Position numbers and translations under genes: made by a program. Positions 1-64,000 of a DNA stretch of 64,000 nt are shown in pieces (position 1 is the first letter of the stretch; each line of letters opens with the position of its first letter). The stretch comes from Nocardia carnea (GTDB lineage: Bacteria > Actinomycetota > Actinomycetes > Mycobacteriales > Mycobacteriaceae). The DNA is taken from contig NZ_JARWOV010000111.1 of the NCBI RefSeq assembly GCF_029868855.1, positions 51,167 to 115,166 on the forward strand, given 5' to 3'. The notes below the pieces were generated by a model. It searched no databases, was not told the DNA's origin, and worked only from the letters and a program-made list of their open reading frames with translations.

Positions 1-138
1 GAGCCGGAAGCGCATCGGTCCGGCGCCGAGTGTGGAGATTGCTCCGTTCTCTCGGTACAGCCGCTGCATCGTGGTGTACGGGTCGGCCGAGAACGCCTGC
101 AGGTCGGCCAGTTCACGTGGCGAATCGGTGGTGGTCAT
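1..138 (-). CDS. Cytochrome P450, N-terminal part only (runs off the window)
   Basis: The first 46 codons of a minus-strand gene whose remainder lies left of the window. The N-terminus (MTTTDSPRELADLQAF, then a YTTMQRLYRENGAISTLG stretch) resembles the start of bacterial P450s, in which a short helix precedes the first beta sheet. No heme-binding or I-helix motif can be seen, so the family call rests on this segment alone. Its ATG overlaps the stop of the upstream reductase gene (ATGA), so it is the fifth coupled gene of the NRPS operon. I infer oxidative tailoring of the metallophore or its precursor. It would be the second P450 of the cluster. Confidence 0.55.
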   Translation of the reverse strand, partial: MTTTDSPRELADLQAFSADPYTTMQRLYRENGAISTLGAGPMRFRL

Positions 139-1298
139 CGGGCATCACCGGTCCGCGGCGGACCCGCAGCGAGCAGTTCCGGCAGCGGCACCGGCGTGGG
201 GGTGTCCGGCCGGATCAGCTCCGGCTGCCCGAGAACCGTCGTGAGTCGTTGCCATAGGGCAGTTACGGTCATCGCCCATTGGCCGGCGCCGGGAGACCGG
301 CGCGGATCCGCGATATCGGCGCGCAACCGGCCGAGAGCTACCCGGATACCGCCCGGCCAGAGTTCATCGAAAACCGCCTGGAACGTCGGCCCGGCCGCCG
401 GGCCGATGATCCGAGTGCTCGGCACATCCAACCGTTCGGTGCCGGGTCCGGACATGACAAGGCGTCCGGTCGCGTCGCGATCGGTGTGCAGCCGCGGGCT
501 CCACAGCACCGGACCGTGGGTATCGGCCAGGGACAGCACGCCGCCTTCGAACGCGATCGCGACCCGGTGCAACAGGAGTGCGTGATTGTCCGGGTCGGCG
601 GGGTGGATCTGGTTCTGCACCCGCAACGACACCGGAACACCCCCGATCACCGCGGCCAGCTGGGTGTAGGGCATCGGCGGATCGGCCAGTGCGGCCACCT
701 CCGGGGCGACGGGTGCGGGGTCGCCGATCGCCCACGGCCGGAGCCGGCCGACGGCCCGGCCGATGATATCGAGCAGCGAATACACCACCTGACCACCGGC
801 CGCGGCATCCACATGCAACGGCCGCTGCCGCTCACGCAGGATCTCGGCGGCCCGCAGAAACTGCTCGACCGGCTCCAGATACGGATAGAAGGAGTTCAGC
901 CGGTAGCAGACGCCGTTCTCCCGGGCGGTCCGCAGGCAGTCGGTGAGCTCATCGGGGTGCAGCAGATGCTCCTGCAATACATGGATACCGCGGCTCATCA
1001 GGCTCTGCGCCAGTTTCGCGCCGTCACCGCCGGCGGCGCCGGCCCGCACCGCGACACAGGCGATATCGATATCGCCGGGCACCTGTTCGACACCCAGGTA
1101 ATGCGGTACCCCATAGGATTCCGCGTACGCCAGCGACGCAGCGCTACCGCGCGAGACGATACCCGCGAGCTCGACCTCCGGGTCTTCGCGCACCGCGTGC
1201 AGATACACCCGGCCGAAGGACGTACCGCATACGACCACTTTCGGTGGTCCGGGCTGCGCGCCGCTGCGCCCGCTCGATACTTGCGGCGATTCGTTCAC
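135..1298 (-). CDS. Thiazolinyl imine reductase (PchG/Irp3/YbtU family)
   Basis: A 387-residue Gfo/Idh/MocA-like NADPH-dependent reductase. Known relatives (PchG, Irp3, YbtU) reduce an enzyme-bound thiazoline to a thiazolidine during pyochelin and yersiniabactin assembly. The Rossmann segment is at residues 21-36 (VVVCGTSFGRVYLHAV), with the family's short CGTSFG turn. The middle matches the family pattern LQEHLLHPDE followed by a YRLNSFYPYLEPVEQFL stretch. The start is a GTG overlapping the previous stop (GTGA). Position in the NRPS operon implies action in trans on an NRPS-bound ring, probably that of the methyltransferase-containing module, which must be reduced before N-methylation. The family is clear. 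Which ring is reduced is inference. Confidence 0.85.
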   Translation of the reverse strand: MNESPQVSSGRSGAQPGPPKVVVCGTSFGRVYLHAVREDPEVELAGIVSRGSAASLAYAESYGVPHYLGVEQVPGDIDIACVAVRAGAAGGDGAKLAQSLMSRGIHVLQEHLLHPDELTDCLRTARENGVCYRLNSFYPYLEPVEQFLRAAEILRERQRPLHVDAAAGGQVVYSLLDIIGRAVGRLRPWAIGDPAPVAPEVAALADPPMPYTQLAAVIGGVPVSLRVQNQIHPADPDNHALLLHRVAIAFEGGVLSLADTHGPVLWSPRLHTDRDATGRLVMSGPGTERLDVPSTRIIGPAAGPTFQAVFDELWPGGIRVALGRLRADIADPRRSPGAGQWAMTVTALWQRLTTVLGQPELIRPDTPTPVPLPELLAAGPPRTGDAR

Positions 1299-2431
1299 AG
1301 GCTACCGATCTCCATGGGTTCATCGTGGGCGTGCTGATGGGTCCGGAATACGGGCAATGCCCCGAGGGCGGCCACGGCATCGAGTAGTCCGCGGGGGTCG
1401 AGGACCTCGTCGGCGTAGTGCAGACCCGCCGCGATCTTCCCGGCCAGCACCGCCTCGACCGCGTATGCGGCCGTGGCGGCGGTGAGTTCGAAACTGCTCG
1501 GCGTGCGCAACACCGCGGTGTCGGTACGGCCCGGCCGGTGCACCGTGAACGCCATCAGATAGAAGGGGGCGAGACCGGCCAGATCGAGCCCGGCCGCCGC
1601 GCCGATCTCGGCGGCGACGGCGGCCAGCGTGGCCGGGTCGCTTCCCACGCGGCCGCGGAGCCGGGTCAGCGTGAGCCGCAGCGCACTGCCCACGAACACG
1701 TTGTACCAGTGGAGATCGTCGAGTCCGGTCGTCCGGGCGAGCCGTTCGGCATCGGCGGTCAGGAACGGCATCGTGGTCACCCGGCCGGGGAACCCGGCGA
1801 CCTCCACATCCTCGCGTACCGGCAGCGCATTGCGCCGGCGGCAGCCACCCGACCACGCGGCAAGCGTTTCGCCGTACCAGTGGCCGGCGGCCGCGCCGTC
1901 GGAACTGTCCAGCGACAGGGCGAGATCGCCCGCGGAGGCCGCCGCGAACGGCTCGATACCGCCCGCGTAGACGACCAGCCGAGCGCCGGTGAGATCGTCG
2001 GCCAGCAGCCGGGGGACGATATTGGCCAGGCCGGGCAACATACCGGCGGACAACACCGCGGTCCGCTCGCCGGTCACCAGCGGCGACCCGTCCAGCAGCC
2101 GATAGGCCGGCCCGTCCCCGGAAACATCGACATAGTCGCTCCCGGCCGTCAACGCGGCCCGCGCCACCCGGTCCACCAACAGATACGACGGGCCCGCGCA
2201 GTTGAGGACCAGCCGCGCTCCCGCGCAGAACCGGGCAAGCGATGCCGGATCGTCGGCGTCCACGCGCCGTACCTCGGCCCCGGGCGGTACGGGCCCGGAC
2301 GCGACCCCGCCGATAGTGCGCGCGCCGAGCCGCACTTCGCCGATACCGAGCCGGGTGAGCATCCGCACCGCCGCCCGCCCGACCACTCCGGTGGCGCCGA
2401 GCACGGCCACCGGGCCCGTCGCAGCGGTCAC
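1295..2431 (-). CDS. Saccharopine dehydrogenase-like NAD(P)-binding oxidoreductase
   Basis: A 378-residue protein with an N-terminal Rossmann fold (VAVLGATGVVGRAAVRML, residues 8-25) and the segment LVLNCAGPSYLLVDRVARAAL, typical of saccharopine-dehydrogenase-like and trans-acting enoyl-reductase-like proteins. It starts at GTG overlapping the TGA of the upstream NRPS (GTGA), and its own stop overlaps the next GTG. Such genes accompany some azoline-forming metallophore NRPS clusters. From memory the coelibactin cluster has uncharacterised oxidoreductases in a similar position, but I cannot verify that here. It may reduce or rearrange a carrier-bound intermediate. Substrate unknown. No sign of damage. 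Confidence 0.7.
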   Translation of the reverse strand: MTAATGPVAVLGATGVVGRAAVRMLTRLGIGEVRLGARTIGGVASGPVPPGAEVRRVDADDPASLARFCAGARLVLNCAGPSYLLVDRVARAALTAGSDYVDVSGDGPAYRLLDGSPLVTGERTAVLSAGMLPGLANIVPRLLADDLTGARLVVYAGGIEPFAAASAGDLALSLDSSDGAAAGHWYGETLAAWSGGCRRRNALPVREDVEVAGFPGRVTTMPFLTADAERLARTTGLDDLHWYNVFVGSALRLTLTRLRGRVGSDPATLAAVAAEIGAAAGLDLAGLAPFYLMAFTVHRPGRTDTAVLRTPSSFELTAATAAYAVEAVLAGKIAAGLHYADEVLDPRGLLDAVAALGALPVFRTHQHAHDEPMEIGSL

Positions 2432-5400
2432 GGTCGCGGCTCGCTGCCGGTCTCGGGAAGTGGTGCGAGGATCCGGGCCGCCACGTCGGCGGCATGGGTC
2501 GCGGACATACTGGTGAGGTGGTCGCCGGGGATTTCCGCGATGACCAGTGCACCGAGTGCGATCCGCGACCAGAAGCGGTCCACCTCCGCCCGCGTACCCA
2601 TCAGCGTCGCGGTACCGCTGTTGCTCAGCACCCGCACCGGACCGAAGTAGGGCTCGGCGTGGTGCGCGCCCATGGCCCGCAGGTTGTGCGCAAAAATATC
2701 GAACTGCGTGCGGAATTCCGCCGCCGGAAGTTCCTTCGACCGGTACGGTCCGGTTCCCGAGGTGGCCGCGGTGCGCAGTGCGGTGAGGCGATCGGTGCGC
2801 GGTACGGAGGCCAGCTCCCGGAATTTCGCCGCCAGCGGCGCCGAGTCGCCGTTCAGCGCGGTGAGTGCCCCGGCGGGAACTCGGTCCGGGGTGCTATCCA
2901 GGATTGTGCGCAGTGCGGTATCGATCGCCGCGGTGTGGGCGGGGAATCCGACCGTGGCCGGGTCGACGCCGATGGATTGGGCGAAAACGTATTCGGTCAG
3001 CAGCTCGTCGTGCACCGCGGGCGGTTGATAGGAGCCGATCACGGTGAGCTCGTCCACCGTCGCTCCCGACTCGGTCAGCGTGCGCGCGATCTCGGCGGCG
3101 AGCAGACCGCCGACCGAGTATCCGATGATCCGGAACCGGTTGTCGTGTTCGAGCAGTTCGGTCGCGTAATCGGCAGCCTGCCGAGCGATCACGGTGTCCG
3201 CCGGAAGATTCAGGTATTTCGCCGGATCGGTGACTTCGAGCCCGAGCAGGGCGCCGGGATGCGCTGCCCGCAGATGCGGAAGCAGCGCATCGTACGGCGA
3301 CAGTGTGCCGGTGCCACCGTGGACGAGCACCCAGGTGCCGGCGTCGTGGCCGGGCCGGCCGCCCAGGGACCGCACCGCGCTCTGCGCGGGCGCCGTCTCG
3401 GCGGGTGCCTGCGCACTGTGGCGGCGGGCGGCGAGGGCGGCGACGGTGGGATTGCGCAGCACATCGCGCAGCAGTTCCTGCCATTCGATATCGGCGACCT
3501 CGGGGACCCGGTCCCGCAGTTTCCCGACCATCTGCGACAGCAACAGCGAATCGCCGCCCAGGGTATAGAAATTCTGGTCGCGACCGACCTTCGGAACGCC
3601 GAGCATCTCCTGCCACAGTTGCGCGATCCGTTCCTCGATCTCGTCCGCGGGCGCGACGAACTCGGAATCGGCGCCGGCGGCCGGAGCCGCGGCGGCGCGC
3701 GCGGCCAGTGCCGCCCGGTCAAGTTTGCCGTTGGCCGAACGCGGTAGCGCATCCAGCAGATTCAGCTCGTCCGGCACCATATGATCGGGCAGCAGCGCCG
3801 CGACATGCTCGGTGAGCTGCTGTTCGGTCACGGTGCTGCGCTCACCTTTGAACCGGGCGACGAATACGCCCTGCCCGGAGGCCGCCAGCGGTGCGTCCTC
3901 GGCGGGCAGCACCCGGATATGGTCGGCACCGGCGGTGTCGAGCTGGCGCAACCATTGATCGCGGGTGAAGAATGCCTGGCCGGTGCCCGCGCGGACGTCG
4001 GTGAATGCGGTGAGTTCGCTGAAGAATTCGAACTCCATCGACACCAGCAGGGCATAGTTGTGCTGGCGGGTGGGTTCGAGGAATATCAGCCAGCCGCCCG
4101 GCGCGAGCACGCCGCGCAGTCGCGCCAGCACTTCGCCGGCGTTCACCGAATTGTGCAGCACATTCGCGCACAGGATGACATCGGCCGAGTTGGGCCGCAG
4201 GCCCTGGCCGGACGCGTCGGTGTTGATATCGAAGCGTCCGTAGCGCACCCACGGATAGTCCGCGAACTTCGTGCGGGCCTCGCCGAGGAAATACTCCGAG
4301 ATATCGGTGAACAGGTAGTCCGGTTCGAACTCGGCCAGCGCGGGAATCAGATCGGTACTGGTACCGGCGATACCCGCACCGACCTCCAGCATCCGCAGCG
4401 TATGCGGTGACTGCCGGGCGATCTCGCGCACAGTGTCGATCACGATGCGATGGGAACTGCGTGCCACCAGGTTCGTGCGGTAGACAGCGTGCGCCGCACC
4501 GGGCTTGCCTGCGGGGAACAGCAATTCGCGCACATCGAGCGCGCCGCGCAGCAGATCGTCCAGCCGGCTGCTGCAGGCACGGATATAGGACAGGGTCTCG
4601 CTGCCGTAACCGACGATCTCTTCCAGCTCGTCGATACGCTTCCACGCCGCCTCCACCGCATGCGGGCCCGCGGCGATCAGATCGTGGTAGCGGCCGGTGC
4701 CCGGATCGTGCACCACCGCACCCCCGTCCGCGAGGGCGGTCAGCCAGCGCTTCAGCAGGCCGTGCTGTCGCTCGGAAACACCGGTGGCCGCGGCGATCTC
4801 GGTGAGGTCGTGCGAACGCTCACGATCATCGAACAGGCCGCATCCGCGCAGCTGGGCGGCGATGGACAGCATGGCCATCTCGTCGACTGCCTGCATCAGC
4901 GCGACGAATGCATCCCCGTCGACCTCCCGCTGCGCGGCGGCAGCGGCATTCTCGGCGGTGGCCAGCACCTCGGCGGCGGGCGCACCGGGCACCTGCGCGC
5001 CGGAGGCGTCGGTCGCGATCTCGGCGTAACCGAGCAGCCGAGCGCCCGGGCTCTGGCCATCGACCAGCACCGCGGCATCCGCCACCGCGGGATGGCGCCG
5101 CAGCGCGGACTCGACCTCGCCCAGCTCGACCCGGTGGCCGCGGATCTTTACCTGGGTGTCTTCGCGGCCGAGGAATTCGAGCCGGCCGTCCGGGTGGAAG
5201 CGGCCGAGGTCGCCGGTGCGGTACAGGCGAGCACCGGTGCGCGGATGCCGGATGAACCGCCGCGCGGTCAGCTCGTCGTCACCCAGGTAGCCCTCGGCCA
5301 ATCCGAGACCACCGAGGTAGATCTCACCGGTGACGAGATCGGGACATTCCTGCAGTGCACCGTCGAGCACCTGCACGGTCTGATTGCGCAGCGGGATGCC

Positions 5401-7932
5401 GTAGGGAATGCTGCGCCACTGCGGGTCGATATCGCCCACCGGGTGGTGGATGGACCAGATGGCGGCCTCGGTGGCGCCCCCCAAACCGATCACGCTCAGG
5501 TCCGGGTGGTTCACGCGCAACCGGTCGGGCAGATCCAAGGGGATCCAGTCACCGGACAGCAGCACCAGCCGCAACGATTCGGCGCGGGCCCCGGGAGTGG
5601 ATTCCAGGACGTCCAGCAGCATCTGGAGCTGTCCCGGCACGCTGTTCCACAGGGTTACCGAATGCTGTTGCACGAGTTCGAGCCAGTGCGACGGGTCGGC
5701 CGCACGGTCCTGGTCGGGCAGCACCACGGCACCGCCGGCCGCGAGCACGCCGAAGATATCCCAGACCGACAGGTCGAATGCCAGGCTCGCGACACCGAGT
5801 ACCCGGTCGCCTGAGGTCAGCGCGAATCGCTCGTCGATATCGTCGATCGTGTTGGCCGCGGCCCGGTGGGTGACGACCACGCCCTTCGGTTCGCCGGTGG
5901 AGCCGGAGGTGTAGATGACATAGGCCGGAGCGCCGGGATCACCGGCGACGTCGGGCAGGGTGTCGCTATCCGGAGTCAGGTCGACGGCCACCGGTCGCGC
6001 GGCTGCGGGGATTTCGCCGGAGTCACGCAGCCACGATTGGGTGAGCACCACCTCGGCCCCGGCGCGGTCGATGATCCGTTCCCGGCGCGCCATCGGCTGG
6101 GTTACCGCGATCGGCACGTAGGCGGCACCGAGCACCGACGTCGCGAGCACGGCCACGACCTGTTCGGGCCCCGTCTCCATCAGGACGGCCACCCGGTCAC
6201 CGGGCTGTACACCGGCTTCGCGGAGGGCGGCAGCGGCCCCGGCGACGCGGCGGCGCAGCTCCGCGAAGCCGAGCACGGTGTCCCGGTGGATCACCGCGGG
6301 CGCTGCCGGATCCGTCTCGGCCCGCGCCAGAATCCGCTGATGCAGCACACGTGGCGCTACATCGGCGGCGGTGTCGTTGTAGTTGTCGCGATGCCGACGC
6401 TGCGTGAACGGGAGGGCGACCGGATGCTGCTCCGTCCACGCCTCGGGTGTTTCGGCCAATCGGGTGACAAGGTCCACGAACGCCGCGAATGCCTCGGCGG
6501 CGGTATCGCCGGCCAGGACGTCGCGGCGGATATCCCAGGCGATCATCAGACCGTTGTCGTAGGAGGTGACCTGGCAGTCGAGCCACACCTGTGGAGTGCG
6601 GGTGATGCCGCGCAGAATCCGGCCCCGATTCTCCCGAGCGTCGCGATCGCCACTGCCGAGCGTGCTGGTGAACACCACGGGCATGAGTACCGGATTGCCC
6701 GCGCGGCGGGTGAGCTCGCTGAGTACCTCGACACCGTCGAAGAGCCGGTGATCGAGGTCGGTGAACAACTGGGCAGCGATGCCGCGGGCCCGATCGGCGA
6801 AGGTGTCCTGCGCGTCGAGGTCGATGCCGAGCAGGTTCACCGAGGTGAAATCGCCGAGCACCGCGCCGATCTCGGCATGTGCCGGGAGCCGGTTGAACAC
6901 CGGCAGGTTCAGGGTGAATTGCCGCTTCCGGCTCCAGCGCCCGATGACCTCGGCGTAGGCGGCGAGGACCGCGCCGGAGGGTGTCAGGTCGTGCGGGGTC
7001 GCGTGGCGGGCCAATCCGTCCAGAACAGAGCCCGGCAGCCAGTGGTGCAGCCGGAAGAAACCGGGAGCGGTGTTCGATCCGGTACCGTCGCCGGCCACCT
7101 GGGTGGGCAGCTCGGGCGCGGCGGGCAAGCTGTCGATCCGTGTCTGCCAGTATTCGCGATCCCGCTGGTAGCGCGGTCCGTTCCGGAGCTGCTGCACACC
7201 CAGGAGGTAGTCGCGGAAACCGATTCCCGGTGCGGGCCGCGGCACCGCGTCGTTCCCGGCTTCGTGGACGAGTTCGTCGAGTTCGGACAGCAGCAGTTGC
7301 AGACTCGCGGCATCCACGACCAGCAATTCGACCAGCAGGTGCAGAACGCACCCGGTGTCGGTGCGGGTCAGGCGCAGGGCGAACAACGGCCAGGTATCCG
7401 GCGCGCCGGCCGGGCCCAGCAGGTCATCGCGTTGCCGGTCGAGTACGGCATCGACCTGTGCGGAGTGTTGGCCCCGGACGTCGGTCACCGGGATCTCGTA
7501 GTGCGGTACGGTCGCCGCGATCTGCTGGTAGCCGTCGCTGTGCACGGTCGCCCGCAGCATGTCGTGGCGCCGCACGAGCGCGTTCCATGCCGCCTCCACG
7601 CTGCCGGGCTCGACGCCGCCGTAGGAGATTTCCAGATAGCTCGCACAGGCGACACCACCGAAGGCATAGGTGGGGTCGCGACCGATCAGGTAGGCCTGTT
7701 GTACCGGGGTCAGCGGGAACGGCTCGTGCGCGGCGGCCGTATCGGCGGATACGCTGATGACAGTCTGGTCGCGTGCGAGGTATTCCAGGACCGCCGGTTT
7801 GTTCGCCACCAGTTTCTCCCGGTCCGCGGCGGTCAGCACGCCCTGGGGAGCGCGGAACCGCAACTGTTCACCGTCGGCCCACAGGTGAACTCCTCGCTGT
7901 CGTAGATCGGTTATCAGGTCGGGGACGTTCAC
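2428..7932 (-). CDS. NRPS 2: docking, Cy, A(Cys) with embedded methyltransferase, PCP, thioesterase
   Basis: An 1834-residue terminal NRPS with PchF-like architecture. Residues 1-55 resemble a TubC-type docking domain. The Cy domain is at about 70-500; its signature reads E202-LLVV-D207-AA-S210, with Glu replacing the usual first Asp. The adenylation domain has a code read by eye as D-L-W-N-L-S-L-I-W, matching known cysteine pockets. A methyltransferase is embedded in the A domain, with SAM motif EVGAGIAGTS at 1183-1192. The PCP serine is S1462 (LGGDSLL). The thioesterase has nucleophile S1606 (GYSVGG) and candidate His1805. The GTG start overlaps the NRPS 1 stop. Predicted role: add and cyclise the last cysteine, N-methylate the reduced ring, and release the product by hydrolysis or cyclisation. 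Confidence 0.9.
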   Translation of the reverse strand: MNVPDLITDLRQRGVHLWADGEQLRFRAPQGVLTAADREKLVANKPAVLEYLARDQTVISVSADTAAAHEPFPLTPVQQAYLIGRDPTYAFGGVACASYLEISYGGVEPGSVEAAWNALVRRHDMLRATVHSDGYQQIAATVPHYEIPVTDVRGQHSAQVDAVLDRQRDDLLGPAGAPDTWPLFALRLTRTDTGCVLHLLVELLVVDAASLQLLLSELDELVHEAGNDAVPRPAPGIGFRDYLLGVQQLRNGPRYQRDREYWQTRIDSLPAAPELPTQVAGDGTGSNTAPGFFRLHHWLPGSVLDGLARHATPHDLTPSGAVLAAYAEVIGRWSRKRQFTLNLPVFNRLPAHAEIGAVLGDFTSVNLLGIDLDAQDTFADRARGIAAQLFTDLDHRLFDGVEVLSELTRRAGNPVLMPVVFTSTLGSGDRDARENRGRILRGITRTPQVWLDCQVTSYDNGLMIAWDIRRDVLAGDTAAEAFAAFVDLVTRLAETPEAWTEQHPVALPFTQRRHRDNYNDTAADVAPRVLHQRILARAETDPAAPAVIHRDTVLGFAELRRRVAGAAAALREAGVQPGDRVAVLMETGPEQVVAVLATSVLGAAYVPIAVTQPMARRERIIDRAGAEVVLTQSWLRDSGEIPAAARPVAVDLTPDSDTLPDVAGDPGAPAYVIYTSGSTGEPKGVVVTHRAAANTIDDIDERFALTSGDRVLGVASLAFDLSVWDIFGVLAAGGAVVLPDQDRAADPSHWLELVQQHSVTLWNSVPGQLQMLLDVLESTPGARAESLRLVLLSGDWIPLDLPDRLRVNHPDLSVIGLGGATEAAIWSIHHPVGDIDPQWRSIPYGIPLRNQTVQVLDGALQECPDLVTGEIYLGGLGLAEGYLGDDELTARRFIRHPRTGARLYRTGDLGRFHPDGRLEFLGREDTQVKIRGHRVELGEVESALRRHPAVADAAVLVDGQSPGARLLGYAEIATDASGAQVPGAPAAEVLATAENAAAAAQREVDGDAFVALMQAVDEMAMLSIAAQLRGCGLFDDRERSHDLTEIAAATGVSERQHGLLKRWLTALADGGAVVHDPGTGRYHDLIAAGPHAVEAAWKRIDELEEIVGYGSETLSYIRACSSRLDDLLRGALDVRELLFPAGKPGAAHAVYRTNLVARSSHRIVIDTVREIARQSPHTLRMLEVGAGIAGTSTDLIPALAEFEPDYLFTDISEYFLGEARTKFADYPWVRYGRFDINTDASGQGLRPNSADVILCANVLHNSVNAGEVLARLRGVLAPGGWLIFLEPTRQHNYALLVSMEFEFFSELTAFTDVRAGTGQAFFTRDQWLRQLDTAGADHIRVLPAEDAPLAASGQGVFVARFKGERSTVTEQQLTEHVAALLPDHMVPDELNLLDALPRSANGKLDRAALAARAAAAPAAGADSEFVAPADEIEERIAQLWQEMLGVPKVGRDQNFYTLGGDSLLLSQMVGKLRDRVPEVADIEWQELLRDVLRNPTVAALAARRHSAQAPAETAPAQSAVRSLGGRPGHDAGTWVLVHGGTGTLSPYDALLPHLRAAHPGALLGLEVTDPAKYLNLPADTVIARQAADYATELLEHDNRFRIIGYSVGGLLAAEIARTLTESGATVDELTVIGSYQPPAVHDELLTEYVFAQSIGVDPATVGFPAHTAAIDTALRTILDSTPDRVPAGALTALNGDSAPLAAKFRELASVPRTDRLTALRTAATSGTGPYRSKELPAAEFRTQFDIFAHNLRAMGAHHAEPYFGPVRVLSNSGTATLMGTRAEVDRFWSRIALGALVIAEIPGDHLTSMSATHAADVAARILAPLPETGSEPRP

Positions 7933-10900
7933 AAAGCACCTTCTTCGAGGTCGATACCGGTGTGCGGTTGGTTGTCGCCGAGTCCGGCGATGGTCGGGGT
8001 GGTGAAGAATTCGCGCAGGGTCACGGAGATGCCGAGCTCCCGGCCGAGGCGACTCACCAGCCGGGTCGCCGACAGCGAATCACCACCCGCGCCGAAGAAA
8101 CTCGTATGCCGGCCGGTCGGCTCGGTACCGAGCGTCTCCGCCCAGATCCGTGCTATCCGGGTCTCCAGTCCAGGACGGATCGGCTCGCGTGGCTCGGACA
8201 CGTCCGGGCCGGCCGCTGTTTCGGCTCGCCGCGCCAAGGCGGCGTGGTCGACTTTCCCGTTGGCGGTCAGCGGCGGGTCGAGAAGCGGGAGGAGTTCGGG
8301 TATCCAGGCCGGAGGTAGACGATCGGCGAGGAAGCCCGGGAGGTCCTCGGGGAGCCGCGCCGGGTCGGCGCGCTCCGCCGCCGGTGCCTCCGGTTCGACG
8401 AAGGCGACCAGCCGCGCCTGGGCTCTTTGCCCGACCGCGAGCGCGATTGCCCGCCGGACCTGCGGGTGAGCGGTGACGGCCTGCTCGATCTCACCGAGCT
8501 CGACGCGATGCCCGCGGATCTTGACCTGGCGATCGGCGCGGCCCAGGAACTCGAGAACACCATCCGGCCGGTACCGCCCCAGGTCTCCGGTCCGGTACCA
8601 GCGAATCCCGTCCTCGTCGAAAAACGAAGCCGCAGTGAGGTCGGGGCGACCCCGATAACCGCGGGCGACTCCGGCGCCACCGATCAACAACTCCCCGGGC
8701 ACCCAATCCGGACGATCCCGACGGTTCTCGTCGACCACCCGGAACTGTTGATTACGCAATGGACGACCGTACGGAATCGATATCCACTCCGGGTCCACGG
8801 TGTCGACTTCGAAGAAGTTCGACCAGATAGCCGCTTCCGTGGCACCACCCAGGGCGACGAAACGACAGTTCGCGGACAGATACCGGAGGCGGCCCGGCAA
8901 ATCCAGGCCCACCCAGTCCCCGGAGACCAGCACCAGCCGCAGCGACGGGACCGGACCGGGTCCGGACTCGGCCACCGTGAGCAGCATGTCCAACATCGCC
9001 GGCACCGTGTTCCACACCGTCACACGGTGTTCGTGCACAAGTGCCAACCACCGGGCCGGGTCGCGCCGGTCCGCATCGGCGACGATCACCGCGCTGCCAC
9101 CGGCCCCCAGCACACCGAACAGGTCGAACACCGACAGATCGAAATCGACCGCCGCCACCGCCAGTACCCGGTCGTCCGGACCGAGCCGATAGCGATCGGC
9201 CACGTCGGCGAGGGTGTTCACCGCCTGTCCGTGCTCGATCTCCACTCCTTTCGGAACACCCGTGGAGCCGGAGGTGAAGATGACATAGGCGAGGTCGGTA
9301 CCGCTGCCCCGGTATACCGGCGCAGGGTCGTGGTTCTGCGCATCCGCGAGAGCAACCACCACCGGCGCGGCGCCGTTTTCGCCGGTGCCGTTCAGGTGGG
9401 TGTGCTCAGCGGTGCCGGCCGGTCCGCCCGTACGGCTGCGATTCGCAACCATGGTGAATCGGGAGGTGTCATCGGTGAGTACGGCCGAAACGCTCGCCTG
9501 TTCCAGGATCGCGGTCCGGCGGCGAACCGGCTGGTCCACAGCGACCGGCACATAGGCGGCCCCCGCGGCCAGCACCCCGTACAGCGCCGCCACCTGCTCA
9601 GCGCCGCGAGGCGCGCATACCGCCACGGCAGCACCGGGACGGACACCGTGCGCGGCCAGCAATGCCGCGATCCGGCGGCTGCGCTCGGCGAGCTCACCGA
9701 ACGACACCGTGATGTCGCCGGCGACGAGTGCGATGCGGCCGGGATCGACTGCCGCGATATCGAACATTCCCGTGTGCAACAACCGGGCCGGCTCGGGCGC
9801 GTTTGCGCCTTCGCCGAGGTGTGCACCGGAATCCATCTCGTCCAGCGGACGCGGCCAAGCGGTGTCGTTGACGGCGTCACGCGTGGCTCGCTGCCGGACC
9901 GGAAACACGGGCAGCGCCGTGTCGAGGGGCTGGTCCCAATCCACCTCGGCCAGCCGGTTCAGCAGCCGGTGATAAGTGGCCAGCATGTCGTCGATCAGCC
10001 CGTCGGGGAACAGCTCGTCCACCGAATCCCAGCTGAGCAGCAACCCGTCAGGAAGTTCGATGACCTGGTGGTCGAGCCAGACCTGGGGAGTCTGTGTCCG
10101 TGTGTAATCCGGCCAGCGCACCGACCGGGCCAGTTCATCGTCGACACCCAGCATCGAGGTGAACACCACCGGCACCGGTTCGGCGGGTACCGCACTGTCC
10201 CGGGCGAGTTCGCGCAGTACACGCACGGCCGAGACCTGCTGATGGTCCAGGTCACTCCACAACTGCTCCTGCAATCGCCGCACCCGCCCCGACCAGGACT
10301 CGTTCTCCCCAGGACGATCCGCCACCAGCAGCAGCGAACTGAAATCACCGACGACCCGCATGATGTCGGGATGCACGTCACGGCGGTCGAAACGGGTCAA
10401 CGTCACCGTCAGGTCACGCTGCGCACTCCACCCCCCCAACACCCACGTATAACAAGCCAAAAGCACCACGCTAGGTGTCACACCCACACCACGAGCCCGC
10501 GCAACGATCCGGCTCCAAACCTCCGCATCCAGCCGAACTTCACGGCGGACGAAGCAAGGCCGCCGCACCGCCGCCGGTAACACCCGCAGCGGCAACTGCG
10601 GACCCGGCGGCAACTCCGGCAACCGTGACCGCCAATACGACAACGCCGCCCGCACCTCGTCCTCCGACGGCGTGCAATCGCGCACGTAGTCACGGAATTC
10701 GATGGCCAACGGCGCCAGCTCGAGCCCCGGGTCCGTGTACCACCGGGTCCATTCGGAGATGAGCACCAGGGCACTCAGGCCGTCGACGACCAGGCTGTCG
10801 AAGACCACACACAGCCGGGACTTCGTGCCGTCACGCAGGATCCGGATATCGAACAGCGGCCAGTGGGCGGCGTCCAGGGCCCCGCCGGCCATCTCTTCCC

Positions 10901-13900
10901 GCAATGCTGCGGCGGCGCCTTCGAAATCGCCGGCGGCATCGATGACCGGGATCCGGTACTCGGGAGCCTGTGGCAGGACCCGCTGTTCGCCGTCGGCGCC
11001 GACCACCGCACGCAACATCGCATGCCGCTCGATCACCCGGTTCCAGGAGTGCGCCAACCGGTCCGCGTCCAGGCCGGGCCAGTCGTATTCGAAATACAAC
11101 TGTGCGCCGATACCACCCAGATCGAAGTCGCCCGACCGGCCCAGCCAGTACGCCACCTGGATATCGGTCAGACCGAAGGGGTCCAGTCGGTGCGCGGTAT
11201 CGGCAGTCGACACCGGGGTGAGAGCGGCACTGCGCGACCGGTCGCCGGGTGCAGCAGTTGCGGTGTCGGTGCGGTGCTGGCCGAGTCCGGCGACGGTCGG
11301 GTCGGTGAAGAACTCGCGCAAGGTCACGCGGATGCCGATCTCCCGGGAAAGGCAGCTCACCAGACGGGTCGCCGACAGCGAATCACCGCCGGCAGCGAAG
11401 AAATTGGCATCCCGGCCGGGGAGTTCACCGCCGAGGATTTCTTGCCATATCCGCGCGATCCGGGTTTCGAGCCCGGGCCGGGCCGGCTCGCCCCGTTCGG
11501 CTCCGTCCCTACCGGCGGTGACCGCTTCGGCTCGCCGTACCAAAGCGGCGTGGTCGATCTTTCCGTTGCCGGTCAGTGGCGGGTCCGGCAATGCGATCAG
11601 TTCGGGCGCCCAGCCCGCCGGAACCCGATCGGCGAGGAAGCTCGCCATATCCGCAGGCAGTTCCGGTTCGACGAAGGCGACCAACCGCGTCCGGGCCCGT
11701 TCCCCCACTGCGAGCGCGATCGCCCGCCGGACCTGCGGGTGAGCGGTGACGGCCTGCTCGATCTCACCGAGTTCCACCCGATGCCCGCGGATCTTGACCT
11801 GGCGATCGGCGCGGCCCAGGAACTCGAGAACACCATCCGGCCGGTATCGGCCCAGATCCCCGGTTCGGTACCAGCGTGTCCCGTCGTCATCGAAGAACGC
11901 GGCCGCAGTGAGTTCGGGGCTGCCGCGGTAGCCCCGGGCGACTCCGGCGCCACCGATCAGCAACTCGCCCGGCACCCAGTCGGGCCGGTCCCGGTCGTTC
12001 TCGTCGACCACCCGGAACCGCTGGTTGCGCAAGGGCCGACCGTAGGGAATCGATGTCCATTCCGGGTCCACGGTGCCGACTTCGAAGTAGTTCGACCAGA
12101 TCGCCGCTTCGGTCGCGCCACCCAGAGCCACCAGGCGGCAACGCTCGGACAGGGCGGCGAGACGGCCCGGCAGGTCCAGTCCGACCCAGTCCCCGGACAC
12201 CAGCGCCCACCGCAGCGCCGACGACAGTCCCGGCCCGGATTCCGCTGCCATGAGCAGCATGTCCAGCATTGCCGGCACCGTGTTCCACACCGTCACTGTG
12301 TGCTTACGCACCAGCTCGAGCCACCGGTCCGGGTCCCGCCGGTCCTCGTCCGCGACGATCACCGCGCTACCGCCGGCTCCCAGCACACCGAACAGGTCGA
12401 ACACCGACAGATCGAAATCGACCGCCGCCACCGCCAGCACCCGGTCATCCACGCTGAGCCCGAAGCGATCCCGGATATCGGCCAGCGTGTTCACCGCCTG
12501 CCCGTGCTCGATTTCGACGCCCTTCGGGACACCGGTCGAACCCGACGTGAAGATCACGTACGCGAGGTCTCCACTGCTTCCGCGATGAACCGGTGCGGGC
12601 TCGTGTTCCTGGGCGTCCGCGATCGACACCACCGGCGCCCCACCGGCGTTCGGTTCGGCCGTCGGGAAGCGGGCAGTGTCGTCGGTGAGTACCGCGGCGA
12701 CTCCGGCCTGTTGCAGGATCGCGGTCCGCCGCTGCGGCGGCTGGTCTCTCGCGATCGGGACATAGGCGGCCCCCGCCGCCAGCACTCCGTACAGCGCCGC
12801 CACCTGCGCCGTACCCCGCGCCGCGCATACCGCGACCGTATCGCCGGGCCGGACACCGTGCGAAAGCAACAGCGCCGCGATCCGGCGGCTGCGCTCGGCG
12901 AGCTCACCGAACGACAGCGTCGTATCGCCGTCGACGAGCGCCGTCCGGCCGGGATCGGCGGCGGCGATATCGAACATCTCGGTATGCAGCAGGCTGTCCG
13001 GAGCATTCCGGCCTGCACTGTGCGCCTCTGCGGTGGTGAGGTCATCGAGCGCAGCCGGCCAGGCGGTGTCGTTCACGCGGTCGCGGATGGTCTGCTGGCC
13101 GGGTGGTAGTACCGGCAATGCCGTGTCGAGTGGCTGTTCCCAATCCACCTCGGCCAGCCGGTACAACAACCGGTGATAAGCGGCCAGCATGTCGTCGACG
13201 AGACCTTCGGGGAACAACTCGTCCACCGAATCCCAGCTGAGCAGCAACCCATCCGGCAGCTCGATCACCTGATGATCCAGCCACACCTGCGGAGTCTGCG
13301 TCCGCGTGTAATCCGGCCACCGCACCGACCGAGCCAGCTCATCATCGACACCCAGCATCGAAGTGAACACCACCGGCACCGGCTCCGCCGGCACCGCACT
13401 GTCACGAGCCAGCTCACGCAACACCCGCACCGCCGAAACCTGCTGATGGTCCAGGTCACTCCACAACTGCTCCTGCAACCGCCGCACCCGCCCCGACCAG
13501 GACTCGCTCCCCACAGGGCAATCCGCCACCAACAACAGCGAACTGAAATCCCCCACCACCCGCATGATGTCGGGATGCACATCACGACGATCGAAACGGG
13601 TCAACGTCACCGTCAACTCCCGCTGCGCACTCCAACCCCCCAACACCCACGTATAACAAGCCAAAAGCACCACACTCGGCGTCACACCCACACCACGAGC
13701 CCGGGAAACGATCCCGTGCCACGTCGCGGTATCGAGCCGGATCTCCCGGCGGACAAAGCGAGGCCGCTTGACCAGCGCCGGCAACACTCGCAACGGCAAC
13801 TGCGGACCCGGCGGCAACTCCGGCAACCGTGACCGCCAATACGACAACGCCGCCCGCACCTCGACTTCGGAAGGCGTGCAATCGCGCACGTAATCACGGA

Positions 13901-16900
13901 AGTCCAGTCCCGGTTCGGGTATTGCGAGATCCGGCTCCGCGTACAGCCGCGTCCACTCGGACAGCAGCACCAACACGCTGAGGCCATCGGCGATCAGCGT
14001 GTCGAAGGCGGCGCAGACCCGGGTGTCCGGGCCGTCGCGCACGACCCGGATATCGAACAACGGCCAGCTGCCGGCATCGAGGAGGCTGCCGGACATTTCG
14101 TCTCGGACGCCTACCACGGATCTCTCGACCACGGGTATCCGGTACGGGGGGACCTCGTCGAGAACTCGCTGCGTCCCGTCCACCGCGATCACTGCGCGCA
14201 GCATCGGATGCCGGTCGATCACCCGATTCCAGGCGGACTCCAGCCGGCCCGGATCGACGCCGGGCCAGTCGTATTCGAGGTACAGCTGCGCCGGTACCCC
14301 GCCGAGATCGAAATCGCCCGATCGGCCCAGCCAATACGCGACCTGGATATCGGTGAGCGGGAACGGCTCGTACCGGTGCTCGGGGTCGGGGACGATCTCC
14401 GGAATCTCCGTGGCGGTACCGATGGTCAGGCTCGCCGCGAACTGGGCGAGGGTGGGTGTGGTGAAAAGACGCGCCAGATCGGCGCCCGCCACCCCCTCGG
14501 CAAGCAGCCGCCGGACCAGGCGGGTGGCCAGCAGACTGTCACCGCCGAGAGCGAAGAAGTCGTCGTCGCGCCGGATCTCCTCGATATCGAGGACCGCCGC
14601 CCAGGCATCGGCGACGGTCCGCTCCAGGCCCGCCCGGGGCGCGGCGGATTCGGTACCGCCGCGGCTACCTGCGGCAGCGGCGAGGCCGGTCTGTACGGCG
14701 GCACGGTCGATCTTGCCGTTGCGCGTGATGGGAAGGTCCGCGCTGCGGACGAACAGGCGGGGCACCATGTATGCGGGCAGCCGCTCGCCGAGCCAGGACC
14801 GGAGGTCGTCATCGGAAAGGTCGTCGAGCTCACCGACCAGGACAGCGCCGAGAGATCTGGTGGGGTGTTCGAGCACGGCGGCGGCAGCGGCGATGATCCG
14901 TGGATGCTCGGCCAGAACGGTTTCCACCTCGCCGAGTTCGATCCGGTGGCCGCGGATCTTGACCTGATGGTCGATGCGGCCGAGGAATTCGAGGGTCCCG
15001 TCGGGCCGGTAACGCACCAGGTCACCCGTCCGGTACCACCGGACCCCTCGGTACTCGACGAATTTTTCGGCGGTGCGCTCCGGGTCGCCCCGGTAGCCGT
15101 GTGCCAACCCCAGCCCCGTGACCCACAGTTCCCCGGCCGCCCAGTCGGGGCAGTCCCGGCCGTGCCGGTCGACCACCCGGCAGCCGGCGTGCGGTAGCGG
15201 AACCCCGTACGGCACGCTCGACCAGCCGGGGTCGACGGTGCCGACTTCGCAGACGGTGGCATGGATGGCGGCCTCTGTCATCCCGCCGAGGCCGGCGAAC
15301 CGGCAGCCGGGAACCGAACGGCGCAACCGGTCCGGTAGGTCCACGGTGACCCGGTCACCACCCAGCATGACCACCCGCAATGCGCTACCCAGCCCGGAGT
15401 CGGCGGCAGCGATCAACAGCATGTCCAGCAGCGCCGGCACCGCACTGACGACGGTCACCTTCCACCGGCGGATCAGTTCGGCCCAGGCCGCGGCGTCACG
15501 ACGCTGCGCCTCGTCGACCACGACCACCGAACCGCCGTACGCCAGGAATCCGAACAGGTCGTAGGCGGAGAGGTCGAAGTCCAACGCGGACAGCGCGATC
15601 GTGCGATCCCCCGCGCCGATCTCGAACCGGCCGTTCACCGCGTCGACGGTGGCCGCGACGGCCCGGTGCGGAACTTCGACCCCCTTGGGTTCACCGGTGG
15701 AGCCGGAGGTGAAGATGACATACATGACGTCTTCGGGGTCGACCTCGACAATCTCGGTCAGCGGGTCGGCAGCATGGACGTGCTCGGGAAGAACCGGTTC
15801 GATGTCGTCGGGCCCCCAACCGGCGCTCACGGTATCGCGGTCGGTGATGACCAGCCGTGCACCCGCCGTGCGATAGACCCGCCCGCGCCGCGCCGGCGGC
15901 AGATCGATCCCCGAAGGCACATAGGTTGCCCCGGCGGCGAGCACACCCAGTGCCGCGACGATCTGGTCGACCCCCTTGGGTAAGGTGATGGCCACGCTGT
16001 CGCCACGGCCGATCCCCTTGTCCCGCAACAGTCGTCCCATACGCCGGGCCCGTGCGGAGAGTTCGCCGTAGGAAATTGTGACGTCACCGGCGACCAGGGC
16101 GGTCCGGCCCGGATCTGCGGCGGCCCGGGCGAAGAAGCGCTCGTGCAGCGGTAGGGCGGGCGCGAGGGCGATCTCGCTGTACCGCCGGCCCGTGACCGGC
16201 CACGGTGCCGGACGATCCCATGCGCCGTCGTCGTCGAGCAACAGGTCGACAGACCCCACGTAGGCGTCGAACATGGTGTCCAGCAGTCCGGGCGGGAACA
16301 GAGATACGCGCGCATCCCAGTTGAGCAGGATGCCACTGTCGAATTCGGTCACCTGGGCGTCCAGCCAGACCTGCGGGCCCTGGGAAATCGTCCACACCGG
16401 ATCGCCCAGACATTTCCGGACCGCGGGCGCGTACAGCTCCCCCAGGCTCAGCGCGCTGGTGTACACCACCGGCGCCAGGACCCGTTCTCCACCGCCGGCC
16501 CGGCTCAGGTCCCGCAGCACCTCGACGCCGGAGTACGCGGCGTATCCCAGGACCTCCCGCAGCCGATCGGCGACTATCCGTCCCCGGTCGGTCAGCGTCA
16601 TCGGCGTGGACAGGTCCACGTCGAGGAGGACCGAACTGGAGAAGTCGCCGACGAGCAGATCCACCTCGTCGTGCAGCGGTTCCCGGTCGAAGGCGGGCAG
16701 GTTGAGCAGGAAGCGGTCGGTACCGCTCCAGGCGCCGATGGTTTCCGCGAAAACCGTCGCGAGCACGCCGGCCGTGGTCAGGCCGGCACGCTGAGCCCGC
16801 ACACGCAACCGTGCCGCCCGCTCCGGGGACAGCCAGTAACTGCGCCGGTCGACCCGGGCCCGGCCATCGGTTTCCGCGGCGGTCAGCAGCGGAAGTTCGG

Positions 16901-17828
16901 GCGCCGCGGGCAGTTCCGGTAACTGCGACTGCCACCATTGCCGGGCCTGTTCCCGGGCGGTGGCACGGGCCCGGCGACGGTCGGCAAGGTACTGGCCGTA
17001 GTTGTATTCCAGCGCGCGCAGCGCCCCGGGACCGTGCTCGTACAGCGTGGACAGGTCGGCGAGGAGATTGCGCAGGCTCAGCGCGTCCCCGGCGATCATG
17101 TCAAGGTCCAGGTGTACCCGGGTGCGGCCACCGGGCAGCAACGAGAGCTGCAGGTCTACGACCTCACCCGCCCCGATGTCCATGCTCCGGTGCGAGCAGG
17201 CATCCCGGATCTGCGCCAAGCGCCGAAGGCGCTCCGATCCAGGGAGTTCCCGGAGGTCGTGCACGATCAGTCCGGGCCAGGAACCGCGGTCTGTCACGCG
17301 CTGCATACCCGCGGCGTCGATCGTCACCCGCAGCATCGGGTGCCGCGCGATCAGGTCACGCATCGCACGCTCCAGCCGATCCGGTTCGACGCCTTCGTGA
17401 TCGAATTCGCTGTAGAAGTGGGCGGCGACATCCCCCAGGTCTTGTGTCCGGGTGCGCCCGACCCAGAAGGCGTGTTGCATCACCGCCAGCGGAAAGGGCT
17501 CCGAGTGGTCGACAGCGACCCGATTCCCGGTGGTGTCGTGCGATGCGGCAGCGCCGGTATCGCCGTCGTCCAGGAGTTTCCGCCACGCCCCGAGCGTGGG
17601 ATTGCGTACGAGATCCCGGAACTCGACTCGCTGACCCGCTTTTCGCAGGAGTCCGGAGATGCGCATCACCGTCACCGAGTCGAGTCCCAGGCCGAGTAGG
17701 TCGGCGTCCTCGGCCAGATCATCCACCGGCACTCCGGTGAGGACGCTGACTTCCTGCCGTAGTCGGTCTACGCCCCAGGCCACCTCTTTCATCGTGCGTA
17801 CGGGTGGCAAACGGAGCTCTTCCTGCAT
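7929..17828 (-). CDS. NRPS 1: aryl carrier plus three Cy-A-PCP modules
   Basis: A 3299-residue enzyme. The aryl carrier is at about 20-90 (phosphopantetheine Ser51 in LGLDSVT). Cy1 is at 108-535 with D243...D248..S251. A1 is at 555-1045, PCP1 serine S1098. Cy2 is at 1152-1580 (D1276...D1281..S1284), A2 at 1610-2100, PCP2 S2150. Cy3 is at 2213-2650 (D2344...D2349..S2352), followed by A3 and PCP3 S3251. A2 and A3 codes read D-L-F-N-L-S-L-I-W (cysteine). A1 reads D-L-Y-S-M-G-L-I-H, which is not a cysteine code and partly recalls threonine pockets. The upstream in-frame extension crosses the promoter, so I chose the ATG at 17828. A Zur-like box lies 20 bp upstream. Predicted role: load salicylate and build three azoline rings. 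Confidence 0.92.
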   Translation of the reverse strand: MQEELRLPPVRTMKEVAWGVDRLRQEVSVLTGVPVDDLAEDADLLGLGLDSVTVMRISGLLRKAGQRVEFRDLVRNPTLGAWRKLLDDGDTGAAASHDTTGNRVAVDHSEPFPLAVMQHAFWVGRTRTQDLGDVAAHFYSEFDHEGVEPDRLERAMRDLIARHPMLRVTIDAAGMQRVTDRGSWPGLIVHDLRELPGSERLRRLAQIRDACSHRSMDIGAGEVVDLQLSLLPGGRTRVHLDLDMIAGDALSLRNLLADLSTLYEHGPGALRALEYNYGQYLADRRRARATAREQARQWWQSQLPELPAAPELPLLTAAETDGRARVDRRSYWLSPERAARLRVRAQRAGLTTAGVLATVFAETIGAWSGTDRFLLNLPAFDREPLHDEVDLLVGDFSSSVLLDVDLSTPMTLTDRGRIVADRLREVLGYAAYSGVEVLRDLSRAGGGERVLAPVVYTSALSLGELYAPAVRKCLGDPVWTISQGPQVWLDAQVTEFDSGILLNWDARVSLFPPGLLDTMFDAYVGSVDLLLDDDGAWDRPAPWPVTGRRYSEIALAPALPLHERFFARAAADPGRTALVAGDVTISYGELSARARRMGRLLRDKGIGRGDSVAITLPKGVDQIVAALGVLAAGATYVPSGIDLPPARRGRVYRTAGARLVITDRDTVSAGWGPDDIEPVLPEHVHAADPLTEIVEVDPEDVMYVIFTSGSTGEPKGVEVPHRAVAATVDAVNGRFEIGAGDRTIALSALDFDLSAYDLFGFLAYGGSVVVVDEAQRRDAAAWAELIRRWKVTVVSAVPALLDMLLIAAADSGLGSALRVVMLGGDRVTVDLPDRLRRSVPGCRFAGLGGMTEAAIHATVCEVGTVDPGWSSVPYGVPLPHAGCRVVDRHGRDCPDWAAGELWVTGLGLAHGYRGDPERTAEKFVEYRGVRWYRTGDLVRYRPDGTLEFLGRIDHQVKIRGHRIELGEVETVLAEHPRIIAAAAAVLEHPTRSLGAVLVGELDDLSDDDLRSWLGERLPAYMVPRLFVRSADLPITRNGKIDRAAVQTGLAAAAGSRGGTESAAPRAGLERTVADAWAAVLDIEEIRRDDDFFALGGDSLLATRLVRRLLAEGVAGADLARLFTTPTLAQFAASLTIGTATEIPEIVPDPEHRYEPFPLTDIQVAYWLGRSGDFDLGGVPAQLYLEYDWPGVDPGRLESAWNRVIDRHPMLRAVIAVDGTQRVLDEVPPYRIPVVERSVVGVRDEMSGSLLDAGSWPLFDIRVVRDGPDTRVCAAFDTLIADGLSVLVLLSEWTRLYAEPDLAIPEPGLDFRDYVRDCTPSEVEVRAALSYWRSRLPELPPGPQLPLRVLPALVKRPRFVRREIRLDTATWHGIVSRARGVGVTPSVVLLACYTWVLGGWSAQRELTVTLTRFDRRDVHPDIMRVVGDFSSLLLVADCPVGSESWSGRVRRLQEQLWSDLDHQQVSAVRVLRELARDSAVPAEPVPVVFTSMLGVDDELARSVRWPDYTRTQTPQVWLDHQVIELPDGLLLSWDSVDELFPEGLVDDMLAAYHRLLYRLAEVDWEQPLDTALPVLPPGQQTIRDRVNDTAWPAALDDLTTAEAHSAGRNAPDSLLHTEMFDIAAADPGRTALVDGDTTLSFGELAERSRRIAALLLSHGVRPGDTVAVCAARGTAQVAALYGVLAAGAAYVPIARDQPPQRRTAILQQAGVAAVLTDDTARFPTAEPNAGGAPVVSIADAQEHEPAPVHRGSSGDLAYVIFTSGSTGVPKGVEIEHGQAVNTLADIRDRFGLSVDDRVLAVAAVDFDLSVFDLFGVLGAGGSAVIVADEDRRDPDRWLELVRKHTVTVWNTVPAMLDMLLMAAESGPGLSSALRWALVSGDWVGLDLPGRLAALSERCRLVALGGATEAAIWSNYFEVGTVDPEWTSIPYGRPLRNQRFRVVDENDRDRPDWVPGELLIGGAGVARGYRGSPELTAAAFFDDDGTRWYRTGDLGRYRPDGVLEFLGRADRQVKIRGHRVELGEIEQAVTAHPQVRRAIALAVGERARTRLVAFVEPELPADMASFLADRVPAGWAPELIALPDPPLTGNGKIDHAALVRRAEAVTAGRDGAERGEPARPGLETRIARIWQEILGGELPGRDANFFAAGGDSLSATRLVSCLSREIGIRVTLREFFTDPTVAGLGQHRTDTATAAPGDRSRSAALTPVSTADTAHRLDPFGLTDIQVAYWLGRSGDFDLGGIGAQLYFEYDWPGLDADRLAHSWNRVIERHAMLRAVVGADGEQRVLPQAPEYRIPVIDAAGDFEGAAAALREEMAGGALDAAHWPLFDIRILRDGTKSRLCVVFDSLVVDGLSALVLISEWTRWYTDPGLELAPLAIEFRDYVRDCTPSEDEVRAALSYWRSRLPELPPGPQLPLRVLPAAVRRPCFVRREVRLDAEVWSRIVARARGVGVTPSVVLLACYTWVLGGWSAQRDLTVTLTRFDRRDVHPDIMRVVGDFSSLLLVADRPGENESWSGRVRRLQEQLWSDLDHQQVSAVRVLRELARDSAVPAEPVPVVFTSMLGVDDELARSVRWPDYTRTQTPQVWLDHQVIELPDGLLLSWDSVDELFPDGLIDDMLATYHRLLNRLAEVDWDQPLDTALPVFPVRQRATRDAVNDTAWPRPLDEMDSGAHLGEGANAPEPARLLHTGMFDIAAVDPGRIALVAGDITVSFGELAERSRRIAALLAAHGVRPGAAVAVCAPRGAEQVAALYGVLAAGAAYVPVAVDQPVRRRTAILEQASVSAVLTDDTSRFTMVANRSRTGGPAGTAEHTHLNGTGENGAAPVVVALADAQNHDPAPVYRGSGTDLAYVIFTSGSTGVPKGVEIEHGQAVNTLADVADRYRLGPDDRVLAVAAVDFDLSVFDLFGVLGAGGSAVIVADADRRDPARWLALVHEHRVTVWNTVPAMLDMLLTVAESGPGPVPSLRLVLVSGDWVGLDLPGRLRYLSANCRFVALGGATEAAIWSNFFEVDTVDPEWISIPYGRPLRNQQFRVVDENRRDRPDWVPGELLIGGAGVARGYRGRPDLTAASFFDEDGIRWYRTGDLGRYRPDGVLEFLGRADRQVKIRGHRVELGEIEQAVTAHPQVRRAIALAVGQRAQARLVAFVEPEAPAAERADPARLPEDLPGFLADRLPPAWIPELLPLLDPPLTANGKVDHAALARRAETAAGPDVSEPREPIRPGLETRIARIWAETLGTEPTGRHTSFFGAGGDSLSATRLVSRLGRELGISVTLREFFTTPTIAGLGDNQPHTGIDLEEGAL

Positions 17829-17847
17829 CACAGTCCCAACTAGCAAA

Positions 17848-17862
17848 CGATAACCATTTTCA
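17848..17862. promoter_or_regulatory. Candidate Zur box in the NRPS/tailoring divergent promoter
   Basis: CGATAACCATTTTCA matches 13 of 15 positions of TGATAATCATTTTCA, the 7-1-7 Zur-type palindrome (consensus from general knowledge of actinobacterial Zur sites). It lies 20 bp upstream of the NRPS 1 ATG and about 110 bp upstream of the methyltransferase ATG. A minus-strand TTGAAA (-35-like) overlaps the box, and a plus-strand TACAAT (17870-17875, -10-like) is just beyond it. Binding here could repress both divergent operons. The GC-poor stretch stands out from its surroundings. Confidence 0.6.
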
Positions 17863-17973
17863 ATAGTGCTACAATCTACGACGTGCCGACGGCTTCGGTC
17901 AAGCGACCTCTTCGGTTCGGCCATACGAAATCCGTTGGCGGCGACCCGCTTCGGCAATGCACAGGAAGTAGGC

Positions 17974-18987
17974 ATGGCAGCTCACCAGCGACTCATGAAC
18001 ATGATGTTCGGAACGATCTGCTCCCAGGTTGTCGGCACCGCAGCCCGCCTCGGGCTCGCCGATCACCTCGGCGACGGCGAACTCGGCCACCCCGAACTGG
18101 CCGAGCGCACCGGTACCCATCCCGGAGCACTCGCCCGGCTACTCCGCGCCTTGGCAGCCTTGGAGATCGTCGTCGAAACCCGGCCGGGCACATTCCGGTT
18201 GGGTGAGGCAGGAATGCCACTGCGCACGGATCGGCCGGATTCGCAGGCGGCGGCAGTACTGCTGTTCACCGATCCCACCCTGCTGGATTCCTGGAAGCTG
18301 ACCGAGGAGGCGGTACGCACCGGGCAGCCGACCTTCGAAGGGCTCTACGGCACCGACTTCTTCAGCTTCCTCGCCACGAAACCCGAGCTGTCCGAGCGAT
18401 TCAACGCCACCATGCGGCAGGTCAGCCTGCCCATCGCACAGCTGATTCCGGTGAGTTACGACTTCACCCGCCACCACACCGTCATCGATATCGGCGGCGG
18501 CGACGGCACCCTGCTCTCGCAGATCCTGCGCGGGGCGCGCGCAGTACGCGGCGTGGTTTTCGATTCGCCGAGCGGAGCCGCCGAGGCCTCGGCGACCCTG
18601 TCCGCCGCCGGTGTCGCCGACCGCTGCCGTATCGAGGCCGGTGACTTCTTCTCCGCGGTACCCGAGGGCGGAGATATCTACCTGCTCAAAAACATCCTGC
18701 ACGACTGGGACGACGAGCGCTGCCGCACCATCCTGGAACAGTGCCACAAGGCGATGCCCGCCGACGGGCGCCTGCTGATCGTGGAGTCCGTACTGCCCGA
18801 TGTCGTCGACACCTCGGACCCGGCCCCCTACCTCACCGACATCAGCATGCTCGTCAACATGGGCGGCCAGGAACGCACCCGCACCGAGTACGAACACCTC
18901 TGTCGCCGTGCCGGGTTCACGGTCACCGCCGTGCATCCGACCGTTCTGCCCACGTCGTACTCACTGATCGAGGCAACACCGGTCTGA
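17974..18987 (+). CDS. SAM-dependent O-methyltransferase
   Basis: A 337-residue class I methyltransferase of the plant-type O-methyltransferase family (Methyltransf_2). It has an N-terminal winged-helix dimerisation region (about 1-100), SAM motif VIDIGGGDG (170-178) and the catalytic-region ILHDWDD with His243. The start at 17974 was preferred to an upstream in-frame start because AGGAAG (17963-17968) sits just upstream and the protein then begins like family members (MAAHQRLMNMM). It is first in the plus-strand tailoring operon, 13 bp before the P450. Likely role: methylate a hydroxyl of the aryl cap or of a hydroxylated intermediate. No methoxy group is needed for a basic pyochelin-like scaffold, so this hints at extra decoration. 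Confidence 0.85.
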   Translation: MAAHQRLMNMMFGTICSQVVGTAARLGLADHLGDGELGHPELAERTGTHPGALARLLRALAALEIVVETRPGTFRLGEAGMPLRTDRPDSQAAAVLLFTDPTLLDSWKLTEEAVRTGQPTFEGLYGTDFFSFLATKPELSERFNATMRQVSLPIAQLIPVSYDFTRHHTVIDIGGGDGTLLSQILRGARAVRGVVFDSPSGAAEASATLSAAGVADRCRIEAGDFFSAVPEGGDIYLLKNILHDWDDERCRTILEQCHKAMPADGRLLIVESVLPDVVDTSDPAPYLTDISMLVNMGGQERTRTEYEHLCRRAGFTVTAVHPTVLPTSYSLIEATPV

Positions 18988-19000
18988 ACGGACATCACCC

Positions 19001-20233
19001 ATGCTCGACAAGTCCCGCCCGATCGTGGTCGACCTCCTGGCCGGTGATTTCCACGAACGAGCCCACACCGTCTACGACGAGCTGCGCGCGCAGTCACCGG
19101 TCGTCTTCGCCGAACTGCCGGAACAGCCGGGCCGGGGATTCTGGATGATCACCGGATACGCGGCTGCCGTGGCCGCGCTGCACGACCACCGGCTGGCGAA
19201 CAATCCACGCGCGCTCCTGTCTCCGGACCAGCTCGCAGCCAGAGCCCGAGCCCGGATCCCGGAACCACCACACACCATGCTGCTGTCCGACCCGCCGGAA
19301 CACACCCGCCTCCGGCGAGCCGCGCAACAGGCATTCACCTCCAGATCGGTCACCGCCCTACGCCCCGCAGTGGTCCGGCATGCCGGACGGCTACTGGACG
19401 AGGCGGAGAAGGCGGCCCGCGACGGTGACGGCACCGTGGATTTGCTGCACAGCTATGCCTACCCGCTGTCGCTCACCGTCCTCGGCGAGATTCTCGGCTT
19501 CCCCGCGGCCTGGCATCCCGGCCTGCACGACCTCGCCGTACGAGCGGCGACCGCCTCCACTCCGCTGTCCGGCCCCGACCCCGCACTGCGCGAACTACTC
19601 GAGAACTACACCCGCGATCTCGTCCTCCTCAAACGAGACGACCCCGGCGACGATCTGGTCAGCAGGCTGGTACATCCGCATGCCGGTAAAGACACCCTCT
19701 CCGACGGCGAACTGACCTCCATGATCGGCCTGCTCGTGGCCGCGGGTTTCGAAACCTCGGCGAGCCTCATCGCCAGCGCGACCCTGTCACTGCTCGCCCA
19801 TCCCGCCCAGTGGGCCGCACTTCGCGACGATCCGGAGCTGGCAGGTCCCACCGTCGAGGAGGCCATGCGTTACTGGGGTCCGGTCGAATCCGCGACGATG
19901 CGCCTCGCGCTCGAACCGCTGGAGCTCGGCGGCCTGCGCATCGAACGTGGCGACCGGGTCCTGGTGTTCATCGCGGCCGCCAACCGCGACCCGGCCCACG
20001 TCACCGATCCCCACCGCTTCGATATCCACCGCGCACCCCGGCCCCACCTCGGGTTCAGCGGCGGTATCCACAACTGCATGGGTGCCGCACTCGCCCGCAC
20101 CGAGGTCGCCATCGCACTCACCACCCTCACCACACGCTGGCCGCAGCTGCGCCTCGCGGTTGCTCCGGCCGGTTTGCGCTGGCGCCCCGGTATGGGACTA
20201 CGCGGCCTGCGCCGCCTGCCGGTACGCCCCTGA
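19001..20233 (+). CDS. Cytochrome P450
   Basis: A complete 410-residue bacterial class I P450. The I-helix oxygen-activation segment is AAGFETS, the K-helix ExxR is EAMR, and the heme loop is FSGGIHNCMGAALARTE with ligand Cys359. It needs a ferredoxin and reductase from elsewhere in the genome; none is adjacent. The gene lies between the O-methyltransferase and the halogenase-like flavoenzyme in one orientation and probably one operon. Likely role: hydroxylation or oxidation of the metallophore, possibly creating the hydroxyl methylated by the neighbouring enzyme. No specific CYP family is assigned from sequence alone. Confidence 0.92.
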   Translation: MLDKSRPIVVDLLAGDFHERAHTVYDELRAQSPVVFAELPEQPGRGFWMITGYAAAVAALHDHRLANNPRALLSPDQLAARARARIPEPPHTMLLSDPPEHTRLRRAAQQAFTSRSVTALRPAVVRHAGRLLDEAEKAARDGDGTVDLLHSYAYPLSLTVLGEILGFPAAWHPGLHDLAVRAATASTPLSGPDPALRELLENYTRDLVLLKRDDPGDDLVSRLVHPHAGKDTLSDGELTSMIGLLVAAGFETSASLIASATLSLLAHPAQWAALRDDPELAGPTVEEAMRYWGPVESATMRLALEPLELGGLRIERGDRVLVFIAAANRDPAHVTDPHRFDIHRAPRPHLGFSGGIHNCMGAALARTEVAIALTTLTTRWPQLRLAVAPAGLRWRPGMGLRGLRRLPVRP

Positions 20234-20305
20234 TCCCCCACCTCCCGGACCGGGTACCGCTTTCGGTGGCGGGCGCCGAGTACACAACAGCACAAGGAGT
20301 TCGAC

Positions 20306-21895
20306 ATGTCATCCCCGACCGACGCCCAGTACGACGTCGCCATTCTGGGCGCCGGAATCGCCGGCAGCACCCTGGCCACCATCCTGGCCCGCCACAAACT
20401 GAAGGTCCTGCTCATCGACGCGGGCGTACATCCGCGCTTCGCCATCGGCGAGTCCACTGTTCCGCACGCGACCACCACAATGCGCGTCCTCGCCGAGCGC
20501 TACGATGTTCCCGAGTTCAACGCGCTGACCAACTTCGAGGACACCGCCGAGCAGGTGGCGAAGACCTGCGGGCAGAAACAGAACTTCGGGTTCGTCTACC
20601 ACGAGCAGGGCCGGCCCGCGGATCCGGGCAAAGCACATCAGGTCGTACTCGCCTCCGGATACCGCCGTACCGAAGCACACTGGTTTCGCCAGGACATCGA
20701 TTCGTACGTGTTCCACCTCGCTGTCCGCTACGGCGCGAAAATCCGGCAGAACATCCGAATCGACGATATCGAGGTCGATCCGGCCCGTGGGGCCCGGTTG
20801 CGTTCCACCTCCGGCGAGACGTTCGACGCCGAGTACTTGGTCGATGCCACCGGTTTCCGTTCTGTGCTGGCCGATCGGTTCGGGCTCCGCGAGAACCCCA
20901 CCCGGGCACGGACACACTCCCGCTCCTTGTTCACTCATATGATCGGTGTCCAGCCGTTCGACGATGTCGCACCGGTTCGTTACGACCCGCCGACCCGGTG
21001 GCACAACGGAACCCTGCACCACATCTTCGACGGCGGCTGGCTGTGGGTGATCCCGTTCGACAACAACGACAAGTCGATGAACCCGCTGTGCAGTGTGGGG
21101 CTCACCTTGACCGGTGACGCGGTCTTCGACGACCGCCCCGCACCGGAGAAAGAGTTCGGTGACTTCCTCGAGCGATTCCCGTCCGTAGCGAAACAATTCG
21201 AGAACGCCACGGCCGTCCGCCCGTGGGTGAGTACCGGGCGCTTGCAGTATTCCGCCGCCAACACTGTCGGCGACCGCTTCTGCCTGACCGCACAGTCCGC
21301 CGGGGCGATCGACGCACTGTTCTCCCGCGGGCTCGCGAACTCGTTCCAGACCGTGAACGCCTTGGCCTGGCGGATCATCGAAGCCGCGCGCAACGATGAT
21401 TGGTCGACCGAGAAGTTCGCCGGGCTCGACGCGGTCCAGCAGCGCATGTACGACGTGCACGACGATCTCGCCTACTCGTCGTATGTGAGTTTTCGCCACT
21501 ATGCCCTGTGGGACGCGATCTTCCGCGTGTGGCATACATACAGCTTCTACTCCGACGCCGCCTTGGAACACGCCTTGTCCAGGTATTTCGCCGGTCAGGA
21601 CGACCAGGTGTTCCGGACGCTGGAACGCGGCGATTCCGCGCTGCCCCAGGCCGTGCGGGGATTGTTGACCAGCGCGCGAGAGAAATGTGAAGCGGTCGAG
21701 CGCGGAGAGTTGACGCCCACGGATGCCGCGAGTGCGATCATCGACCGGATCAACAGGGAACGATTCTTTCCCGAATGTCTGCCGCACGGGAATCCCGAAT
21801 TCAAGTACATCGATATCTCCCGGGACAAGGCGATGGAGTTCATGCAGTGGACCCGCAGCGAGGCACCGCGGTGGATCACAGAGTCCTTTGCCTGA
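20306..21895 (+). CDS. Flavin-dependent halogenase-like monooxygenase
   Basis: A 529-residue FAD enzyme near the length of tryptophan/phenol halogenases. It shows the FAD-binding GAGIAG (15-20), GESTVPH (48-54), the halogenase hallmark GWxWxIP as GWLWVIP (244-250), and the segment QSAGAIDALFSRG corresponding to the usual DAAGFIDPLFSSG. K91 (GQKQNFGF) could be the catalytic lysine but needs an alignment. An AAGGAG ribosome site sits just upstream of the ATG. Halogenation of the salicyl ring or of another ring is plausible. A non-halogenating hydroxylase of the same fold is the alternative. A partner flavin reductase is not encoded nearby. Confidence 0.75.
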   Translation: MSSPTDAQYDVAILGAGIAGSTLATILARHKLKVLLIDAGVHPRFAIGESTVPHATTTMRVLAERYDVPEFNALTNFEDTAEQVAKTCGQKQNFGFVYHEQGRPADPGKAHQVVLASGYRRTEAHWFRQDIDSYVFHLAVRYGAKIRQNIRIDDIEVDPARGARLRSTSGETFDAEYLVDATGFRSVLADRFGLRENPTRARTHSRSLFTHMIGVQPFDDVAPVRYDPPTRWHNGTLHHIFDGGWLWVIPFDNNDKSMNPLCSVGLTLTGDAVFDDRPAPEKEFGDFLERFPSVAKQFENATAVRPWVSTGRLQYSAANTVGDRFCLTAQSAGAIDALFSRGLANSFQTVNALAWRIIEAARNDDWSTEKFAGLDAVQQRMYDVHDDLAYSSYVSFRHYALWDAIFRVWHTYSFYSDAALEHALSRYFAGQDDQVFRTLERGDSALPQAVRGLLTSAREKCEAVERGELTPTDAASAIIDRINRERFFPECLPHGNPEFKYIDISRDKAMEFMQWTRSEAPRWITESFA

Positions 21896-22002
21896 CCCTC
21901 CGCTGATATCCGAGGGCGACCGGCTCCCACGCGACCCGCAATAGCGACCGCGACCCGGTCGTCCATCGGACGGCAACTCCTGCGAACCCGATTGCGAGCA
22001 CG

Positions 22003-23367
22003 ATGAACCGGCCCACCACACTCGGCGTCGACGACTATGTACATACCGTGCACCCGCACAACACCGACCCATTGACCTTGGCAGCCGCCCTCGCGGCTTC
22101 CGGACAGCTCACCGACTATGTCGTGTACGAACAGCCCGGCCGCTGGTATGTGGCCGGGAACCCGGTCGGCGCGGTGACCGTCGGCCGCGACCGGCTGCAC
22201 AGCACTCTCGGCGGCGACCGCACCGAATCCTGGCGTGGCAATCCCTGGCCACAGCTCCACGCCGCCCTCGACCGGGCACCGGTACACCGCTGGCGGGCCT
22301 ACGGCTGGGCCTGCTTCGAACTCTATCGCCCGGACACCGCGGCACCGGACGATATCCTCGCCCACTTCATGGTGCCCGGCGTGGAACTGGAGATCACCGA
22401 AACCGCGGTGCACATCCGTAGCTACGGCGACCCGTTCGAACTCGAACTACCGGATACTCCCGCCCCCGTGCCGGCGCCCAGACCGGTACCCGTGGACACG
22501 GTGGATACTGCCTACCTGCTGCGCGTGCAGGATGCGCTGGACCGGATCCGCCACGGTGAATTCGACAAGGTCATCATGTCCCGCCGAGTGGATGTGCCGT
22601 TCGCGGTGGACATGCCCGCCACCTACGCCGCTGTCCGCCGGATGAACACTCCGGCGCGTTCGTTCCTCCTGGACCTCGGCGGCTGGCAAGCCGCCGGAGT
22701 GAGCCCGGAAACCGTTCTGGAGGCCGACGGCGGCGGGCTGGCTACCACCCAGCCGCTGGCCGGTACCCGGGCCCGCACCGGCGACGCCGAACGGGACCGG
22801 GAGCTGCGGGATGATCTGCTCTCCGATCCGAAAGAGATCTACGAGCACGCCACCTCCGTACGCCTGGCCTACACCGAACTCGACAGTGTCGGCAGCCCGA
22901 CGCGGGTCAGCGAATTCCTCACCGTGAAAGAGCGTGGCAGCGTGCAACATCTCGCCTCGCGTGTGGAGACCCTGCTGCCCGACGGCCGGACCTCATGGGA
23001 CGCCCTGGCCGCTGTGTATCCCGCCATCACGGCTTCCGGCATTCCCAAAGCACCCGCCTGCGCCGCGATCGACGACCTGGAACCCGGCACCCGCGGGCTC
23101 TACAGCGGCGCCGTCGTACGCGCCGACAGCACCGGGTTCCTCGATGCCGCACTCGTCTTGCGCGCCGTCTATCAACGCGCGGGCCGAAGCTGGCTGCGCG
23201 CCGGAGCCGGTGTCGTCACCGGCTCGACACCCGCCCGCGAATACGAGGAGACCTGCGAGAAACTGGCCTGTATCGCCCCTTATCTCGTACCGGTGCGGCC
23301 CGGAAGCCGAGGACCGGCCGCGAGTAACCCGCCGATTCCGGCGCCGAGCAAGGATGCCCCGCGATGA
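22003..23367 (+). CDS. Salicylate synthase (MbtI/Irp9 family)
   Basis: A 454-residue chorismate-utilising enzyme converting chorismate to salicylate via isochorismate, the aryl starter for NRPS 1. Family signatures are present in order: QPLAGTRAR, the PAITASGIPKAPA segment characteristic of salicylate synthases, RGLYSGAV, and LRAGAGVV...REYEETCEK near the C-terminus. Length agrees with MbtI and Irp9 (about 430-450). It ends the plus-strand tailoring operon and is followed by a strong hairpin. Its presence removes the need for a separate isochorismate synthase plus lyase pair. It strongly supports a salicyl cap. Confidence 0.93.
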   Translation: MNRPTTLGVDDYVHTVHPHNTDPLTLAAALAASGQLTDYVVYEQPGRWYVAGNPVGAVTVGRDRLHSTLGGDRTESWRGNPWPQLHAALDRAPVHRWRAYGWACFELYRPDTAAPDDILAHFMVPGVELEITETAVHIRSYGDPFELELPDTPAPVPAPRPVPVDTVDTAYLLRVQDALDRIRHGEFDKVIMSRRVDVPFAVDMPATYAAVRRMNTPARSFLLDLGGWQAAGVSPETVLEADGGGLATTQPLAGTRARTGDAERDRELRDDLLSDPKEIYEHATSVRLAYTELDSVGSPTRVSEFLTVKERGSVQHLASRVETLLPDGRTSWDALAAVYPAITASGIPKAPACAAIDDLEPGTRGLYSGAVVRADSTGFLDAALVLRAVYQRAGRSWLRAGAGVVTGSTPAREYEETCEKLACIAPYLVPVRPGSRGPAASNPPIPAPSKDAPR

Positions 23368-23511
23368 CCTCTTCCACAATCGTTGTCGGAACTCGTTTGG
23401 TCACTGCCCCAACTGGAGCCGCCCGGATCCGACCGCCGAACTACTCACCCGCATAGCGAAAACGATGCCGGACCGATCAGCCCAATAGACCGCTCGGCGG
23501 CGCCCGCCACG

Positions 23512-23553
23512 CCAGTGCCCTCGTCGCCGATTATCCGGTGACGAGGGCACTGG
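23512..23553. terminator. Bidirectional hairpin between salicylate synthase and the ABC operon
   Basis: A perfect 14-bp inverted repeat, CCAGTGCCCTCGTC (23512-23525) against GACGAGGGCACTGG (23540-23553), with a 14-base loop. It sits between the convergent 3' ends of the salicylate synthase gene and the ABC transporter gene. There is no clear U-tract on either strand, as is common in actinobacteria. Best read as a shared intrinsic-type terminator. Confidence 0.75.
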
Positions 23554-23565
23554 GTATTCCGCACG

Positions 23566-25311
23566 CTAGGCCGAGGCGGTCACCCGCCAGTGCCGCGCCC
23601 GCGTCTGTGCCTCCCACATCGCGCTGTAGCGCCCCTCCTGGGCGAGCAGTTCGTCGTGGGTGCCACGCTCGCAGACCACGCCGTCTTCCAGCACCAGGAT
23701 CTGGTCCGCGGCCACCACGGTGGAGAGCCGATGCGCGATCACGATGACAGTCTTCTCCGCGACCAGCGCATCGATGGCCTCCTGGACATAGACCTCGCTT
23801 TCGGTGTCCAGTGCCGCGGTCGGTTCGTCCAGCAGGACGATCGGCGCGTTCTTCAAGATCGCGCGGGCGATCGAAATGCGCTGGCGTTCACCGCCGGACA
23901 ACGCACCACCGATCTCACCGACCCGGGTGTCGTATCCGTGCGGAAGCCGTTCGACGAAGGTGTGTACGTTGGCCGCCCTGGCCGCCGCCTCGATTTCTTC
24001 CTGGGTGGCCTCGGGTGCCGCCATCGCGATATTCGCGCGGATCGTATCGTCGAACAGGTACACATCCTGGAAGACCACCGCGATATTGCGGTAGATCTCC
24101 ACCGGATCGAGAGTACGCAGGTCCATCCCGCCGATCAGCACACTGCCGCTGTCCGGGTCCGCGTACCGGGTCAGCAGCCTGGTCACCGTCGTCTTGCCCG
24201 ATCCCGACGGGCCCACCAGGGCCGTGAGCGATCGGGCGGGAGCGGTGAAGGAGACTCCACGCAAGACCCGGCTGCCGTCGGAGTATCCGAAGTGCACGTC
24301 GTCGAAAGTGATGTCGTAGGCGCTGATTCGGGCCTCGGGCTCGCTCACGTTCAGCGCGGGAGCATCCAGCACCTCACCGACCCTTTCCAGCGCCGAGTCG
24401 GTGATCTCGAATATCGAGGAGAGATTGGCCATGGTCGACAACGGTTCGGCGAAACGCACGGCCGCGGCCACCACGGCGATCAGCAACGCCGCCGACATGT
24501 CCAGGTCGAGCACCAGCGCGGCACCGAAGGCGACCATCGCCACCAGGCACAGCTGGACGACACTGGACGCCAGCAGTCCCGGCCAGGTGAGCCGCTTCTG
24601 CATGCCCGACATGGCTTCGTTCTGCTCTTCGAGGGTTTCGACCAGGCGCTGCGACGAGCGGCCGATCTGCCCGGTCGCGCGCAGTACCGGCAACCCCTGC
24701 ACGTATTCGACCACCCGGCTCGCCGCCGCGGCATCGGCCGCGTCGGCCCGGCGCGCCCCCACTCCGGTGATCTGCTGGATACGCCGGATGAACAGCACCG
24801 CGAACGGGATCGATACCGCGAGAACCAGTCCCAGGCGCCAGTCCACGACGAGGATGACCGCCCCGATGACCGCCGGAACCGTCACCATCTGGATGAACAA
24901 CAGCGCCATCCCGGACGAACTCATCGTCGCGTTTGCGACATTGCTGCCCATCACCGTGGTGAGATCTCCCGCGGCCCGGCGCTCGAGATCGGCCTGCGGC
25001 ATGGTCCGCAGCTTGTCGCCCAGCCGCAGCCGGGTAGCGGCGAGCACATCGGCCCACCGGCCGAATTCGAATCGGAGCTGCCCGTAGTGGAATGCCGCCT
25101 GGACCACCCAGCAGGCCACCAGTACGCCGAACCAGGTCCACACCACGGTGGTGTCGATATCCGGTTGGCTCAGCTCGTACAGAATCGGGATCAGCGTGGC
25201 GTACGCGGCTGCCTGCAGGACAGAACCGAGAAAGGCGCACCACAGGGTGCGACGGAATTCGCCGCGGTAGTCGCCGGCGGCGAGCAGCATGAGCCCCAGG
25301 ATTCGCCTCAT
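23566..25311 (-). CDS. ABC transporter, fused permease-ATPase (IrtB/YbtQ-like)
   Basis: A 581-residue half-transporter with N-terminal membrane segments (about 1-310) and a C-terminal nucleotide-binding domain: Walker A GPSGSGKTT, Q-loop VVFQDVYLF, signature LSGGERQR, Walker B IVLLDEPTAALD, and switch His in IAHRLST. I chose the ATG at 25311 because it overlaps the stop of the partner gene (ATGA). Relatives IrtB and YbtQ import siderophore complexes as heterodimers. Close homologues can also export, so direction is not decidable from sequence. Pairing with the preceding gene and the candidate Zur sites upstream points to metallophore traffic. Confidence 0.88.
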   Translation of the reverse strand: MRRILGLMLLAAGDYRGEFRRTLWCAFLGSVLQAAAYATLIPILYELSQPDIDTTVVWTWFGVLVACWVVQAAFHYGQLRFEFGRWADVLAATRLRLGDKLRTMPQADLERRAAGDLTTVMGSNVANATMSSSGMALLFIQMVTVPAVIGAVILVVDWRLGLVLAVSIPFAVLFIRRIQQITGVGARRADAADAAAASRVVEYVQGLPVLRATGQIGRSSQRLVETLEEQNEAMSGMQKRLTWPGLLASSVVQLCLVAMVAFGAALVLDLDMSAALLIAVVAAAVRFAEPLSTMANLSSIFEITDSALERVGEVLDAPALNVSEPEARISAYDITFDDVHFGYSDGSRVLRGVSFTAPARSLTALVGPSGSGKTTVTRLLTRYADPDSGSVLIGGMDLRTLDPVEIYRNIAVVFQDVYLFDDTIRANIAMAAPEATQEEIEAAARAANVHTFVERLPHGYDTRVGEIGGALSGGERQRISIARAILKNAPIVLLDEPTAALDTESEVYVQEAIDALVAEKTVIVIAHRLSTVVAADQILVLEDGVVCERGTHDELLAQEGRYSAMWEAQTRARHWRVTASA

Positions 25312-27158
25312 CGGGTCGTGGCCTCCTTCTTCTTGCCGCTGCCGAGACCCCACCCGCGAGCGCGCTGGTGATGTTCCCACAGCAGGGCGTAGCGGCCGCC
25401 GGACGCGACCAGTTCGGTATGGGTACCGGTTTCGGTGACCCGCCCGAATTCGAGCACGACGATCTGGTCGGCGTCGACGATCGTGGACAGGCGGTGCGCC
25501 ACCACGAGGACGGTCCGGCCGCGGGTGAGCTCGGCGATCGCGTCCTGGATCGCCGCTTCGTTCTCCGGGTCGGCGAACGAGGTCGCCTCGTCGAGGATCA
25601 CGATCGGCGCATCCGCGAGCAGTGCCCGGGCAATGGTGATCCGCTGTCGCTGACCGCCGGACAATCGAGCACCGCGCTCACCGACCGGTGTGTCGTAACC
25701 CTGGGGTAGTTCCGAGACGATGAAATCGTGGGCTCGGGCCGCCCGCGCCGCTGCTTCGACCTCGGCGTCGGTGGCCGTGGGGCGGGCGAGCCGGATATTC
25801 TCTTTCACGGTGTCGGAGAGCAGGAACGGATCCTGGAACACCATCGCCAGGTGCCGGAGCAGATCCTCGGAACCGATCCGGCGGACGTCCACCCCGCCGA
25901 CCAGTACTTCTCCGGAATCCACATCCCAGAACCGGGGGATCAGGCGCGCGATCGTCGATTTACCCGAGCCGGACGGCCCGACCAGTGCGCACACCGTGCC
26001 GCTCGGAATTGTCAGGTCCACACCATCCAGTGCGGCACGGTCCGCGCCTCCGTAACCGAACCGCACATCCCGGAACACGATCGACCCGTCGGCCGGAGAC
26101 TCCGGGTTCTCCGGCTCGCGCAGCGGTTCGATATCGAGCACCTGGACGATACGTGCGGCACCGGCCTTGGAGTCGTTGATCAGATTGGACAGGTTCATCA
26201 GCGGCACCACCGATTCCACCGGAAGGGTGCCGATGAGGATCGCGGCCACCAGTTGCGCCGGTGACATCGACCCGCCGGCCGTCAGCCAGATACCCACGGC
26301 GGTCACGATCAGGATGGTGGGTAACGGTGCCACCGTCAGGTTGGCGAAGATCATCGCGCTGCGATTGTTGTTCTGCCAGGCAGTGGTCGCGATATTGAAC
26401 TGCCGGACCCGGTCCACGAAGCGCCGGAACGACACCGTGCCGTCGTCGAAGGTCCGCACGACCGGCATACCCTGGACGAACTCCACTGTCGCCGCGTTGA
26501 TGGCCTCGTTGGCTTCGTCGTAGCGACGCCGGGTTTCGACGTAGTCCCGCAGGGTCAGCTGCATTCCGACGAACACCACCGGCAGGAACAACGCGACCGC
26601 CAGGAGAAGGCGCCAATCCACGAACCCCAGGGCCACGAGCGCCGCGATCGGCTGGGCCACCGTGAAACCGGCCAGTGGTACGGCATCGGCCACCGCCATG
26701 TGCAAGCCGCGCACATCGTCCTGGACGACCTTCTTCACAGCCCCCGAACCCAGTCGCTGTGCCTCGCCGAGCGGGACCCGGGCCAGATGCGTGGCCAGAT
26801 CGCTGCGCAGCCGTTGTTCGAGATCGAAGGACGCCAGATGTGAAAGCAGGAAAGACCATGCGCGCATGGCGAATCGGATGAGGAACCCGGCCGCGGCCAG
26901 TACCAGGAACGCCACCACCGTGCCGGTTTCGGTGTCGGCGGCGAACAGTTCTCCGAGGGTGAGCGCCAGGCCCACGAAACCGGCCACTCCGGCCGCGCCG
27001 CCGAGCGCACCGATCACCATGGCGGCACCGAGCCGCCCGCGGACCGGCTCGGTCACCCGGAACAGGGCATTGCCGGGCGTCACCCCGGCTTCGGCCGCGG
27101 CCACCCGGGGTTCCTGCCCCACTTCGTCTACCTGGAGCGATATCCCGGTACCACCCAT
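25308..27158 (-). CDS. ABC transporter, fused permease-ATPase (IrtA/YbtP-like)
   Basis: A 616-residue half-transporter: about 60 cytosolic residues, six predicted membrane segments, then an ATPase with GPSGSGKST, LSGGQRQR, IVILDEATSFAD and VAHRLST. It lacks the N-terminal siderophore-interaction (FAD) domain of mycobacterial IrtA, so it resembles YbtP more in architecture. The ATG at 27158 was preferred to the GTG one codon earlier because AGGAG (27168-27164) gives better spacing. It forms a two-gene operon with the downstream half-transporter through a 4-base overlap. Candidate Zur sites lie 110-130 bp upstream. Proposed role: partner subunit in uptake or efflux of the metallophore. Confidence 0.87.
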   Translation of the reverse strand: MGGTGISLQVDEVGQEPRVAAAEAGVTPGNALFRVTEPVRGRLGAAMVIGALGGAAGVAGFVGLALTLGELFAADTETGTVVAFLVLAAAGFLIRFAMRAWSFLLSHLASFDLEQRLRSDLATHLARVPLGEAQRLGSGAVKKVVQDDVRGLHMAVADAVPLAGFTVAQPIAALVALGFVDWRLLLAVALFLPVVFVGMQLTLRDYVETRRRYDEANEAINAATVEFVQGMPVVRTFDDGTVSFRRFVDRVRQFNIATTAWQNNNRSAMIFANLTVAPLPTILIVTAVGIWLTAGGSMSPAQLVAAILIGTLPVESVVPLMNLSNLINDSKAGAARIVQVLDIEPLREPENPESPADGSIVFRDVRFGYGGADRAALDGVDLTIPSGTVCALVGPSGSGKSTIARLIPRFWDVDSGEVLVGGVDVRRIGSEDLLRHLAMVFQDPFLLSDTVKENIRLARPTATDAEVEAAARAARAHDFIVSELPQGYDTPVGERGARLSGGQRQRITIARALLADAPIVILDEATSFADPENEAAIQDAIAELTRGRTVLVVAHRLSTIVDADQIVVLEFGRVTETGTHTELVASGGRYALLWEHHQRARGWGLGSGKKKEATTR

Positions 27159-27267
27159 CACGGCTCCTGTCCGTCACTTACCCGAAGCTCCCGCCACCCG
27201 CCGACGGGGCGGCCCCGGTACAACGCTCGGGATCTGCCAGGTCAATGGCGACAGCAAAAACTACTAT

Positions 27268-27288
27268 TAAAAACGATTGTCATTATCG
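27268..27288. promoter_or_regulatory. Candidate overlapping Zur boxes upstream of the ABC pair
   Basis: Two overlapping 15-mers: TAAAAACGATTGTCA (27268-27282, 12 of 15 to TGAAAATGATTTTCA) and, on the minus strand, CGATAATGACAATCG (27288-27274, 11 of 15 to TGATAATGATTATCA). They form an unusually AT-rich island about 110-130 bp upstream of the IrtA-like start. The same sequence class occurs at three other promoters in the cluster, which is the main argument that it is functional. Confidence 0.5.
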
Positions 27289-27708
27289 GATGAGCCGGAG
27301 GCTAACACAACACCCGCACCGATGCGAGCGATCCGGACCGACACCCAACCGGCTATCGCCCGCGCTGGACCACCACCGCCGAATCGCGAACCACCGGGCA
27401 GGTTTCGACACCGCCGCGACTCGGCGAAGAGGGCGGATGAAGCCCGGCCGCCGCGGTCGACGCCGACCACTCGGAAACTCTCCCGGACAGGCAAACCGAC
27501 CAGGAAAGCACCCGTGAACGCCCACCCGGCCCTCGACCCCCTGCAGCCGCGGCAACCCTTCATAATTAACGAACGCGTATTTCTACTAGCATAAGCACAC
27601 TCCACATGACATGTCGATACGGTTCGTCCGAACCGCGAAAGACAGTGCACGCTCCCACCCGTCCCGAGTCGACGAGCCCATGCCACCAAGCCACGAACAG
27701 CGATTCGT
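27289..27708. other. Regulator/ABC intergenic region, rest
   Basis: About 420 bases with no convincing gene. Short open frames here have poor coding character. An AT-rich island around 27560-27600 (CATAATTAACGAACG and a following TTTCTACTAGCATAA) could hold the promoter of the Zur-like gene, but no clear -35/-10 pair is decisive. Confidence 0.4.
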
Positions 27709-27723
27709 TGAAAACAGTTTTCA
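27709..27723. promoter_or_regulatory. Perfect 7-1-7 Zur/Fur-type palindrome before the regulator gene
   Basis: TGAAAACAGTTTTCA is a perfect inverted repeat (TGAAAAC, one base, GTTTTCA) with the geometry of Zur boxes (TGAAAAT-N-ATTTTCA). It ends 19 bp before the ATG of the Zur-like gene, suggesting autorepression. Its position also argues that the longer open frame beginning at 27611 is not the true gene start. It is the most symmetrical of the four cluster sites. Confidence 0.7.
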
Positions 27724-27742
27724 TTGGTGCTCAACTGTGCCC

Positions 27743-28159
27743 ATGATCGGGGAACATGTCGCAGCCCCTGGAATGCGCCGCTGGACACGACAGCGTGAGT
27801 TGATCATGTCCGCACTCGACGCACAGGGAGGGTTCACCACGGTGCAGGAGTTACATACGCGGCTGCGTCTGGAGGGGCACCGCATCGGCATTTCCACCGT
27901 GTACCGGACACTCGCGGAACTGGACCGAGCACAGCACCTGGACGTCGTCCGCCTGGAAACCGGCGAACGGCGATACCAGCTGCGCCGATCCTCGACGCAC
28001 CGGCACCATCTGATCTGCCGAGCATGCGGGGACAGCACCGTGTTGGATGCCACTGTCGTCGAAGAATGGATCGGCGAACTCCCTCGGATCACCGGGTTCA
28101 CCGATATCGCGCACACCCTCGAACTCGACGGCGTGTGCGTTCGGTGCCGCATCACCTGA
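27743..28159 (+). CDS. zur: Fur-family metal regulator, Zur-like
   Basis: A 138-residue Fur-family repressor. It has a winged helix with recognition region GISTVYRTLAEL (49-60), the metal-site cluster THRHHLICRAC (H86, H88, H89) and two structural-zinc CxxC pairs (C92/C95 and C132/C135). The C-terminal pattern ...FTDIAHTLELDGVCVRC resembles mycobacterial Zur (FurB) more than FurA. I chose the ATG at 27743 (a GTG two codons earlier is possible) so the palindrome lies outside the gene. It is probably a cluster-located Zur, likely a paralog of a housekeeping copy, controlling the four boxed promoters. The symbol is assigned by family resemblance. Zinc rather than iron specificity is inferred. 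Confidence 0.8.
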   Translation: MIGEHVAAPGMRRWTRQRELIMSALDAQGGFTTVQELHTRLRLEGHRIGISTVYRTLAELDRAQHLDVVRLETGERRYQLRRSSTHRHHLICRACGDSTVLDATVVEEWIGELPRITGFTDIAHTLELDGVCVRCRIT

Positions 28160-28388
28160 CCCGTGCCACTGCCGGACCTGCACCACCTACGCGCTCGAAT
28201 TCTCGGCCACGGGCCGGACAGTCGCGCGGCCCAGGCCCGTGACCGCACGACGCCGACCTCACACGACCGATGCAGGTGCCGACGTGGTGCGGCGATCCGT
28301 TCTCAACCGGACAGCGCCGAGATCCCGTATGGACAACCGCCCGCGACGAAAACACACGTGGATGACGCTCAGCCCCTGAAAAAGATCG

Positions 28389-29670
28389 TTACTCGCGCCG
28401 CGTGACGGATCTTGTCGTCACAGGAATCAGGGTCAGCGCGAGAATCGTCGGCAGGCTCAGGGCGAGCGCGAGACCGGTATGTCCCCCGGCCACGAGGCCG
28501 AGGCCGCCGAGCACCGATCCCGCGAACACTCCCAGGCTCATACCGGCCGCATTCAGGCTGAACGCGGTCGCGGACCGGTCGCCGCTGCGGCGGGCGATCG
28601 ACGTGGTCACCTGTGCTGCCACCACAGCGTGGCCGAACCCCATCAGGGCGGTCGCGGCCAGCGCGGGCAGCAGTGCGGTGGTGTGGAAAACTCCGAGCAC
28701 CGCGAGCAGCGCACCGAGTAATCCGGCCGCGAGCACCCTGCCGGGCCGCCGGCCGATCACCGAATCGGGATCGCGAACCCAACGGCCGGTCAGATAGTTC
28801 CCGAGGAAGAACGCGACGCCGCTCAGCGTCCACACCAGGGTGAATGCCGAGGCCGTGAGCTCGAACCGGTCGTCGTAGTACACCGCGAGGAACGCCAGGT
28901 ATCCCATGAACGAGGTCGTGCGTAGTCCCGCGACGGCGATGAGCGCGAGCAGGTCCGGCTGCGCCCGCAGTGCGCGAAACGATGCGAGGTAGCCGAGCGA
29001 AGCCGCAGGTGCCGGCCGAGCGTTTCCGTGCGCCCCGGGTGCGCAGGAACCCCACCGCGATGAGCACACTCACCGCCGCGGTGGTCCACAGCGCACCCTG
29101 CCAGCCGTGCCACGACCCCATCGCGCCGATGACCGGCCCGGCGCAGACCGCGGCCAGCGATTGGATCGCGGTGACCATGGTCGCCGCCCGGCCGATGTTC
29201 CCGGAGCCGGAGAACCGCGCGGTGGCCAACGTCAGCAGGGCCGGGGTGAGCAGCGCGGTGGCGATACCGATGCCGAGGCAGAAGACGGTGAGCGCGGCGA
29301 AGGTACCGGTGGTGGCCAGTACGCATGCCACGGCGAGCAGGATCAGTGCCGCGACGGCGACGTACTGCTTCGACCATCGGGCCAGCAACGGCGCCACCGC
29401 GATTCCCGCCACCAGCGCGGCCAGGCCGCCCAGCCCGCGCAGGAACCCGATACCCGACTCCGGGGCGCGAGCGGTGGCCGCGATCGGCACCAGGAACGTC
29501 GAATAGATCGTGAAGGGGAACAGGCCGATGATCGCGGCTGTCAGCACGAGCCACAGCGCGCGGACCATCCGGGAATCGGAAATCGGGCGCTCATCGGGCG
29601 TTTCGGGTTCGGGTGCCCGCGAGAGGTTCGCCGCATCGGCGGCGGGAGTGTTCATCCGACCGTCGATCAT
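28389..29670 (-). pseudogene. MFS transporter interrupted by a frameshift
   Basis: A major facilitator gene split over two frames. The first half (29670 to about 29030) encodes six membrane segments, ending RTRGARKRSAG. The second half (about 29040 to 28389) continues in another frame from GYLASFRALRAQPDLLALIA through membrane segments to TTRSVTRRE. The joined protein would be about 425 residues, normal for a 12-helix MFS protein. The break lies within about 29010-29040 and looks like a single-base indel. The ATG at 29670 overlaps the binding-protein stop (ATGA), so it belongs to the uptake operon, perhaps as metallophore exporter. It could be a real mutation or an assembly error. The contig shows poor quality elsewhere. 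Confidence 0.8.
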
Positions 29671-30677
29671 CCGGCCGCCACATGGTCACGCAGATACGCG
29701 GCGAACTTCTCCAGCCCGTCGATATTACGTGGGCTGGAGATGGCTTCGTTGTAGTCGAGCACGAAGAACTTGTTACCGACGACCGCCGGCAGCGACGCCG
29801 TGGCGGGATTCCTCTTCAGGAAATCGATCTTCTCCTGTGCCGGGGCGTCTTGGTATTCCAGGATGATGATGACCTCCGGCGCGGATTCCACGACCGCCTC
29901 CCAGCTCACCTCGGTCCAGCGTGCGTCGACATCGGCGAAAACGTTCTCCCCGCCGGCGAACCCGATGATATCGGTCGGCGGCACCTGACTCGCTGCGGTG
30001 AAGGGTTTGTCGGTGCCGGAGTCGTAGAGGAATACCTTGACCGGTTTTCCTGCCGGGACCTGCTGCTGAACCGCGGTGACGCGTTTGCGGTAATCGGCGA
30101 TCAGGTCGGCCGCGCGATCCTCGACGCCGAAAATCTGTCCCAGCCGCTCGAGGTCGGTGTAGAGACCTTCGAAGGGTGTGTGCCGCTCGGGGAAACCCGG
30201 GTAGTTGAAACAGGATTCGGCGTGCATGAAGCTCTGGATACCGAGGGTGTCGAGAATTTCGGGGGTGATCCCGCGGGAATCGGAGAACCCGGAGTTCCAC
30301 CCGGCGACGACGAAATCGGCTTTCGCGTCGACCACGAGTTCCCGGTTGAGCAGATCGTCGCTGAGGAACTCGACCTTCTCGTAGTCGGCCGCCCAGGGCG
30401 ATTCGCTCACCGGCGGGTTCGCGGGCGGCAGCACGTATCCGTGCACATGGTCGGCCAGGCCGAGCGAGAACATCTTGTCGGCGCTGCCCCCTTCGTAGAC
30501 GACCGCACGTTGCGGCACGGTGTACTCGACGGCCTCGCCGCAACGCTGCACCGTCGTGCGGCGCCCGGCATCGCCGGCGCCATCGACCTGCGCACCGCAC
30601 GCCGACAGCAAGAATGCGCCGGCGACAAAGAGAATCGCACTTCTGCACCGGGGCAAGCCGGTCTTGTTCGTCTTCAT
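29667..30677 (-). CDS. Metallophore-binding lipoprotein (FecB/FepB-like, Peripla_BP_2)
   Basis: A 336-residue cell-surface solute-binding lipoprotein. It has a lysine-containing signal peptide with lipobox LLSAC (lipid-modified cysteine near residue 27), followed by a class III binding-protein fold (ADFVVAGWNSGF; AAYLRDHVAAG at the end). It captures the metal-metallophore complex for the adjacent permease and ATPase. Its ATG overlaps the ATPase stop by four bases and its stop overlaps the MFS start. Ligand identity is inferred from context only. The family takes siderophores, cobalamin and heme, so a xenosiderophore is possible. Confidence 0.88.
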   Translation of the reverse strand: MKTNKTGLPRCRSAILFVAGAFLLSACGAQVDGAGDAGRRTTVQRCGEAVEYTVPQRAVVYEGGSADKMFSLGLADHVHGYVLPPANPPVSESPWAADYEKVEFLSDDLLNRELVVDAKADFVVAGWNSGFSDSRGITPEILDTLGIQSFMHAESCFNYPGFPERHTPFEGLYTDLERLGQIFGVEDRAADLIADYRKRVTAVQQQVPAGKPVKVFLYDSGTDKPFTAASQVPPTDIIGFAGGENVFADVDARWTEVSWEAVVESAPEVIIILEYQDAPAQEKIDFLKRNPATASLPAVVGNKFFVLDYNEAISSPRNIDGLEKFAAYLRDHVAAG

Positions 30678-31492
30678 CGTGTCGGCTCTTTCGTGAGTGT
30701 GTCCGTCATGGCTACGGGCTCGTTTCCGCCCGGGAGCGTGTAGAGGATCTGCGGCGCGCCGGTCAGCGGGTGCGCGACCACGGCGATATCGACACCGAAC
30801 ACCTCGGCGATCCGCTCCGCGGTCAACACCTCCGGAGGAGGACCTACCGCCACCAGCCGGCCACCGGCGAGGACCCCGATCCGGTCACAGGCCGCTGCGG
30901 CGAGATTCAGATCGTGCAGTACGACCAGCACGGTCGGCGCGGCGGTCCGTAACAATCCGAGCAATTCGATCTGGTGGCGCAGGTCGAGGTGATTCGTCGG
31001 CTCGTCCAGAATAAGGATCCGGGGCTGCTGGACGAGGGCCCGCGCGACGAGCACGCGCTGCCGTTCACCACCCGAGAGGCCGAGTATGCCGCGGTGCGCC
31101 AGATGCGCGATATCCATCTGCGCCATCGCCTCGCGGCACAGTTCGCGTTCGGCCGCGGTCAGCGGCTGGTTGCCGTATTTGAACGGCGCCCGGCCCAGTG
31201 CGACGACTTCGGCGACGGTGAAGTCGAACTCGGTGCCGCTTTCCTGAGTGAGCGCGGCGACCCGCTGCGCCGACTCTCGTCGCGACAGGCCCGCGAGGTC
31301 CTGCTCACCGATGCGGATGATGCCACCGCTGGGCGCGAGAGCGCGGTAGAGACAACGCAATATCGTGGACTTCCCGGATCCGTTGGGCCCGATGAGACCG
31401 ACGACTTCGCCCGGCGCGGCCTCGAGGTCCACACCCGCGACAATTTCGCGGCCCTCGATCTCCACCGCGAGATCCGCTATCCGCACCTGCAC
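30674..31492 (-). CDS. ABC transporter ATPase (FecE/FepC-like)
   Basis: A 272-residue ATPase of the iron-siderophore/B12 class. Walker A GPNGSGKST, signature LSGGERQRV, Walker B ILILDEPTNHLD and switch His in VLHDLNLAAA are all intact. The start is a GTG that shares one base with the permease TAG stop (TAGTG), and its end overlaps the binding-protein ATG. It powers import through the FecCD-type permease. With the separate IrtAB-like pair, the cluster carries two ABC systems. This one is unambiguously an importer type. Confidence 0.92.
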   Translation of the reverse strand: MQVRIADLAVEIEGREIVAGVDLEAAPGEVVGLIGPNGSGKSTILRCLYRALAPSGGIIRIGEQDLAGLSRRESAQRVAALTQESGTEFDFTVAEVVALGRAPFKYGNQPLTAAERELCREAMAQMDIAHLAHRGILGLSGGERQRVLVARALVQQPRILILDEPTNHLDLRHQIELLGLLRTAAPTVLVVLHDLNLAAAACDRIGVLAGGRLVAVGPPPEVLTAERIAEVFGVDIAVVAHPLTGAPQILYTLPGGNEPVAMTDTLTKEPTR

Positions 31493-32613
31493 TATGCGCC
31501 TCCGAAAACGTAACCCCTGCGGCGCATCAGGACGATGAACATCGGGACCCCGATCAGCGCGGTCAACACCCCGATCGGAAGTTCACGCGGAGCGGCGACG
31601 GTGCGTGCCAGCAGATCCACCCACACCGTCAGGATCGCCCCCGCGAACGGCGCGATCAGCAGCAACCGAGCGTGTCCGGCCCCGACGATCATGCGGGTGA
31701 TATGCGGAACGACGAGACCGACGAAACCGATCGTGCCGCTCACGGCGACCATCGCGCCGGTCATCACCGCGGTCGTCGCGAACAGGCCGCGACGCGCCCC
31801 GGACGTATCCACGCCGAGGCTCGCGGCGGTCTCGTCGCCGAGAGACATGATGTCCAGTACGCGGCTGTACCGGAACAGCAGCACGCCACCCACCACCGAG
31901 ATCGCCGCCACCACCGGCAAAGAACCCCAGGTCGCGGCACCGAACGAGCCCATCGTCCAGAACAACACGGTGCTGGTCGCCTCACTGCCCGGTGCGAAGT
32001 AGATCAGCATGCTCATCACAGCCTGGAATCCGAACGCCAGCGCCACCCCGGTCAACACCAGCCGCAGCGGCGTCACCCCCATACGCCGGTAGGCCACCGC
32101 GTACGCCAGCGCGGTCGCGCCCAGCGCACCGAGGAAGGCACCGACCGAGACGGCGTAGATCCCCAGACCCGCCAGCACACCGAACAGCGAAACCGACACC
32201 GCTCCAACAGACGCGCCGGAAGAGACACCGAGGATATACGGGTCCGCCAGGGAATTGCGGACCAGCGCCTGGATCACCGCACCGGCGACACTCAACCCGG
32301 CCCCGACGACAGCGGCGAGCAACACGCGCGGCGTGCGGATCTGCCAGACGATCTGATACCGGGTCGCCTCGTCGGCGGCCACAGTCCCGTTGGTCACCGA
32401 GGCCCAGAGGAAGCGGGCAGTCTCGGCGGGGTGGATCGACGCGGATCCGAGCCCGATCGCGACCAGGATCGACACCGCCAGCACAACCGTGAGCAGCACG
32501 ACGAGTGCCGCGGTGCCGGTTCGAGTCCGCCACCGTCGCACGCGATCCGGAACGGGCTCTTCTGTGCCCCGAGGGACCACCGCGCGATTCGCCGCCAACT
32601 CACACACTTCCAC
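31492..32613 (-). CDS. FecCD-family metallophore permease
   Basis: A 373-residue polytopic permease of the BtuC/FecCD family with about ten membrane segments and the typical GAVIQALVRNSLADPYILGVSSGA segment. The usual two-permease arrangement (FecC plus FecD) is replaced by a single gene, implying a homodimer. The start is a GTG at 32613 with a weak ribosome site. A Zur-like double palindrome lies immediately upstream, so repression would be direct. First gene of the operon permease, ATPase, binding protein, MFS. Confidence 0.9.
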   Translation of the reverse strand: MEVCELAANRAVVPRGTEEPVPDRVRRWRTRTGTAALVVLLTVVLAVSILVAIGLGSASIHPAETARFLWASVTNGTVAADEATRYQIVWQIRTPRVLLAAVVGAGLSVAGAVIQALVRNSLADPYILGVSSGASVGAVSVSLFGVLAGLGIYAVSVGAFLGALGATALAYAVAYRRMGVTPLRLVLTGVALAFGFQAVMSMLIYFAPGSEATSTVLFWTMGSFGAATWGSLPVVAAISVVGGVLLFRYSRVLDIMSLGDETAASLGVDTSGARRGLFATTAVMTGAMVAVSGTIGFVGLVVPHITRMIVGAGHARLLLIAPFAGAILTVWVDLLARTVAAPRELPIGVLTALIGVPMFIVLMRRRGYVFGGA

Positions 32614-32617
32614 TCAG

Positions 32618-32642
32618 TTATCAGTTTTGATAATCATTACCA
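32618..32642. promoter_or_regulatory. Overlapping palindromes (candidate Zur box) at the uptake operon promoter
   Basis: On the minus strand TGGTAATGATTATCA (32642-32628) is a 7-1-7 repeat with one mismatch, close to the Zur consensus. It overlaps a second inverted repeat, TTATCAGTTTTGATAA (32618-32633, 6-bp arms). The pair sits 5-29 bp upstream of the permease GTG. Two overlapping operators could allow stacked repressor dimers, as reported for some Zur/Fur promoters. Confidence 0.65.
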
Positions 32643-32849
32643 TTTGCGTGAAAGAATGACAACCGATTCCGGCCGCTGTCGCAGCGAGCAGGTCCGGCGG
32701 CGCAGATCCGGCTCGACGCGTCACGACCGGCGCCATAGACGCCGCCCAGCGCCCGCGTCGGGTTCGGTCTCAGGGCCTCGCGATACCAGCACGGTGAACT
32801 CCACGGGGCTGCGCCGAGTCGCGACTTCGCTCGTGGAACAATCGCCGGC
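32643..32849. other. Intergenic stretch
   Basis: About 200 bases downstream of the palindromes and before the next plus-strand gene. No gene, RNA or clear promoter recognised. Confidence 0.3.
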
Positions 32850-33272
32850 GTGCTGAGTTCGATCGAGATCGACGGCATTGGCCGACTGTCACACCTGGGG
32901 CGTTCGAAACACTGGACCGGCCAGTTGCAACTGGCCTGTGCGGACGAGCCGGTCGAGCTCTACCTCGCAGGCACACCGGCCGGCCCTACCGTCGCGCAGG
33001 TCGAGGCCATAGTCGCACTGGTCGCGAACTCGGTCACCCTGCGGCAGGACGCCGAGGCCGGCCTCGCCGACCTCCTGGTCCAAGCGGAGTTGGCGCCGAC
33101 CCCGGTGTGGGAGGTGTTCGACTTCGCCGGAATAGAGGTGCCACACGAGTCCTACGATGCGAACGCGATTCACGTGCTGGTCGGTCTCGAACACGTGGAT
33201 TTTCCAGACGAATTCCGACCGGCGATCGACGTCGTGAACGGCACTGTGGTGCAGGTCCTTTCGGGAACCTGA
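32850..33272 (+). CDS. Hypothetical 140-residue acidic protein
   Basis: A small acidic protein starting at GTG (MLSSIEIDGIGRLSHLG). It has no signal peptide or membrane segment. The alternating pattern (HWTGQLQLACADEPVELYLAG, then APTPVWEVFDFAGIEVPHESYDANAIHVLV) suggests a compact beta-rich fold. It lies 35 bp upstream of an SMI1/KNR4-like gene in the same orientation. Such small acidic proteins next to SUKH proteins are often immunity proteins of polymorphic toxin systems, but no toxin gene is present. The domain family is not recognised. Confidence 0.6.
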   Translation: MLSSIEIDGIGRLSHLGRSKHWTGQLQLACADEPVELYLAGTPAGPTVAQVEAIVALVANSVTLRQDAEAGLADLLVQAELAPTPVWEVFDFAGIEVPHESYDANAIHVLVGLEHVDFPDEFRPAIDVVNGTVVQVLSGT

Positions 33273-33306
33273 CGAAAGGACACACGCCGTCACGCGTTCA
33301 TGTGAA

Positions 33307-33912
33307 ATGTACAAGGGCTCCAGTTCGGGTCCACCGGTCCGGTTTCTGCGCCCCGAGGAGTGTTCCCTGATAGCAAGTACCGCGCAGCTGATCGAGATCG
33401 CCTCTCTCGTCCCGCCCGCCGAGCCGTTCGACTGGACGGTAGTCGAGACCCGGATCGGGGCTCCGGTCCCGCCGGACTACCGCGAGCTCGTCGACGCGGG
33501 CGGCGGCGGCCTGTGGCTCGACTACCTCCGGATCTGGGTGCCGCATCCCGGACCGGGGTACAAGCACGTCGACCTCGCGGAGTCCGGGGCGGAGTTCGAT
33601 CAGCTCATGGAGATGTTCGAAGACGACGTGGCGGCACCCCCGGACGACCTTGTCCCGAGGTGCCGGCTGCTGCCGTGGGCCGACGCAGGCTCCGGCCACA
33701 CGGCCTACTGGGAGGTCACCGAGGGAGCCGCGCCGGAGTCGTACCCGATCCGTGTCTCGGACCGGGAAGGCACCCGGTGGGCAAGGTATGAGTTGCCGAC
33801 GACCGACTTCCTCCTCGGGCTGGTCCGCGGCGAGCTCCACGCCGAACCGCTCAACGCCTCCTGGATGGACCGCGAGGCGGTCTTCCGGCGGTACCAGCCG
33901 CGGGAGATGTGA
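33307..33912 (+). CDS. SMI1/KNR4 (SUKH) family protein
   Basis: Up to 201 residues with the SUKH pattern: a tryptophan-containing first helix (FDWTVVETRIGAPVPPDYRELVDAGGGG), then a GLWLDYLRIW strand and an acidic C-terminal half. SUKH proteins commonly serve as immunity proteins against nuclease or deaminase toxins. The start is uncertain: an ATG at 33307 opens the frame, but conserved sequence begins near residue 25, and a GAGGAG at 33355-33360 precedes a non-canonical start region. No cognate toxin is visible. Confidence 0.6.
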   Translation: MYKGSSSGPPVRFLRPEECSLIASTAQLIEIASLVPPAEPFDWTVVETRIGAPVPPDYRELVDAGGGGLWLDYLRIWVPHPGPGYKHVDLAESGAEFDQLMEMFEDDVAAPPDDLVPRCRLLPWADAGSGHTAYWEVTEGAAPESYPIRVSDREGTRWARYELPTTDFLLGLVRGELHAEPLNASWMDREAVFRRYQPREM

Positions 33913-34236
33913 TGCCGCCCGCCGGGCCGCAGCCCGGTCGCCCCATTACGCCGGCACCGATCCCCCGCACGGACTTCAACGCTTCCGACGCCGCACCGAT
34001 CTCCAATCCGCCCCCTGCGCTGGAACATAACCGGCGCAGACCATCCACCACCTCATGCCACTGGTTACGTCGATTACGTCCCGGGATCGGGGATCCTGGC
34101 AAGGCGTCTCGAAACCTTCCCGGGGTCGCTCACCGTGCTGAAACGTCACCTGACGTTGATGGCCGGTCGCCTGTGTCTCGGCGGTCCGGCGGATATTCGA
34201 GTGCCGAGAACGTTCGGCGTTCAGGATGATGGGGAC
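33913..34236. other. Non-coding stretch
   Basis: About 320 bases between the SUKH gene and a small coupled ORF. Several short frames are open, but none has a recognisable protein or ribosome site. Nothing else seen. Confidence 0.3.
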
Positions 34237-34410
34237 ATGAGTGCTTCTGCACCTGGACCGGTTTCCAGCGCGATCGCCGTACTGAGCGGCGCGGTGGACC
34301 TGCGCTCTTATCCGCGCCGGACCCTGGCCTCGAACTCGTCTCCGCGTGTGGAGGTCCGCAAAGTGGGGGTCGGGGGGTTGTTGTCTCGCTCCGACCTCGA
34401 GGACACCTGA
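34237..34410 (+). CDS. Small ORF coupled to the phosphotransferase gene
   Basis: A 57-residue frame (MSASAPGPVSSAIAVLSGAV...) preceded by GATGGGG, whose TGA overlaps the ATG of the next gene (TGATG). The coupling and ribosome site favour real translation. The product has a hydrophobic stretch SSAIAVLSGAV and a basic middle (RSYPRRTL). No family recognised. It could be a leader peptide controlling the kinase gene or a small protein in its own right. Confidence 0.4.
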   Translation: MSASAPGPVSSAIAVLSGAVDLRSYPRRTLASNSSPRVEVRKVGVGGLLSRSDLEDT

Positions 34411-35264
34411 TGAATTTACTTACAACACATCGTGTTCTACTGAGTCGACTGCTACCTGACGACGAACCCGACGATCTTGTCGTGCGGCATGGGCAATTCC
34501 ACGATGTCATCATCGGCTCTGAACGCGTAGTGTGCCTTCCTCGCAGTCAGGCAGCCGGCGCACGACTGCCCGAGCGCGCGGCCACTCTACAGGCGCTCGC
34601 CGATCTCGACCTCGGTATCCGCACACCTGAACCGCTGCTGCAGGGCGGCACCGACGAGGCACAGTTCCTGATGCTCAGCCGGATTCCCGGAGAGCCCTTG
34701 GAAACCGGCGCGCTCGACGATTCTCGTGTGGCCGGCACGGTAGCAGAGCAGTATGCGACGCTGCTGGCCCGGCTCGGCCGTGCCGGCACGGACGAGACAG
34801 TGCGAGCAGTTCTGCCTCACGCACCAGCAGGCCGATGGCGGCGATTCGCGGAAAACGTGCGCGAAGAGTTGTTCGGGTTGATGTCCGAGCGCGGACGCCG
34901 TCGGGCCGAACGGGAACTCGCCGCGCTCGGCGGCCTTCCCCACATCACACCGGCGGTGGTGCATGGTGACCTGGGTGCCGAGAACGTCCTGTGGGAGTGG
35001 GAACACGGCCTGCCGCGCCTGACCGGAGTGCTCGACTGGGACGATGTCGCACTGAGCGACCCAGCCGAAGACCTCGCCGCCATCGGCGCCGGCTACAGAA
35101 GCGAACTCCTGGATCGAGTGCTCACCCTGGGCAACTGGTCGGACAACGGACTCGCTGCACGTATTGCCGCCATCCGCGGAACATTTGCTCTGCAGCAAGC
35201 CCTGTACGCCATCCGCGACGGGGACGAAGAAGAACTGGCAGACGGCCTGACCGGCTACCGCTGA
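34410..35264 (+). CDS. Aminoglycoside phosphotransferase (APH)-family kinase
   Basis: A 284-residue protein-kinase-like small-molecule kinase. The catalytic loop VVHGDLGAENVLW carries the Brenner HGDxxxxN motif, and VLDWDDVALSDPAEDLA supplies the metal-binding DWD region. The N-lobe (RHGQFHDVIIGSERVVCLPR) is short. The family includes aminoglycoside, macrolide and choline kinases, and many members in actinobacteria have metabolic substrates. No resistance phenotype should be assumed. Translational coupling to the preceding small ORF through TGATG is clear. Confidence 0.8.
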   Translation: MNLLTTHRVLLSRLLPDDEPDDLVVRHGQFHDVIIGSERVVCLPRSQAAGARLPERAATLQALADLDLGIRTPEPLLQGGTDEAQFLMLSRIPGEPLETGALDDSRVAGTVAEQYATLLARLGRAGTDETVRAVLPHAPAGRWRRFAENVREELFGLMSERGRRRAERELAALGGLPHITPAVVHGDLGAENVLWEWEHGLPRLTGVLDWDDVALSDPAEDLAAIGAGYRSELLDRVLTLGNWSDNGLAARIAAIRGTFALQQALYAIRDGDEEELADGLTGYR

Positions 35265-35315
35265 GGCGCGTCCAAAGGCGAGCGGCCGCCGCCCGCCACA
35301 GGTATGTGTTGGCGG

Positions 35316-35738
35316 TCAGCAGTCGCCGTACAGGGCTTGCGCTTCGACCGTGCTGAGGGCCCCGGGTCCGGGGAGGTATCTGCGCGTAGTGGTGACGGTC
35401 ACGCACGCGGGATATTTGCCGTGCAGGTCGGTGATTACGTAGCGAGTGCGGTGTGATGTTCCCCAGTCGGTCCTTCCGAACTGGTCGTTGTCCAGCTGTT
35501 CGGGCTCTCCGACCTGCTCCGATTTCATCTTTTCCCCGTCTTCCTGCACTTTCAGTGCCTGGGATACCTCGAATGAGGTCAGAATCGAGTTGTCGGAACT
35601 CTCCAGCTGCAGCGCTACGCCGTGCGCAGCGGAGAGGACGTCGTCGGCGTCGACAGGATCATCTTCCGGAAGTCCCGCGACGGTGATCAGGACGGCCAGG
35701 GCCAGGCCGAACAGCACTGCGTATACCGGACGGTTCAT
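35316..35738 (-). CDS. Hypothetical secreted or membrane-anchored protein
   Basis: 140 residues with an N-terminal hydrophobic segment (AVLFGLALAVLITVAGL, about 6-22), then an extracytoplasmic domain of about 115 residues with two cysteines (C113 region and C-terminal C140) that could form a disulfide. No lipobox. Function unknown. It stands alone between plus-strand genes. Confidence 0.6.
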   Translation of the reverse strand: MNRPVYAVLFGLALAVLITVAGLPEDDPVDADDVLSAAHGVALQLESSDNSILTSFEVSQALKVQEDGEKMKSEQVGEPEQLDNDQFGRTDWGTSHRTRYVITDLHGKYPACVTVTTTRRYLPGPGALSTVEAQALYGDC

Positions 35739-36094
35739 CAGGGTGGTTCCTCGTGGCTCGGAAGGATTCGCTACCCCGCAGCATCCCGCGCCGTACTTGG
35801 CATGAGCATGAAATCTTCTTGCAACGCCCGGGTCGACCCCGGGACGGCGGACTACCGTCGTATCTCGACCAGATGGAGCCGGGGTTCGCGAACATCGACG
35901 ACAAAAGTCACGCTGAATAAGTGAGGCGTTATCGCAGTTAGCGGCATAACTATCTGCGGTTCCGGCAAGTTTTCCTGCCGTGATGCCCTGTTCGCGTAAG
36001 AGCGGCTGGGGAAACTGTCTGCGGTAGCAGAGGTGGCGCAGAGTCCTCCCATCGGAGGACGCGCACTGGCGAACGCCGACTATACGGTCGGCAT
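35739..36094. other. Divergent intergenic region
   Basis: About 356 bases between the minus-strand membrane-anchored protein and the plus-strand CPBP protease. It contains AT-richer stretches near 35890-35960 that may hold promoters. No conserved motif recognised. Confidence 0.3.
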
Positions 36095-37060
36095 ATGGAG
36101 ACGCCGACCGCCGACCGTCCGACCCGCGCCGCCGTATCCGCTGGCATTCTCCTGGTATTCGCGGCTGTCACCGGTTGGTGGATGTTGCTCATCGACGGGG
36201 TGGGTGCAGTCACCGGTACCGAGTACACGCGTGGCGCGCATATCGTGCGGGCGGTGGGGGCGACGCTGTTCGTGATCCCCCTGATCGCGCTGATGCTGCG
36301 GTTCCCCGTCCGGCTGCGCTGGTCCGAACTGGGGCTCACCGGGTGGCAGCCCGGGGGGAGACAGTTCGTATCCGGTGCCGCCTGCTGGGCAGTCCCGGCG
36401 TTGCTCACGCTCGCTGTGCTGGTGGGGGCAGGACGGGCCGAGTTGTCGGTACAGGCGCCGATGGTCGAGATCGCCGGCGCATTGGTCGGGCTCACCGCAC
36501 TCGTATTGCTCTACGAGGCGATACCCGAGGAGCTGGTGTTCCGCGGATACTTCTTCACCGTCCTGGCGGGCCGTTTCGCGCCCGTCCGGGCGGCCGTGGG
36601 GCAGGCGGCGTTGTTCACCGCCTGGGGCGCGTTGAACGGCGGCCAGGTCTCGGTCGATCGCACGGTGCTGTTCGCGCTGTTCGCCACTGTGCTGGGTGCG
36701 CTTCGCGTGGCGACCGGCAGCCTCTGGTCCTGTATGGGATTCCACACGGCATTCCAGGTGACGGCCCAGTTCTTCAGCGAATCCTGGACCGAGATGGAGT
36801 TGCACGATCCGGACCTGACCGTCACCGCGGTTGCTTTTGTCGCCGCGCCGTTCGCCTCGACCGCAGGGCTGCTGTGGTGGCAGCGCCGTTTGGACAGCCG
36901 CTGTCCCGGCCGGCTTACCCGGAAAAGCAAGAAACCCGCGCCACGGCGCGGGTTTCCGGGTTGGTCAGCTCCTAGATGGCGCGGACGCTCTGAGCCTGCG
37001 GGCCCTTCTGACCCTGCCCGATCTCGAACTCGACACGCTGACCCTCATCGAGGGACTTGA
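36095..37060 (+). CDS. CPBP-family intramembrane metalloprotease with an anomalous tail
   Basis: A multi-pass membrane protein with the CPBP (CAAX-type) glutamate motif [11 protein letters not shown], a later [11 protein letters not shown] segment and the histidine motif GFHTAFQ, so the metal site looks complete. The conserved part ends near residue 275. The remaining tail, rich in Arg, Pro and Ser, is read through the cspA terminator hairpin and then antisense to the cspA 3' end. This suggests loss of an earlier stop codon or a frameshift. Substrate unknown. Relatives act in prenyl-protein processing or bacteriocin immunity. Confidence 0.75.
36931..36956 (-). terminator. Intrinsic terminator of cspA
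   Basis: Perfect 11-bp stem: GAAACCCGCGC (36931-36941) against GCGCGGGTTTC (36946-36956), four-base loop. It is 15 bp past the cspA stop. On the minus strand the hairpin is followed by TTGCTTTTCC, a fair U-tract. It lies inside the CPBP open frame on the other strand. Confidence 0.85.
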
Positions 37061-37175
37061 ACCCGGAGCCGGAAATCTCGGAGTAGTGGACGAAAACATC
37101 GGGACCGCCACCGTCTTGCGCGATGAACCCGAAGCCCTTTTCGCCGTTGAACCACTTCACACTGCCTTGCGACAT
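36972..37175 (-). CDS. cspA: Cold-shock protein (CspA family)
   Basis: A complete 67-residue cold-shock domain protein with RNP-1 KGFGFIAQ and RNP-2 DVFVHYSEI, a nucleic-acid chaperone of the cytoplasm. Start ([18 protein letters not shown]) and length are standard for actinobacterial CspA. It overlaps the far 3' end of the CPBP frame in antisense. It is followed by a strong terminator. Confidence 0.96.
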
Positions 37176-37772
37176 ACTTTTGTCTTACTTCCTGTTGCGA
37201 GCCGGACGATCACTTCAACAACCCGTACTCACAATCGAGCATGCCACACACCCGGGCGCCCCACCCAGAAAGTGAGGCAGCGCACGCCGGACCGCGCGCC
37301 TCACAGATGCCCGCTACCACCGCCGATCCCGTTCATGTCGGCGCACCGGATTGGCTTATCGACAATGTGAACGGTTGCGACCGTGCGGATTTGGGCGGCA
37401 AATGAGGTGTGACGGCAGGGGCCGGGTAGCAAGTGATCGAAGACCCAGGCGAGGCGCCGAGTCCAGACTCGGGCGGGATGGGAGACGGGGCAACTCCGGC
37501 TCCGGGACGACAGCCGCCCGCTTCCTCTGAATCACCGCTGGGCACACCGACAGCTCTCACCCCAACAATCCTCTTCATCCGGGGTCAGCTCGGGTCAAAC
37601 GTAACCCGTGCCTTCCCGGCTTCCAGCGCAGGTCGGGCCGCCTCCCGCCCGGGCGGACTGGGCAGGTTGAAAATCCCGAGAACTGGGTTGAACGCGGGGT
37701 TCCTCTTGATTCCATGTCCTCGTCGAGAGAGTTCGACTCGAAGCTCAGGTTAGGCGAGTTGATGCGTTCTTG
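37176..37772. other. Gene-poor stretch
   Basis: About 600 bases upstream of cspA. The cspA leader and promoter must lie at the left end, as cold-shock mRNAs have long leaders. The open frames here (for example 37433-37753 on the plus strand) have no recognisable product or ribosome site and were not called. Confidence 0.35.
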
Positions 37773-38297
37773 CTATCGATCGGTGGGTGAGCGGTCACTG
37801 ATCGACCGGGTCAACAGCAGAGTGGTACTGCCATCGTTCTCTGCGATGTCCCGGCTATGCTCGAAACCGACCTTGCGCAGAACATGCAGCGAAGTCTTGT
37901 TCGACGCGGCTACGGTGGCGTGCACCTCGGTCAGTCCCAGGGTGTGGAAACCGTAGGCGACGAGCGCTTCTGCCAACTCGACGCCCAAACCACATCCCCA
38001 CACCTGTGGGGTCAAAGCGTAAATGATCTCGTAGCCCTCGACCACGTCGGTCGGCTTGACCTCGGCATGCCCGACCAGGCGTCCGTCCCGACGAACGGCC
38101 CAGACGTCGAACAGATCGTCCGCATAAACCTTGGTGAAGACCCGTCCGAACAAGGCCCGGTCGGCCGCTTCGGAAGAGGGGCCGTCACCCATCCATCGAG
38201 ACACCCTCGTGTCCTGGAACAAAGCGACGAAGCCTTCCTCATCCTCCGGGACGTACCGCTCGAGGACAAGACGCTGGGTATGCAAGGTCGAAGTCAT
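37773..38297 (-). CDS. GNAT acetyltransferase (RimJ/RimL type)
   Basis: A 174-residue N-acetyltransferase of the Acetyltransf_3 type. The N-terminus STLHTQRLVLERYVPEDE, the acetyl-CoA-binding region PQVWGCGLGVELAEALVAYGF, and the NKTSLHVLRKVGFEHSRD C-terminal signature match RimJ-like enzymes that acetylate protein N-termini or small amines. The start at 38297 (MTSTLHTQRL) was chosen over the longer frame because the family begins there. Isolated gene, substrate unknown. Confidence 0.85.
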   Translation of the reverse strand: MTSTLHTQRLVLERYVPEDEEGFVALFQDTRVSRWMGDGPSSEAADRALFGRVFTKVYADDLFDVWAVRRDGRLVGHAEVKPTDVVEGYEIIYALTPQVWGCGLGVELAEALVAYGFHTLGLTEVHATVAASNKTSLHVLRKVGFEHSRDIAENDGSTTLLLTRSISDRSPTDR

Positions 38298-38803
38298 GAG
38301 CGGCGACGCTACCCGCGAGCCGGCCCGAGGCCGAGCCATTCCATCGCGATTCGCCCGGGTGGCGGCGGGCGGCGTGAAGTTCGAGCCCAGGCCGCCTAGG
38401 TCGGCGACCTCGCCGACCTGGGCGCGTTCGGCCCGGGTCGGGCCGGTTTGGCGCGGCGAGGTCGATGTAGAAGTGATCGTTGACCGGGTGTTGGTCGATC
38501 AGGGCGTTGCCGCGGTGATGGCCGCAACGGCCTGTGGATTCCCTCTCCCGCTCACCCGCGGCCTCCCGGCGCTCTCGCCTGTCTTCCCACGCCCAGCCAC
38601 TGACCATTACGAACAGTTCACCGATGTTCCAGGCGAAGAAGACCACGTACAAGCTGCCCCAACCCACGCTCGTGGAGTGGACCATCCAGCGCCATCACGG
38701 GATACGTCGTCACAAGCAGGTACAGGTACAGGAACACGAACAACAGACTCCACACCCCGCAGCTCCTCCCGCTATACCAATCCAGGGTATCCGTGAAACG
38801 CAT
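38239..38803 (-). pseudogene. Probable frameshifted small membrane protein
   Basis: Two overlapping minus-strand frames each carry one hydrophobic helix. From 38803 the first reads MRFTDTLDW then SLLFVFLYLYLLVTTYPVMALDG and ends at 38618. From 38685 the second reads WGSLYVVFFAWNIGELFVMVSGW followed by a charged tail. Together they look like one two-helix membrane protein broken by an indel near 38650-38690. No family recognised. The 3' end overlaps the acetyltransferase start, so the downstream limit is uncertain. Confidence 0.3.
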
Positions 38804-38947
38804 TGCCGCAAAAGACGCCCCGTGGAACTCCACGCCTGGCTCCGCGCCCGCATGATCCTGCCCCGCATCGCCCGCCCCGGGATCGCTGACCCGAAACACC
38901 TTGGCCGGCACCGCTGGAGATTTGACCTGCTACAAGAAACACACCAC

Positions 38948-39334
38948 ATGAGACACGCTCTCAGCGTGTTCGACCTGTTCTCGGTCGGAGTCGGACCGTC
39001 GAACTCACATGGGGTCGAACCGATACGGACCGCTGTCCGATTCGTAGCGGCACGCTCGGCAGTGTGTATGCCCGATGACTGCTGGCTGCCCGAGGCCGAC
39101 GACACCCTCGACCTGGTCACCGCGTTCGTGGTCGGCTTCGTCATCGAGGAGCAGGACCACAGCCCGCCCGCCGGAGCGGACCCCGCTCGGTACTCGCTTG
39201 CCGGACGTGATGCGTGGCTCGGCGAAGGCCCCGAATTGGTCAAGGCTGCAGAGCATCTCCGCGACGACGGCGACCCGAGGTTCGGACGGCAGCTCGGCGT
39301 TCTCCTCGACGGGCTCGCGACCCGGCTGCACTGA
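38948..39334 (+). pseudogene. Chimera: serine dehydratase N-terminal fragment joined to a TetR C-terminal fragment
   Basis: One open frame contains two unrelated gene pieces. At 38957-39055 it reads LSVFDLFSVGVGPSNSH and then GVEPIRTAVRF, clearly the start of L-serine ammonia-lyase (SdaA: [24 protein letters not shown] in family members). From about 39070 to the stop it reads TLDLVTAFVVGFVIEEQDH and ends FGRQLGVLLDGLATRLH, the end of a TetR-type ligand-binding domain. Neither piece has its catalytic or DNA-binding remainder. Best explained by deletion joining two remnants. An expressed fusion is very unlikely. Confidence 0.65.
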
Positions 39335-40287
39335 CGGCCGGACCGCCACAGCCGGCGCCCCTGGAGTTCAGTTCCCGAAGGGCACCCGCCCCCGAGACGG
39401 GTGATCTTCTCCCACTCGCCGGATATAGACAGCGCCGACTTCCCGCCCATGCACGACATGACGCAGACCCACACCCATCAGCCGGAGTGCCTCGCAGCCC
39501 GGCTAACGAGCCAGCTCGAGCGGTTCCTCGACAACCCGCCCGCACTATCTGCGCAATGGGTCCGCGCCGAATCGGGCGTACCGGCAGAACGCAGGCGAGA
39601 GCCGTCGTTTCGAGTCGGTGTCGCTCACGAGCTGCGACGGGTGATCGCGGCGATGAGGCGGCGTTCCGGGGTCATGATCGTGCGCAACGTGGGGTCGATC
39701 AGGACGGTCGGCATGACCCGCAGCGGCGAATCCGGTTGCCGGGACGGCAGTGCGTTCCGCAGTTCGGTCCAGGCGTCGTCGGGACGTCCGAACTCGACGA
39801 GTTCCCGGGCGACGGCGAACTGGAGTTCACGACCTCGTCATCCCACAAGGCCGCGACATCATCGCCAGTTGGGCCTAGCCGAGACGAGACTGGACCGAAA
39901 GGATCGTCGCCGATGACGCAAGAAGCCGGCCCTGACACCACGTCCAGAAGCCTTCCGGGGAGACCGGCGGCCGGACAACAGCTAGTTTTCGATATCGAAA
40001 ACTAGCTACCGTGGAGGAGTGGCGATTCGATGAGCCGAAACCGTTGTCGACAGGTCTCGCGCGGGGCATGCCCATAGAGTCAGCAGTGTGGACTCAGCCC
40101 GCGGCTATCCCCGGCGTCGGCCCGAACATCGCACTGGGCCCGCGCGTGCCGTGACCCTCGTCGACAACAACGGTGAGGACGACATCGACATGGTCTGAGT
40201 GTTCTTCCGCCAGCACGGCGGCGCCGGCGTCACGATCTGCCCGGCAGGCAGCGCACATCGGATCGCCGTCACCGCTAGCATTCAGCC
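39335..40287. other. Degenerate region without an intact gene
   Basis: About 950 bases between the chimeric remnant and the lipoprotein gene. Frames in it change coding character repeatedly and none yields a recognisable protein. It contains the 28-bp palindrome listed separately, followed by GGAGGAG (40012-40018) and an ATG (40030) that opens only 15 codons. It looks like a promoter, operator and ribosome site whose gene has been deleted. Confidence 0.4.
39980..40007. promoter_or_regulatory. 28-bp perfect palindrome, orphan operator
   Basis: A perfect inverted repeat with arms AGCTAGTTTTCGAT and ATCGAAAACTAGCT and no spacer, centred at 39993/39994. Such long perfect palindromes in actinobacteria are usually operators of dimeric regulators (PadR, MarR or TetR type). 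A ribosome site lies 5 bp downstream, but the gene it would serve stops after 15 codons. No regulator gene is adjacent. Confidence 0.6.
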
Positions 40288-40944
40288 ATGACGCTCATCC
40301 GGGGCTGGCGCACGGCGATCTTGGGGATGTGCGTGATCATGATGACCACCGGGTGTATCGGTGCGATTGATCGTGCCGATTTCGAAGGCGCCTTGCATGC
40401 GCGGGGCGGTGGTCTGGTCACCGCGCTGCCCGCCGCTGCGGTCGGCGCACTCGAGCGGCGGCTGGGGGCGACCGGTCTCCGGGCCAGCGTCGTCATGCTG
40501 ACCGCCCCGAATTCATCGGAATTCCGGTTGGTCGTGCCGGATCAGCCCGCTCAGGTGACTCGTTTTCTCGATGGCGGTGCGAATCTGGCGGGACCGTACG
40601 CGGTGGCGCGGTTCCGTATCCAGGTGCCACAGAACCCGGACCAACTCGACGACTACACCTTCGCGCTGGACGACTTGAGCGAACCCGCGCCCGTCCAGGT
40701 GATGACGGGCGACGTGCAGGACACGACATTCGCGATCGCCGACGTCTCCGGGCTCGCCCGGATCGAGGAGATCGTCGATACGGCGTTGGCGCACAGCGAA
40801 CTCGACAATGCCTACGTACCGGCGATATTGGTCAACAAGTTCGGTCGAGATATCCTGATGACGGTGAATGTCACATCACCGCGTGGCGTGTCCGTCGCCC
40901 AATTCGACCGTACCGGGACGTTCATTCAGGCGCGGCGGGTATGA
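40288..40944 (+). CDS. Hypothetical lipoprotein
   Basis: 218 residues with a lipoprotein signal peptide: basic start MTLIRGWR, hydrophobic core, lipobox MTTGC (Cys23). The mature part, about 195 residues, is a mixed alpha/beta domain with no cysteines and no recognised family. Its stop overlaps the ATG of the next gene (ATGA), so the two are co-translated and may form an envelope pair. Confidence 0.7.
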   Translation: MTLIRGWRTAILGMCVIMMTTGCIGAIDRADFEGALHARGGGLVTALPAAAVGALERRLGATGLRASVVMLTAPNSSEFRLVVPDQPAQVTRFLDGGANLAGPYAVARFRIQVPQNPDQLDDYTFALDDLSEPAPVQVMTGDVQDTTFAIADVSGLARIEEIVDTALAHSELDNAYVPAILVNKFGRDILMTVNVTSPRGVSVAQFDRTGTFIQARRV

Positions 40945-41351
40945 GATTCGGCAGACTACTGGCGGTTTTCGCCGGAATCCTTTCGGCGACAGCCATCTTC
41001 AGCATCGTCCTCTCGGTGATCTGGCCCGGCGAAATAGAGTTGATCGCACCGCTGTTCTGTGCCGATCCATATAACGACCCGATGGTCGTATCCGACACAT
41101 ACCACGATTCCGAGGGCACCTCGACGAACTTCACCCTGTACTGTGTCGGCGATCGCGGTCAGTTCACCAACGAGGGATTCTTCCTGCCCTGGCTTGTGCT
41201 GGTGGCAGCGCATACGGGCATCGTGGTCGTGCCGGCGTTGCTGATAGGTATCGCCAATCGCGGCCGCGAACCCCGAGACGCCGAACCCCGAGACCGGGAA
41301 TCCCAGGACGCAGCGCCGCAGGACAGCAAGATCACCGGCACCGAGTGGTGA
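40941..41351 (+). CDS. Hypothetical two-helix membrane protein
   Basis: 136 residues. It has an N-terminal membrane helix (about 7-27), a short extracytoplasmic loop with two cysteines (FCADP and YCVGD) that could pair, a second helix (LPWLVLVAAHTGIVVVPALLIG), then a charged cytosolic tail with a repeated EPRDxE pattern. Coupled to the lipoprotein gene by ATGA. Function unknown. Confidence 0.65.
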   Translation: MRFGRLLAVFAGILSATAIFSIVLSVIWPGEIELIAPLFCADPYNDPMVVSDTYHDSEGTSTNFTLYCVGDRGQFTNEGFFLPWLVLVAAHTGIVVVPALLIGIANRGREPRDAEPRDRESQDAAPQDSKITGTEW

Positions 41352-41374
41352 GCGGTCTTTCGGGTGGGTGCCGG

Positions 41375-41593
41375 CTAATATTCGATCCCTTCGAAGGCGA
41401 ATAATCTCGCCCGCCCGAGGTCATCCACGCATACGGGTCCGCCGGTGATCCTCGGACACTGATCACTCGGCCAGGCTCGGACGGCGCGTGCTTCCTGCTG
41501 AAACCGGTCGAGGATCGCAGGGAAGGCGAGACAGTCCTCGGCCCAGGAGACGAGCGCGGAGAGGACATAGCCGTAATCCACGCCGGCGATCAT
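41375..41593 (-). pseudogene. Short gene remnant downstream of the decayed transposase
   Basis: The last 72 codons of a frame running out of the transposase remnant: MIAGVDYGYVLSALVSWAEDCLAF and onwards to ARLFAFEGIEY. The codon pattern looks coding, but the frame continues upstream straight through a transposon end, so this is probably the 3' end of a gene cut by the insertion. No family recognised. Confidence 0.3.
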
Positions 41594-41623
41594 CACACGA
41601 GCAGCACACCCGATTAGCTCGAG

Positions 41624-42472
41624 CTGGTGTTTTATGGAGTTTCTGCGGGGTCGTGGACCGGCGGGTTTGGAGGGTTTGTGGTCACTGTCGGTCTTGATGT
41701 ACACGTCGTAGCGGGGTGCCGACCCGCTGGTTGCGGTGACCGGCGGATCGACCGGTTCCGGGGCGGGAGGGTTTCGGTGCTCTGGCTGGACATGCCGCTT
41801 TCCGGCGGAGGCGCCGAAACCCCCGACGAACACGCGCGGGCGTAAGACGCTGCGCAACAACGGGTTCATCCCACGGGCGTCTCAGGTCGACGGTCGGGTT
41901 CCGAGCCAGACGCAGTTGGGTGTAGGCAGCCAGCAGCAACCAGGTCCACCGATCAGCGGCATCCGGATTCCGCAGTTTCGGAAAGGTCCAGCCGATGGTC
42001 TGCTTCAGCATGCGGAAAGTGTGCTCGATGTCGAAGCGCCGCAGAAACGCCTGCCACAGCACCTCTGCCTCGGCGGCATCCAGATCGACAGTGGTGTCCA
42101 CCGTGAGTACCAGCCGGCCGTCTGCGGCTCGCGGCAGCGGCACCGAGACCAGCGCCTGCCACAGCCGGGCGATATCGATCCGGCCACGGTCCAACGCCGC
42201 ATAGACACTGCCGCGCCCCGACGATGCTCGCCGACCATCGACAACTCCGGCAGTGACCGCACCGGACCGTCCTCGCACAACACCGCATCCAGCACATCGA
42301 ACACCGCGTCCGCCCGTCGGGACAGGCACCGATACAGCTCCCGCCGAAACGCCGAAAGGACCCCGACCGTGCCAGCCCGGCCGGAGTCGTGCACACTGTT
42401 CATTGAAGTTTTTGGTTGTTGAAAGACTTTCTGTCGCTTCGCTCATGATCACCCGGGGCCACAAAACACCAG
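41624..42472 (-). mobile_element. Decayed insertion sequence with remnant terminal repeats
   Basis: An IS remnant bounded by CTGGTGTTTTATGG (41624-41637) and, inverted, CTGGTGTTTTGTGG (42472-42459), 13 of 14 identical. The intervening DNA encodes broken pieces of an actinobacterial DDE transposase. A further TAGCTYGAG repeat flanks each end (41615-41623 and 42495-42487). At about 850 bp it is shorter than an intact copy should be. An IS630-family element has inserted directly beside its right flank. Confidence 0.7.
41640..42403 (-). pseudogene. DDE transposase remnant (internal deletion and frameshifts)
   Basis: Pieces of one transposase lie in different frames. The N-terminus (LSAFRRELYRCLSRRADAVF to LSMVGEHRRG) is in one frame. 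The next part (GSVYAALDRGRIDIARLWQALVSVPLP) is in a second frame after a break near 42215. At VDTTVDLDAAEAEVLWQAF the central DDE region is missing: the frame jumps to RFDIEHTFRMLKQTIGWTFPKLRNP and the C-terminal helices. A third break near 41710 shifts to APRYDVYIKTD. This matches actinobacterial DDE transposases of the NF041680-type family (from memory). It cannot be active. Confidence 0.75.
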
Positions 42473-42492
42473 ATCAGAGGTTAAAACTCAAG

Positions 42493-43593
42493 CTAGTGTT
42501 CCGCGCCTGAAATCCGTTGCAGATATCGTGCGAGAGAGTCGAGGATCTCCTCGGCCGTCTTGCGCCAGACGAACGGACGCGGGTTGGTGTTCCATTGGTC
42601 GACCCAGTCCCGGACGTCTTTCTCCAGTGCCGCAACGCTTTTGTGGACACTGCGACGCAACAGTTGCTGGGTGAGGAAGCCGAACCAGCGCTCGACCTGG
42701 TTGAGCCACGACGAGCCGGTCGGGGTGAAATGCACGTGGAACCGCGGGTGCGCCGCGAGCCATTGCTGGACCAGCGGGGTCTTGTGGGTGGCGTAGTTGT
42801 CGCAGACCACGTGCACGTCCAGCTCGGCGGGAACGGCCTTGTCGATGCTGGTCAGAAACTTGCGGAACTCGGTCGCGCGGTGGCGGCGGTGCAGTTCGCC
42901 GATCACTGTGCCGTCGGCGATGTTGAACGCAGCGAACAGGCTGGTCGTGCCGTGGCGGGCATAGTCGTGGGTGCGCCGCTCCGGCATGCCCGGCATCATC
43001 GGCAGCACCGGCTGCGACCGATCCAGAGCCTGGATCTGGCTCTTCTCATCGACACACAGAACAACAGCTCGTTCAGGCGGATTATGGTACAAGCCAACAA
43101 CATCCACGACCTTCTCCACGAACAACGGATCGGTGGAAAGCTTGAACCCATCGGTCAGATGCGGTTTCAACTCGAACCGCCGCCAGATCCGCCCCACCGT
43201 CGACTTCGACAACCCGGTCCGCTCGGCCATCAACGACCGCGACCAGTGCGTGGCATCGGAGGGCAGCCGCTCGAGAGTCAACTCGACCACCTGCTGCACC
43301 TGATCCAGCAGGATCGACGGCGGTCGACCTGGCCTCGACTCATCGGCCAGACCCGCCAGCCCGTACTCGATGAAACGGCCCCGCCACTTACGCACCGTCA
43401 TCGCCGACACACCCACCTCGGCCGCTACATGGGTGTTGAACGCTCCCGGCTCGGCACACGCCAGCACGATCCGACACCGCAACGCATACGCCTGCGTCGA
43501 CGTCGCCGCCCGCGCACCCCGCACCAACTCCCGACGCTGCGCCTCGGTCACCACCAAATCCGGACCCGATCTCGGGCGCCCAGTCCTCGCCAC
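42493..43593 (-). CDS. IS630-family transposase, intact
   Basis: A 366-residue transposase. It has an N-terminal winged/helix-turn-helix region ([19 protein letters not shown]), an [13 protein letters not shown] second helix, and a DDE catalytic core with [25 protein letters not shown] and the [13 protein letters not shown] segment supplying the last acidic residue. The stop codon TAG lies at the element tip and uses the TA of the target site. No frameshift, so it is probably functional or only recently silent. Confidence 0.93.
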
Positions 43594-43640
43594 CGCCGAA
43601 TCCTACAATTAACCAACGGATTTCAGGCGCGGAACACTAG
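42493..43640. mobile_element. Complete IS630-family insertion sequence
   Basis: Perfect 27-bp inverted repeats (42493-42519 and 43614-43640, beginning CTAGTGTTCCGCGCC) enclose the single transposase gene. Taking off the duplicated TA target (42494-42495 and 43638-43639) leaves an element of about 1.14 kb. It sits between two older IS remnants, so this is a nested hotspot. Identical ends and an intact gene suggest a recent insertion. Confidence 0.92.
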
Positions 43641-43654
43641 GGCCTATCCATAAT

Positions 43655-43878
43655 TCATCGCAGCCACAGCACGATCGCGGCGATGGTGAATTCGGCCAGG
43701 TAATACGCGACCCGCTTGGCATAGCGGGTCGCCGGGCCACGGAACTGTTTGAGCCGGTTGAAGCAGCGTTCGACCACATTGTGTTGCTTGTAGATCTCCG
43801 GATCGAACTCCGGTGGCCGACCACCGGCCGGGCCCTTCGCGGCGCGGCGAGCGAGCTGATCATCGCGTTTGGGACTAC
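43655..43878 (-). pseudogene. IS5-type transposase, C-terminal fragment
   Basis: About 70 codons reading PKRDDQLARRAAKGPAGGRPP, then EIYKQHNVVERCFNRLKQF and RYAKRVAYYLAEFTIAAIVLWLR stop. This is the C-terminal DDE region (the E of NVVERCFNRLKQ) of IS5-group transposases. The upstream part is absent. The fragment's outer end (GGCCTATCCATAATTCATCG) abuts the IS630 element and may retain its terminal repeat. Confidence 0.75.
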
Positions 43879-44069
43879 TGAAACCGTTACTACCTGCTGG
43901 TATAAAGCCGGGCCGGCCACCGCGGTGGTCGAAACGGTGGTTGATCGACGGGATCCGATAGCGGATCCGGACCGGCAGCCCGTGAGGTGATATTCCGGCA
44001 ACGTATGGGCCGTGGTAGACGGGGTACGGGTTTTCCGCAATACAGCCCGAGTCCGTATCCTGGCCGACC

Positions 44070-44471
44070 GTGACACCAGATGCCGCGCGCGAATTACTGC
44101 TGTTCCACAGTGGTGCACATCCCGATGTTCATGATCCTCGCTGGGAGCAAGGGTTTCTCGGCATGCTCCGCCCGTACCGCGGTTTGCGTGATGAGAATTT
44201 CCATTCCGTGATGGCTTGCCTGCGCGCCCTCACAGACGATTTACAAGGCGACGCCCTCGACCGCCGAGTGATCGGAGCCCTCTGGGGAATCTGTCACTTC
44301 GGCCGGACCTGGGGAACATGTCCAGGTGGCATGCTGCGCAGCAACAACCTCATTACCGACGAAGATGTCTCCCGGCTGGAGAGCTGGGTCGAACAGATCT
44401 CCTACTCCACCTTCTGCGTCCTCGACGGTGCGATCGGTGAGGCATTCCACACCTACGACCGAGGCATCTGA
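44070..44471 (+). CDS. Hypothetical 133-residue protein
   Basis: A GTG-started frame (MTPDAARELLLFHSG) giving a soluble helical protein with conserved-looking Trp and Cys positions (ALWGICHFGRTWGTCPGGML). It has good coding character and lies between mobile-element debris. No family recognised. The segment GRTWGTCPGGMLRSNNLIT is the most distinctive part. It may be cargo of a lost element. Confidence 0.55.
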   Translation: MTPDAARELLLFHSGAHPDVHDPRWEQGFLGMLRPYRGLRDENFHSVMACLRALTDDLQGDALDRRVIGALWGICHFGRTWGTCPGGMLRSNNLITDEDVSRLESWVEQISYSTFCVLDGAIGEAFHTYDRGI

Positions 44472-44499
44472 CCCACAACGTCGGCGACACGAAGTCCTG

Positions 44500-44690
44500 C
44501 CGGTGCGGAACCGTGTGGTGCTGCGAAACACCGTCTACCTCGACCGGGCACTGGCCGAATTGCACGCCCAGGACTACTCGGTGATGGACACCGACGTCGC
44601 CGGGCTCTCACCGTTCCTCCGAATCCACACCGGCATCGGCGGGCATTACAGCTTCTTTCTCACTCACATCCCTTCCACCACCCGGTTGTA
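44500..44690 (+). pseudogene. Tn3-family transposase, probable C-terminal fragment
   Basis: Reads VRNRVVLRNTVYLDRALAEL, then LHAQDYSVMDTDVAGLSPFL and HTGIGGHYSFFLTH. It resembles the end of Tn3-type transposases (LWNTRYL...AL..L...G..V.DED.A.LSP....HI...G.Y.F). The rest of the protein is missing. It is one of several transposon remnants here. Family call from pattern memory, moderate certainty. Confidence 0.5.
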
Positions 44691-44870
44691 GGCGATCCCA
44701 CCCTCGGCTACGTCGTCCTCGCCGCCGAAGACGCCCCCGAGCAGAGCCTCGCCAACTACACCCCCGAACCCGCCTCACCCTACGCCGAAGCACTCGGCCT
44801 ACTCGCCGGCTGGACCAGCACCACCACAGTCGCGCCCACGACGGAACGGACCCGCAATCCGCCCAGCTGA
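44691..44870 (+). pseudogene. XRE/MmyB-type regulator, C-terminal fragment
   Basis: 59 codons reading GDPTLGYVVLAAEDAPEQSL and ANYTPEPASPYAEALGLLAGW, resembling the C-terminal end of actinobacterial XRE regulators with an MmyB-like ligand domain (YTAEPGSPSAEALRLLASW). The DNA-binding part is absent and the frame directly follows the transposase fragment. It is a gene tail left by rearrangement. Confidence 0.45.
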
Positions 44871-45063
44871 CCGCATCGTTCACCCGCGCACCGTTTCTGG
44901 CCCAGTCAGGAAGGCGATCGTCCGGCCGTGAGTCGCCGGCCGGTTGATTACTTGGTGTTGACCTGGCAATTTTCCCCCTCCCGACATGAACCCCCACACG
45001 ATGGGCCCTGCAGCGTGAGTGACAGGGGCGAATGCGGGTTGTGGGGAGGGGGTCGGTGATATC

Positions 45064-45111
45064 GCGTACGGCGCCACGATCTGCCGATGGGCATTTCGTG
45101 GCGCCGTACGC
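45064..45111. terminator. Long hairpin downstream of the catabolic SDR gene
   Basis: A perfect 16-bp stem, GCGTACGGCGCCACGA (45064-45079) against TCGTGGCGCCGTACGC (45096-45111), with a 16-base loop. It lies 62 bp past the SDR stop on the minus strand. It may terminate the three-gene catabolic operon. The long loop leaves room for a processing or regulatory role. No U-tract. Confidence 0.6.
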
Positions 45112-45172
45112 CGAGCCGGCGCGGGCACTCCGGGGCATCACTCCGCAGTCCCGGCCACGAGCAATGCCGCGG

Positions 45173-45943
45173 TCAGCGGGGCTGGAAACGCTGCGCGCCG
45201 TCGATCCGCACGACTTCCCCGTTCATATATGGGTTTTCCAGCAGGTGCTGGGCCAGATTCGCGTATTCGTCCGGTGTGCCCAGCCGCTTCGGGAACGGCA
45301 CCGTCGAAGCGAATTTCGCCAGCCCTTCCTCTCCGATCAATTCCATGATCGGTGTGCGCATGGTGCCGGGGGCGATGCTGTTGAGCCGGATTCCCAGCGA
45401 GCTGAGGTCGCGGGCGCCGGTGAGCGTCAATGCAATGACTCCGCCTTTGGCCGCCGAGTAGGCCGACTGCCCGATCTGCCCCTCGTACCCGGCGATCGAA
45501 CTCGTCATCACGATCGCGCCGCGTTCCCCGTTAGGCTTCGGTTGCAGCTTCCCTATCCGCGCCGCGGCCAGCCGCAGTACGTTGTAGGTCCCGGTGAGAT
45601 ACAGGCCGATGGTGTCGGTGAACCCCTTCAACGTATGCGGGCTACCGTCACGGTTCACCACCTTCTCCAGTACTCCGAAACCGCCGTGGGCGATCACCGA
45701 GTACCGCAGTTCACCCAATTCCGCCGCCGCGTCCAGCGCGGCGTTCACCGCGTCTTCGTCCAGTACATCGGTGCGTACGTAGACAGCCTTGTTGCCCAGT
45801 TCGTCGGCCAGCTCCTGGGCTTTCTCGTCGGCGACATCGGCGATGACGACTGCCGCGCCGGCGCCGTGCAGGCGGCGCACAGTGGCGGCACCGAGCCCAC
45901 CGGCGCCGCCGGTGACCAGAACGACTTCTCCCTCGAATGACAC
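45173..45943 (-). CDS. SDR dehydrogenase (3-hydroxyacyl-CoA dehydrogenase-like)
   Basis: A 256-residue classical short-chain dehydrogenase. It has NAD-binding VLVTGGAGGLGAATVRRL, the D-N region DVADEK, catalytic Ser-Tyr-Lys in MTSSIAG...SAYSAAKGG, and PGTMRTPIM after the active site. The GTG at 45943 was preferred because AAGGAGAA lies at the right distance upstream. It is close to HSD17B10-like 3-hydroxyacyl-CoA dehydrogenases. With the crotonase and thiolase upstream it completes a beta-oxidation set (hydration, oxidation, thiolysis). Confidence 0.88.
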   Translation of the reverse strand: MSFEGEVVLVTGGAGGLGAATVRRLHGAGAAVVIADVADEKAQELADELGNKAVYVRTDVLDEDAVNAALDAAAELGELRYSVIAHGGFGVLEKVVNRDGSPHTLKGFTDTIGLYLTGTYNVLRLAAARIGKLQPKPNGERGAIVMTSSIAGYEGQIGQSAYSAAKGGVIALTLTGARDLSSLGIRLNSIAPGTMRTPIMELIGEEGLAKFASTVPFPKRLGTPDEYANLAQHLLENPYMNGEVVRIDGAQRFQPR

Positions 45944-46006
45944 GGGGTTCTCCTTACTTTCGTGTTCAACAGGCCGGGATCCGGCGTACCGGACGGGAAG
46001 CACCGG

Positions 46007-46768
46007 TCAGGTGCCGGTCCATTCGGGGGTTCGCTTTTCCGCGAACGCCTTGGCACCCTCTTGCGCGTCCTTCGAACCGAATACCGGGGCGAGCAGCTCC
46101 ATCTGGTTCTGCCACATCTCGTCCTCGCCCCAGTACCGGGACTTGACGAGAATCTCCTTGGTCACCGCGACCGCCAGCGGGCCGTTGGCGGTGATCCGAT
46201 CGGCGAGCCGCAGGGCTTCGGGCAAGGCTTCACCGGGCTCCGCGAGCACGTTGACGAAACCCAGGGCCGCGCCCTGTTCGGCGGTGAAGTTCTCGCCGGT
46301 GAGGGCCAGCTCGAGCGCTTTCTGATAGGGAATGCGCTGCTGCAGGCGCAGCAACCCGCCGCCCCCGGCCACCAGCCCCCGCTTCACCTCTGGGATCCCG
46401 AACTGCGCACTGCGCGAGGCGACCACCAGGTCGGTGGCTAGCGCCAGTTCCGTGCCCCCGGCAAGGGCAAACCCTTCCACCGCAGAGATGATCGGCTTAC
46501 GCGGCGGCCGCTCGGTGAAACCCATGCCCCGGCCAGGGATATACGGGTATTCACCGGCCGCGAAGGCCTTCAGGTCCATACCGGCGCAGAAATTGCCACC
46601 GCTACCGGTGAGGACGGCGACCGACAGCTCGGGGCTGTCGTCGAGTTCGTCCATGGCATCGGCCAGGCCCTGGCTCACCGCCAGGTTCACGGCATTACGC
46701 GCGTCCGGTCGATTGATCGTGATCACCAGCGTGCGCCCGCGGCGCTCCGCCAGAACTTCGTCCGACAA
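46007..46768 (-). CDS. Enoyl-CoA hydratase/isomerase (crotonase family)
   Basis: A 253-residue crotonase. The first oxyanion-hole strand is GGNFCAGMDLKAFA and the second FALAGGTELALATDLVVAS. The region FGIPEVKRGLVAGGGGLLRL carries the first acidic position expected for hydratases. Lies between the thiolase and SDR genes in one minus-strand operon. Likely hydrates an enoyl-CoA made by the paired acyl-CoA dehydrogenases. Substrate not decidable from sequence. Confidence 0.88.
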   Translation of the reverse strand: MSDEVLAERRGRTLVITINRPDARNAVNLAVSQGLADAMDELDDSPELSVAVLTGSGGNFCAGMDLKAFAAGEYPYIPGRGMGFTERPPRKPIISAVEGFALAGGTELALATDLVVASRSAQFGIPEVKRGLVAGGGGLLRLQQRIPYQKALELALTGENFTAEQGAALGFVNVLAEPGEALPEALRLADRITANGPLAVAVTKEILVKSRYWGEDEMWQNQMELLAPVFGSKDAQEGAKAFAEKRTPEWTGT

Positions 46769-46848
46769 CGGTCACCTACTTACTTTTGTGAATGAACGGG
46801 ATTGTGTTGCCGGATGCCCGGTGCATCCGGCGTGGCGGTGCCGGGATC

Positions 46849-48030
46849 TCACACCTCGAGCACCAGGGCACCGCCCATACCGCCGCCCGCGCACATCGCA
46901 GCGACCCCGATACCGCCGCCGCGGCGGCGCAACTCGTAGACCAGCGTGGTCACCATGCGGGCTCCACTGGCCGAGATCGGGTGGCCCAGACTGCATCCGC
47001 TGCCGGAGAAATTCACGCGTTCCTCGTCCATCCCGTATTCCCGGCAGGCCGCGATCGGGGTTGACGCGAAGGCTTCGTTGATCTCCCACAGCGCCACATC
47101 ACCCACGGCGAGGCCGGCCCGCTCCAGCACTTTGCCGATCACCTTCACCGCGCCCAGGCCGGTATCCCGGGGTGCTACCCCGACATTGGCCCAGGCGCGC
47201 ACGGTCGCCATCACCTCGAGCCCAACGGCTGCGGCGTAATCGTCACCGACCAGCGCCACCGCGGCGCCGGCGTCGTTGATTCCGCTGCTGTTCCCGGCGG
47301 TGATCGAGAAGCCTTCGATCTCGGGATGCAGCACCGGCAACGCGGCCAGGCGCTCCAGTGTGGTGTCGCGGCGCGGGTGTTCGTCCACCGCGAAGTCGAT
47401 CACCGTACCGTCGGGCCGGGTGACCTTCAACGGCACTATCTCGTCGACGAATTTCCCGGCTTCGATGGCATCACAGGCGCGCTGATGCGACCGTAACGCC
47501 CACGCGTCCATCTCCGCCCGGCTGATTCCGACCGATTTCGCGGTGTTCCAGCCCACCGTGACCGACATATCCATGGTCGGAGCGTCGGGGGTCTCCGGAT
47601 GCGACGGCGGGATCCAGGGCTCGACGAACTCCATCTCCGGTCCCGAATCCGGCACCCGCCACTTCATAAGCGGTGCGGTGGACAGCGACTGCACACCGCC
47701 CGCGACGAGGACCCGCTCCATATCGGAGCGGATATGCGCCGCGGCATTGGCGATCGCGGTGAGACTGCCCGCGCAATGCCGGTTGACCGCCTGGCCAGGG
47801 ACGGTTTCCATCCCACAGGCCACGGCGGCGTGCCGGGCCAGATCGCCACCGCCGTAGTTCAGTTCGGCGAACACCACATCATCGACCGCTGCGGCCTCCA
47901 AACCGGCCCGGCGAACCACCTCCGGCAACACTGTGGTCGCGAGAGTTTCGGTCGGCACGTTCGCCAGCGCGCCCTTGAACGATCGCCCGATCGCTGTCCG
48001 GACGGCGCCGACGATGACGGGTTTGGCCAT
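46849..48030 (-). CDS. Acetyl-CoA acetyltransferase (thiolase)
   Basis: A 393-residue thiolase II-type enzyme. The nucleophile cysteine is in NRHCAGSLTAIANA, with NEAFAS, GHPISASGARM and MCAGGGMGGALV carrying the second Cys/His pair. The start at 48030 (MAKPVIVGAVRTAIGR) fits the family; the longer frame does not. It cleaves 3-ketoacyl-CoA to a shortened acyl-CoA and acetyl- or propionyl-CoA. First gene of the operon thiolase, crotonase, SDR. A candidate operator lies 65 bp upstream. Confidence 0.9.
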   Translation of the reverse strand: MAKPVIVGAVRTAIGRSFKGALANVPTETLATTVLPEVVRRAGLEAAAVDDVVFAELNYGGGDLARHAAVACGMETVPGQAVNRHCAGSLTAIANAAAHIRSDMERVLVAGGVQSLSTAPLMKWRVPDSGPEMEFVEPWIPPSHPETPDAPTMDMSVTVGWNTAKSVGISRAEMDAWALRSHQRACDAIEAGKFVDEIVPLKVTRPDGTVIDFAVDEHPRRDTTLERLAALPVLHPEIEGFSITAGNSSGINDAGAAVALVGDDYAAAVGLEVMATVRAWANVGVAPRDTGLGAVKVIGKVLERAGLAVGDVALWEINEAFASTPIAACREYGMDEERVNFSGSGCSLGHPISASGARMVTTLVYELRRRGGGIGVAAMCAGGGMGGALVLEV

Positions 48031-48094
48031 ATCTCTCAACCTCTGTTCGAGCCACACGCGCAGGTGTAGCGATGTGCACCGTACAAATTTTCCA

Positions 48095-48111
48095 ACAGTA
48101 TTGCATACAGT
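48095..48111 (-). promoter_or_regulatory. Repeat motif upstream of thiolase operon (site 1)
   Basis: On the minus strand ACTGTATGCAATACTGT, a direct repeat of ACTGT separated by seven bases. Two near-matching 17-mers occur in the ligase/crotonase intergenic region (61993-62009 and 62254-62270). The shared form AC-K-GTAT-R-Y...C-D-GT suggests an operator for one regulator of the catabolic cluster. Confidence 0.45.
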
Positions 48112-48151
48112 ATAGACATCGTGAACGCCTTGCCGCTTGAACGCCGGTCGA

Positions 48152-48418
48152 TTACCGGCCCGCAGTCATTGCGGGTGCCGCGTAACGAGCCGCATCCGCG
48201 GCCAGGGCGAGCAGATCAGCCGTCCCGCCCCGGGGTGCCGCGGCGGGCATATACGGACCGTCCTCGACGAGTGTCTTCGCCGCGTGCAATTCCCGCGGCC
48301 GGCCGGTGCCGACCGCGCCCACCAGCCGGTCGCCGTCGAGAACCAGAGCCAGCAACGCCCCCTCCGCGAGGTCGCCTTGCACGATCATCGGACTCCTGAT
48401 GGGGGACGGGGCAGTCAT
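48152..48418 (-). pseudogene. Ferredoxin-reductase C-terminal domain fragment
   Basis: 88 codons whose core reads MIVQGDLAEGALLALVLDG then DRLVGAVGTGRPRELHAAKTL, the C-terminal dimerisation domain (Reductase_C) of FAD-dependent ferredoxin reductases of oxygenase systems. The FAD and NAD domains are absent. It lies in the promoter region between divergent catabolic operons and is likely a remnant of the reductase that served an oxygenase here. Expression as a tiny standalone protein cannot be excluded. Confidence 0.5.
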
Positions 48419-48485
48419 CGGCGCGGCGGCCGCGGCCCGTCGGCGATCTCGGAAATATAGCCCTGGGCATACAACTGTAATGATT

Positions 48486-48493
48486 ACCGTATA
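48486..48493 (+). promoter_or_regulatory. Half-site of the shared motif upstream of the CoA-transferase
   Basis: ACCGTATA matches the left half of the 17-bp motif seen at three other places in the catabolic cluster; the right half is not conserved. It lies about 40 bp upstream of the CoA-transferase ATG in an AT-rich stretch that could be its promoter. Confidence 0.25.
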
Positions 48494-48532
48494 GTACTTC
48501 AAGACAGCTGCTCGTTCAGGAAGGGAGCGCCG

Positions 48533-49753
48533 ATGACTGGCCTGCTCAACGGCATCCGGGTGGTCGAACTGGCCTCGTGGACCTATGTACCCAGCGCGGG
48601 TGCGGCGTTGGCCGATTGGGGTGCCGACGTGATCAAGATCGAGGACACCCGCGGGGGCGACCCGTGCCGGAATCTGGTCGTCGGCGGGCTGACCGTCGAG
48701 GATTCCCCGGTGCAGGCGAGCTTCATGATGGAGATCGGTAATCACGGCAAGCGCAGTATCGGCGTGGATATCAAATCCGAGCTCGGCCGGGAGATCCTGG
48801 CGAGACTGCTCGCGGGGGCCGATGTCTTCCTCACCAATTGGCTCCCGGGACCGCTCGAGCGTGCGGGTCTCACCGTCGAGCGCCTGCGCGAGATCAACCC
48901 CGCCCTGATCATCGCCCGGGGCAGCGGTCACGGCAGTCGCGGCCCGGAGAAGGACCGCGGCGGCTTCGACGGGGCCAGCTACCTCGCCCGCGCCGGCGTC
49001 GCCTACGCGCTGAGCCCGCCGGACACCGAGTATCCGGTGGCCCAGGGACCGGCCTTCGGCGATCTCCAAGGTGGAATCACCCTGGCCGGCGGTGTGACGG
49101 CGGCGTTGTTCCACCGCGAGCGAACCGGCCACGCCCCGATCGTGGACAGTTCACTGCTCGCCCAGGGCATGTGGGCCGTGGCCCCGGATATCTCGGCCGC
49201 CGACTACTACGGTATCGACCGGATTCCAGCCGGTCCGGCGGGTACGGCGCTGAATCCGGCTGTCAACCGTTACCGCACGCGCGACGACCGCTGGGTGCAG
49301 CTGATGTTCCTGCAGACCGACCGCTACTGGAAAGGCTTCTGCGACCGAATCGGGCGGCCCGACCTCGGGACCGACGAACGGTTCGTTCCGCTGGCGAACC
49401 TGGTACTGAACCAGGAAGCCGCCACCGTCGAACTGCGCAAGATCTTCGCCGAACGCGACCTGGCCGAATGGCAGCAGATCCTGGCCGACGAGCCGGGGGT
49501 CTGGTCGGCGATCGCCAGCCCGCAGGAAGTCCTCGACGACCCCCAGGTCGCGGCGAACGGCTATCTGATGTCCGTACACGACGACGCCGGCCACGAGTAC
49601 CGCACGGTCGCGGCTCCGGTGCAGTTCGACGAGACTCCCGCCGCGCCGACCCGGGCGCCTGCCTACGGGGAGCACACCGAGACCCTCCTGCTGGAACTCG
49701 GGATGGACTGGGACGAGGTCATCGCCGCCAAGGACGCGGGAGCCATTCTGTGA
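48533..49753 (+). CDS. Family III CoA-transferase (CaiB/BaiF)
   Basis: A 406-residue formyl-CoA-transferase-like enzyme: VVELASWTYVPSAGAALADWGADVIKIE at the N-terminus, GKRSIGVDIKSELGREI, and the FDGASYLARAGV segment near the expected catalytic Asp position. It transfers CoA between an acyl-CoA and a free acid. GGAAGG lies upstream of the ATG. It begins a three-gene plus-strand operon with an acyl-CoA ligase, giving two routes to CoA activation of the substrate. Confidence 0.9.
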   Translation: MTGLLNGIRVVELASWTYVPSAGAALADWGADVIKIEDTRGGDPCRNLVVGGLTVEDSPVQASFMMEIGNHGKRSIGVDIKSELGREILARLLAGADVFLTNWLPGPLERAGLTVERLREINPALIIARGSGHGSRGPEKDRGGFDGASYLARAGVAYALSPPDTEYPVAQGPAFGDLQGGITLAGGVTAALFHRERTGHAPIVDSSLLAQGMWAVAPDISAADYYGIDRIPAGPAGTALNPAVNRYRTRDDRWVQLMFLQTDRYWKGFCDRIGRPDLGTDERFVPLANLVLNQEAATVELRKIFAERDLAEWQQILADEPGVWSAIASPQEVLDDPQVAANGYLMSVHDDAGHEYRTVAAPVQFDETPAAPTRAPAYGEHTETLLLELGMDWDEVIAAKDAGAIL

Positions 49754-49781
49754 CCGGGCACCGCTGGGTGGAGGTGCCGCG

Positions 49782-51299
49782 GTGAGTATCTCGATACTGC
49801 TCGAGATGGCGGCCGCCGGGGATCCCGCCCGGACCGCCCTGGTCTCGGACGATCTCCGCGTCACCACCGCGGAGCTGTCCGATATGGCGGGTTGCGCGGC
49901 TGAGTCGATCGCCCGGTCGGGCGCCGGGCATGTGGCCTACGTCGGCACCGGGGGAATCATGCTGCCCCTGTTGCTGTTCGGGGCGGCCCGGGCGGGCCGC
50001 GCATGCAGCCCGCTCAATTACCGGCTCGGCGCCGCGGCGCTGCGCGAGCTGATCGAACGGTTGCCGGCGCCGCTGGTCGTCGCCGACGACGAATACGTCG
50101 ACGTGGTCCGGGGCACCGGTCACCGAATCGTCGACTCCGCGACATTCCTCGCCACCGCCCGCGAGGCGACCGAGCCCGGCCCGGCGGTGGATGCCGCGCC
50201 GGACGACGTGGCCGTTGTGTTGTTCACATCCGGCACCACAGCGCGCCCGAAGGCAGTGGAGCTCACCCACGCCAATCTCACCAGCTACCTCATGGGCACG
50301 GTCGATTTCGGCTCCGCGGAGCCCGGTGACTCCGCGCTGATCTGTGTTCCGCCCTACCACGTCGCCGGGGTCGGCGCGGCCCTGTCGAACCTCTATGCCG
50401 GGCGCACCATGGTGTACCTGCGGCATTTCGACCCGCACCGGTGGATCCGCCTGGTGAACGAGGAGAAGATCAGCAACGCCACCGTGGTGCCGACCATGCT
50501 CGACCGGATCGTCACCGCACTGGCCGAACACCCGGAGCCGTTGCCCGGCCTGCGTACCCTCGCATACGGGGGTGCCCGCGCTCCGCTGCCGCTGGTGCGC
50601 CGCACGCTCGAGCTCCTCCCCGGCGTGGGCCTGGTCAACGCCTACGGTTTGACCGAGACCAGTTCCACCATCGCGATACTCACTCCGGAAGACCACCGCG
50701 CCGCCTACCACGCCACGGAGCCGGAGATCGCCGCACGCCTCGGCTCGGTCGGCCGTGCGGTGCCGGGTGTGGAATTGCAGATCCGCGACGCCGCCGGCGC
50801 GGTCCTACCGCCCGGCGAGACGGGTGAGTTGTACGTGCGCGGCGATCAGGTCTCGGGCACCTACGCCGAGATCGGTTCCGTACTCGATGCCGACGGCTGG
50901 TTCCCGACCAAGGATCTCGCCGCGCTCGACGCCGACGGTTACCTCTTCCTCGGCGGCCGCTCCGACGACACGATCATCCGTGGCGGCGAGAACATCGCCC
51001 CTGCCGAAATCGAAGATGTCCTGGTCGAACACCCGGAAGTCCGGGAAGCGGCGGTGATCGGCGTCCCCGATCCGGAATGGGGGCAGCTCCTCGTCGCCGT
51101 GGTCGTGCCGGTACCCGGGCCGGTTCCCGAAACCGATGACCTGCACGGCTATGTGCGTACCGCGCTGCGGGGTTCGCGGACACCCGACCGCATCGTCTTC
51201 CGCAATGAACTACCCACCACACCGACCGGAAAGGTGCTACGGCGTGTACTCGTCGACGAGCTCACCCCGGTCCCGTCGAACAGCGAGGAGCAACCATGA
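49782..51299 (+). CDS. Acyl-CoA synthetase / AMP-dependent ligase
   Basis: A 505-residue ANL-family ligase with VVLFTSGTTARPKAVELTH (A3), NAYGLTETSSTIA (A5), DGWFPTKDLAALDADGYLFLGGRSDDTIIRGGENIAPAEIE (A7-A8) and the A10 lysine in TPTGKVLRRV. GTG start, 28 bp after the CoA-transferase stop. It activates a carboxylic acid to the acyl-CoA. It is too far from the metallophore cluster and lacks aryl-ligase neighbours, so I do not regard it as the missing salicyl-AMP ligase. A test would be pocket comparison with MbtA and PchD. Confidence 0.9.
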   Translation: MSISILLEMAAAGDPARTALVSDDLRVTTAELSDMAGCAAESIARSGAGHVAYVGTGGIMLPLLLFGAARAGRACSPLNYRLGAAALRELIERLPAPLVVADDEYVDVVRGTGHRIVDSATFLATAREATEPGPAVDAAPDDVAVVLFTSGTTARPKAVELTHANLTSYLMGTVDFGSAEPGDSALICVPPYHVAGVGAALSNLYAGRTMVYLRHFDPHRWIRLVNEEKISNATVVPTMLDRIVTALAEHPEPLPGLRTLAYGGARAPLPLVRRTLELLPGVGLVNAYGLTETSSTIAILTPEDHRAAYHATEPEIAARLGSVGRAVPGVELQIRDAAGAVLPPGETGELYVRGDQVSGTYAEIGSVLDADGWFPTKDLAALDADGYLFLGGRSDDTIIRGGENIAPAEIEDVLVEHPEVREAAVIGVPDPEWGQLLVAVVVPVPGPVPETDDLHGYVRTALRGSRTPDRIVFRNELPTTPTGKVLRRVLVDELTPVPSNSEEQP

Positions 51300-51598
51300 C
51301 CAAGAGCGGCAGCCGATTGGAAAGCCAGGTCTGCGATACCCAGGTGATCGTCATCCGGGCCACCGACGCGCTGGCCGGACTGCGCTGCGGGGGCGTACCG
51401 ATGGTCGCGCTCGGCGGCGAGAAGGCGGCCGGCACGGTGCTCGATCCCGAATTCGCCGGGGGTACCGTCCTCGGCAAGCGGTACGTCCACGAAAGCGGCG
51501 CGGAAATACTGGTCACCCGCGGCGGCGCAGGCACACTCACCGTCGATTCGGCGCCGCTCGCGATCAAGGACGCCAAGCCCCTGCCGGCCAGCGACTGA
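51296..51598 (+). CDS. Small conserved-looking protein of unknown function
   Basis: 100 residues, ATG overlapping the ligase stop (ATGA). The sequence SQVCDTQVIVIRATD, then LRCGGVPMVALGG and YVHESGAEILVTRGGAG has two cysteines and beta-strand character, possibly a small metal-binding or rubredoxin-like fold, though without a CxxC pair. Co-translation with the ligase suggests a role in the same pathway. Family not recognised. Confidence 0.65.
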   Translation: MTKSGSRLESQVCDTQVIVIRATDALAGLRCGGVPMVALGGEKAAGTVLDPEFAGGTVLGKRYVHESGAEILVTRGGAGTLTVDSAPLAIKDAKPLPASD

Positions 51599-51816
51599 CC
51601 GCAGCGGTTCACATTTCAGCTGCGCTGTGCTGCAGCGTGTCCCGATGCAGCGCGGGCGTGCCCCCTTGAACGGCCCGGCCCCTGATTCGGAAACGGGCCC
51701 TGACGTCCCGGCGATCGCCTTGATCGAGGCGAATGCCGGTCGGGAATTCGACCGGGCGGAACAGCGACGCCGCGCGGGCGGTGTCCGTGCACGCTGGCTT
51801 CGCACCTGTTGGGTGT

Positions 51817-52437
51817 TCAGGTTTTCCAGATCTCGACGAGTTCCCGGGTGGTGGTGACGGTGGCCAGTAGCGACAGCGTGTTGTCGATCATCGCCGCGCC
51901 GTATTCGGCTGGTACTCCGGCCACCGCGTCACGCGGCAGGACCACGTCGTAGGCCGCGTTCACCGCGTCCATGACGAGATTGGGGATGGCCACGTTCAGC
52001 GACACGCCCACGGCGACGATCGTCGAAACACCGAGGTTGCGCAGCACCGGATCGAGGTCCGTCCCGCCCATCGGTCCGAGGCCGTGGCCGCGGGTCAGCA
52101 CCAGATCGGCCGGGCCGGGCCCGAATTCGGCGAGCAGCTGCGCTCCAGGACTGCCCGGGGTCACCGCGACCCCGCGGCGGCCGACCGCGAACAGTTTCGC
52201 GTTGTGGTTGGAGCCCAGGCCGTCGGCACGGCGGTTGACCAGGCAGTGCACCACCCGGACGCCCGCGGCGCGGGCGACCGGCAGTAGTGCGGCGATATTG
52301 GGTAGCGCCTCCCGGCGTGCCTCGTCGGCCAGCGCGGCCAAGCCCGCGTCGGGCCCGACCACGGCGCCCTGGCACTCCTGGGTGACCAGGGCGGTCCGCG
52401 CCGGGTCGACCAGCTCGCCCAGCGCGCGCTTACCCAC
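51817..52437 (-). CDS. Isochorismatase-fold hydrolase lacking the catalytic cysteine
   Basis: A 206-residue protein of the isochorismatase/cysteine-hydrolase superfamily: N-terminal TALVTQECQGAVVG, middle RGHGLGPMGGTDLDPVLRNLGV, then VAVGVSLNVAIPNLVMDA. In active members the last motif reads GVSTNVCV; here the Cys position is Ala. GTG start, 27 bp after the Rieske gene in a long minus-strand operon. It may be a catalytically different or non-enzymatic homologue. The intact fold argues against simple decay. Confidence 0.8.
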   Translation of the reverse strand: MGKRALGELVDPARTALVTQECQGAVVGPDAGLAALADEARREALPNIAALLPVARAAGVRVVHCLVNRRADGLGSNHNAKLFAVGRRGVAVTPGSPGAQLLAEFGPGPADLVLTRGHGLGPMGGTDLDPVLRNLGVSTIVAVGVSLNVAIPNLVMDAVNAAYDVVLPRDAVAGVPAEYGAAMIDNTLSLLATVTTTRELVEIWKT

Positions 52438-52464
52438 GAGCGGGTCCTCGGCCGTGCCCGGCGT

Positions 52465-53475
52465 TCATGCCGGGCTGCCTGCTTCCACGACCGGGACATC
52501 GTAGAACTGCTTCGCCCATTTACGCAGCGACAGATAGGGTTCGGCGTCCTTGGGCGACAGCGGCGGATGTTCGACGTACTTCTGGTACCGCCAGATGCTC
52601 AGGTCCTCCCATACCGTGACCAGGAACTGCCGCTCCACCCGTTCCCGCACCTCGGGCGGCGGGACATCGGAGTCGTCGCCCGGTTTCTTGGGCCACCAGA
52701 TCGAGTAGAACAGGTCGGAGCATTCGTCGTCGACGGGTGTGGTCGCGAAGATGAGCCGGTGGCTGGACGATCCCTCGAAGGCGCTGATCGAACCGCCGAG
52801 GCCGAACATCTGGGCGTGGATCTTCAATGCCATCTTGTTCGGATCGTCACTGCGGGCGTCGGGCCAGCCGGTGAGGAACGACCAGGTGTGGCCCTCGGCG
52901 CTGTAGTCCAGCATCTGCGGGGTCACGGTGGCGCCGTGGACGTATTCGAAATGCAGGCTGTCCGGCCCGTTCTCCAGGACGACCTGCGGATGCACCGGTT
53001 CCTGCTCGGTTTTGCGGGAGAATGCGGGATAGGGCCGGTAGTAGCTGTCCGGGTCGCTGCCGAGTTCGGGGAACATCCGCAGGATGTCCGGCATCTCCCA
53101 GTGCGGTTCCTTCCCTTCGGGATGGTGCCACATGAACACGCAGCCGTTCTGTTCGTTCACCGGGTACACCTGCAACCGCAGGCCCCGGTTGACCCGGTTC
53201 TCGCCGGGGATCTTGCGGTTGCGCCCGTCCGGGCCCCACCGCCAGCCGTGGAACGGGCATTCGACGCAATCGCCGACCACCGTGCCGCCGTGCCCGATAT
53301 GTGCGCCGAGGTGACGGCAATGGCCGGTGAGGATATGCATTTCGCCGGATTCGTCACGGTAGGCCACGAGGTCTTCGCCGAAGTAACGCAGCGGACGCAC
53401 CTCGCCGAGCGGGAACTCGGCGGACCAGCCGACCATGAACCAGCCGGTGACTTTCCAGGTGAAGGGGACCTTCAT
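52465..53475 (-). CDS. Rieske non-heme iron oxygenase, alpha subunit (KshA-like)
   Basis: A 336-residue terminal oxygenase. The Rieske cluster motifs are CRHLGAHIG and CPFHGWRWG. The mononuclear iron site region is ENGPDSLHFEYVHG, giving the D..H....H pattern. Its size and lack of a beta subunit resemble 3-ketosteroid 9-alpha-hydroxylase KshA and similar homotrimeric oxygenases. It needs a reductase (KshB type), which is not intact here; only a reductase C-terminal fragment remains at 48.2 kb. Hydroxylates a polycyclic or side-chain substrate of the pathway. Confidence 0.87.
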   Translation of the reverse strand: MKVPFTWKVTGWFMVGWSAEFPLGEVRPLRYFGEDLVAYRDESGEMHILTGHCRHLGAHIGHGGTVVGDCVECPFHGWRWGPDGRNRKIPGENRVNRGLRLQVYPVNEQNGCVFMWHHPEGKEPHWEMPDILRMFPELGSDPDSYYRPYPAFSRKTEQEPVHPQVVLENGPDSLHFEYVHGATVTPQMLDYSAEGHTWSFLTGWPDARSDDPNKMALKIHAQMFGLGGSISAFEGSSSHRLIFATTPVDDECSDLFYSIWWPKKPGDDSDVPPPEVRERVERQFLVTVWEDLSIWRYQKYVEHPPLSPKDAEPYLSLRKWAKQFYDVPVVEAGSPA

Positions 53476-53502
53476 ATGACACCTCCGATGCCTACGAGAC
53501 GG

Positions 53503-54414
53503 CTACCGGCGATCGAACGCCGCACCGAAACCGTCGATGAATTCTGTGGCCTTGCGGGGGCTCGAACCGTCCACATGCACCACCGCCGAGGTGGCGCCGC
53601 GCCGTTCGAGAACGTCGAGGTATTCCCGGGCGGCACGGACCGAGCCGCGGTCGCCGATATCGAAATGCGGGCAGACGACCTGTACCTCGACTGTCTCCGG
53701 TGCGCGGCCGGCCGCGGTCAACCGGCGCCGAAGCGTTTCCACGGCACTACCGAACTGGTCGGCGTTCTCGATCGGCTTGGTACGGATCGCGGCTGCCATC
53801 GACGCGTCGGCGATGATCGGCATCCAGCCGTTGCCGTGCGCGACCACCCGCGCCAGCGCGGCCGGGCCGTTGCCGCCCAGCCAGAGCGGCGGATGCGGGC
53901 GCTGTACGGGCTGCGGCAGCCACACCGGTCCGGTGGCCGCGAAATCCTGGCCGGTCACCGGGTGTGCGGGGTCGGTCCAGATACTGCGTAGCGCCGCCAG
54001 CGCTTCGTCCAGCAACTCCGCACGCCGCTCGTGCGAGACACCGAGGGCACTGAACTCCGAACGGAGGTAGCCGGCACCCACGCCCGCGATCAACCGGCCC
54101 CCGGAGACGATATCCAGACTCCCCAGAGCCTGCGCCGCCAGATAGGGATTGTGGAAAGGCAGCACGTACAGGTTTGTCATGAGCCGGATCCGCTGGGTGA
54201 CGCCGGCGATGAAGCTCAATGCCGCAATCGGATCGAGCGTGTTGTGGCCGCCGTTGCGGCGCCATTTCAGCGACGGGGCCGGATGCTCGCTCAGCGCCAC
54301 CGCCGCGAACCCCGCCCGCTCGGCGGCCACCGCTACCTCGCGAATCACCTCGGAGTGCAGGAATTCCTGGGCGGAGCCGGGAAGTTCACTGGGGTATTCG
54401 AGCACATACTTCAT
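53503..54414 (-). CDS. LLM-class (probably F420-dependent) oxidoreductase
   Basis: A 303-residue luciferase-like monooxygenase/F420 enzyme: AAERAGFAAVALSEHPAP at the start, IAGVTQRIRLMTNLYVLPFHNPYLAAQALGSLDIVSGGRLIAGVGAGYLRSEFSALG in the middle, both typical. In actinobacteria most relatives use coenzyme F420. Its ATG overlaps the hydrolase stop by four bases. Likely an oxidation or reduction step on the substrate. The particular reaction is unknown. Confidence 0.85.
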   Translation of the reverse strand: MKYVLEYPSELPGSAQEFLHSEVIREVAVAAERAGFAAVALSEHPAPSLKWRRNGGHNTLDPIAALSFIAGVTQRIRLMTNLYVLPFHNPYLAAQALGSLDIVSGGRLIAGVGAGYLRSEFSALGVSHERRAELLDEALAALRSIWTDPAHPVTGQDFAATGPVWLPQPVQRPHPPLWLGGNGPAALARVVAHGNGWMPIIADASMAAAIRTKPIENADQFGSAVETLRRRLTAAGRAPETVEVQVVCPHFDIGDRGSVRAAREYLDVLERRGATSAVVHVDGSSPRKATEFIDGFGAAFDRR

Positions 54415-55322
54415 GACGTCGGCTCCTCGGCGAAACTGTCACCCGCCGCAACGCAGTCCTCGACGAACGAGAACACACTGCGGTGATAGGACTCTGCGGC
54501 GTAACTCACGCTGATGTTGTGGCCGGTGCCGGGCTGACGGTGCGCCACGAAGCGGGGGCAGGCAGTGAAGAAGCCGGTGATCTCGGCGAGCGCGTCCGGG
54601 TCGCAGCGCCATACCTGTTCGTATTCCGCATAGCTGAATCGCACCGGAATGCGGATCCGTGGGGCGAGCCGGGGGAAATCCGCCGGCCAGTCCCGCACCA
54701 CCGCGCTCTCGTAGGGCGGCGAGGCCGACGAGACCGCCCGCCCGCCCGCCAGTTCCGGCGGATAGACCGATTCCGGATGCCACAGCAGTTCCCGCACGGC
54801 CGCGCCGCTGCGGGTCCGGCGCACCTCGTCGATCCGCCGCAGCGCTTCCGGGTGTTTACGCCGGCCGGTTCCGGCCAGTTCGACACCGAGCAGGGAGCTA
54901 CCGCGGGGGTCCGCGGCCATGTTCACGGCGAGGTCGCAGCCCGCGGAATGGGCCATCAGGAAGACTCCCGCGCCCCGGGGTTTCGCGCCGAGCAGCGCGT
55001 CGATGGTGCGGTAGGTCGCCTCGGCGCGTCGACCCGGTGCGTCGAACGCGTCCCCGTAAGGCTCCGATGCACCGTATCCCGGACGGTCCAGGGCCAGCAC
55101 GGTGAAACCGAGCCGGGCGCCCAGCCGCAACAGCGAAAGCCGAGGTAAGCCCGGCAGGTCGAAGTATCGCGCAGTGGTCGCGCCGCCGTGCACGGCGACC
55201 ACGACCGCCCGCGGATGCTCCACCTCGGCGCACCGGGCCGACATCGGGATACCGTCGACCTCGACGATCCGTTCGACGACCGCCGCCGGACCCGCCAGCA
55301 CGCCCGCCTCTTCGGCCTTCAC
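54411..55322 (-). CDS. Alpha/beta hydrolase
   Basis: A 303-residue alpha/beta-hydrolase: oxyanion region VVAVHGGATTARYFDLPG, nucleophile Ser in MAHSAGCD (Ala replaces the first Gly of GxSxG), and catalytic His in GTGHNIS. Coupled by 4-base overlaps to genes on both sides. It could open a lactone, cleave a C-C bond as meta-cleavage hydrolases do, or hydrolyse an ester or thioester of the pathway substrate. Choice among these is not possible from sequence. Confidence 0.82.
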   Translation of the reverse strand: MKAEEAGVLAGPAAVVERIVEVDGIPMSARCAEVEHPRAVVVAVHGGATTARYFDLPGLPRLSLLRLGARLGFTVLALDRPGYGASEPYGDAFDAPGRRAEATYRTIDALLGAKPRGAGVFLMAHSAGCDLAVNMAADPRGSSLLGVELAGTGRRKHPEALRRIDEVRRTRSGAAVRELLWHPESVYPPELAGGRAVSSASPPYESAVVRDWPADFPRLAPRIRIPVRFSYAEYEQVWRCDPDALAEITGFFTACPRFVAHRQPGTGHNISVSYAAESYHRSVFSFVEDCVAAGDSFAEEPTS

Positions 55323-57001
55323 CGGCCCGCCCGTAACAACAGCACACCACTGGGTGTGAGGCCGCCGCTGCTCGCTACCGCGACCCGCGCATCGGCGACC
55401 TGGCGTGGGCCGGCGTCGCCGCGCAATTGAACGATCGCCTCATGGATCAACCCCATGCCGTGCGTCCGGCCGTGCGACAGTTGCCCCCCGTGCGTGTTCA
55501 GTGGCAGCACACCGTCGCGGGCGATGTTCTGACCGCCCCGCAGGAAATCCTTGGCCTCGCCGATTCCGCAGAAACCGAGCGCCTCGATCCAGGACAGGCA
55601 GTTGAAGGTGAAGCCGTCGTACAGTTCGGCCACATCGACGTCGCCGGGACGCAGATCGGTCCGCGACCACAGATGCGCAGCCTGGCCCAGTACCTGGGGT
55701 TCGTGGGTCGGCGTGCTCTGGTCCCATTCGAGCCGTTCGACGAGTTGCGTGCCCACCGCTTCGACGAGCACCGGGGGCCGCGCGAGGTCGCGCGCCGTTT
55801 CCCGGGCCGAGACGATCACCGCGACCGCGCCGTCGCACGGCACATCGCAGTCGTACAGCCCGAACGGTGTGGTGATCGGCCGGGCGCCGAGGTAGTCGTC
55901 CATGGTGAGCGGATCGCGGTAGACGGCGGTCGGATTCAGCGCGGCATTGGCGCGCTGGTTGAGCGCGATCCAGCCCAGGGTTTCGCGGTCGGTGCCGTAG
56001 CGGTGGAAATGCCGTTGCGCGGTCTGGGCCAGGGTATGCGCCGCGGAAACCGCGCCGTAGGGCGCCAGCCACGGATCGGCGATACCCGCCGCCGGGCCGA
56101 TCTTCCCGGCTTTGGCCAGCTCCGAATAGGTCGATTCCCAGATAGTGCGGAAGCACAGCACATGCCGGGCGAGCCCGCCGGCGACCGCGAGCATGGCCGC
56201 GATCAGCGAACCCCCCGGACCGAAGGTTTCGGTACCGCCGTTGAACCAGGTCGGTCGCAGGCCGAGGGCGCTTTCCACCGCGGTGACACCGCCCTCGGTG
56301 AACGGGCCCAGCGCCGCGGCGCCGGGATAGGTGGACAGGCCGTCGATATCGCCGAATTCCAGCCCGGCGTCGGCGACCGCCGCTCGGCAGGCCTCGAGCG
56401 TCAAGGCCAGCGGATCGGCCATCAGCCGGCGTCCGATCCGCGACATCCCGATCCCGGTGAGCGCGACCTTGTCCTCGAACTTCTCCTGCTTCGGCATCGG
56501 CCGGACGTATTCGTGGGCCGTGGCGGGCTCGAATTCGCCCGGCGGTAGTTCGGCCGGTCTGTCCCCGCCGCGGACCGGCCGGAACAGCGGCAGCCATACC
56601 TCGCCGGTCTTTTCGAACACCACTTCCAACCGCATTCCGAGCTGCAGATCGGCGGGGTCGCAGTCGACCGGATTGGTGGTGAGCCGCACGCGCGGGTCGT
56701 CTTCGAGCGCGACCTGCGCGACGACGTACGGCGGGGGCAACCCGGGCACGGCGAAGCGATGGTTCACGGTGAAGCCCATGAGCACCGCGTAACCCGAAAC
56801 CTCCCGCACACCCATCCGGTCCGCCCGGCAGTACCGGCACACCGGCTGCGGCGGATGGATGAGTGCGTGGCAGGCCAGGCATTCCTGGATCCGGAGTTTC
56901 CCGTCGGCGCCCGAGGTCCAGTAGAACTCGGTCTGTGGGGTCACGGCAGGCGGCCGGCGGGTCCCGTCTTCCGGCGCGGTACCGGATTCACCGGGTGCCA
57001 T
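55319..57001 (-). CDS. Fused DUF35 zinc-ribbon/OB domain and SCP-x/Ltp2-like thiolase
   Basis: A 560-residue natural fusion. Residues 20-150 form a DUF35 (ChsH2-like) domain with a zinc ribbon (CLACHALIHPPQPVCRYC) and OB fold (FTVNHRFAVPGLPPPYVVAQVALE). Residues 180-560 form a thiolase-like lipid-transfer domain (VALTGIGMSRIGRR...; ELYDGFTFNCLSWIEALGFCG; NTHGGQLSHGRTHGMGL). In mycobacterial cholesterol side-chain degradation the equivalents Ltp2 and ChsH2 are separate proteins that work together in retro-aldol cleavage. The fusion supports the same coupling here. The position among acyl-CoA genes fits a side-chain removal step. Confidence 0.88.
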   Translation of the reverse strand: MAPGESGTAPEDGTRRPPAVTPQTEFYWTSGADGKLRIQECLACHALIHPPQPVCRYCRADRMGVREVSGYAVLMGFTVNHRFAVPGLPPPYVVAQVALEDDPRVRLTTNPVDCDPADLQLGMRLEVVFEKTGEVWLPLFRPVRGGDRPAELPPGEFEPATAHEYVRPMPKQEKFEDKVALTGIGMSRIGRRLMADPLALTLEACRAAVADAGLEFGDIDGLSTYPGAAALGPFTEGGVTAVESALGLRPTWFNGGTETFGPGGSLIAAMLAVAGGLARHVLCFRTIWESTYSELAKAGKIGPAAGIADPWLAPYGAVSAAHTLAQTAQRHFHRYGTDRETLGWIALNQRANAALNPTAVYRDPLTMDDYLGARPITTPFGLYDCDVPCDGAVAVIVSARETARDLARPPVLVEAVGTQLVERLEWDQSTPTHEPQVLGQAAHLWSRTDLRPGDVDVAELYDGFTFNCLSWIEALGFCGIGEAKDFLRGGQNIARDGVLPLNTHGGQLSHGRTHGMGLIHEAIVQLRGDAGPRQVADARVAVASSGGLTPSGVLLLRAGR

Positions 57002-57130
57002 TGTCGCCCTTTATCTCCGGTCGAAGGTCCCTGGCCTGCCGACCGGCGGTGTCATCGGCATCGGTAGCCGTAGTGCCGGTGCGGGTTCGAGGCATGTTCA
57101 CACGCTCCTTCGTCGGTTCCCGGGAGGGCC

Positions 57131-58324
57131 TCAGGCTGCCTTCGGCTCGGCCGGCGAGTAGTTGGGCCTGCCCAGTCCGAGTACGTGCTGGGCGATCATG
57201 TTGCGGAACACTTCCAGGGTGCCGCCGTAGATACCGCACAGCGGAGCCCAGCGGTAGATGTATTCCGCTCCCCCGTCGTCGGCGGCGCCCTCGGTGTCCA
57301 CCGGCAGCGCCGCCGCCGGACCGAGCAGGTCCATCAGATCCGGTGCGATATCGCGCATCGCCTGCGCGATGGCGACCCGGCCGAACATATGCGGTGCGGA
57401 CAGCGACGCCTCCATCCGGGCGATACTGCGCCCCAGCCGGTACGCCACCGAGGAGTCGTCGAGCAGCCGGCTCCCGTCCGGGCGCGATTGCGCCGCCAGC
57501 GCCGCGATCCCGTCGACCGCCACCGCCATCATGGCGCCCTGGTGGGTCATGATCGACACGTCCTGCAAGCCGTCGCCCGCGGTGTCGACCACGCCGTGCT
57601 CGGTGTTGAGTGGGCCCATCAGCACCGACCAGCCCTCGTTCACCTCGCCGAGGCGGTACTTGTCGTCGACCCGGACATCGCTGTAGTAGACGATATTGGT
57701 GCGGTCTCCGTCGACGGTGCGGATGGCCTGGATCTCGATACCGGGAGTGTCGAGCGGAACCAGGAACATGGTGAGGCTCTTGTGTTTCCGGGCGTCCGGG
57801 TCGGTATTGGTGATCAGGAAGACGTACTGGCAGTTGTGCGCACCGGTGGTGAACATCTTCGAACCGTTGATCACCCACTGATCTCCGTCCCGTACCGCGC
57901 GCGTTCTACAGGTTGCGACATCGGAGCCGCCCTCGGGTTCGGTGTAGCCGAGGCACAGCCGCACCTCGCCACTGGCGACCCGGGGCAGGACCTCTTCCTT
58001 CAGCTCGGGCGAGCCGTAGTCACGCACCGACCCGACCACGATCGCGGTGGTACCCCAGGTCACCCACGGCACCCGGGCGCGCCGCTTCTCCAGATCCCAG
58101 ATGCGGCGCCGCAACCGGTTCAGCCCACCGTCGTCCGGTTTGCTCAGTTCCGCCGCCAGCCAACCTTCGGCCCCCATAGCCAGGTGGACGCCTTCGTCGA
58201 AGTTGTCGCCGGTTTCGCGGTCCCGGCGCCGGACCTCGTCGGTCACATGGGTGTCGAGAAAGGCCCGCGCGCGGTCCCGGAAGGCCTGATCCTCGTCGGA
58301 CAGTTCGACCACTGAGAAATCCAT
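57131..58324 (-). CDS. Acyl-CoA dehydrogenase subunit (FadE type, large)
   Basis: A 397-residue acyl-CoA dehydrogenase: CLGYTEPEGGSDVATC (flavin/substrate loop), WVINGSKMFTTGAHNCQYVFL, and the C-terminal IYGGTLEVFRNMIAQHVLGL. Adjacent to a shorter dehydrogenase, a pairing typical of the alpha2beta2 steroid-type FadE heterotetramers of mycobacteria. It introduces a 2,3-double bond into the CoA ester of a bulky acyl chain. Start ATG 15 bp downstream of the partner gene. Confidence 0.9.
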   Translation of the reverse strand: MDFSVVELSDEDQAFRDRARAFLDTHVTDEVRRRDRETGDNFDEGVHLAMGAEGWLAAELSKPDDGGLNRLRRRIWDLEKRRARVPWVTWGTTAIVVGSVRDYGSPELKEEVLPRVASGEVRLCLGYTEPEGGSDVATCRTRAVRDGDQWVINGSKMFTTGAHNCQYVFLITNTDPDARKHKSLTMFLVPLDTPGIEIQAIRTVDGDRTNIVYYSDVRVDDKYRLGEVNEGWSVLMGPLNTEHGVVDTAGDGLQDVSIMTHQGAMMAVAVDGIAALAAQSRPDGSRLLDDSSVAYRLGRSIARMEASLSAPHMFGRVAIAQAMRDIAPDLMDLLGPAAALPVDTEGAADDGGAEYIYRWAPLCGIYGGTLEVFRNMIAQHVLGLGRPNYSPAEPKAA

Positions 58325-58339
58325 CGATGTACTCCGTTT

Positions 58340-59386
58340 CTAGGTCTGGGCCGCGGCGAACAGTTCGGCGGTGCGTACCGCGGCGGCCGCGGGATCGCCC
58401 CCGGCCAGCGGCCAGCCTTTCGCGCGCAGCAGATAGGCACTGGCCGCCGACTCCGCCGCGACACCCAGCCCACCTTGGACATGCACGGCCATGGTGGCGG
58501 CCCGGGGCGCTTCCTCGGCCATGTACACGAACGCGGCCGGGGCGAGGGCCCGTTGACCATCGGGCTCGAATTCGAGGAACCAGGACGCGCGCCGGGCCAG
58601 ATTGCGGGCCGCATTCACGGTGATGGCGATATTGGCCAGCGGATGCGAAATACCCTGCAGCGTGGAGATCGGGACCCCCATGGTGTACCGGGTGGTCGCG
58701 AATTCCGCGGCGATACGCAGGGTTTCCTCGACCAGGCCGACCAGCGCCGCCGCCGTCAGGACCCGCCATTCATCGAGTGCCCGGTCGTGCTGTGCGACCG
58801 CCTCCGCGCCGGCGCCCAGCACGGTGCGCCGGTCGGCGGTGGCCGGATCGATCCATGCCATCGGCAACCGGCCGATATTGTCTACGCGGGCCGGGCGGGT
58901 GTCGAAACCCAGGCGCACGATCTCGTCACCCTCGCGGACCACGATATGGTCGGCGACCGCCCCGGCGGGTATCAGCCGGGCGCCGGAGGACGCCCCGATC
59001 CGCGGTTCCAGTCCGACGAGTTCGCGTCCCTCCACGATCGCGGTGTCGTCGTCGGCATCCAACGCCCCCAGCCGCGCCAGCAACCGGGACGCAACGATGT
59101 GGTCGATCCATGGGATCGGGGCGATGGCACGGCCGAGTTCCTCCGCGACAAGTGTCAGATCGACCAGCGTCGCACCGTCACCGCCCGCGGATTCGGGCAG
59201 CGCCATCGTGGTCGCGCCGGTGCCGCACAGCTGCTCCCACAGGTTCTTGTCGAAACCGGTGAGCTCGGCGGCCCGCACGACCTCCAGCGGGCAGCGGGTC
59301 TTGAAGAATTTCGCATAGGCGGCCTGCAATTCGGACTGGTCCTCGGAAAGGCTGTAGTCCTGCCGCCGCAATTCGTAGCGATCCAT
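58340..59386 (-). CDS. Acyl-CoA dehydrogenase subunit (FadE type, small)
   Basis: A 348-residue acyl-CoA dehydrogenase homologue, shorter than the roughly 390-residue norm, with degenerate flavin-binding loops (no GxTEPxxGSD). It keeps the C-terminal helices (TTRYTMGVPISTLQGISHPLANIAITV; AVHVQGGLGVAAESAASAYLLRAKGW). Such reduced subunits pair with a full partner to build the shared FAD sites in FadE28/29-type complexes. Probably forms a heteromer with the downstream gene product. Confidence 0.87.
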   Translation of the reverse strand: MDRYELRRQDYSLSEDQSELQAAYAKFFKTRCPLEVVRAAELTGFDKNLWEQLCGTGATTMALPESAGGDGATLVDLTLVAEELGRAIAPIPWIDHIVASRLLARLGALDADDDTAIVEGRELVGLEPRIGASSGARLIPAGAVADHIVVREGDEIVRLGFDTRPARVDNIGRLPMAWIDPATADRRTVLGAGAEAVAQHDRALDEWRVLTAAALVGLVEETLRIAAEFATTRYTMGVPISTLQGISHPLANIAITVNAARNLARRASWFLEFEPDGQRALAPAAFVYMAEEAPRAATMAVHVQGGLGVAAESAASAYLLRAKGWPLAGGDPAAAAVRTAELFAAAQT

Positions 59387-59434
59387 TCTGCGTGCTCCTT
59401 GGTCTGGCGCGCGTTCTCTGTAGGTCTGGACGAT

Positions 59435-60268
59435 TCAGTCGCCGGCGGATCGGTCGCCGAAAAAGAAGTCCTGCGCGTTGTTGTAGAGGTAGTTGTCCAG
59501 GACATCGCCGGGAAGATCGAGAGCCTCGGCTTCCGGGATCACCCGGCGCATGGTCAGCACCGGCCAGTCCGATCCGAAGATCACCTTGTCCTTACCCCTG
59601 GTCCGCATGAAGTGGACCAGGCTCTCGGGCAGGCGTTTCGGAGACCATGCGGAGGTCATCAGGCGGAGGTTCCGGTACTTCATGAGCAGCCGGATCGCGG
59701 TGTCCCACCAAGGGTCGGCCCCGTGAATCATGCACAGCCGCAGTTCGGGAAAGCGGTAGCAGACCCGGTCGAGATAGATCGGGTTCTGCACCTCACCGGG
59801 AATCGGCGGGCCGGGCAGTCCGGTGTTCATGCACAGCGGCAGGTCCATCTCCGCGCATTTGTAGTACAGCGGGTAATAGACCGCGTCCGTGGGTGGATAC
59901 TGCCCGTCACCCCAGAAGCTCGGGCCCACGGTGGTGTAGGCGACGGGAAGATCCCGCACCAGCGCCTCGAGTTCCCGCAGGGCCGGCACCGGGTGCAGCA
60001 GATCCACACCGTTGAGCGCGAGATGGAATCGTTCCGGGTGCGCCTCGGCGAATTTCCGTGCGGTGGCCGACGGCTTCTTCATCGAATACATCAATACGGC
60101 TTTTTCGACGCCCTGTTCGTCCATCTCCTCGAGCAGCGCACCGAGCTCCACCTGCTCATAGAGGTTTTTGGGGCCCTTGAAGTAGTCGTCGCGGACCTTC
60201 AGCATCCACCCGGGCTGTTCCTGTTCGCCGAAGTGCACATTGACCAGGCAGTCGATGACTTTGCGCAT
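59435..60268 (-). CDS. Amidohydrolase-2 family protein
   Basis: A 277-residue TIM-barrel amidohydrolase-like protein with LNGVDLLHPVPALRELEALV, CMIHGADPWWDTAIRLL and FGSDWPVLTMRRVIPEA as beta-strand motifs. The usual N-terminal DxHxH metal site is altered to DCLVNVH, keeping one His. Members act as decarboxylases or hydrolases on cyclic acids. In this operon it may hydrolyse or decarboxylate a ring-derived intermediate. It follows the acyl-CoA ligase gene closely. Confidence 0.8.
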   Translation of the reverse strand: MRKVIDCLVNVHFGEQEQPGWMLKVRDDYFKGPKNLYEQVELGALLEEMDEQGVEKAVLMYSMKKPSATARKFAEAHPERFHLALNGVDLLHPVPALRELEALVRDLPVAYTTVGPSFWGDGQYPPTDAVYYPLYYKCAEMDLPLCMNTGLPGPPIPGEVQNPIYLDRVCYRFPELRLCMIHGADPWWDTAIRLLMKYRNLRLMTSAWSPKRLPESLVHFMRTRGKDKVIFGSDWPVLTMRRVIPEAEALDLPGDVLDNYLYNNAQDFFFGDRSAGD

Positions 60269-60272
60269 GCGG

Positions 60273-61895
60273 TCAGACCTCGCTTTCTTCCGCGACCGGT
60301 ACGGTCACGCGCCGGGACGCCCAGCGGTAATCGGGTTTGCCGTTGCCGAGCCGTCTGATCTCGGTCACGAAGATGATCTCCTTGGGCACTTTGAACCCCG
60401 CCAGCCGCAACTTGCAGGCTTTCCGCAAGACCAGTTCGGTGACCTCGAAGCCCCCCGAGATACACACGAGGGCCACGATTTCCTGCCCCCACCGCCGGCT
60501 CTGCCGCCCGACGACGAGTGCGTCGTGCACGCCGGCCTGGGCCCGCAGCACCTCTTCGACCTCTTCGACGAACACCTTCTCGCCGCCCGTATTCACCACC
60601 AGCGATTCCCGGCCCAGCAACCGTAGGGTCCCGTCGGGGGCAAGGGTGGCGCGGTCGCCGGGGATGGCCAGGCGGCAGCCGTCGATCACCGGGAAGGTAC
60701 GCAGCGTCGCCTCCCGATCGTCGAAATAGCCGAGCGGGACGCGACCGGTGCGCGCCGCCCACCCGATCTCGGGGTCACCGGGCTCCAGGAAACGGCTGCG
60801 ATCCTGCGAGACCGCGGTACCACCGGGCATGGGCGCGAACGTATCGACCTCCGCGCCTCTACTGCTACGGCCGAAACCCATCCCACCGGTTTCCGAGGAG
60901 CCGTACCCTTCGACCACGGTGGCATGCGGAAGCAGTTCGAGCAGTTCGTGCCGGTGCACCGGATTCGTTGCGGCACCGCCTGTTCCGATCGCCATGAGCG
61001 AATCGAGGTCGTAGTGCCGCTCCCGCAGTTCGCGGACCAGCGGGCCGGCGTAGGCGTCGCCGACGATGGTCATCAACGCGGCCCGTTCCTCTTGCGCGGC
61101 CGTCAGCGCGGTGCGGGCGTCGAACGTCCTTCGGTCGTCGTAGAGCAGAATCGTCTGACCGGCGAGCAGGCCCGCGAACGAGGTCCAGATACCGGCGGCA
61201 TGCGACAGCGGGGATACCGCGAACCAGACGTACCCGGTCGCCGCAACCAGCTCCCCCAGCGGTTCCAGCGATTCGTGGTCGGCACCGTTCATCGACGAGA
61301 CGTACATATCACCCTGCCGCCACAGCACACCCTTCGGCCGCCCGGTCGTGCCGCCGGTGCACAGCATCACCACATCGTCCGGCGAGGTCTCGACGAAGCC
61401 GTCGGCGTCCCCGGCGGCCACCGCGTCCTCGAACCGCACCGCGCCCGGCTGTTCGTCGACATCACTGCCGTCGTCGACGGAAACGAGCAGATCCACTCCG
61501 GGGGCGGCCGCGGCCACCACCGGCCCGAACGAGCGGTGGTAGACGACGGCGCTCGGCCGGATATAGGCGAGCAGGTCGGCGATCTCGTGCTCGGTGTAGT
61601 GGTAGTTGACGTTCACCGGCACGGACCGCGCCTTCATACAACCGATCATCACGTCGAGGTACCGGTCGTTGCGCATGATGAGCGCGACTCGGTCCTGGCC
61701 GCATTCCCAGCGCTCCAACCCCTCGCGCGGTGTGTGTGCGCCGAGTCCGCGGGAGGCCAGGAAGTTACCGAACCGGCGGGTCAGCAGAGCCGATTCGGCG
61801 AAGGTGGTCCGGCGGTCGCCGCAGACGGTCATGGTGCGGTCCCCGGCCGCCGCCGCCACCGCGTCGAATACGGCCGCAATGCTCCATTCGGTCAA
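60273..61895 (-). CDS. Acyl-CoA synthetase (FadD type)
   Basis: A 540-residue ANL ligase: MLCTGGTTGRPKGVLWRQGD (A3 loop), VEGYGSSETGGMGFG (A5), LLGRESLVVNTGGEKVFVEEVEEVLRAQ (A8), A10 Lys in GNGKPDYRWA. It resembles actinobacterial steroid/terpenoid acid FadD enzymes. It is the first gene of a nine-gene minus-strand operon running to 51.8 kb, so substrate activation is coupled to everything downstream. It begins 98 bp from motif site 2. Confidence 0.9.
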   Translation of the reverse strand: MTEWSIAAVFDAVAAAAGDRTMTVCGDRRTTFAESALLTRRFGNFLASRGLGAHTPREGLERWECGQDRVALIMRNDRYLDVMIGCMKARSVPVNVNYHYTEHEIADLLAYIRPSAVVYHRSFGPVVAAAAPGVDLLVSVDDGSDVDEQPGAVRFEDAVAAGDADGFVETSPDDVVMLCTGGTTGRPKGVLWRQGDMYVSSMNGADHESLEPLGELVAATGYVWFAVSPLSHAAGIWTSFAGLLAGQTILLYDDRRTFDARTALTAAQEERAALMTIVGDAYAGPLVRELRERHYDLDSLMAIGTGGAATNPVHRHELLELLPHATVVEGYGSSETGGMGFGRSSRGAEVDTFAPMPGGTAVSQDRSRFLEPGDPEIGWAARTGRVPLGYFDDREATLRTFPVIDGCRLAIPGDRATLAPDGTLRLLGRESLVVNTGGEKVFVEEVEEVLRAQAGVHDALVVGRQSRRWGQEIVALVCISGGFEVTELVLRKACKLRLAGFKVPKEIIFVTEIRRLGNGKPDYRWASRRVTVPVAEESEV

Positions 61896-61992
61896 CGGGC
61901 AGGTCCTCTCATTCCGTCCGGACGGCGCGCCGGCCGAGCCGGGGACGCGCGGACACTGCCGCGCTACCTGTCACAACTGAATAGTTGTGCCT

Positions 61993-62009
61993 ACTGTATA
62001 TCTATCAGT
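61993..62009 (+). promoter_or_regulatory. Repeat motif in the ligase/crotonase intergenic region (site 2)
   Basis: ACTGTATATCTATCAGT shares the ACTGTAT start and C-x-GT end of sites 1 and 3 at identical spacing. It also lies in a CTGTA...TACAG inverted repeat. It sits about 100 bp upstream of the ligase start, where an operator for the nine-gene operon would be expected. Confidence 0.45.
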
Positions 62010-62253
62010 ACAGCTTGGTGCAAGCTTTACCGAAAACCAGACCAGACCATCCGCCGGACCTCGGGAACGCTGCCGCAGCCAACGGCAGCGCCGGACGCGG
62101 ACGGGATGCAGTTCCTGGCCGACTCCATGCCGGCCAGGACCGCCGCGGCGGCCGCTGCGCTGCGACCTCGAAGCCGACTGCGGTGTGACATCGAAGCCGA
62201 CTGCCGGCGCCGACCCTGCCCCGGCACAGTCCAGGAACCTTACCGATGTCGTT

Positions 62254-62270
62254 ACGGTATGCTCAACGGT
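62254..62270 (+). promoter_or_regulatory. Repeat motif upstream of the crotonase gene (site 3)
   Basis: ACGGTATGCTCAACGGT, a direct repeat ACGGT-N7-ACGGT with the same 12-base period as site 1. It ends 45 bp upstream of the chosen TTG start, so it could block transcription initiation. The roughly 240 bases between sites 2 and 3 contain no gene; two imperfect repeats there include a CGAAGCCGACTGC duplication (62170-62205). Confidence 0.45.
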
Positions 62271-62315
62271 ACAACGATAAGCCCTGCGGAGGGCCAGGAA
62301 GATACGGGGAGAGCC

Positions 62316-63134
62316 TTGAGCGATTACACCCAGACTGCGCCCGCAGCGGGAGCGGTTCACCGCGACCAGGACGGTTCGGTACTACGGCTGACCATCGACC
62401 GGCCGGACCGGCGTAACTCGCTGACCCCGGCGATGATCACGGAGCTCATCGATGCGCTCACCCGGGCGGCGACCGACGAAACCCTGCGGGTAGTGCATAT
62501 CGCGGGTGCCGGCACCGATTTCTGCTCCGGCGTGGACTGGGTGGCCACCAACAGCGACGGTCGCCGTCCCCGCACCGGCGACCTGGTCCGCCGTATCCCG
62601 CATACCGCCAACCGGCTGATCGAGCTCGTGCACACCATCCATCTCCCGGTGGTGTGCACAGTGCGCGGGTGGGCCGCCGGCCTGGGCGCCAACTTGGCCC
62701 TGGCCGCCGATTTCACCGTCGCCGCCACCGACGCCGTGTTCTGGGAACCATTCCTGAGCCGCGGCTTCAGTCCCGATACCGGCTCCACCTGGCTACTCCC
62801 CCGGCTCGTGGGGATGGCCCGCGCAAAACGGATGCTGCTGCTCGGCGAGAAGGTCGGCGGCAGCACAGCGGCGGAGTGGGGGCTGATCCACGAGGCCGTC
62901 GCACCGGGCGAGCTCGAGCAGCACAGCGCCGCGCTGGTGAGCCGGCTCGCTGCGGCGCCGACCGTCGCATTGGGACTGAGCAAACAGACCATCCACGACA
63001 ACCAGGCCGCGAGCCTGCCCCAGGCGTTGACACACGAACTGCTGACCCTCGAACTCGCCTGCCGCACCGCGGACTTCAAAGAGGGTCTGGCCGCCTTCCG
63101 GGAGCGCAGGACGCCCGAATTCCGGGGGCGCTGA
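62316..63134 (+). CDS. Enoyl-CoA hydratase (crotonase family)
   Basis: A 272-residue crotonase with first oxyanion strand GTDFCSGVDWVA and second AAGLGANLALAADFTVA. The catalytic-region GFSPDTGSTWLLPRLVG has Asp at the first acidic position and a polar residue at the second, as in some isomerases. I chose the TTG at 62316 because GGGGAGA precedes it; an ATG 57 bases upstream (MLNGTTIS) is the alternative. Divergent from the ligase operon, with motif sites between them. Substrate unknown. Confidence 0.82.
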   Translation: MSDYTQTAPAAGAVHRDQDGSVLRLTIDRPDRRNSLTPAMITELIDALTRAATDETLRVVHIAGAGTDFCSGVDWVATNSDGRRPRTGDLVRRIPHTANRLIELVHTIHLPVVCTVRGWAAGLGANLALAADFTVAATDAVFWEPFLSRGFSPDTGSTWLLPRLVGMARAKRMLLLGEKVGGSTAAEWGLIHEAVAPGELEQHSAALVSRLAAAPTVALGLSKQTIHDNQAASLPQALTHELLTLELACRTADFKEGLAAFRERRTPEFRGR

Positions 63135-63168
63135 CCGTCCGGCGGCGCACGCCGACCCCATCCAGAAA

Positions 63169-63771
63169 GTGGAGAGTGCAGATGAGAACCGAGGCGCACT
63201 GCTGTGGGGAACCGATCAGCCCTCAGGGGCGGTGCTGTCGGGTGCGGGCCGGATATTCGTTGTCGAACCGGTCGAGTGGAAGCGCGAACAGGCCGAGAAA
63301 CTCGGCGCCTCGGACGTCTTCGCCGATATCGGCGACGCCGCCGGCCGGATAGCGGAGGCCACCGACGGCCGGATGTGCCACAAGGCCATCGTCGCGCTCG
63401 GACGCTCCGCGGAGCACGATCTGGGCGCCTGGCTCCGGTTGACCGCCAAGGGCGGCACCTGCGTGCTGACCGCCGTGGGCGGTGTCGTGAACACCGATAT
63501 CGCGCCTGACCTCTCGCTGTCCGAACTGCTGCAGAAGAATGTGCAGGGCAGCCTTTTCGGTGGCGGCAACCCGCATCAGGACATCGCGAAGTGCTCCGCG
63601 TCGCAGTTGGCCGCGCAGGTCGCGCGGGCCCTGTACAAGGTCGGCGATCTCGATCTCGACGATGTGGTCACCGGAACCTACCGCCTCGAGCAGATCAACG
63701 AAGGCCTCCGCGAGGTACGGGAGCACCCCGATATGCGCGGCATCATCCGCTTCACCGGCGCCGACCACTGA
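63169..63771 (+). pseudogene. Zinc alcohol dehydrogenase with deleted catalytic domain
   Basis: The frame begins NRGALLWGTDQP, the conserved start of mycothiol-era zinc alcohol dehydrogenases (MKTKGALLWGTNQPW). It then jumps directly to GAGRIFVVEPVEWKREQAEKLGAS of the NAD domain and continues normally to GIIRFTGADH. The zinc-binding catalytic part (about 160 residues) is missing. The likely native ATG at 63182 is in another frame (MRTEAHCC), implying a base lost near the start. Either a true remnant or a sequencing/assembly collapse near the contig edge. As given it cannot be active. Confidence 0.8.
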
Positions 63772-63860
63772 CGACTACACGTTGCGGCCCCCGTATCGCA
63801 GCCCGGACGAGTCACCGGGTAGCGGCCACACAGCGGGCAGCCGGTACCGAAGCGGTTGCG

Positions 63861-64000
63861 CCCGGGGGGGGGGGGGGGGGGGGGGGCCCCCCCCCCCCCC
63901 CGGGGCCGGGCGCAACGCCACGGGGGGGGGGGGGGGGCGGGGGGTTGGCCCCCCCCCCCGCAGGTTTTGGTGAAAAACCCCGCCCCCCCCCCCAGGGGCG
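63861..64000. other. Artefactual poly-G/poly-C contig end
   Basis: Runs of more than 20 G followed by runs of C, repeated with small interruptions. TTGCGCCCGG (63856-63865) is mirrored by CCGGGCGCAA (63906-63915), a foldback pattern. No natural genome sequence of this kind is expected. It indicates low-quality or chimeric reads at a contig end. Confidence 0.9.

Follow-up and report, generated by a model that had tools for sequence, protein, structure and literature searches.

Transvalencin A and uniformide A contain zinc and have been isolated as zinc complexes; transvalencin A has been classed as an antibiotic, the uniformides as cytotoxic compounds, and a review that reports a transvalencin-like cluster in Nocardia uniformis makes no mention of zinc regulation in its passages on these compounds (PMC11364655). 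The preliminary description of the locus studied here had named the coelibactin cluster of Streptomyces as the only well-known Zur-controlled parallel. This was too narrow, as Zur is already published as controlling metallophores of other genera, namely EDDS in Amycolatopsis and pseudopaline (PMC6103462), and an antiSMASH-predicted Zn site is in print for N. mangyaensis (PMC10920908).

We analyzed a 64-kb stretch of the Nocardia carnea genome, hereafter the window. Its left half holds what we consider, with good confidence, to be a transvalencin/uniformide-type metallophore cluster that zinc-loaded Zur is predicted to repress and zinc starvation would hence switch on, its product probably capturing zinc and returning through the cluster's own importers. 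On the minus strand, the start of a cytochrome P450 gene (1–138; gene call, Pfam PF00067) runs leftward out of the window (contig C111:50012–51304) and is followed by a thiazolinyl imine reductase of the YbtU/Irp3 type (135–1298; PF21390 and PF01408; best solved match YbtU/Irp3 4gmg, E 6e-50), a saccharopine-dehydrogenase-like NAD(P) protein (1295–2431; Pfam) whose position is conserved in the cluster, and two nonribosomal peptide synthetases, NRPS2 (2428–7932) and NRPS1 (7929–17831). By Pfam, NRPS2 has a TubC docking domain, a condensation domain, an A domain with an inserted methyltransferase, a PCP, and a thioesterase, and NRPS1 has three A, three condensation, and four carrier domains, laid out by motif extraction as an N-terminal aryl carrier protein followed by three condensation–A–PCP modules. 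The extracted A-domain codes are DLYSMGLIHK, DLFNLSLIWK, and DLFNLSLIWK in NRPS1 and DLWNLSLIWK in NRPS2, which we take to be three Cys-like, DLWNLSLIWK among them, and one Ser/Thr-like. We infer that the condensation domains of both proteins are of the cyclization type; a pattern search found the cyclization motifs in part only, with none in NRPS2, and Pfam scans of NRPS1 and NRPS2 found no polyketide domain. A sigma-70 scan of the NRPS1 region gave a single weak leftward promoter.

Rightward from NRPS1, the plus strand encodes an O-methyltransferase (OMT; 17974–18987; PF00891), a second cytochrome P450 (19001–20233; PF00067), an FAD-dependent halogenase (20306–21895) akin to tetracycline 7-halogenase and PltM (solved matches 7xgb, E 3e-138, and 6bzt, E 4e-91) and missing from four other clusters among those examined, and a salicylate synthase (22003–23367; NCBIfam TIGR03494, 407 bits against a cut-off of 325). 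Two ABC half-transporters follow on the minus strand, one YbtQ-like (23566–25290; best solved matches 6p6i_B and 8vsi_B, both YbtQ, E 3e-127 and 6e-127) and one YbtP-like (25308–27161; best solved match 6p6i_A, E 2e-138). Next come a plus-strand Zur paralogue (27743–28159; PF01475, 82.5 bits) and a minus-strand group of an MFS transporter that may be an exporter (28369–29670; PF07690), a FecB-type binding protein (29667–30677; PF01497), a FecE-type ATPase (30674–31492; PF00005), and a FecCD-type permease (31492–32613; PF01032).

The genes present and the occurrence of the cluster in N. uniformis both indicate that it is probably of the transvalencin/uniformide type. The genome of N. uniformis NBRC 13702, a known producer, carries an orthologous cluster with methyltransferase, reductase, and halogenase at 85%, 78%, and 78% identity, respectively. 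The window cluster combines an aryl carrier protein with four modules predicted to be heterocyclizing, three presumably for Cys and one for Ser/Thr, and the three sulfur atoms and four five-membered rings of uniformide A are what four modules with three Cys-like codes would yield. The suggestion of a new metallophore system therefore probably does not hold, the type being already known as zinc complexes (PMC11364655).

Four boxes with the 7-1-7 geometry of Zur sites had been proposed in the intergenic regions of the cluster, and all four are real when read directly. They lie in the divergent NRPS1/OMT region (17848–17862, CGATAACCATTTTCA, 33.1 bits), ahead of the ABC pair, which starts 107 bp downstream (27268–27282, TAAAAACGATTGTCA, 30.7 bits), ahead of the Zur paralogue, where the box ends 19 bp before the ATG (27709–27723, TGAAAACAGTTTTCA, 15.9 bits), and 15 bp upstream of the FecCD operon (32628–32642, TGATAATCATTACCA, 28.1 bits). 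The third is confirmed as a perfect 7-1-7 palindrome and nonetheless has the lowest matrix score of the four. The scores come from a 21-bp matrix built from Nocardia promoters of the zinc chaperone CobW, and a matrix without the source genome and its five nearest kin left the four scores the same. In 3 Mb of first-order random sequence, the CobW matrix found no site of at least 21 bits and one of at least 15.9 bits. With at most two mismatches, TGAWAANNNTTWTCA has five matches in the window against 0.45 expected, a count reached in none of 100 shuffles; four of the five are the boxes and the remaining match is at 44189. Across the source genome, TGAAAANNNTTTTCA with at most two mismatches has 68 matches per strand versus 12 for the reversed control.

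Two further candidate boxes, at contig positions 49059 and 49189, lie about 2 kb left of the window, and the candidates thus span five intergenic regions, four inside the window and one just left of it. The six cluster boxes score 37.7, 33.1, 30.7, 28.8, 28.1, and 15.9 bits; in the same genome the matrix gives 40.6 bits for CobW, 26.5 for znuABC, and 26.1 for a methyltransferase gene, placing the cluster boxes alongside those of canonical zinc-target promoters. The matrix scans covered 249,793 positions, which include stretches chosen for pattern matches, with the 64-kb window as the unselected background; there, all sites of at least 13 bits fall in or overlap a box. The same scan found no box in the gaps 5′ of the halogenase and salicylate synthase genes.

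The boxes are kept at orthologous promoters. All 30 CobW promoters examined, out of 112 genomes that have a match to CobW, carry a box. The methyltransferase that serves as cluster marker is present in 19 of 150 Nocardia genomes, a count from which the weaker matches in G126 (49%) and G050 (40–46%) were left out, and its promoter has a box within 62 bp of the start in 18 of the 19 and at 528 bp in the 19th. The NRPS1 promoter has a box of 27–36 bits in 14/14 genomes examined, and the ABC-pair promoter a site of at least 13 bits in 14/14 (13–36 bits, some only 13–17 bits); both counts leave out G001, G019, G037, G137, and G146, where the contig stretch ends before these promoters. All four genomes that have a close orthologue of FecCD carry a box upstream of its operon. 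Across 13 aligned NRPS1/OMT regions, mean identity is 0.94 in the box versus 0.81 elsewhere, and in N. harenae a boxed CobW gene adjoins the cluster. In a related Actinokineospora cluster (L045, L187, and L188), the stretches read contain neither a Nocardia-matrix match of at least 9 bits nor an IdeR site at five or fewer mismatches. Hence, we claim zinc control for Nocardia alone.

We propose that the canonical Zur, whose gene lies elsewhere (C54) next to one of the ArsR family, would in its zinc-bound form bind the boxes and block the promoters. On zinc shortage, NRPS1 and NRPS2 would make an aryl-capped chain with four azol(id)ine rings, one O-type and three S-type, of which one would be reduced by the YbtU-like enzyme; methyltransferases and P450s would do the tailoring, joined in some strains by the halogenase. 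The MFS protein would export the product, and its zinc complex would be taken up by the YbtPQ-like pair, with FecBCD as an additional importer in the N. carnea-like clade. The same compound could instead be a zinc-complex antibiotic that starves or poisons competitors, with Zur timing its release and zinc uptake by the producer secondary. The reported antibiotic nature of transvalencin A and cytotoxicity of the uniformides fit this (PMC11364655), but the conserved boxed YbtPQ-like genes and the boxed FecCD in four genomes point to re-uptake, and we regard a primarily antibiotic role as unlikely, if the strongest of the alternatives.

The regulator inside the cluster departs from a plain Zur. 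Among solved structures it comes closest to S. coelicolor Zur (3mwm, 7vo0) and M. tuberculosis FurB (2o03), bearing out its description as Zur-like; the best partial NCBIfam matches were Fur models, none of them above cut-off, and a Fur reading was rejected in favor of the solved-structure matches. Published assignments for Zur include H36, C79 and H87 of the M-site, and H84 and E105 of the D-site (PMC11077047). The paralogue has Arg where S. coelicolor Zur has C79 and H85, as do 9/9 aligned Nocardia sequences of the cluster type, whereas the Cys and the HHHH motif are kept in 23/23 canonical Nocardia Zur loci read. The motif expression did not catch one paralogue locus (L056), whose aligned relatives have the two Arg residues of the paralogue. 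Roles are also ascribed to D65, H85, H86, and H122. By these alignments, the cluster paralogue is without two ligands of the regulatory M-site, C79 included, which we present as new, and it retains the Cys4 structural site, the D-site residues, and H36. The preliminary description was right that the locus has its own regulator, importer, and tailoring enzymes, but the regulator is not an ordinary Zur. Because the two ligands are absent, the canonical Zur is the likelier main repressor and the paralogue, with its own box, may retune the switch. The paralogue at 70% identity or more is found in 7/19 cluster-bearing genomes and in 0/131 others, and the 12/19 cluster genomes in which none was found have boxes nonetheless, so that it is not required.

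These observations also bear on a different reading, in which the paralogue senses nickel or another metal, or represses without responding to zinc, and is the real controller wherever it occurs. The two Arg substitutions, the restriction to cluster-bearing genomes, and the Ni site that antiSMASH assigns to a similar N. mangyaensis cluster (PMC10920908) would suit such a role; the boxes of the 12 cluster genomes in which no paralogue was found and the retained Cys4, D-site, and H36 residues argue against it, and we judge it somewhat less probable than the antibiotic explanation. Returning to zinc control, we tentatively suggest, at rather less than even confidence, that the paralogue is a retuned second zinc sensor that has lost the M-site and kept its other zinc sites and its own operator. 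The zincophore would then stand under two Zurs of different set points, or under zinc and a second cue, in a circuit that travels with the cluster, and the transvalencin/uniformide zinc-complex antibiotics would be the output of the Nocardia zinc-starvation response.

We also considered iron. Scanning with a 19-bp IdeR box consensus found no match at three or fewer mismatches in the 64-kb window; the preliminary description had likewise seen no IdeR-type box at the cluster promoters. The best matches in the four cluster regions have 6, 8, 9, and 10 mismatches, against 1–4 at siderophore loci of the same genome, and counts of 8, 9, and 10 are what shuffles usually give. The six-mismatch site at 17911 in the NRPS1/OMT region was equaled in only 5/300 shuffles; it is weak but not negligible, and iron may have a weak input there. 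A salicylate-AMP ligase was sought inside the cluster by Pfam and candidate scoring and none was found. The best two among the candidates scored in the source genome (99 of 142) are at C111:20158 and C112:19421, both under the curated cut-off of the family and both at loci with IdeR boxes, by which iron may enter control. Iron control of the cluster itself was set aside, its promoters having no 19-bp iron box comparable to those of the siderophore loci.

That the cluster is an iron siderophore locus, with iron as main cue and cargo and the Zur boxes a secondary zinc input, would accord with the salicylate synthase and YbtPQ/YbtU-like parts common to iron siderophores, with the ligase candidates and the 17911 site, and with mupirochelin, a related Pseudomonas compound that binds both metals and for which iron is a stronger repressor than zinc (PMC10080011), but we consider it very doubtful, since three of the four regions look like shuffles, the conserved boxes are those of Zur, and at a separate locus of the genome iron boxes accompany an IrtA-like transporter and a second salicylate synthase. 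The original prediction of zinc over iron control is thus backed by matrix score, conservation at orthologous promoters, and the lack of good iron boxes, all of them features of sequence.

Conservation of the Zur switch would account for the zinc in transvalencin A and uniformide A and give these compounds a physiological role as zincophores, and it suggests zinc limitation as a simple eliciting condition in the 19 marker-bearing genomes. The embedded Zur with its altered regulatory site offers a natural experiment on the zinc sites that a Zur requires, and the split between a zinc-boxed assembly line and candidate ligase genes with iron boxes opens cross-talk between the two metals to direct test.

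Among described systems, yersiniabactin shares the YbtU-like reductase, the YbtPQ-like pair, and salicylate synthase; the Nocardia cluster differs in its four azoline modules, in synthetases for which Pfam shows no polyketide domain, and in having Zur boxes in place of iron boxes. The Zur-controlled [S,S]-EDDS of Amycolatopsis and the kupyaphores of M. tuberculosis are likewise actinobacterial zinc-linked metallophores, of a chemistry other than salicyl-azoline NRPS. The coelibactin cluster has its own AMP-ligase, and its P450, CYP105N1, presumably corresponds to entries 3tyw and 4fxb. Neither window P450 is of the CYP105N1 type: for the right-hand one the CYP105N1 match has E 1e-52 versus 5e-72 for the best match, and for the left-hand one CYP105N1 is not among the best 60 matches listed. 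Coelibactin-like clusters elsewhere may be without CYP105N1 (PMC3430247), and the S. coelicolor cluster (SCO7676–7692) resembles ours as a Zur-controlled NRPS metallophore locus with an ABC pair, metal transport genes, and a P450 (PMC3430247, PMC5472717); its figure legend names no Zur gene, whereas the Nocardia cluster has one. Cluster 6.1 of N. mangyaensis NH1, likened by a table entry of predicted monomers rather than by sequence, is a (Ser-Cys-Cys)+(Cys) NRP-metallophore cluster with ABC and MFS genes and antiSMASH Zn and Ni sites, and the passages on it connect it neither with transvalencin nor with canonical targets or a paralogue of Zur (PMC10920908). The likeness to the transvalencin A and uniformide clusters, drawn from gene content and ring count rather than from the sequence of a published cluster, takes in the four predicted azol(id)ine rings (three S-type), the aryl cap, the reductase, and the methyltransferases, and the uniformide producer N. 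uniformis, whose product is chlorinated, has the halogenase, as does the cluster in the window.

We found by direct reading of the sequence that four Zur-like 7-1-7 palindromes lie where the preliminary description had placed them, at 17848 (NRPS1 and the O-methyltransferase gene, OMT), 27268 (ABC pair), 27709 (Zur paralogue) and 32628 (FecCD). A loose 7-1-7 pattern matches the window five times where 0.45 matches would be expected, and these boxes account for four of the five. Their geometry is that of the published Zur motifs, both that of S. coelicolor, tGaNNatSatNNtCa (7-1-7), and the actinobacterial one, taaTGaNAANNNTTNtCANta (PMC5472717). Pattern search and gene calling in the same N. 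carnea genome yielded two candidate canonical zinc targets, a CobW-type GTPase gene (contig C31) and a divergent znuABC-like locus (C77). Of the 112 Nocardia genomes that match CobW at E 1e-60, 30 were inspected at the CobW promoter, and all 30 carry a box there; 12 distinct sites from this promoter gave a 21-bp matrix, with which 249,793 positions of the N. carnea genome were scored.

The CobW box itself tops the ranking (40.6 bits), followed by a box left of the window at contig position 49189 (37.7), the NRPS1/OMT box (33.1), the ABC-pair box (30.7), a second box left of the window at 49059 (28.8, with a further site overlapping it at 21.2), the FecCD box (28.1) and the znuABC box on C77 (26.5). 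The Zur-paralogue box comes last at 15.9 bits, and 3 Mb of random sequence held one equally good match to it. A matrix built without this genome and its five nearest kin gave identical scores. The ranking and the kin-free matrix therefore refute the notion that the four sites score no better than random, 27709 being the least clear case. Outside the cluster, a UbiE-like methyltransferase gene on C31 has a 26.1-bit box at C31:33800 (L022 8801-8815) and is likely a further zinc-starvation target. A 16.0-bit site just upstream of the ArsR-family/canonical zur gene pair on C54 (L025 946-960) is possibly autoregulatory or an ArsR-family site.

The cluster extends past the region first described. 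It starts left of the window with a Na+/H+-exchanger-like gene and a methyltransferase gene (contig position 49248, boxes 59 and 189 bp upstream), and continues with a P450, a YbtU-like reductase, NRPS2, NRPS1, OMT (17974..18987, forward strand), a P450, a halogenase and a salicylate synthase, then a YbtPQ-like pair, the Zur paralogue (27743..28159, forward strand), an MFS gene and FecBCD. The methyltransferase occurs at no less than 85% identity in 19 of 150 Nocardia genomes, with a box at most 62 bp from its start in 18; the remaining genome (G084) has a 24.7-bit site 528 bp upstream. All 14 genomes examined have boxes at the NRPS1 promoter (27-36 bits) and at the ABC-pair promoter (13-36 bits). 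The NRPS1 box is common to OMT in 13 of 14; in G093 the O-methyltransferase gene was not found next to it. An alignment of 13 NRPS1/OMT regions has a mean identity of 0.94 in the box columns versus 0.81 elsewhere, with the box in fourth place among 127 15-mers. A FecCD orthologue (at least 91%) was present in only 4 of the 20 genomes searched, each time with a box, whose distance ranges from roughly 15 to 194 bp. The N. harenae cluster has a boxed CobW zinc-chaperone gene as its neighbour (L041 16072-20543), and a salicylate synthase gene is boxed there and in locus L043. Matrix scores, orthologous promoters and the two boxes left of the window bear out and enlarge the proposed boxed cluster, and at the level of sequence the predicted zinc control is well supported. 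In three loci the Na+/H+-exchanger-like gene beside the cluster has its own Zur-like box 65-229 bp upstream (L147 11559-11573; L036 15009-15023; L020 14060-14074), which suggests a putatively co-regulated cation antiporter.

Iron control was weighed at the same promoters. The best matches to the IdeR consensus in the four cluster promoter regions have 6, 8, 9 and 10 mismatches; the last three are at the usual level in shuffles, and the 6-mismatch site (17911, NRPS1/OMT region) was matched by 5 of 300. A locus roughly 27 kb to the left of the cluster, which encodes an IrtA-like transporter along with a second salicylate synthase and an AMP ligase, has sites with 3-4 mismatches (salicylate-AMP ligase and second synthase, C111:18452-22376; L048 6452-10376), and a ligase on C112 has one with a single mismatch, so the method detects iron boxes present in this genome. 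An aryl-AMP ligase gene was not found within the cluster, and both strong AMP-ligase candidates look iron-controlled from their promoters, the main qualification to the zinc reading. The ligase of N. carnea 917240412 (L037) is preceded by a 3-mismatch iron box and directly adjoins the zinc-boxed cluster. Counterparts of both the ligase and the second salicylate synthase lie there; one pathway may be a meeting point of iron and zinc control.

The Zur paralogue is 39% identical to the canonical Zur of the same genome, whose gene adjoins an ArsR-family gene. Matches occur in 149 of 150 genomes, at canonical-Zur level except in paralogue carriers and two fragmentary assemblies. The paralogue proper (70% identity or more) is found in 7 of 150 genomes, and all seven belong to the 19 that carry the cluster (Fisher P 1.7e-7, without adjustment for relatedness). 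All nine aligned Nocardia paralogues have Arg where ScZur has C79 and H85, and so do two shorter relatives, of which one is from Streptomyces; Cys and HHHH are kept in 23 of 23 canonical loci read. C79 and H87 were mutated jointly as the M-site in one study (PMC11077047), and another terms this site crucial for target binding (PMC8000910). In 7 of 8 copies of the paralogue a box stops 19-20 bp short of the start, measured in G055 from the first domain of the double-domain frame, and in G037 the paralogue lies downstream of the boxed methyltransferase gene. Two paralogue domains stand head to tail in a single open frame in P0001 (227 aa) and G055 (245-aa frame), the double-domain entries being L087 9041-9670 and P0001. 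N. carnea NBRC 14403 has a second paralogue, 70% identical, flanked by the methyltransferase gene on one side and a divergent MFS gene on the other (L082 8979-9383), with a single box between it and the MFS gene.

NRPS1 opens with an aryl carrier protein, and four modules follow across NRPS1 and NRPS2. Their A-domain codes are DLYSMGLIHK, DLFNLSLIWK, DLFNLSLIWK and DLWNLSLIWK, which we take to be one Ser/Thr-like and three Cys-like. The halogenase is closest to tetracycline 7-halogenase and to PltM, a phenol halogenase, as chlorination of ring A would require. It is absent from four of the other clusters examined at its site (L083, L141, L143, L148), for which unchlorinated, transvalencin-like products are predicted. 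A scan for the reductase located it in 11 Nocardia loci and in one locus each of Actinokineospora, Bradyrhizobium and Enterobacter; the relatives in Bradyrhizobium cajani and an Enterobacter strain (L046, L047) are 52% identical. A review gives uniformide A as C23H26O6N4S3Cl2Zn with four five-membered rings, describes it as similar to transvalencin A and as having an O-Zn-O bond, and credits N. uniformis with a transvalencin-like cluster (PMC11364655). The genome of that strain has the left half of our cluster on one contig (L042), with the methyltransferase at 85% and the reductase at 78%; the halogenase (78%) is on another.

Among the matches listed, judged mostly by title or abstract opening and outside subscription papers (which include Engelbrecht 2021 and Hara 2022), we found none tying transvalencin or the uniformides to Zur. 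One published table assigns Zn and Ni sites to an N. mangyaensis cluster of the (Ser-Cys-Cys)+(Cys) kind (PMC10920908), and metallophores under Zur control include coelibactin, EDDS and pseudopaline (PMC6103462). The preliminary description had proposed a candidate new zincophore: a zinc ligand remains likely, of the transvalencin/uniformide type and not a new class, and the new part is the altered, cluster-bound Zur.
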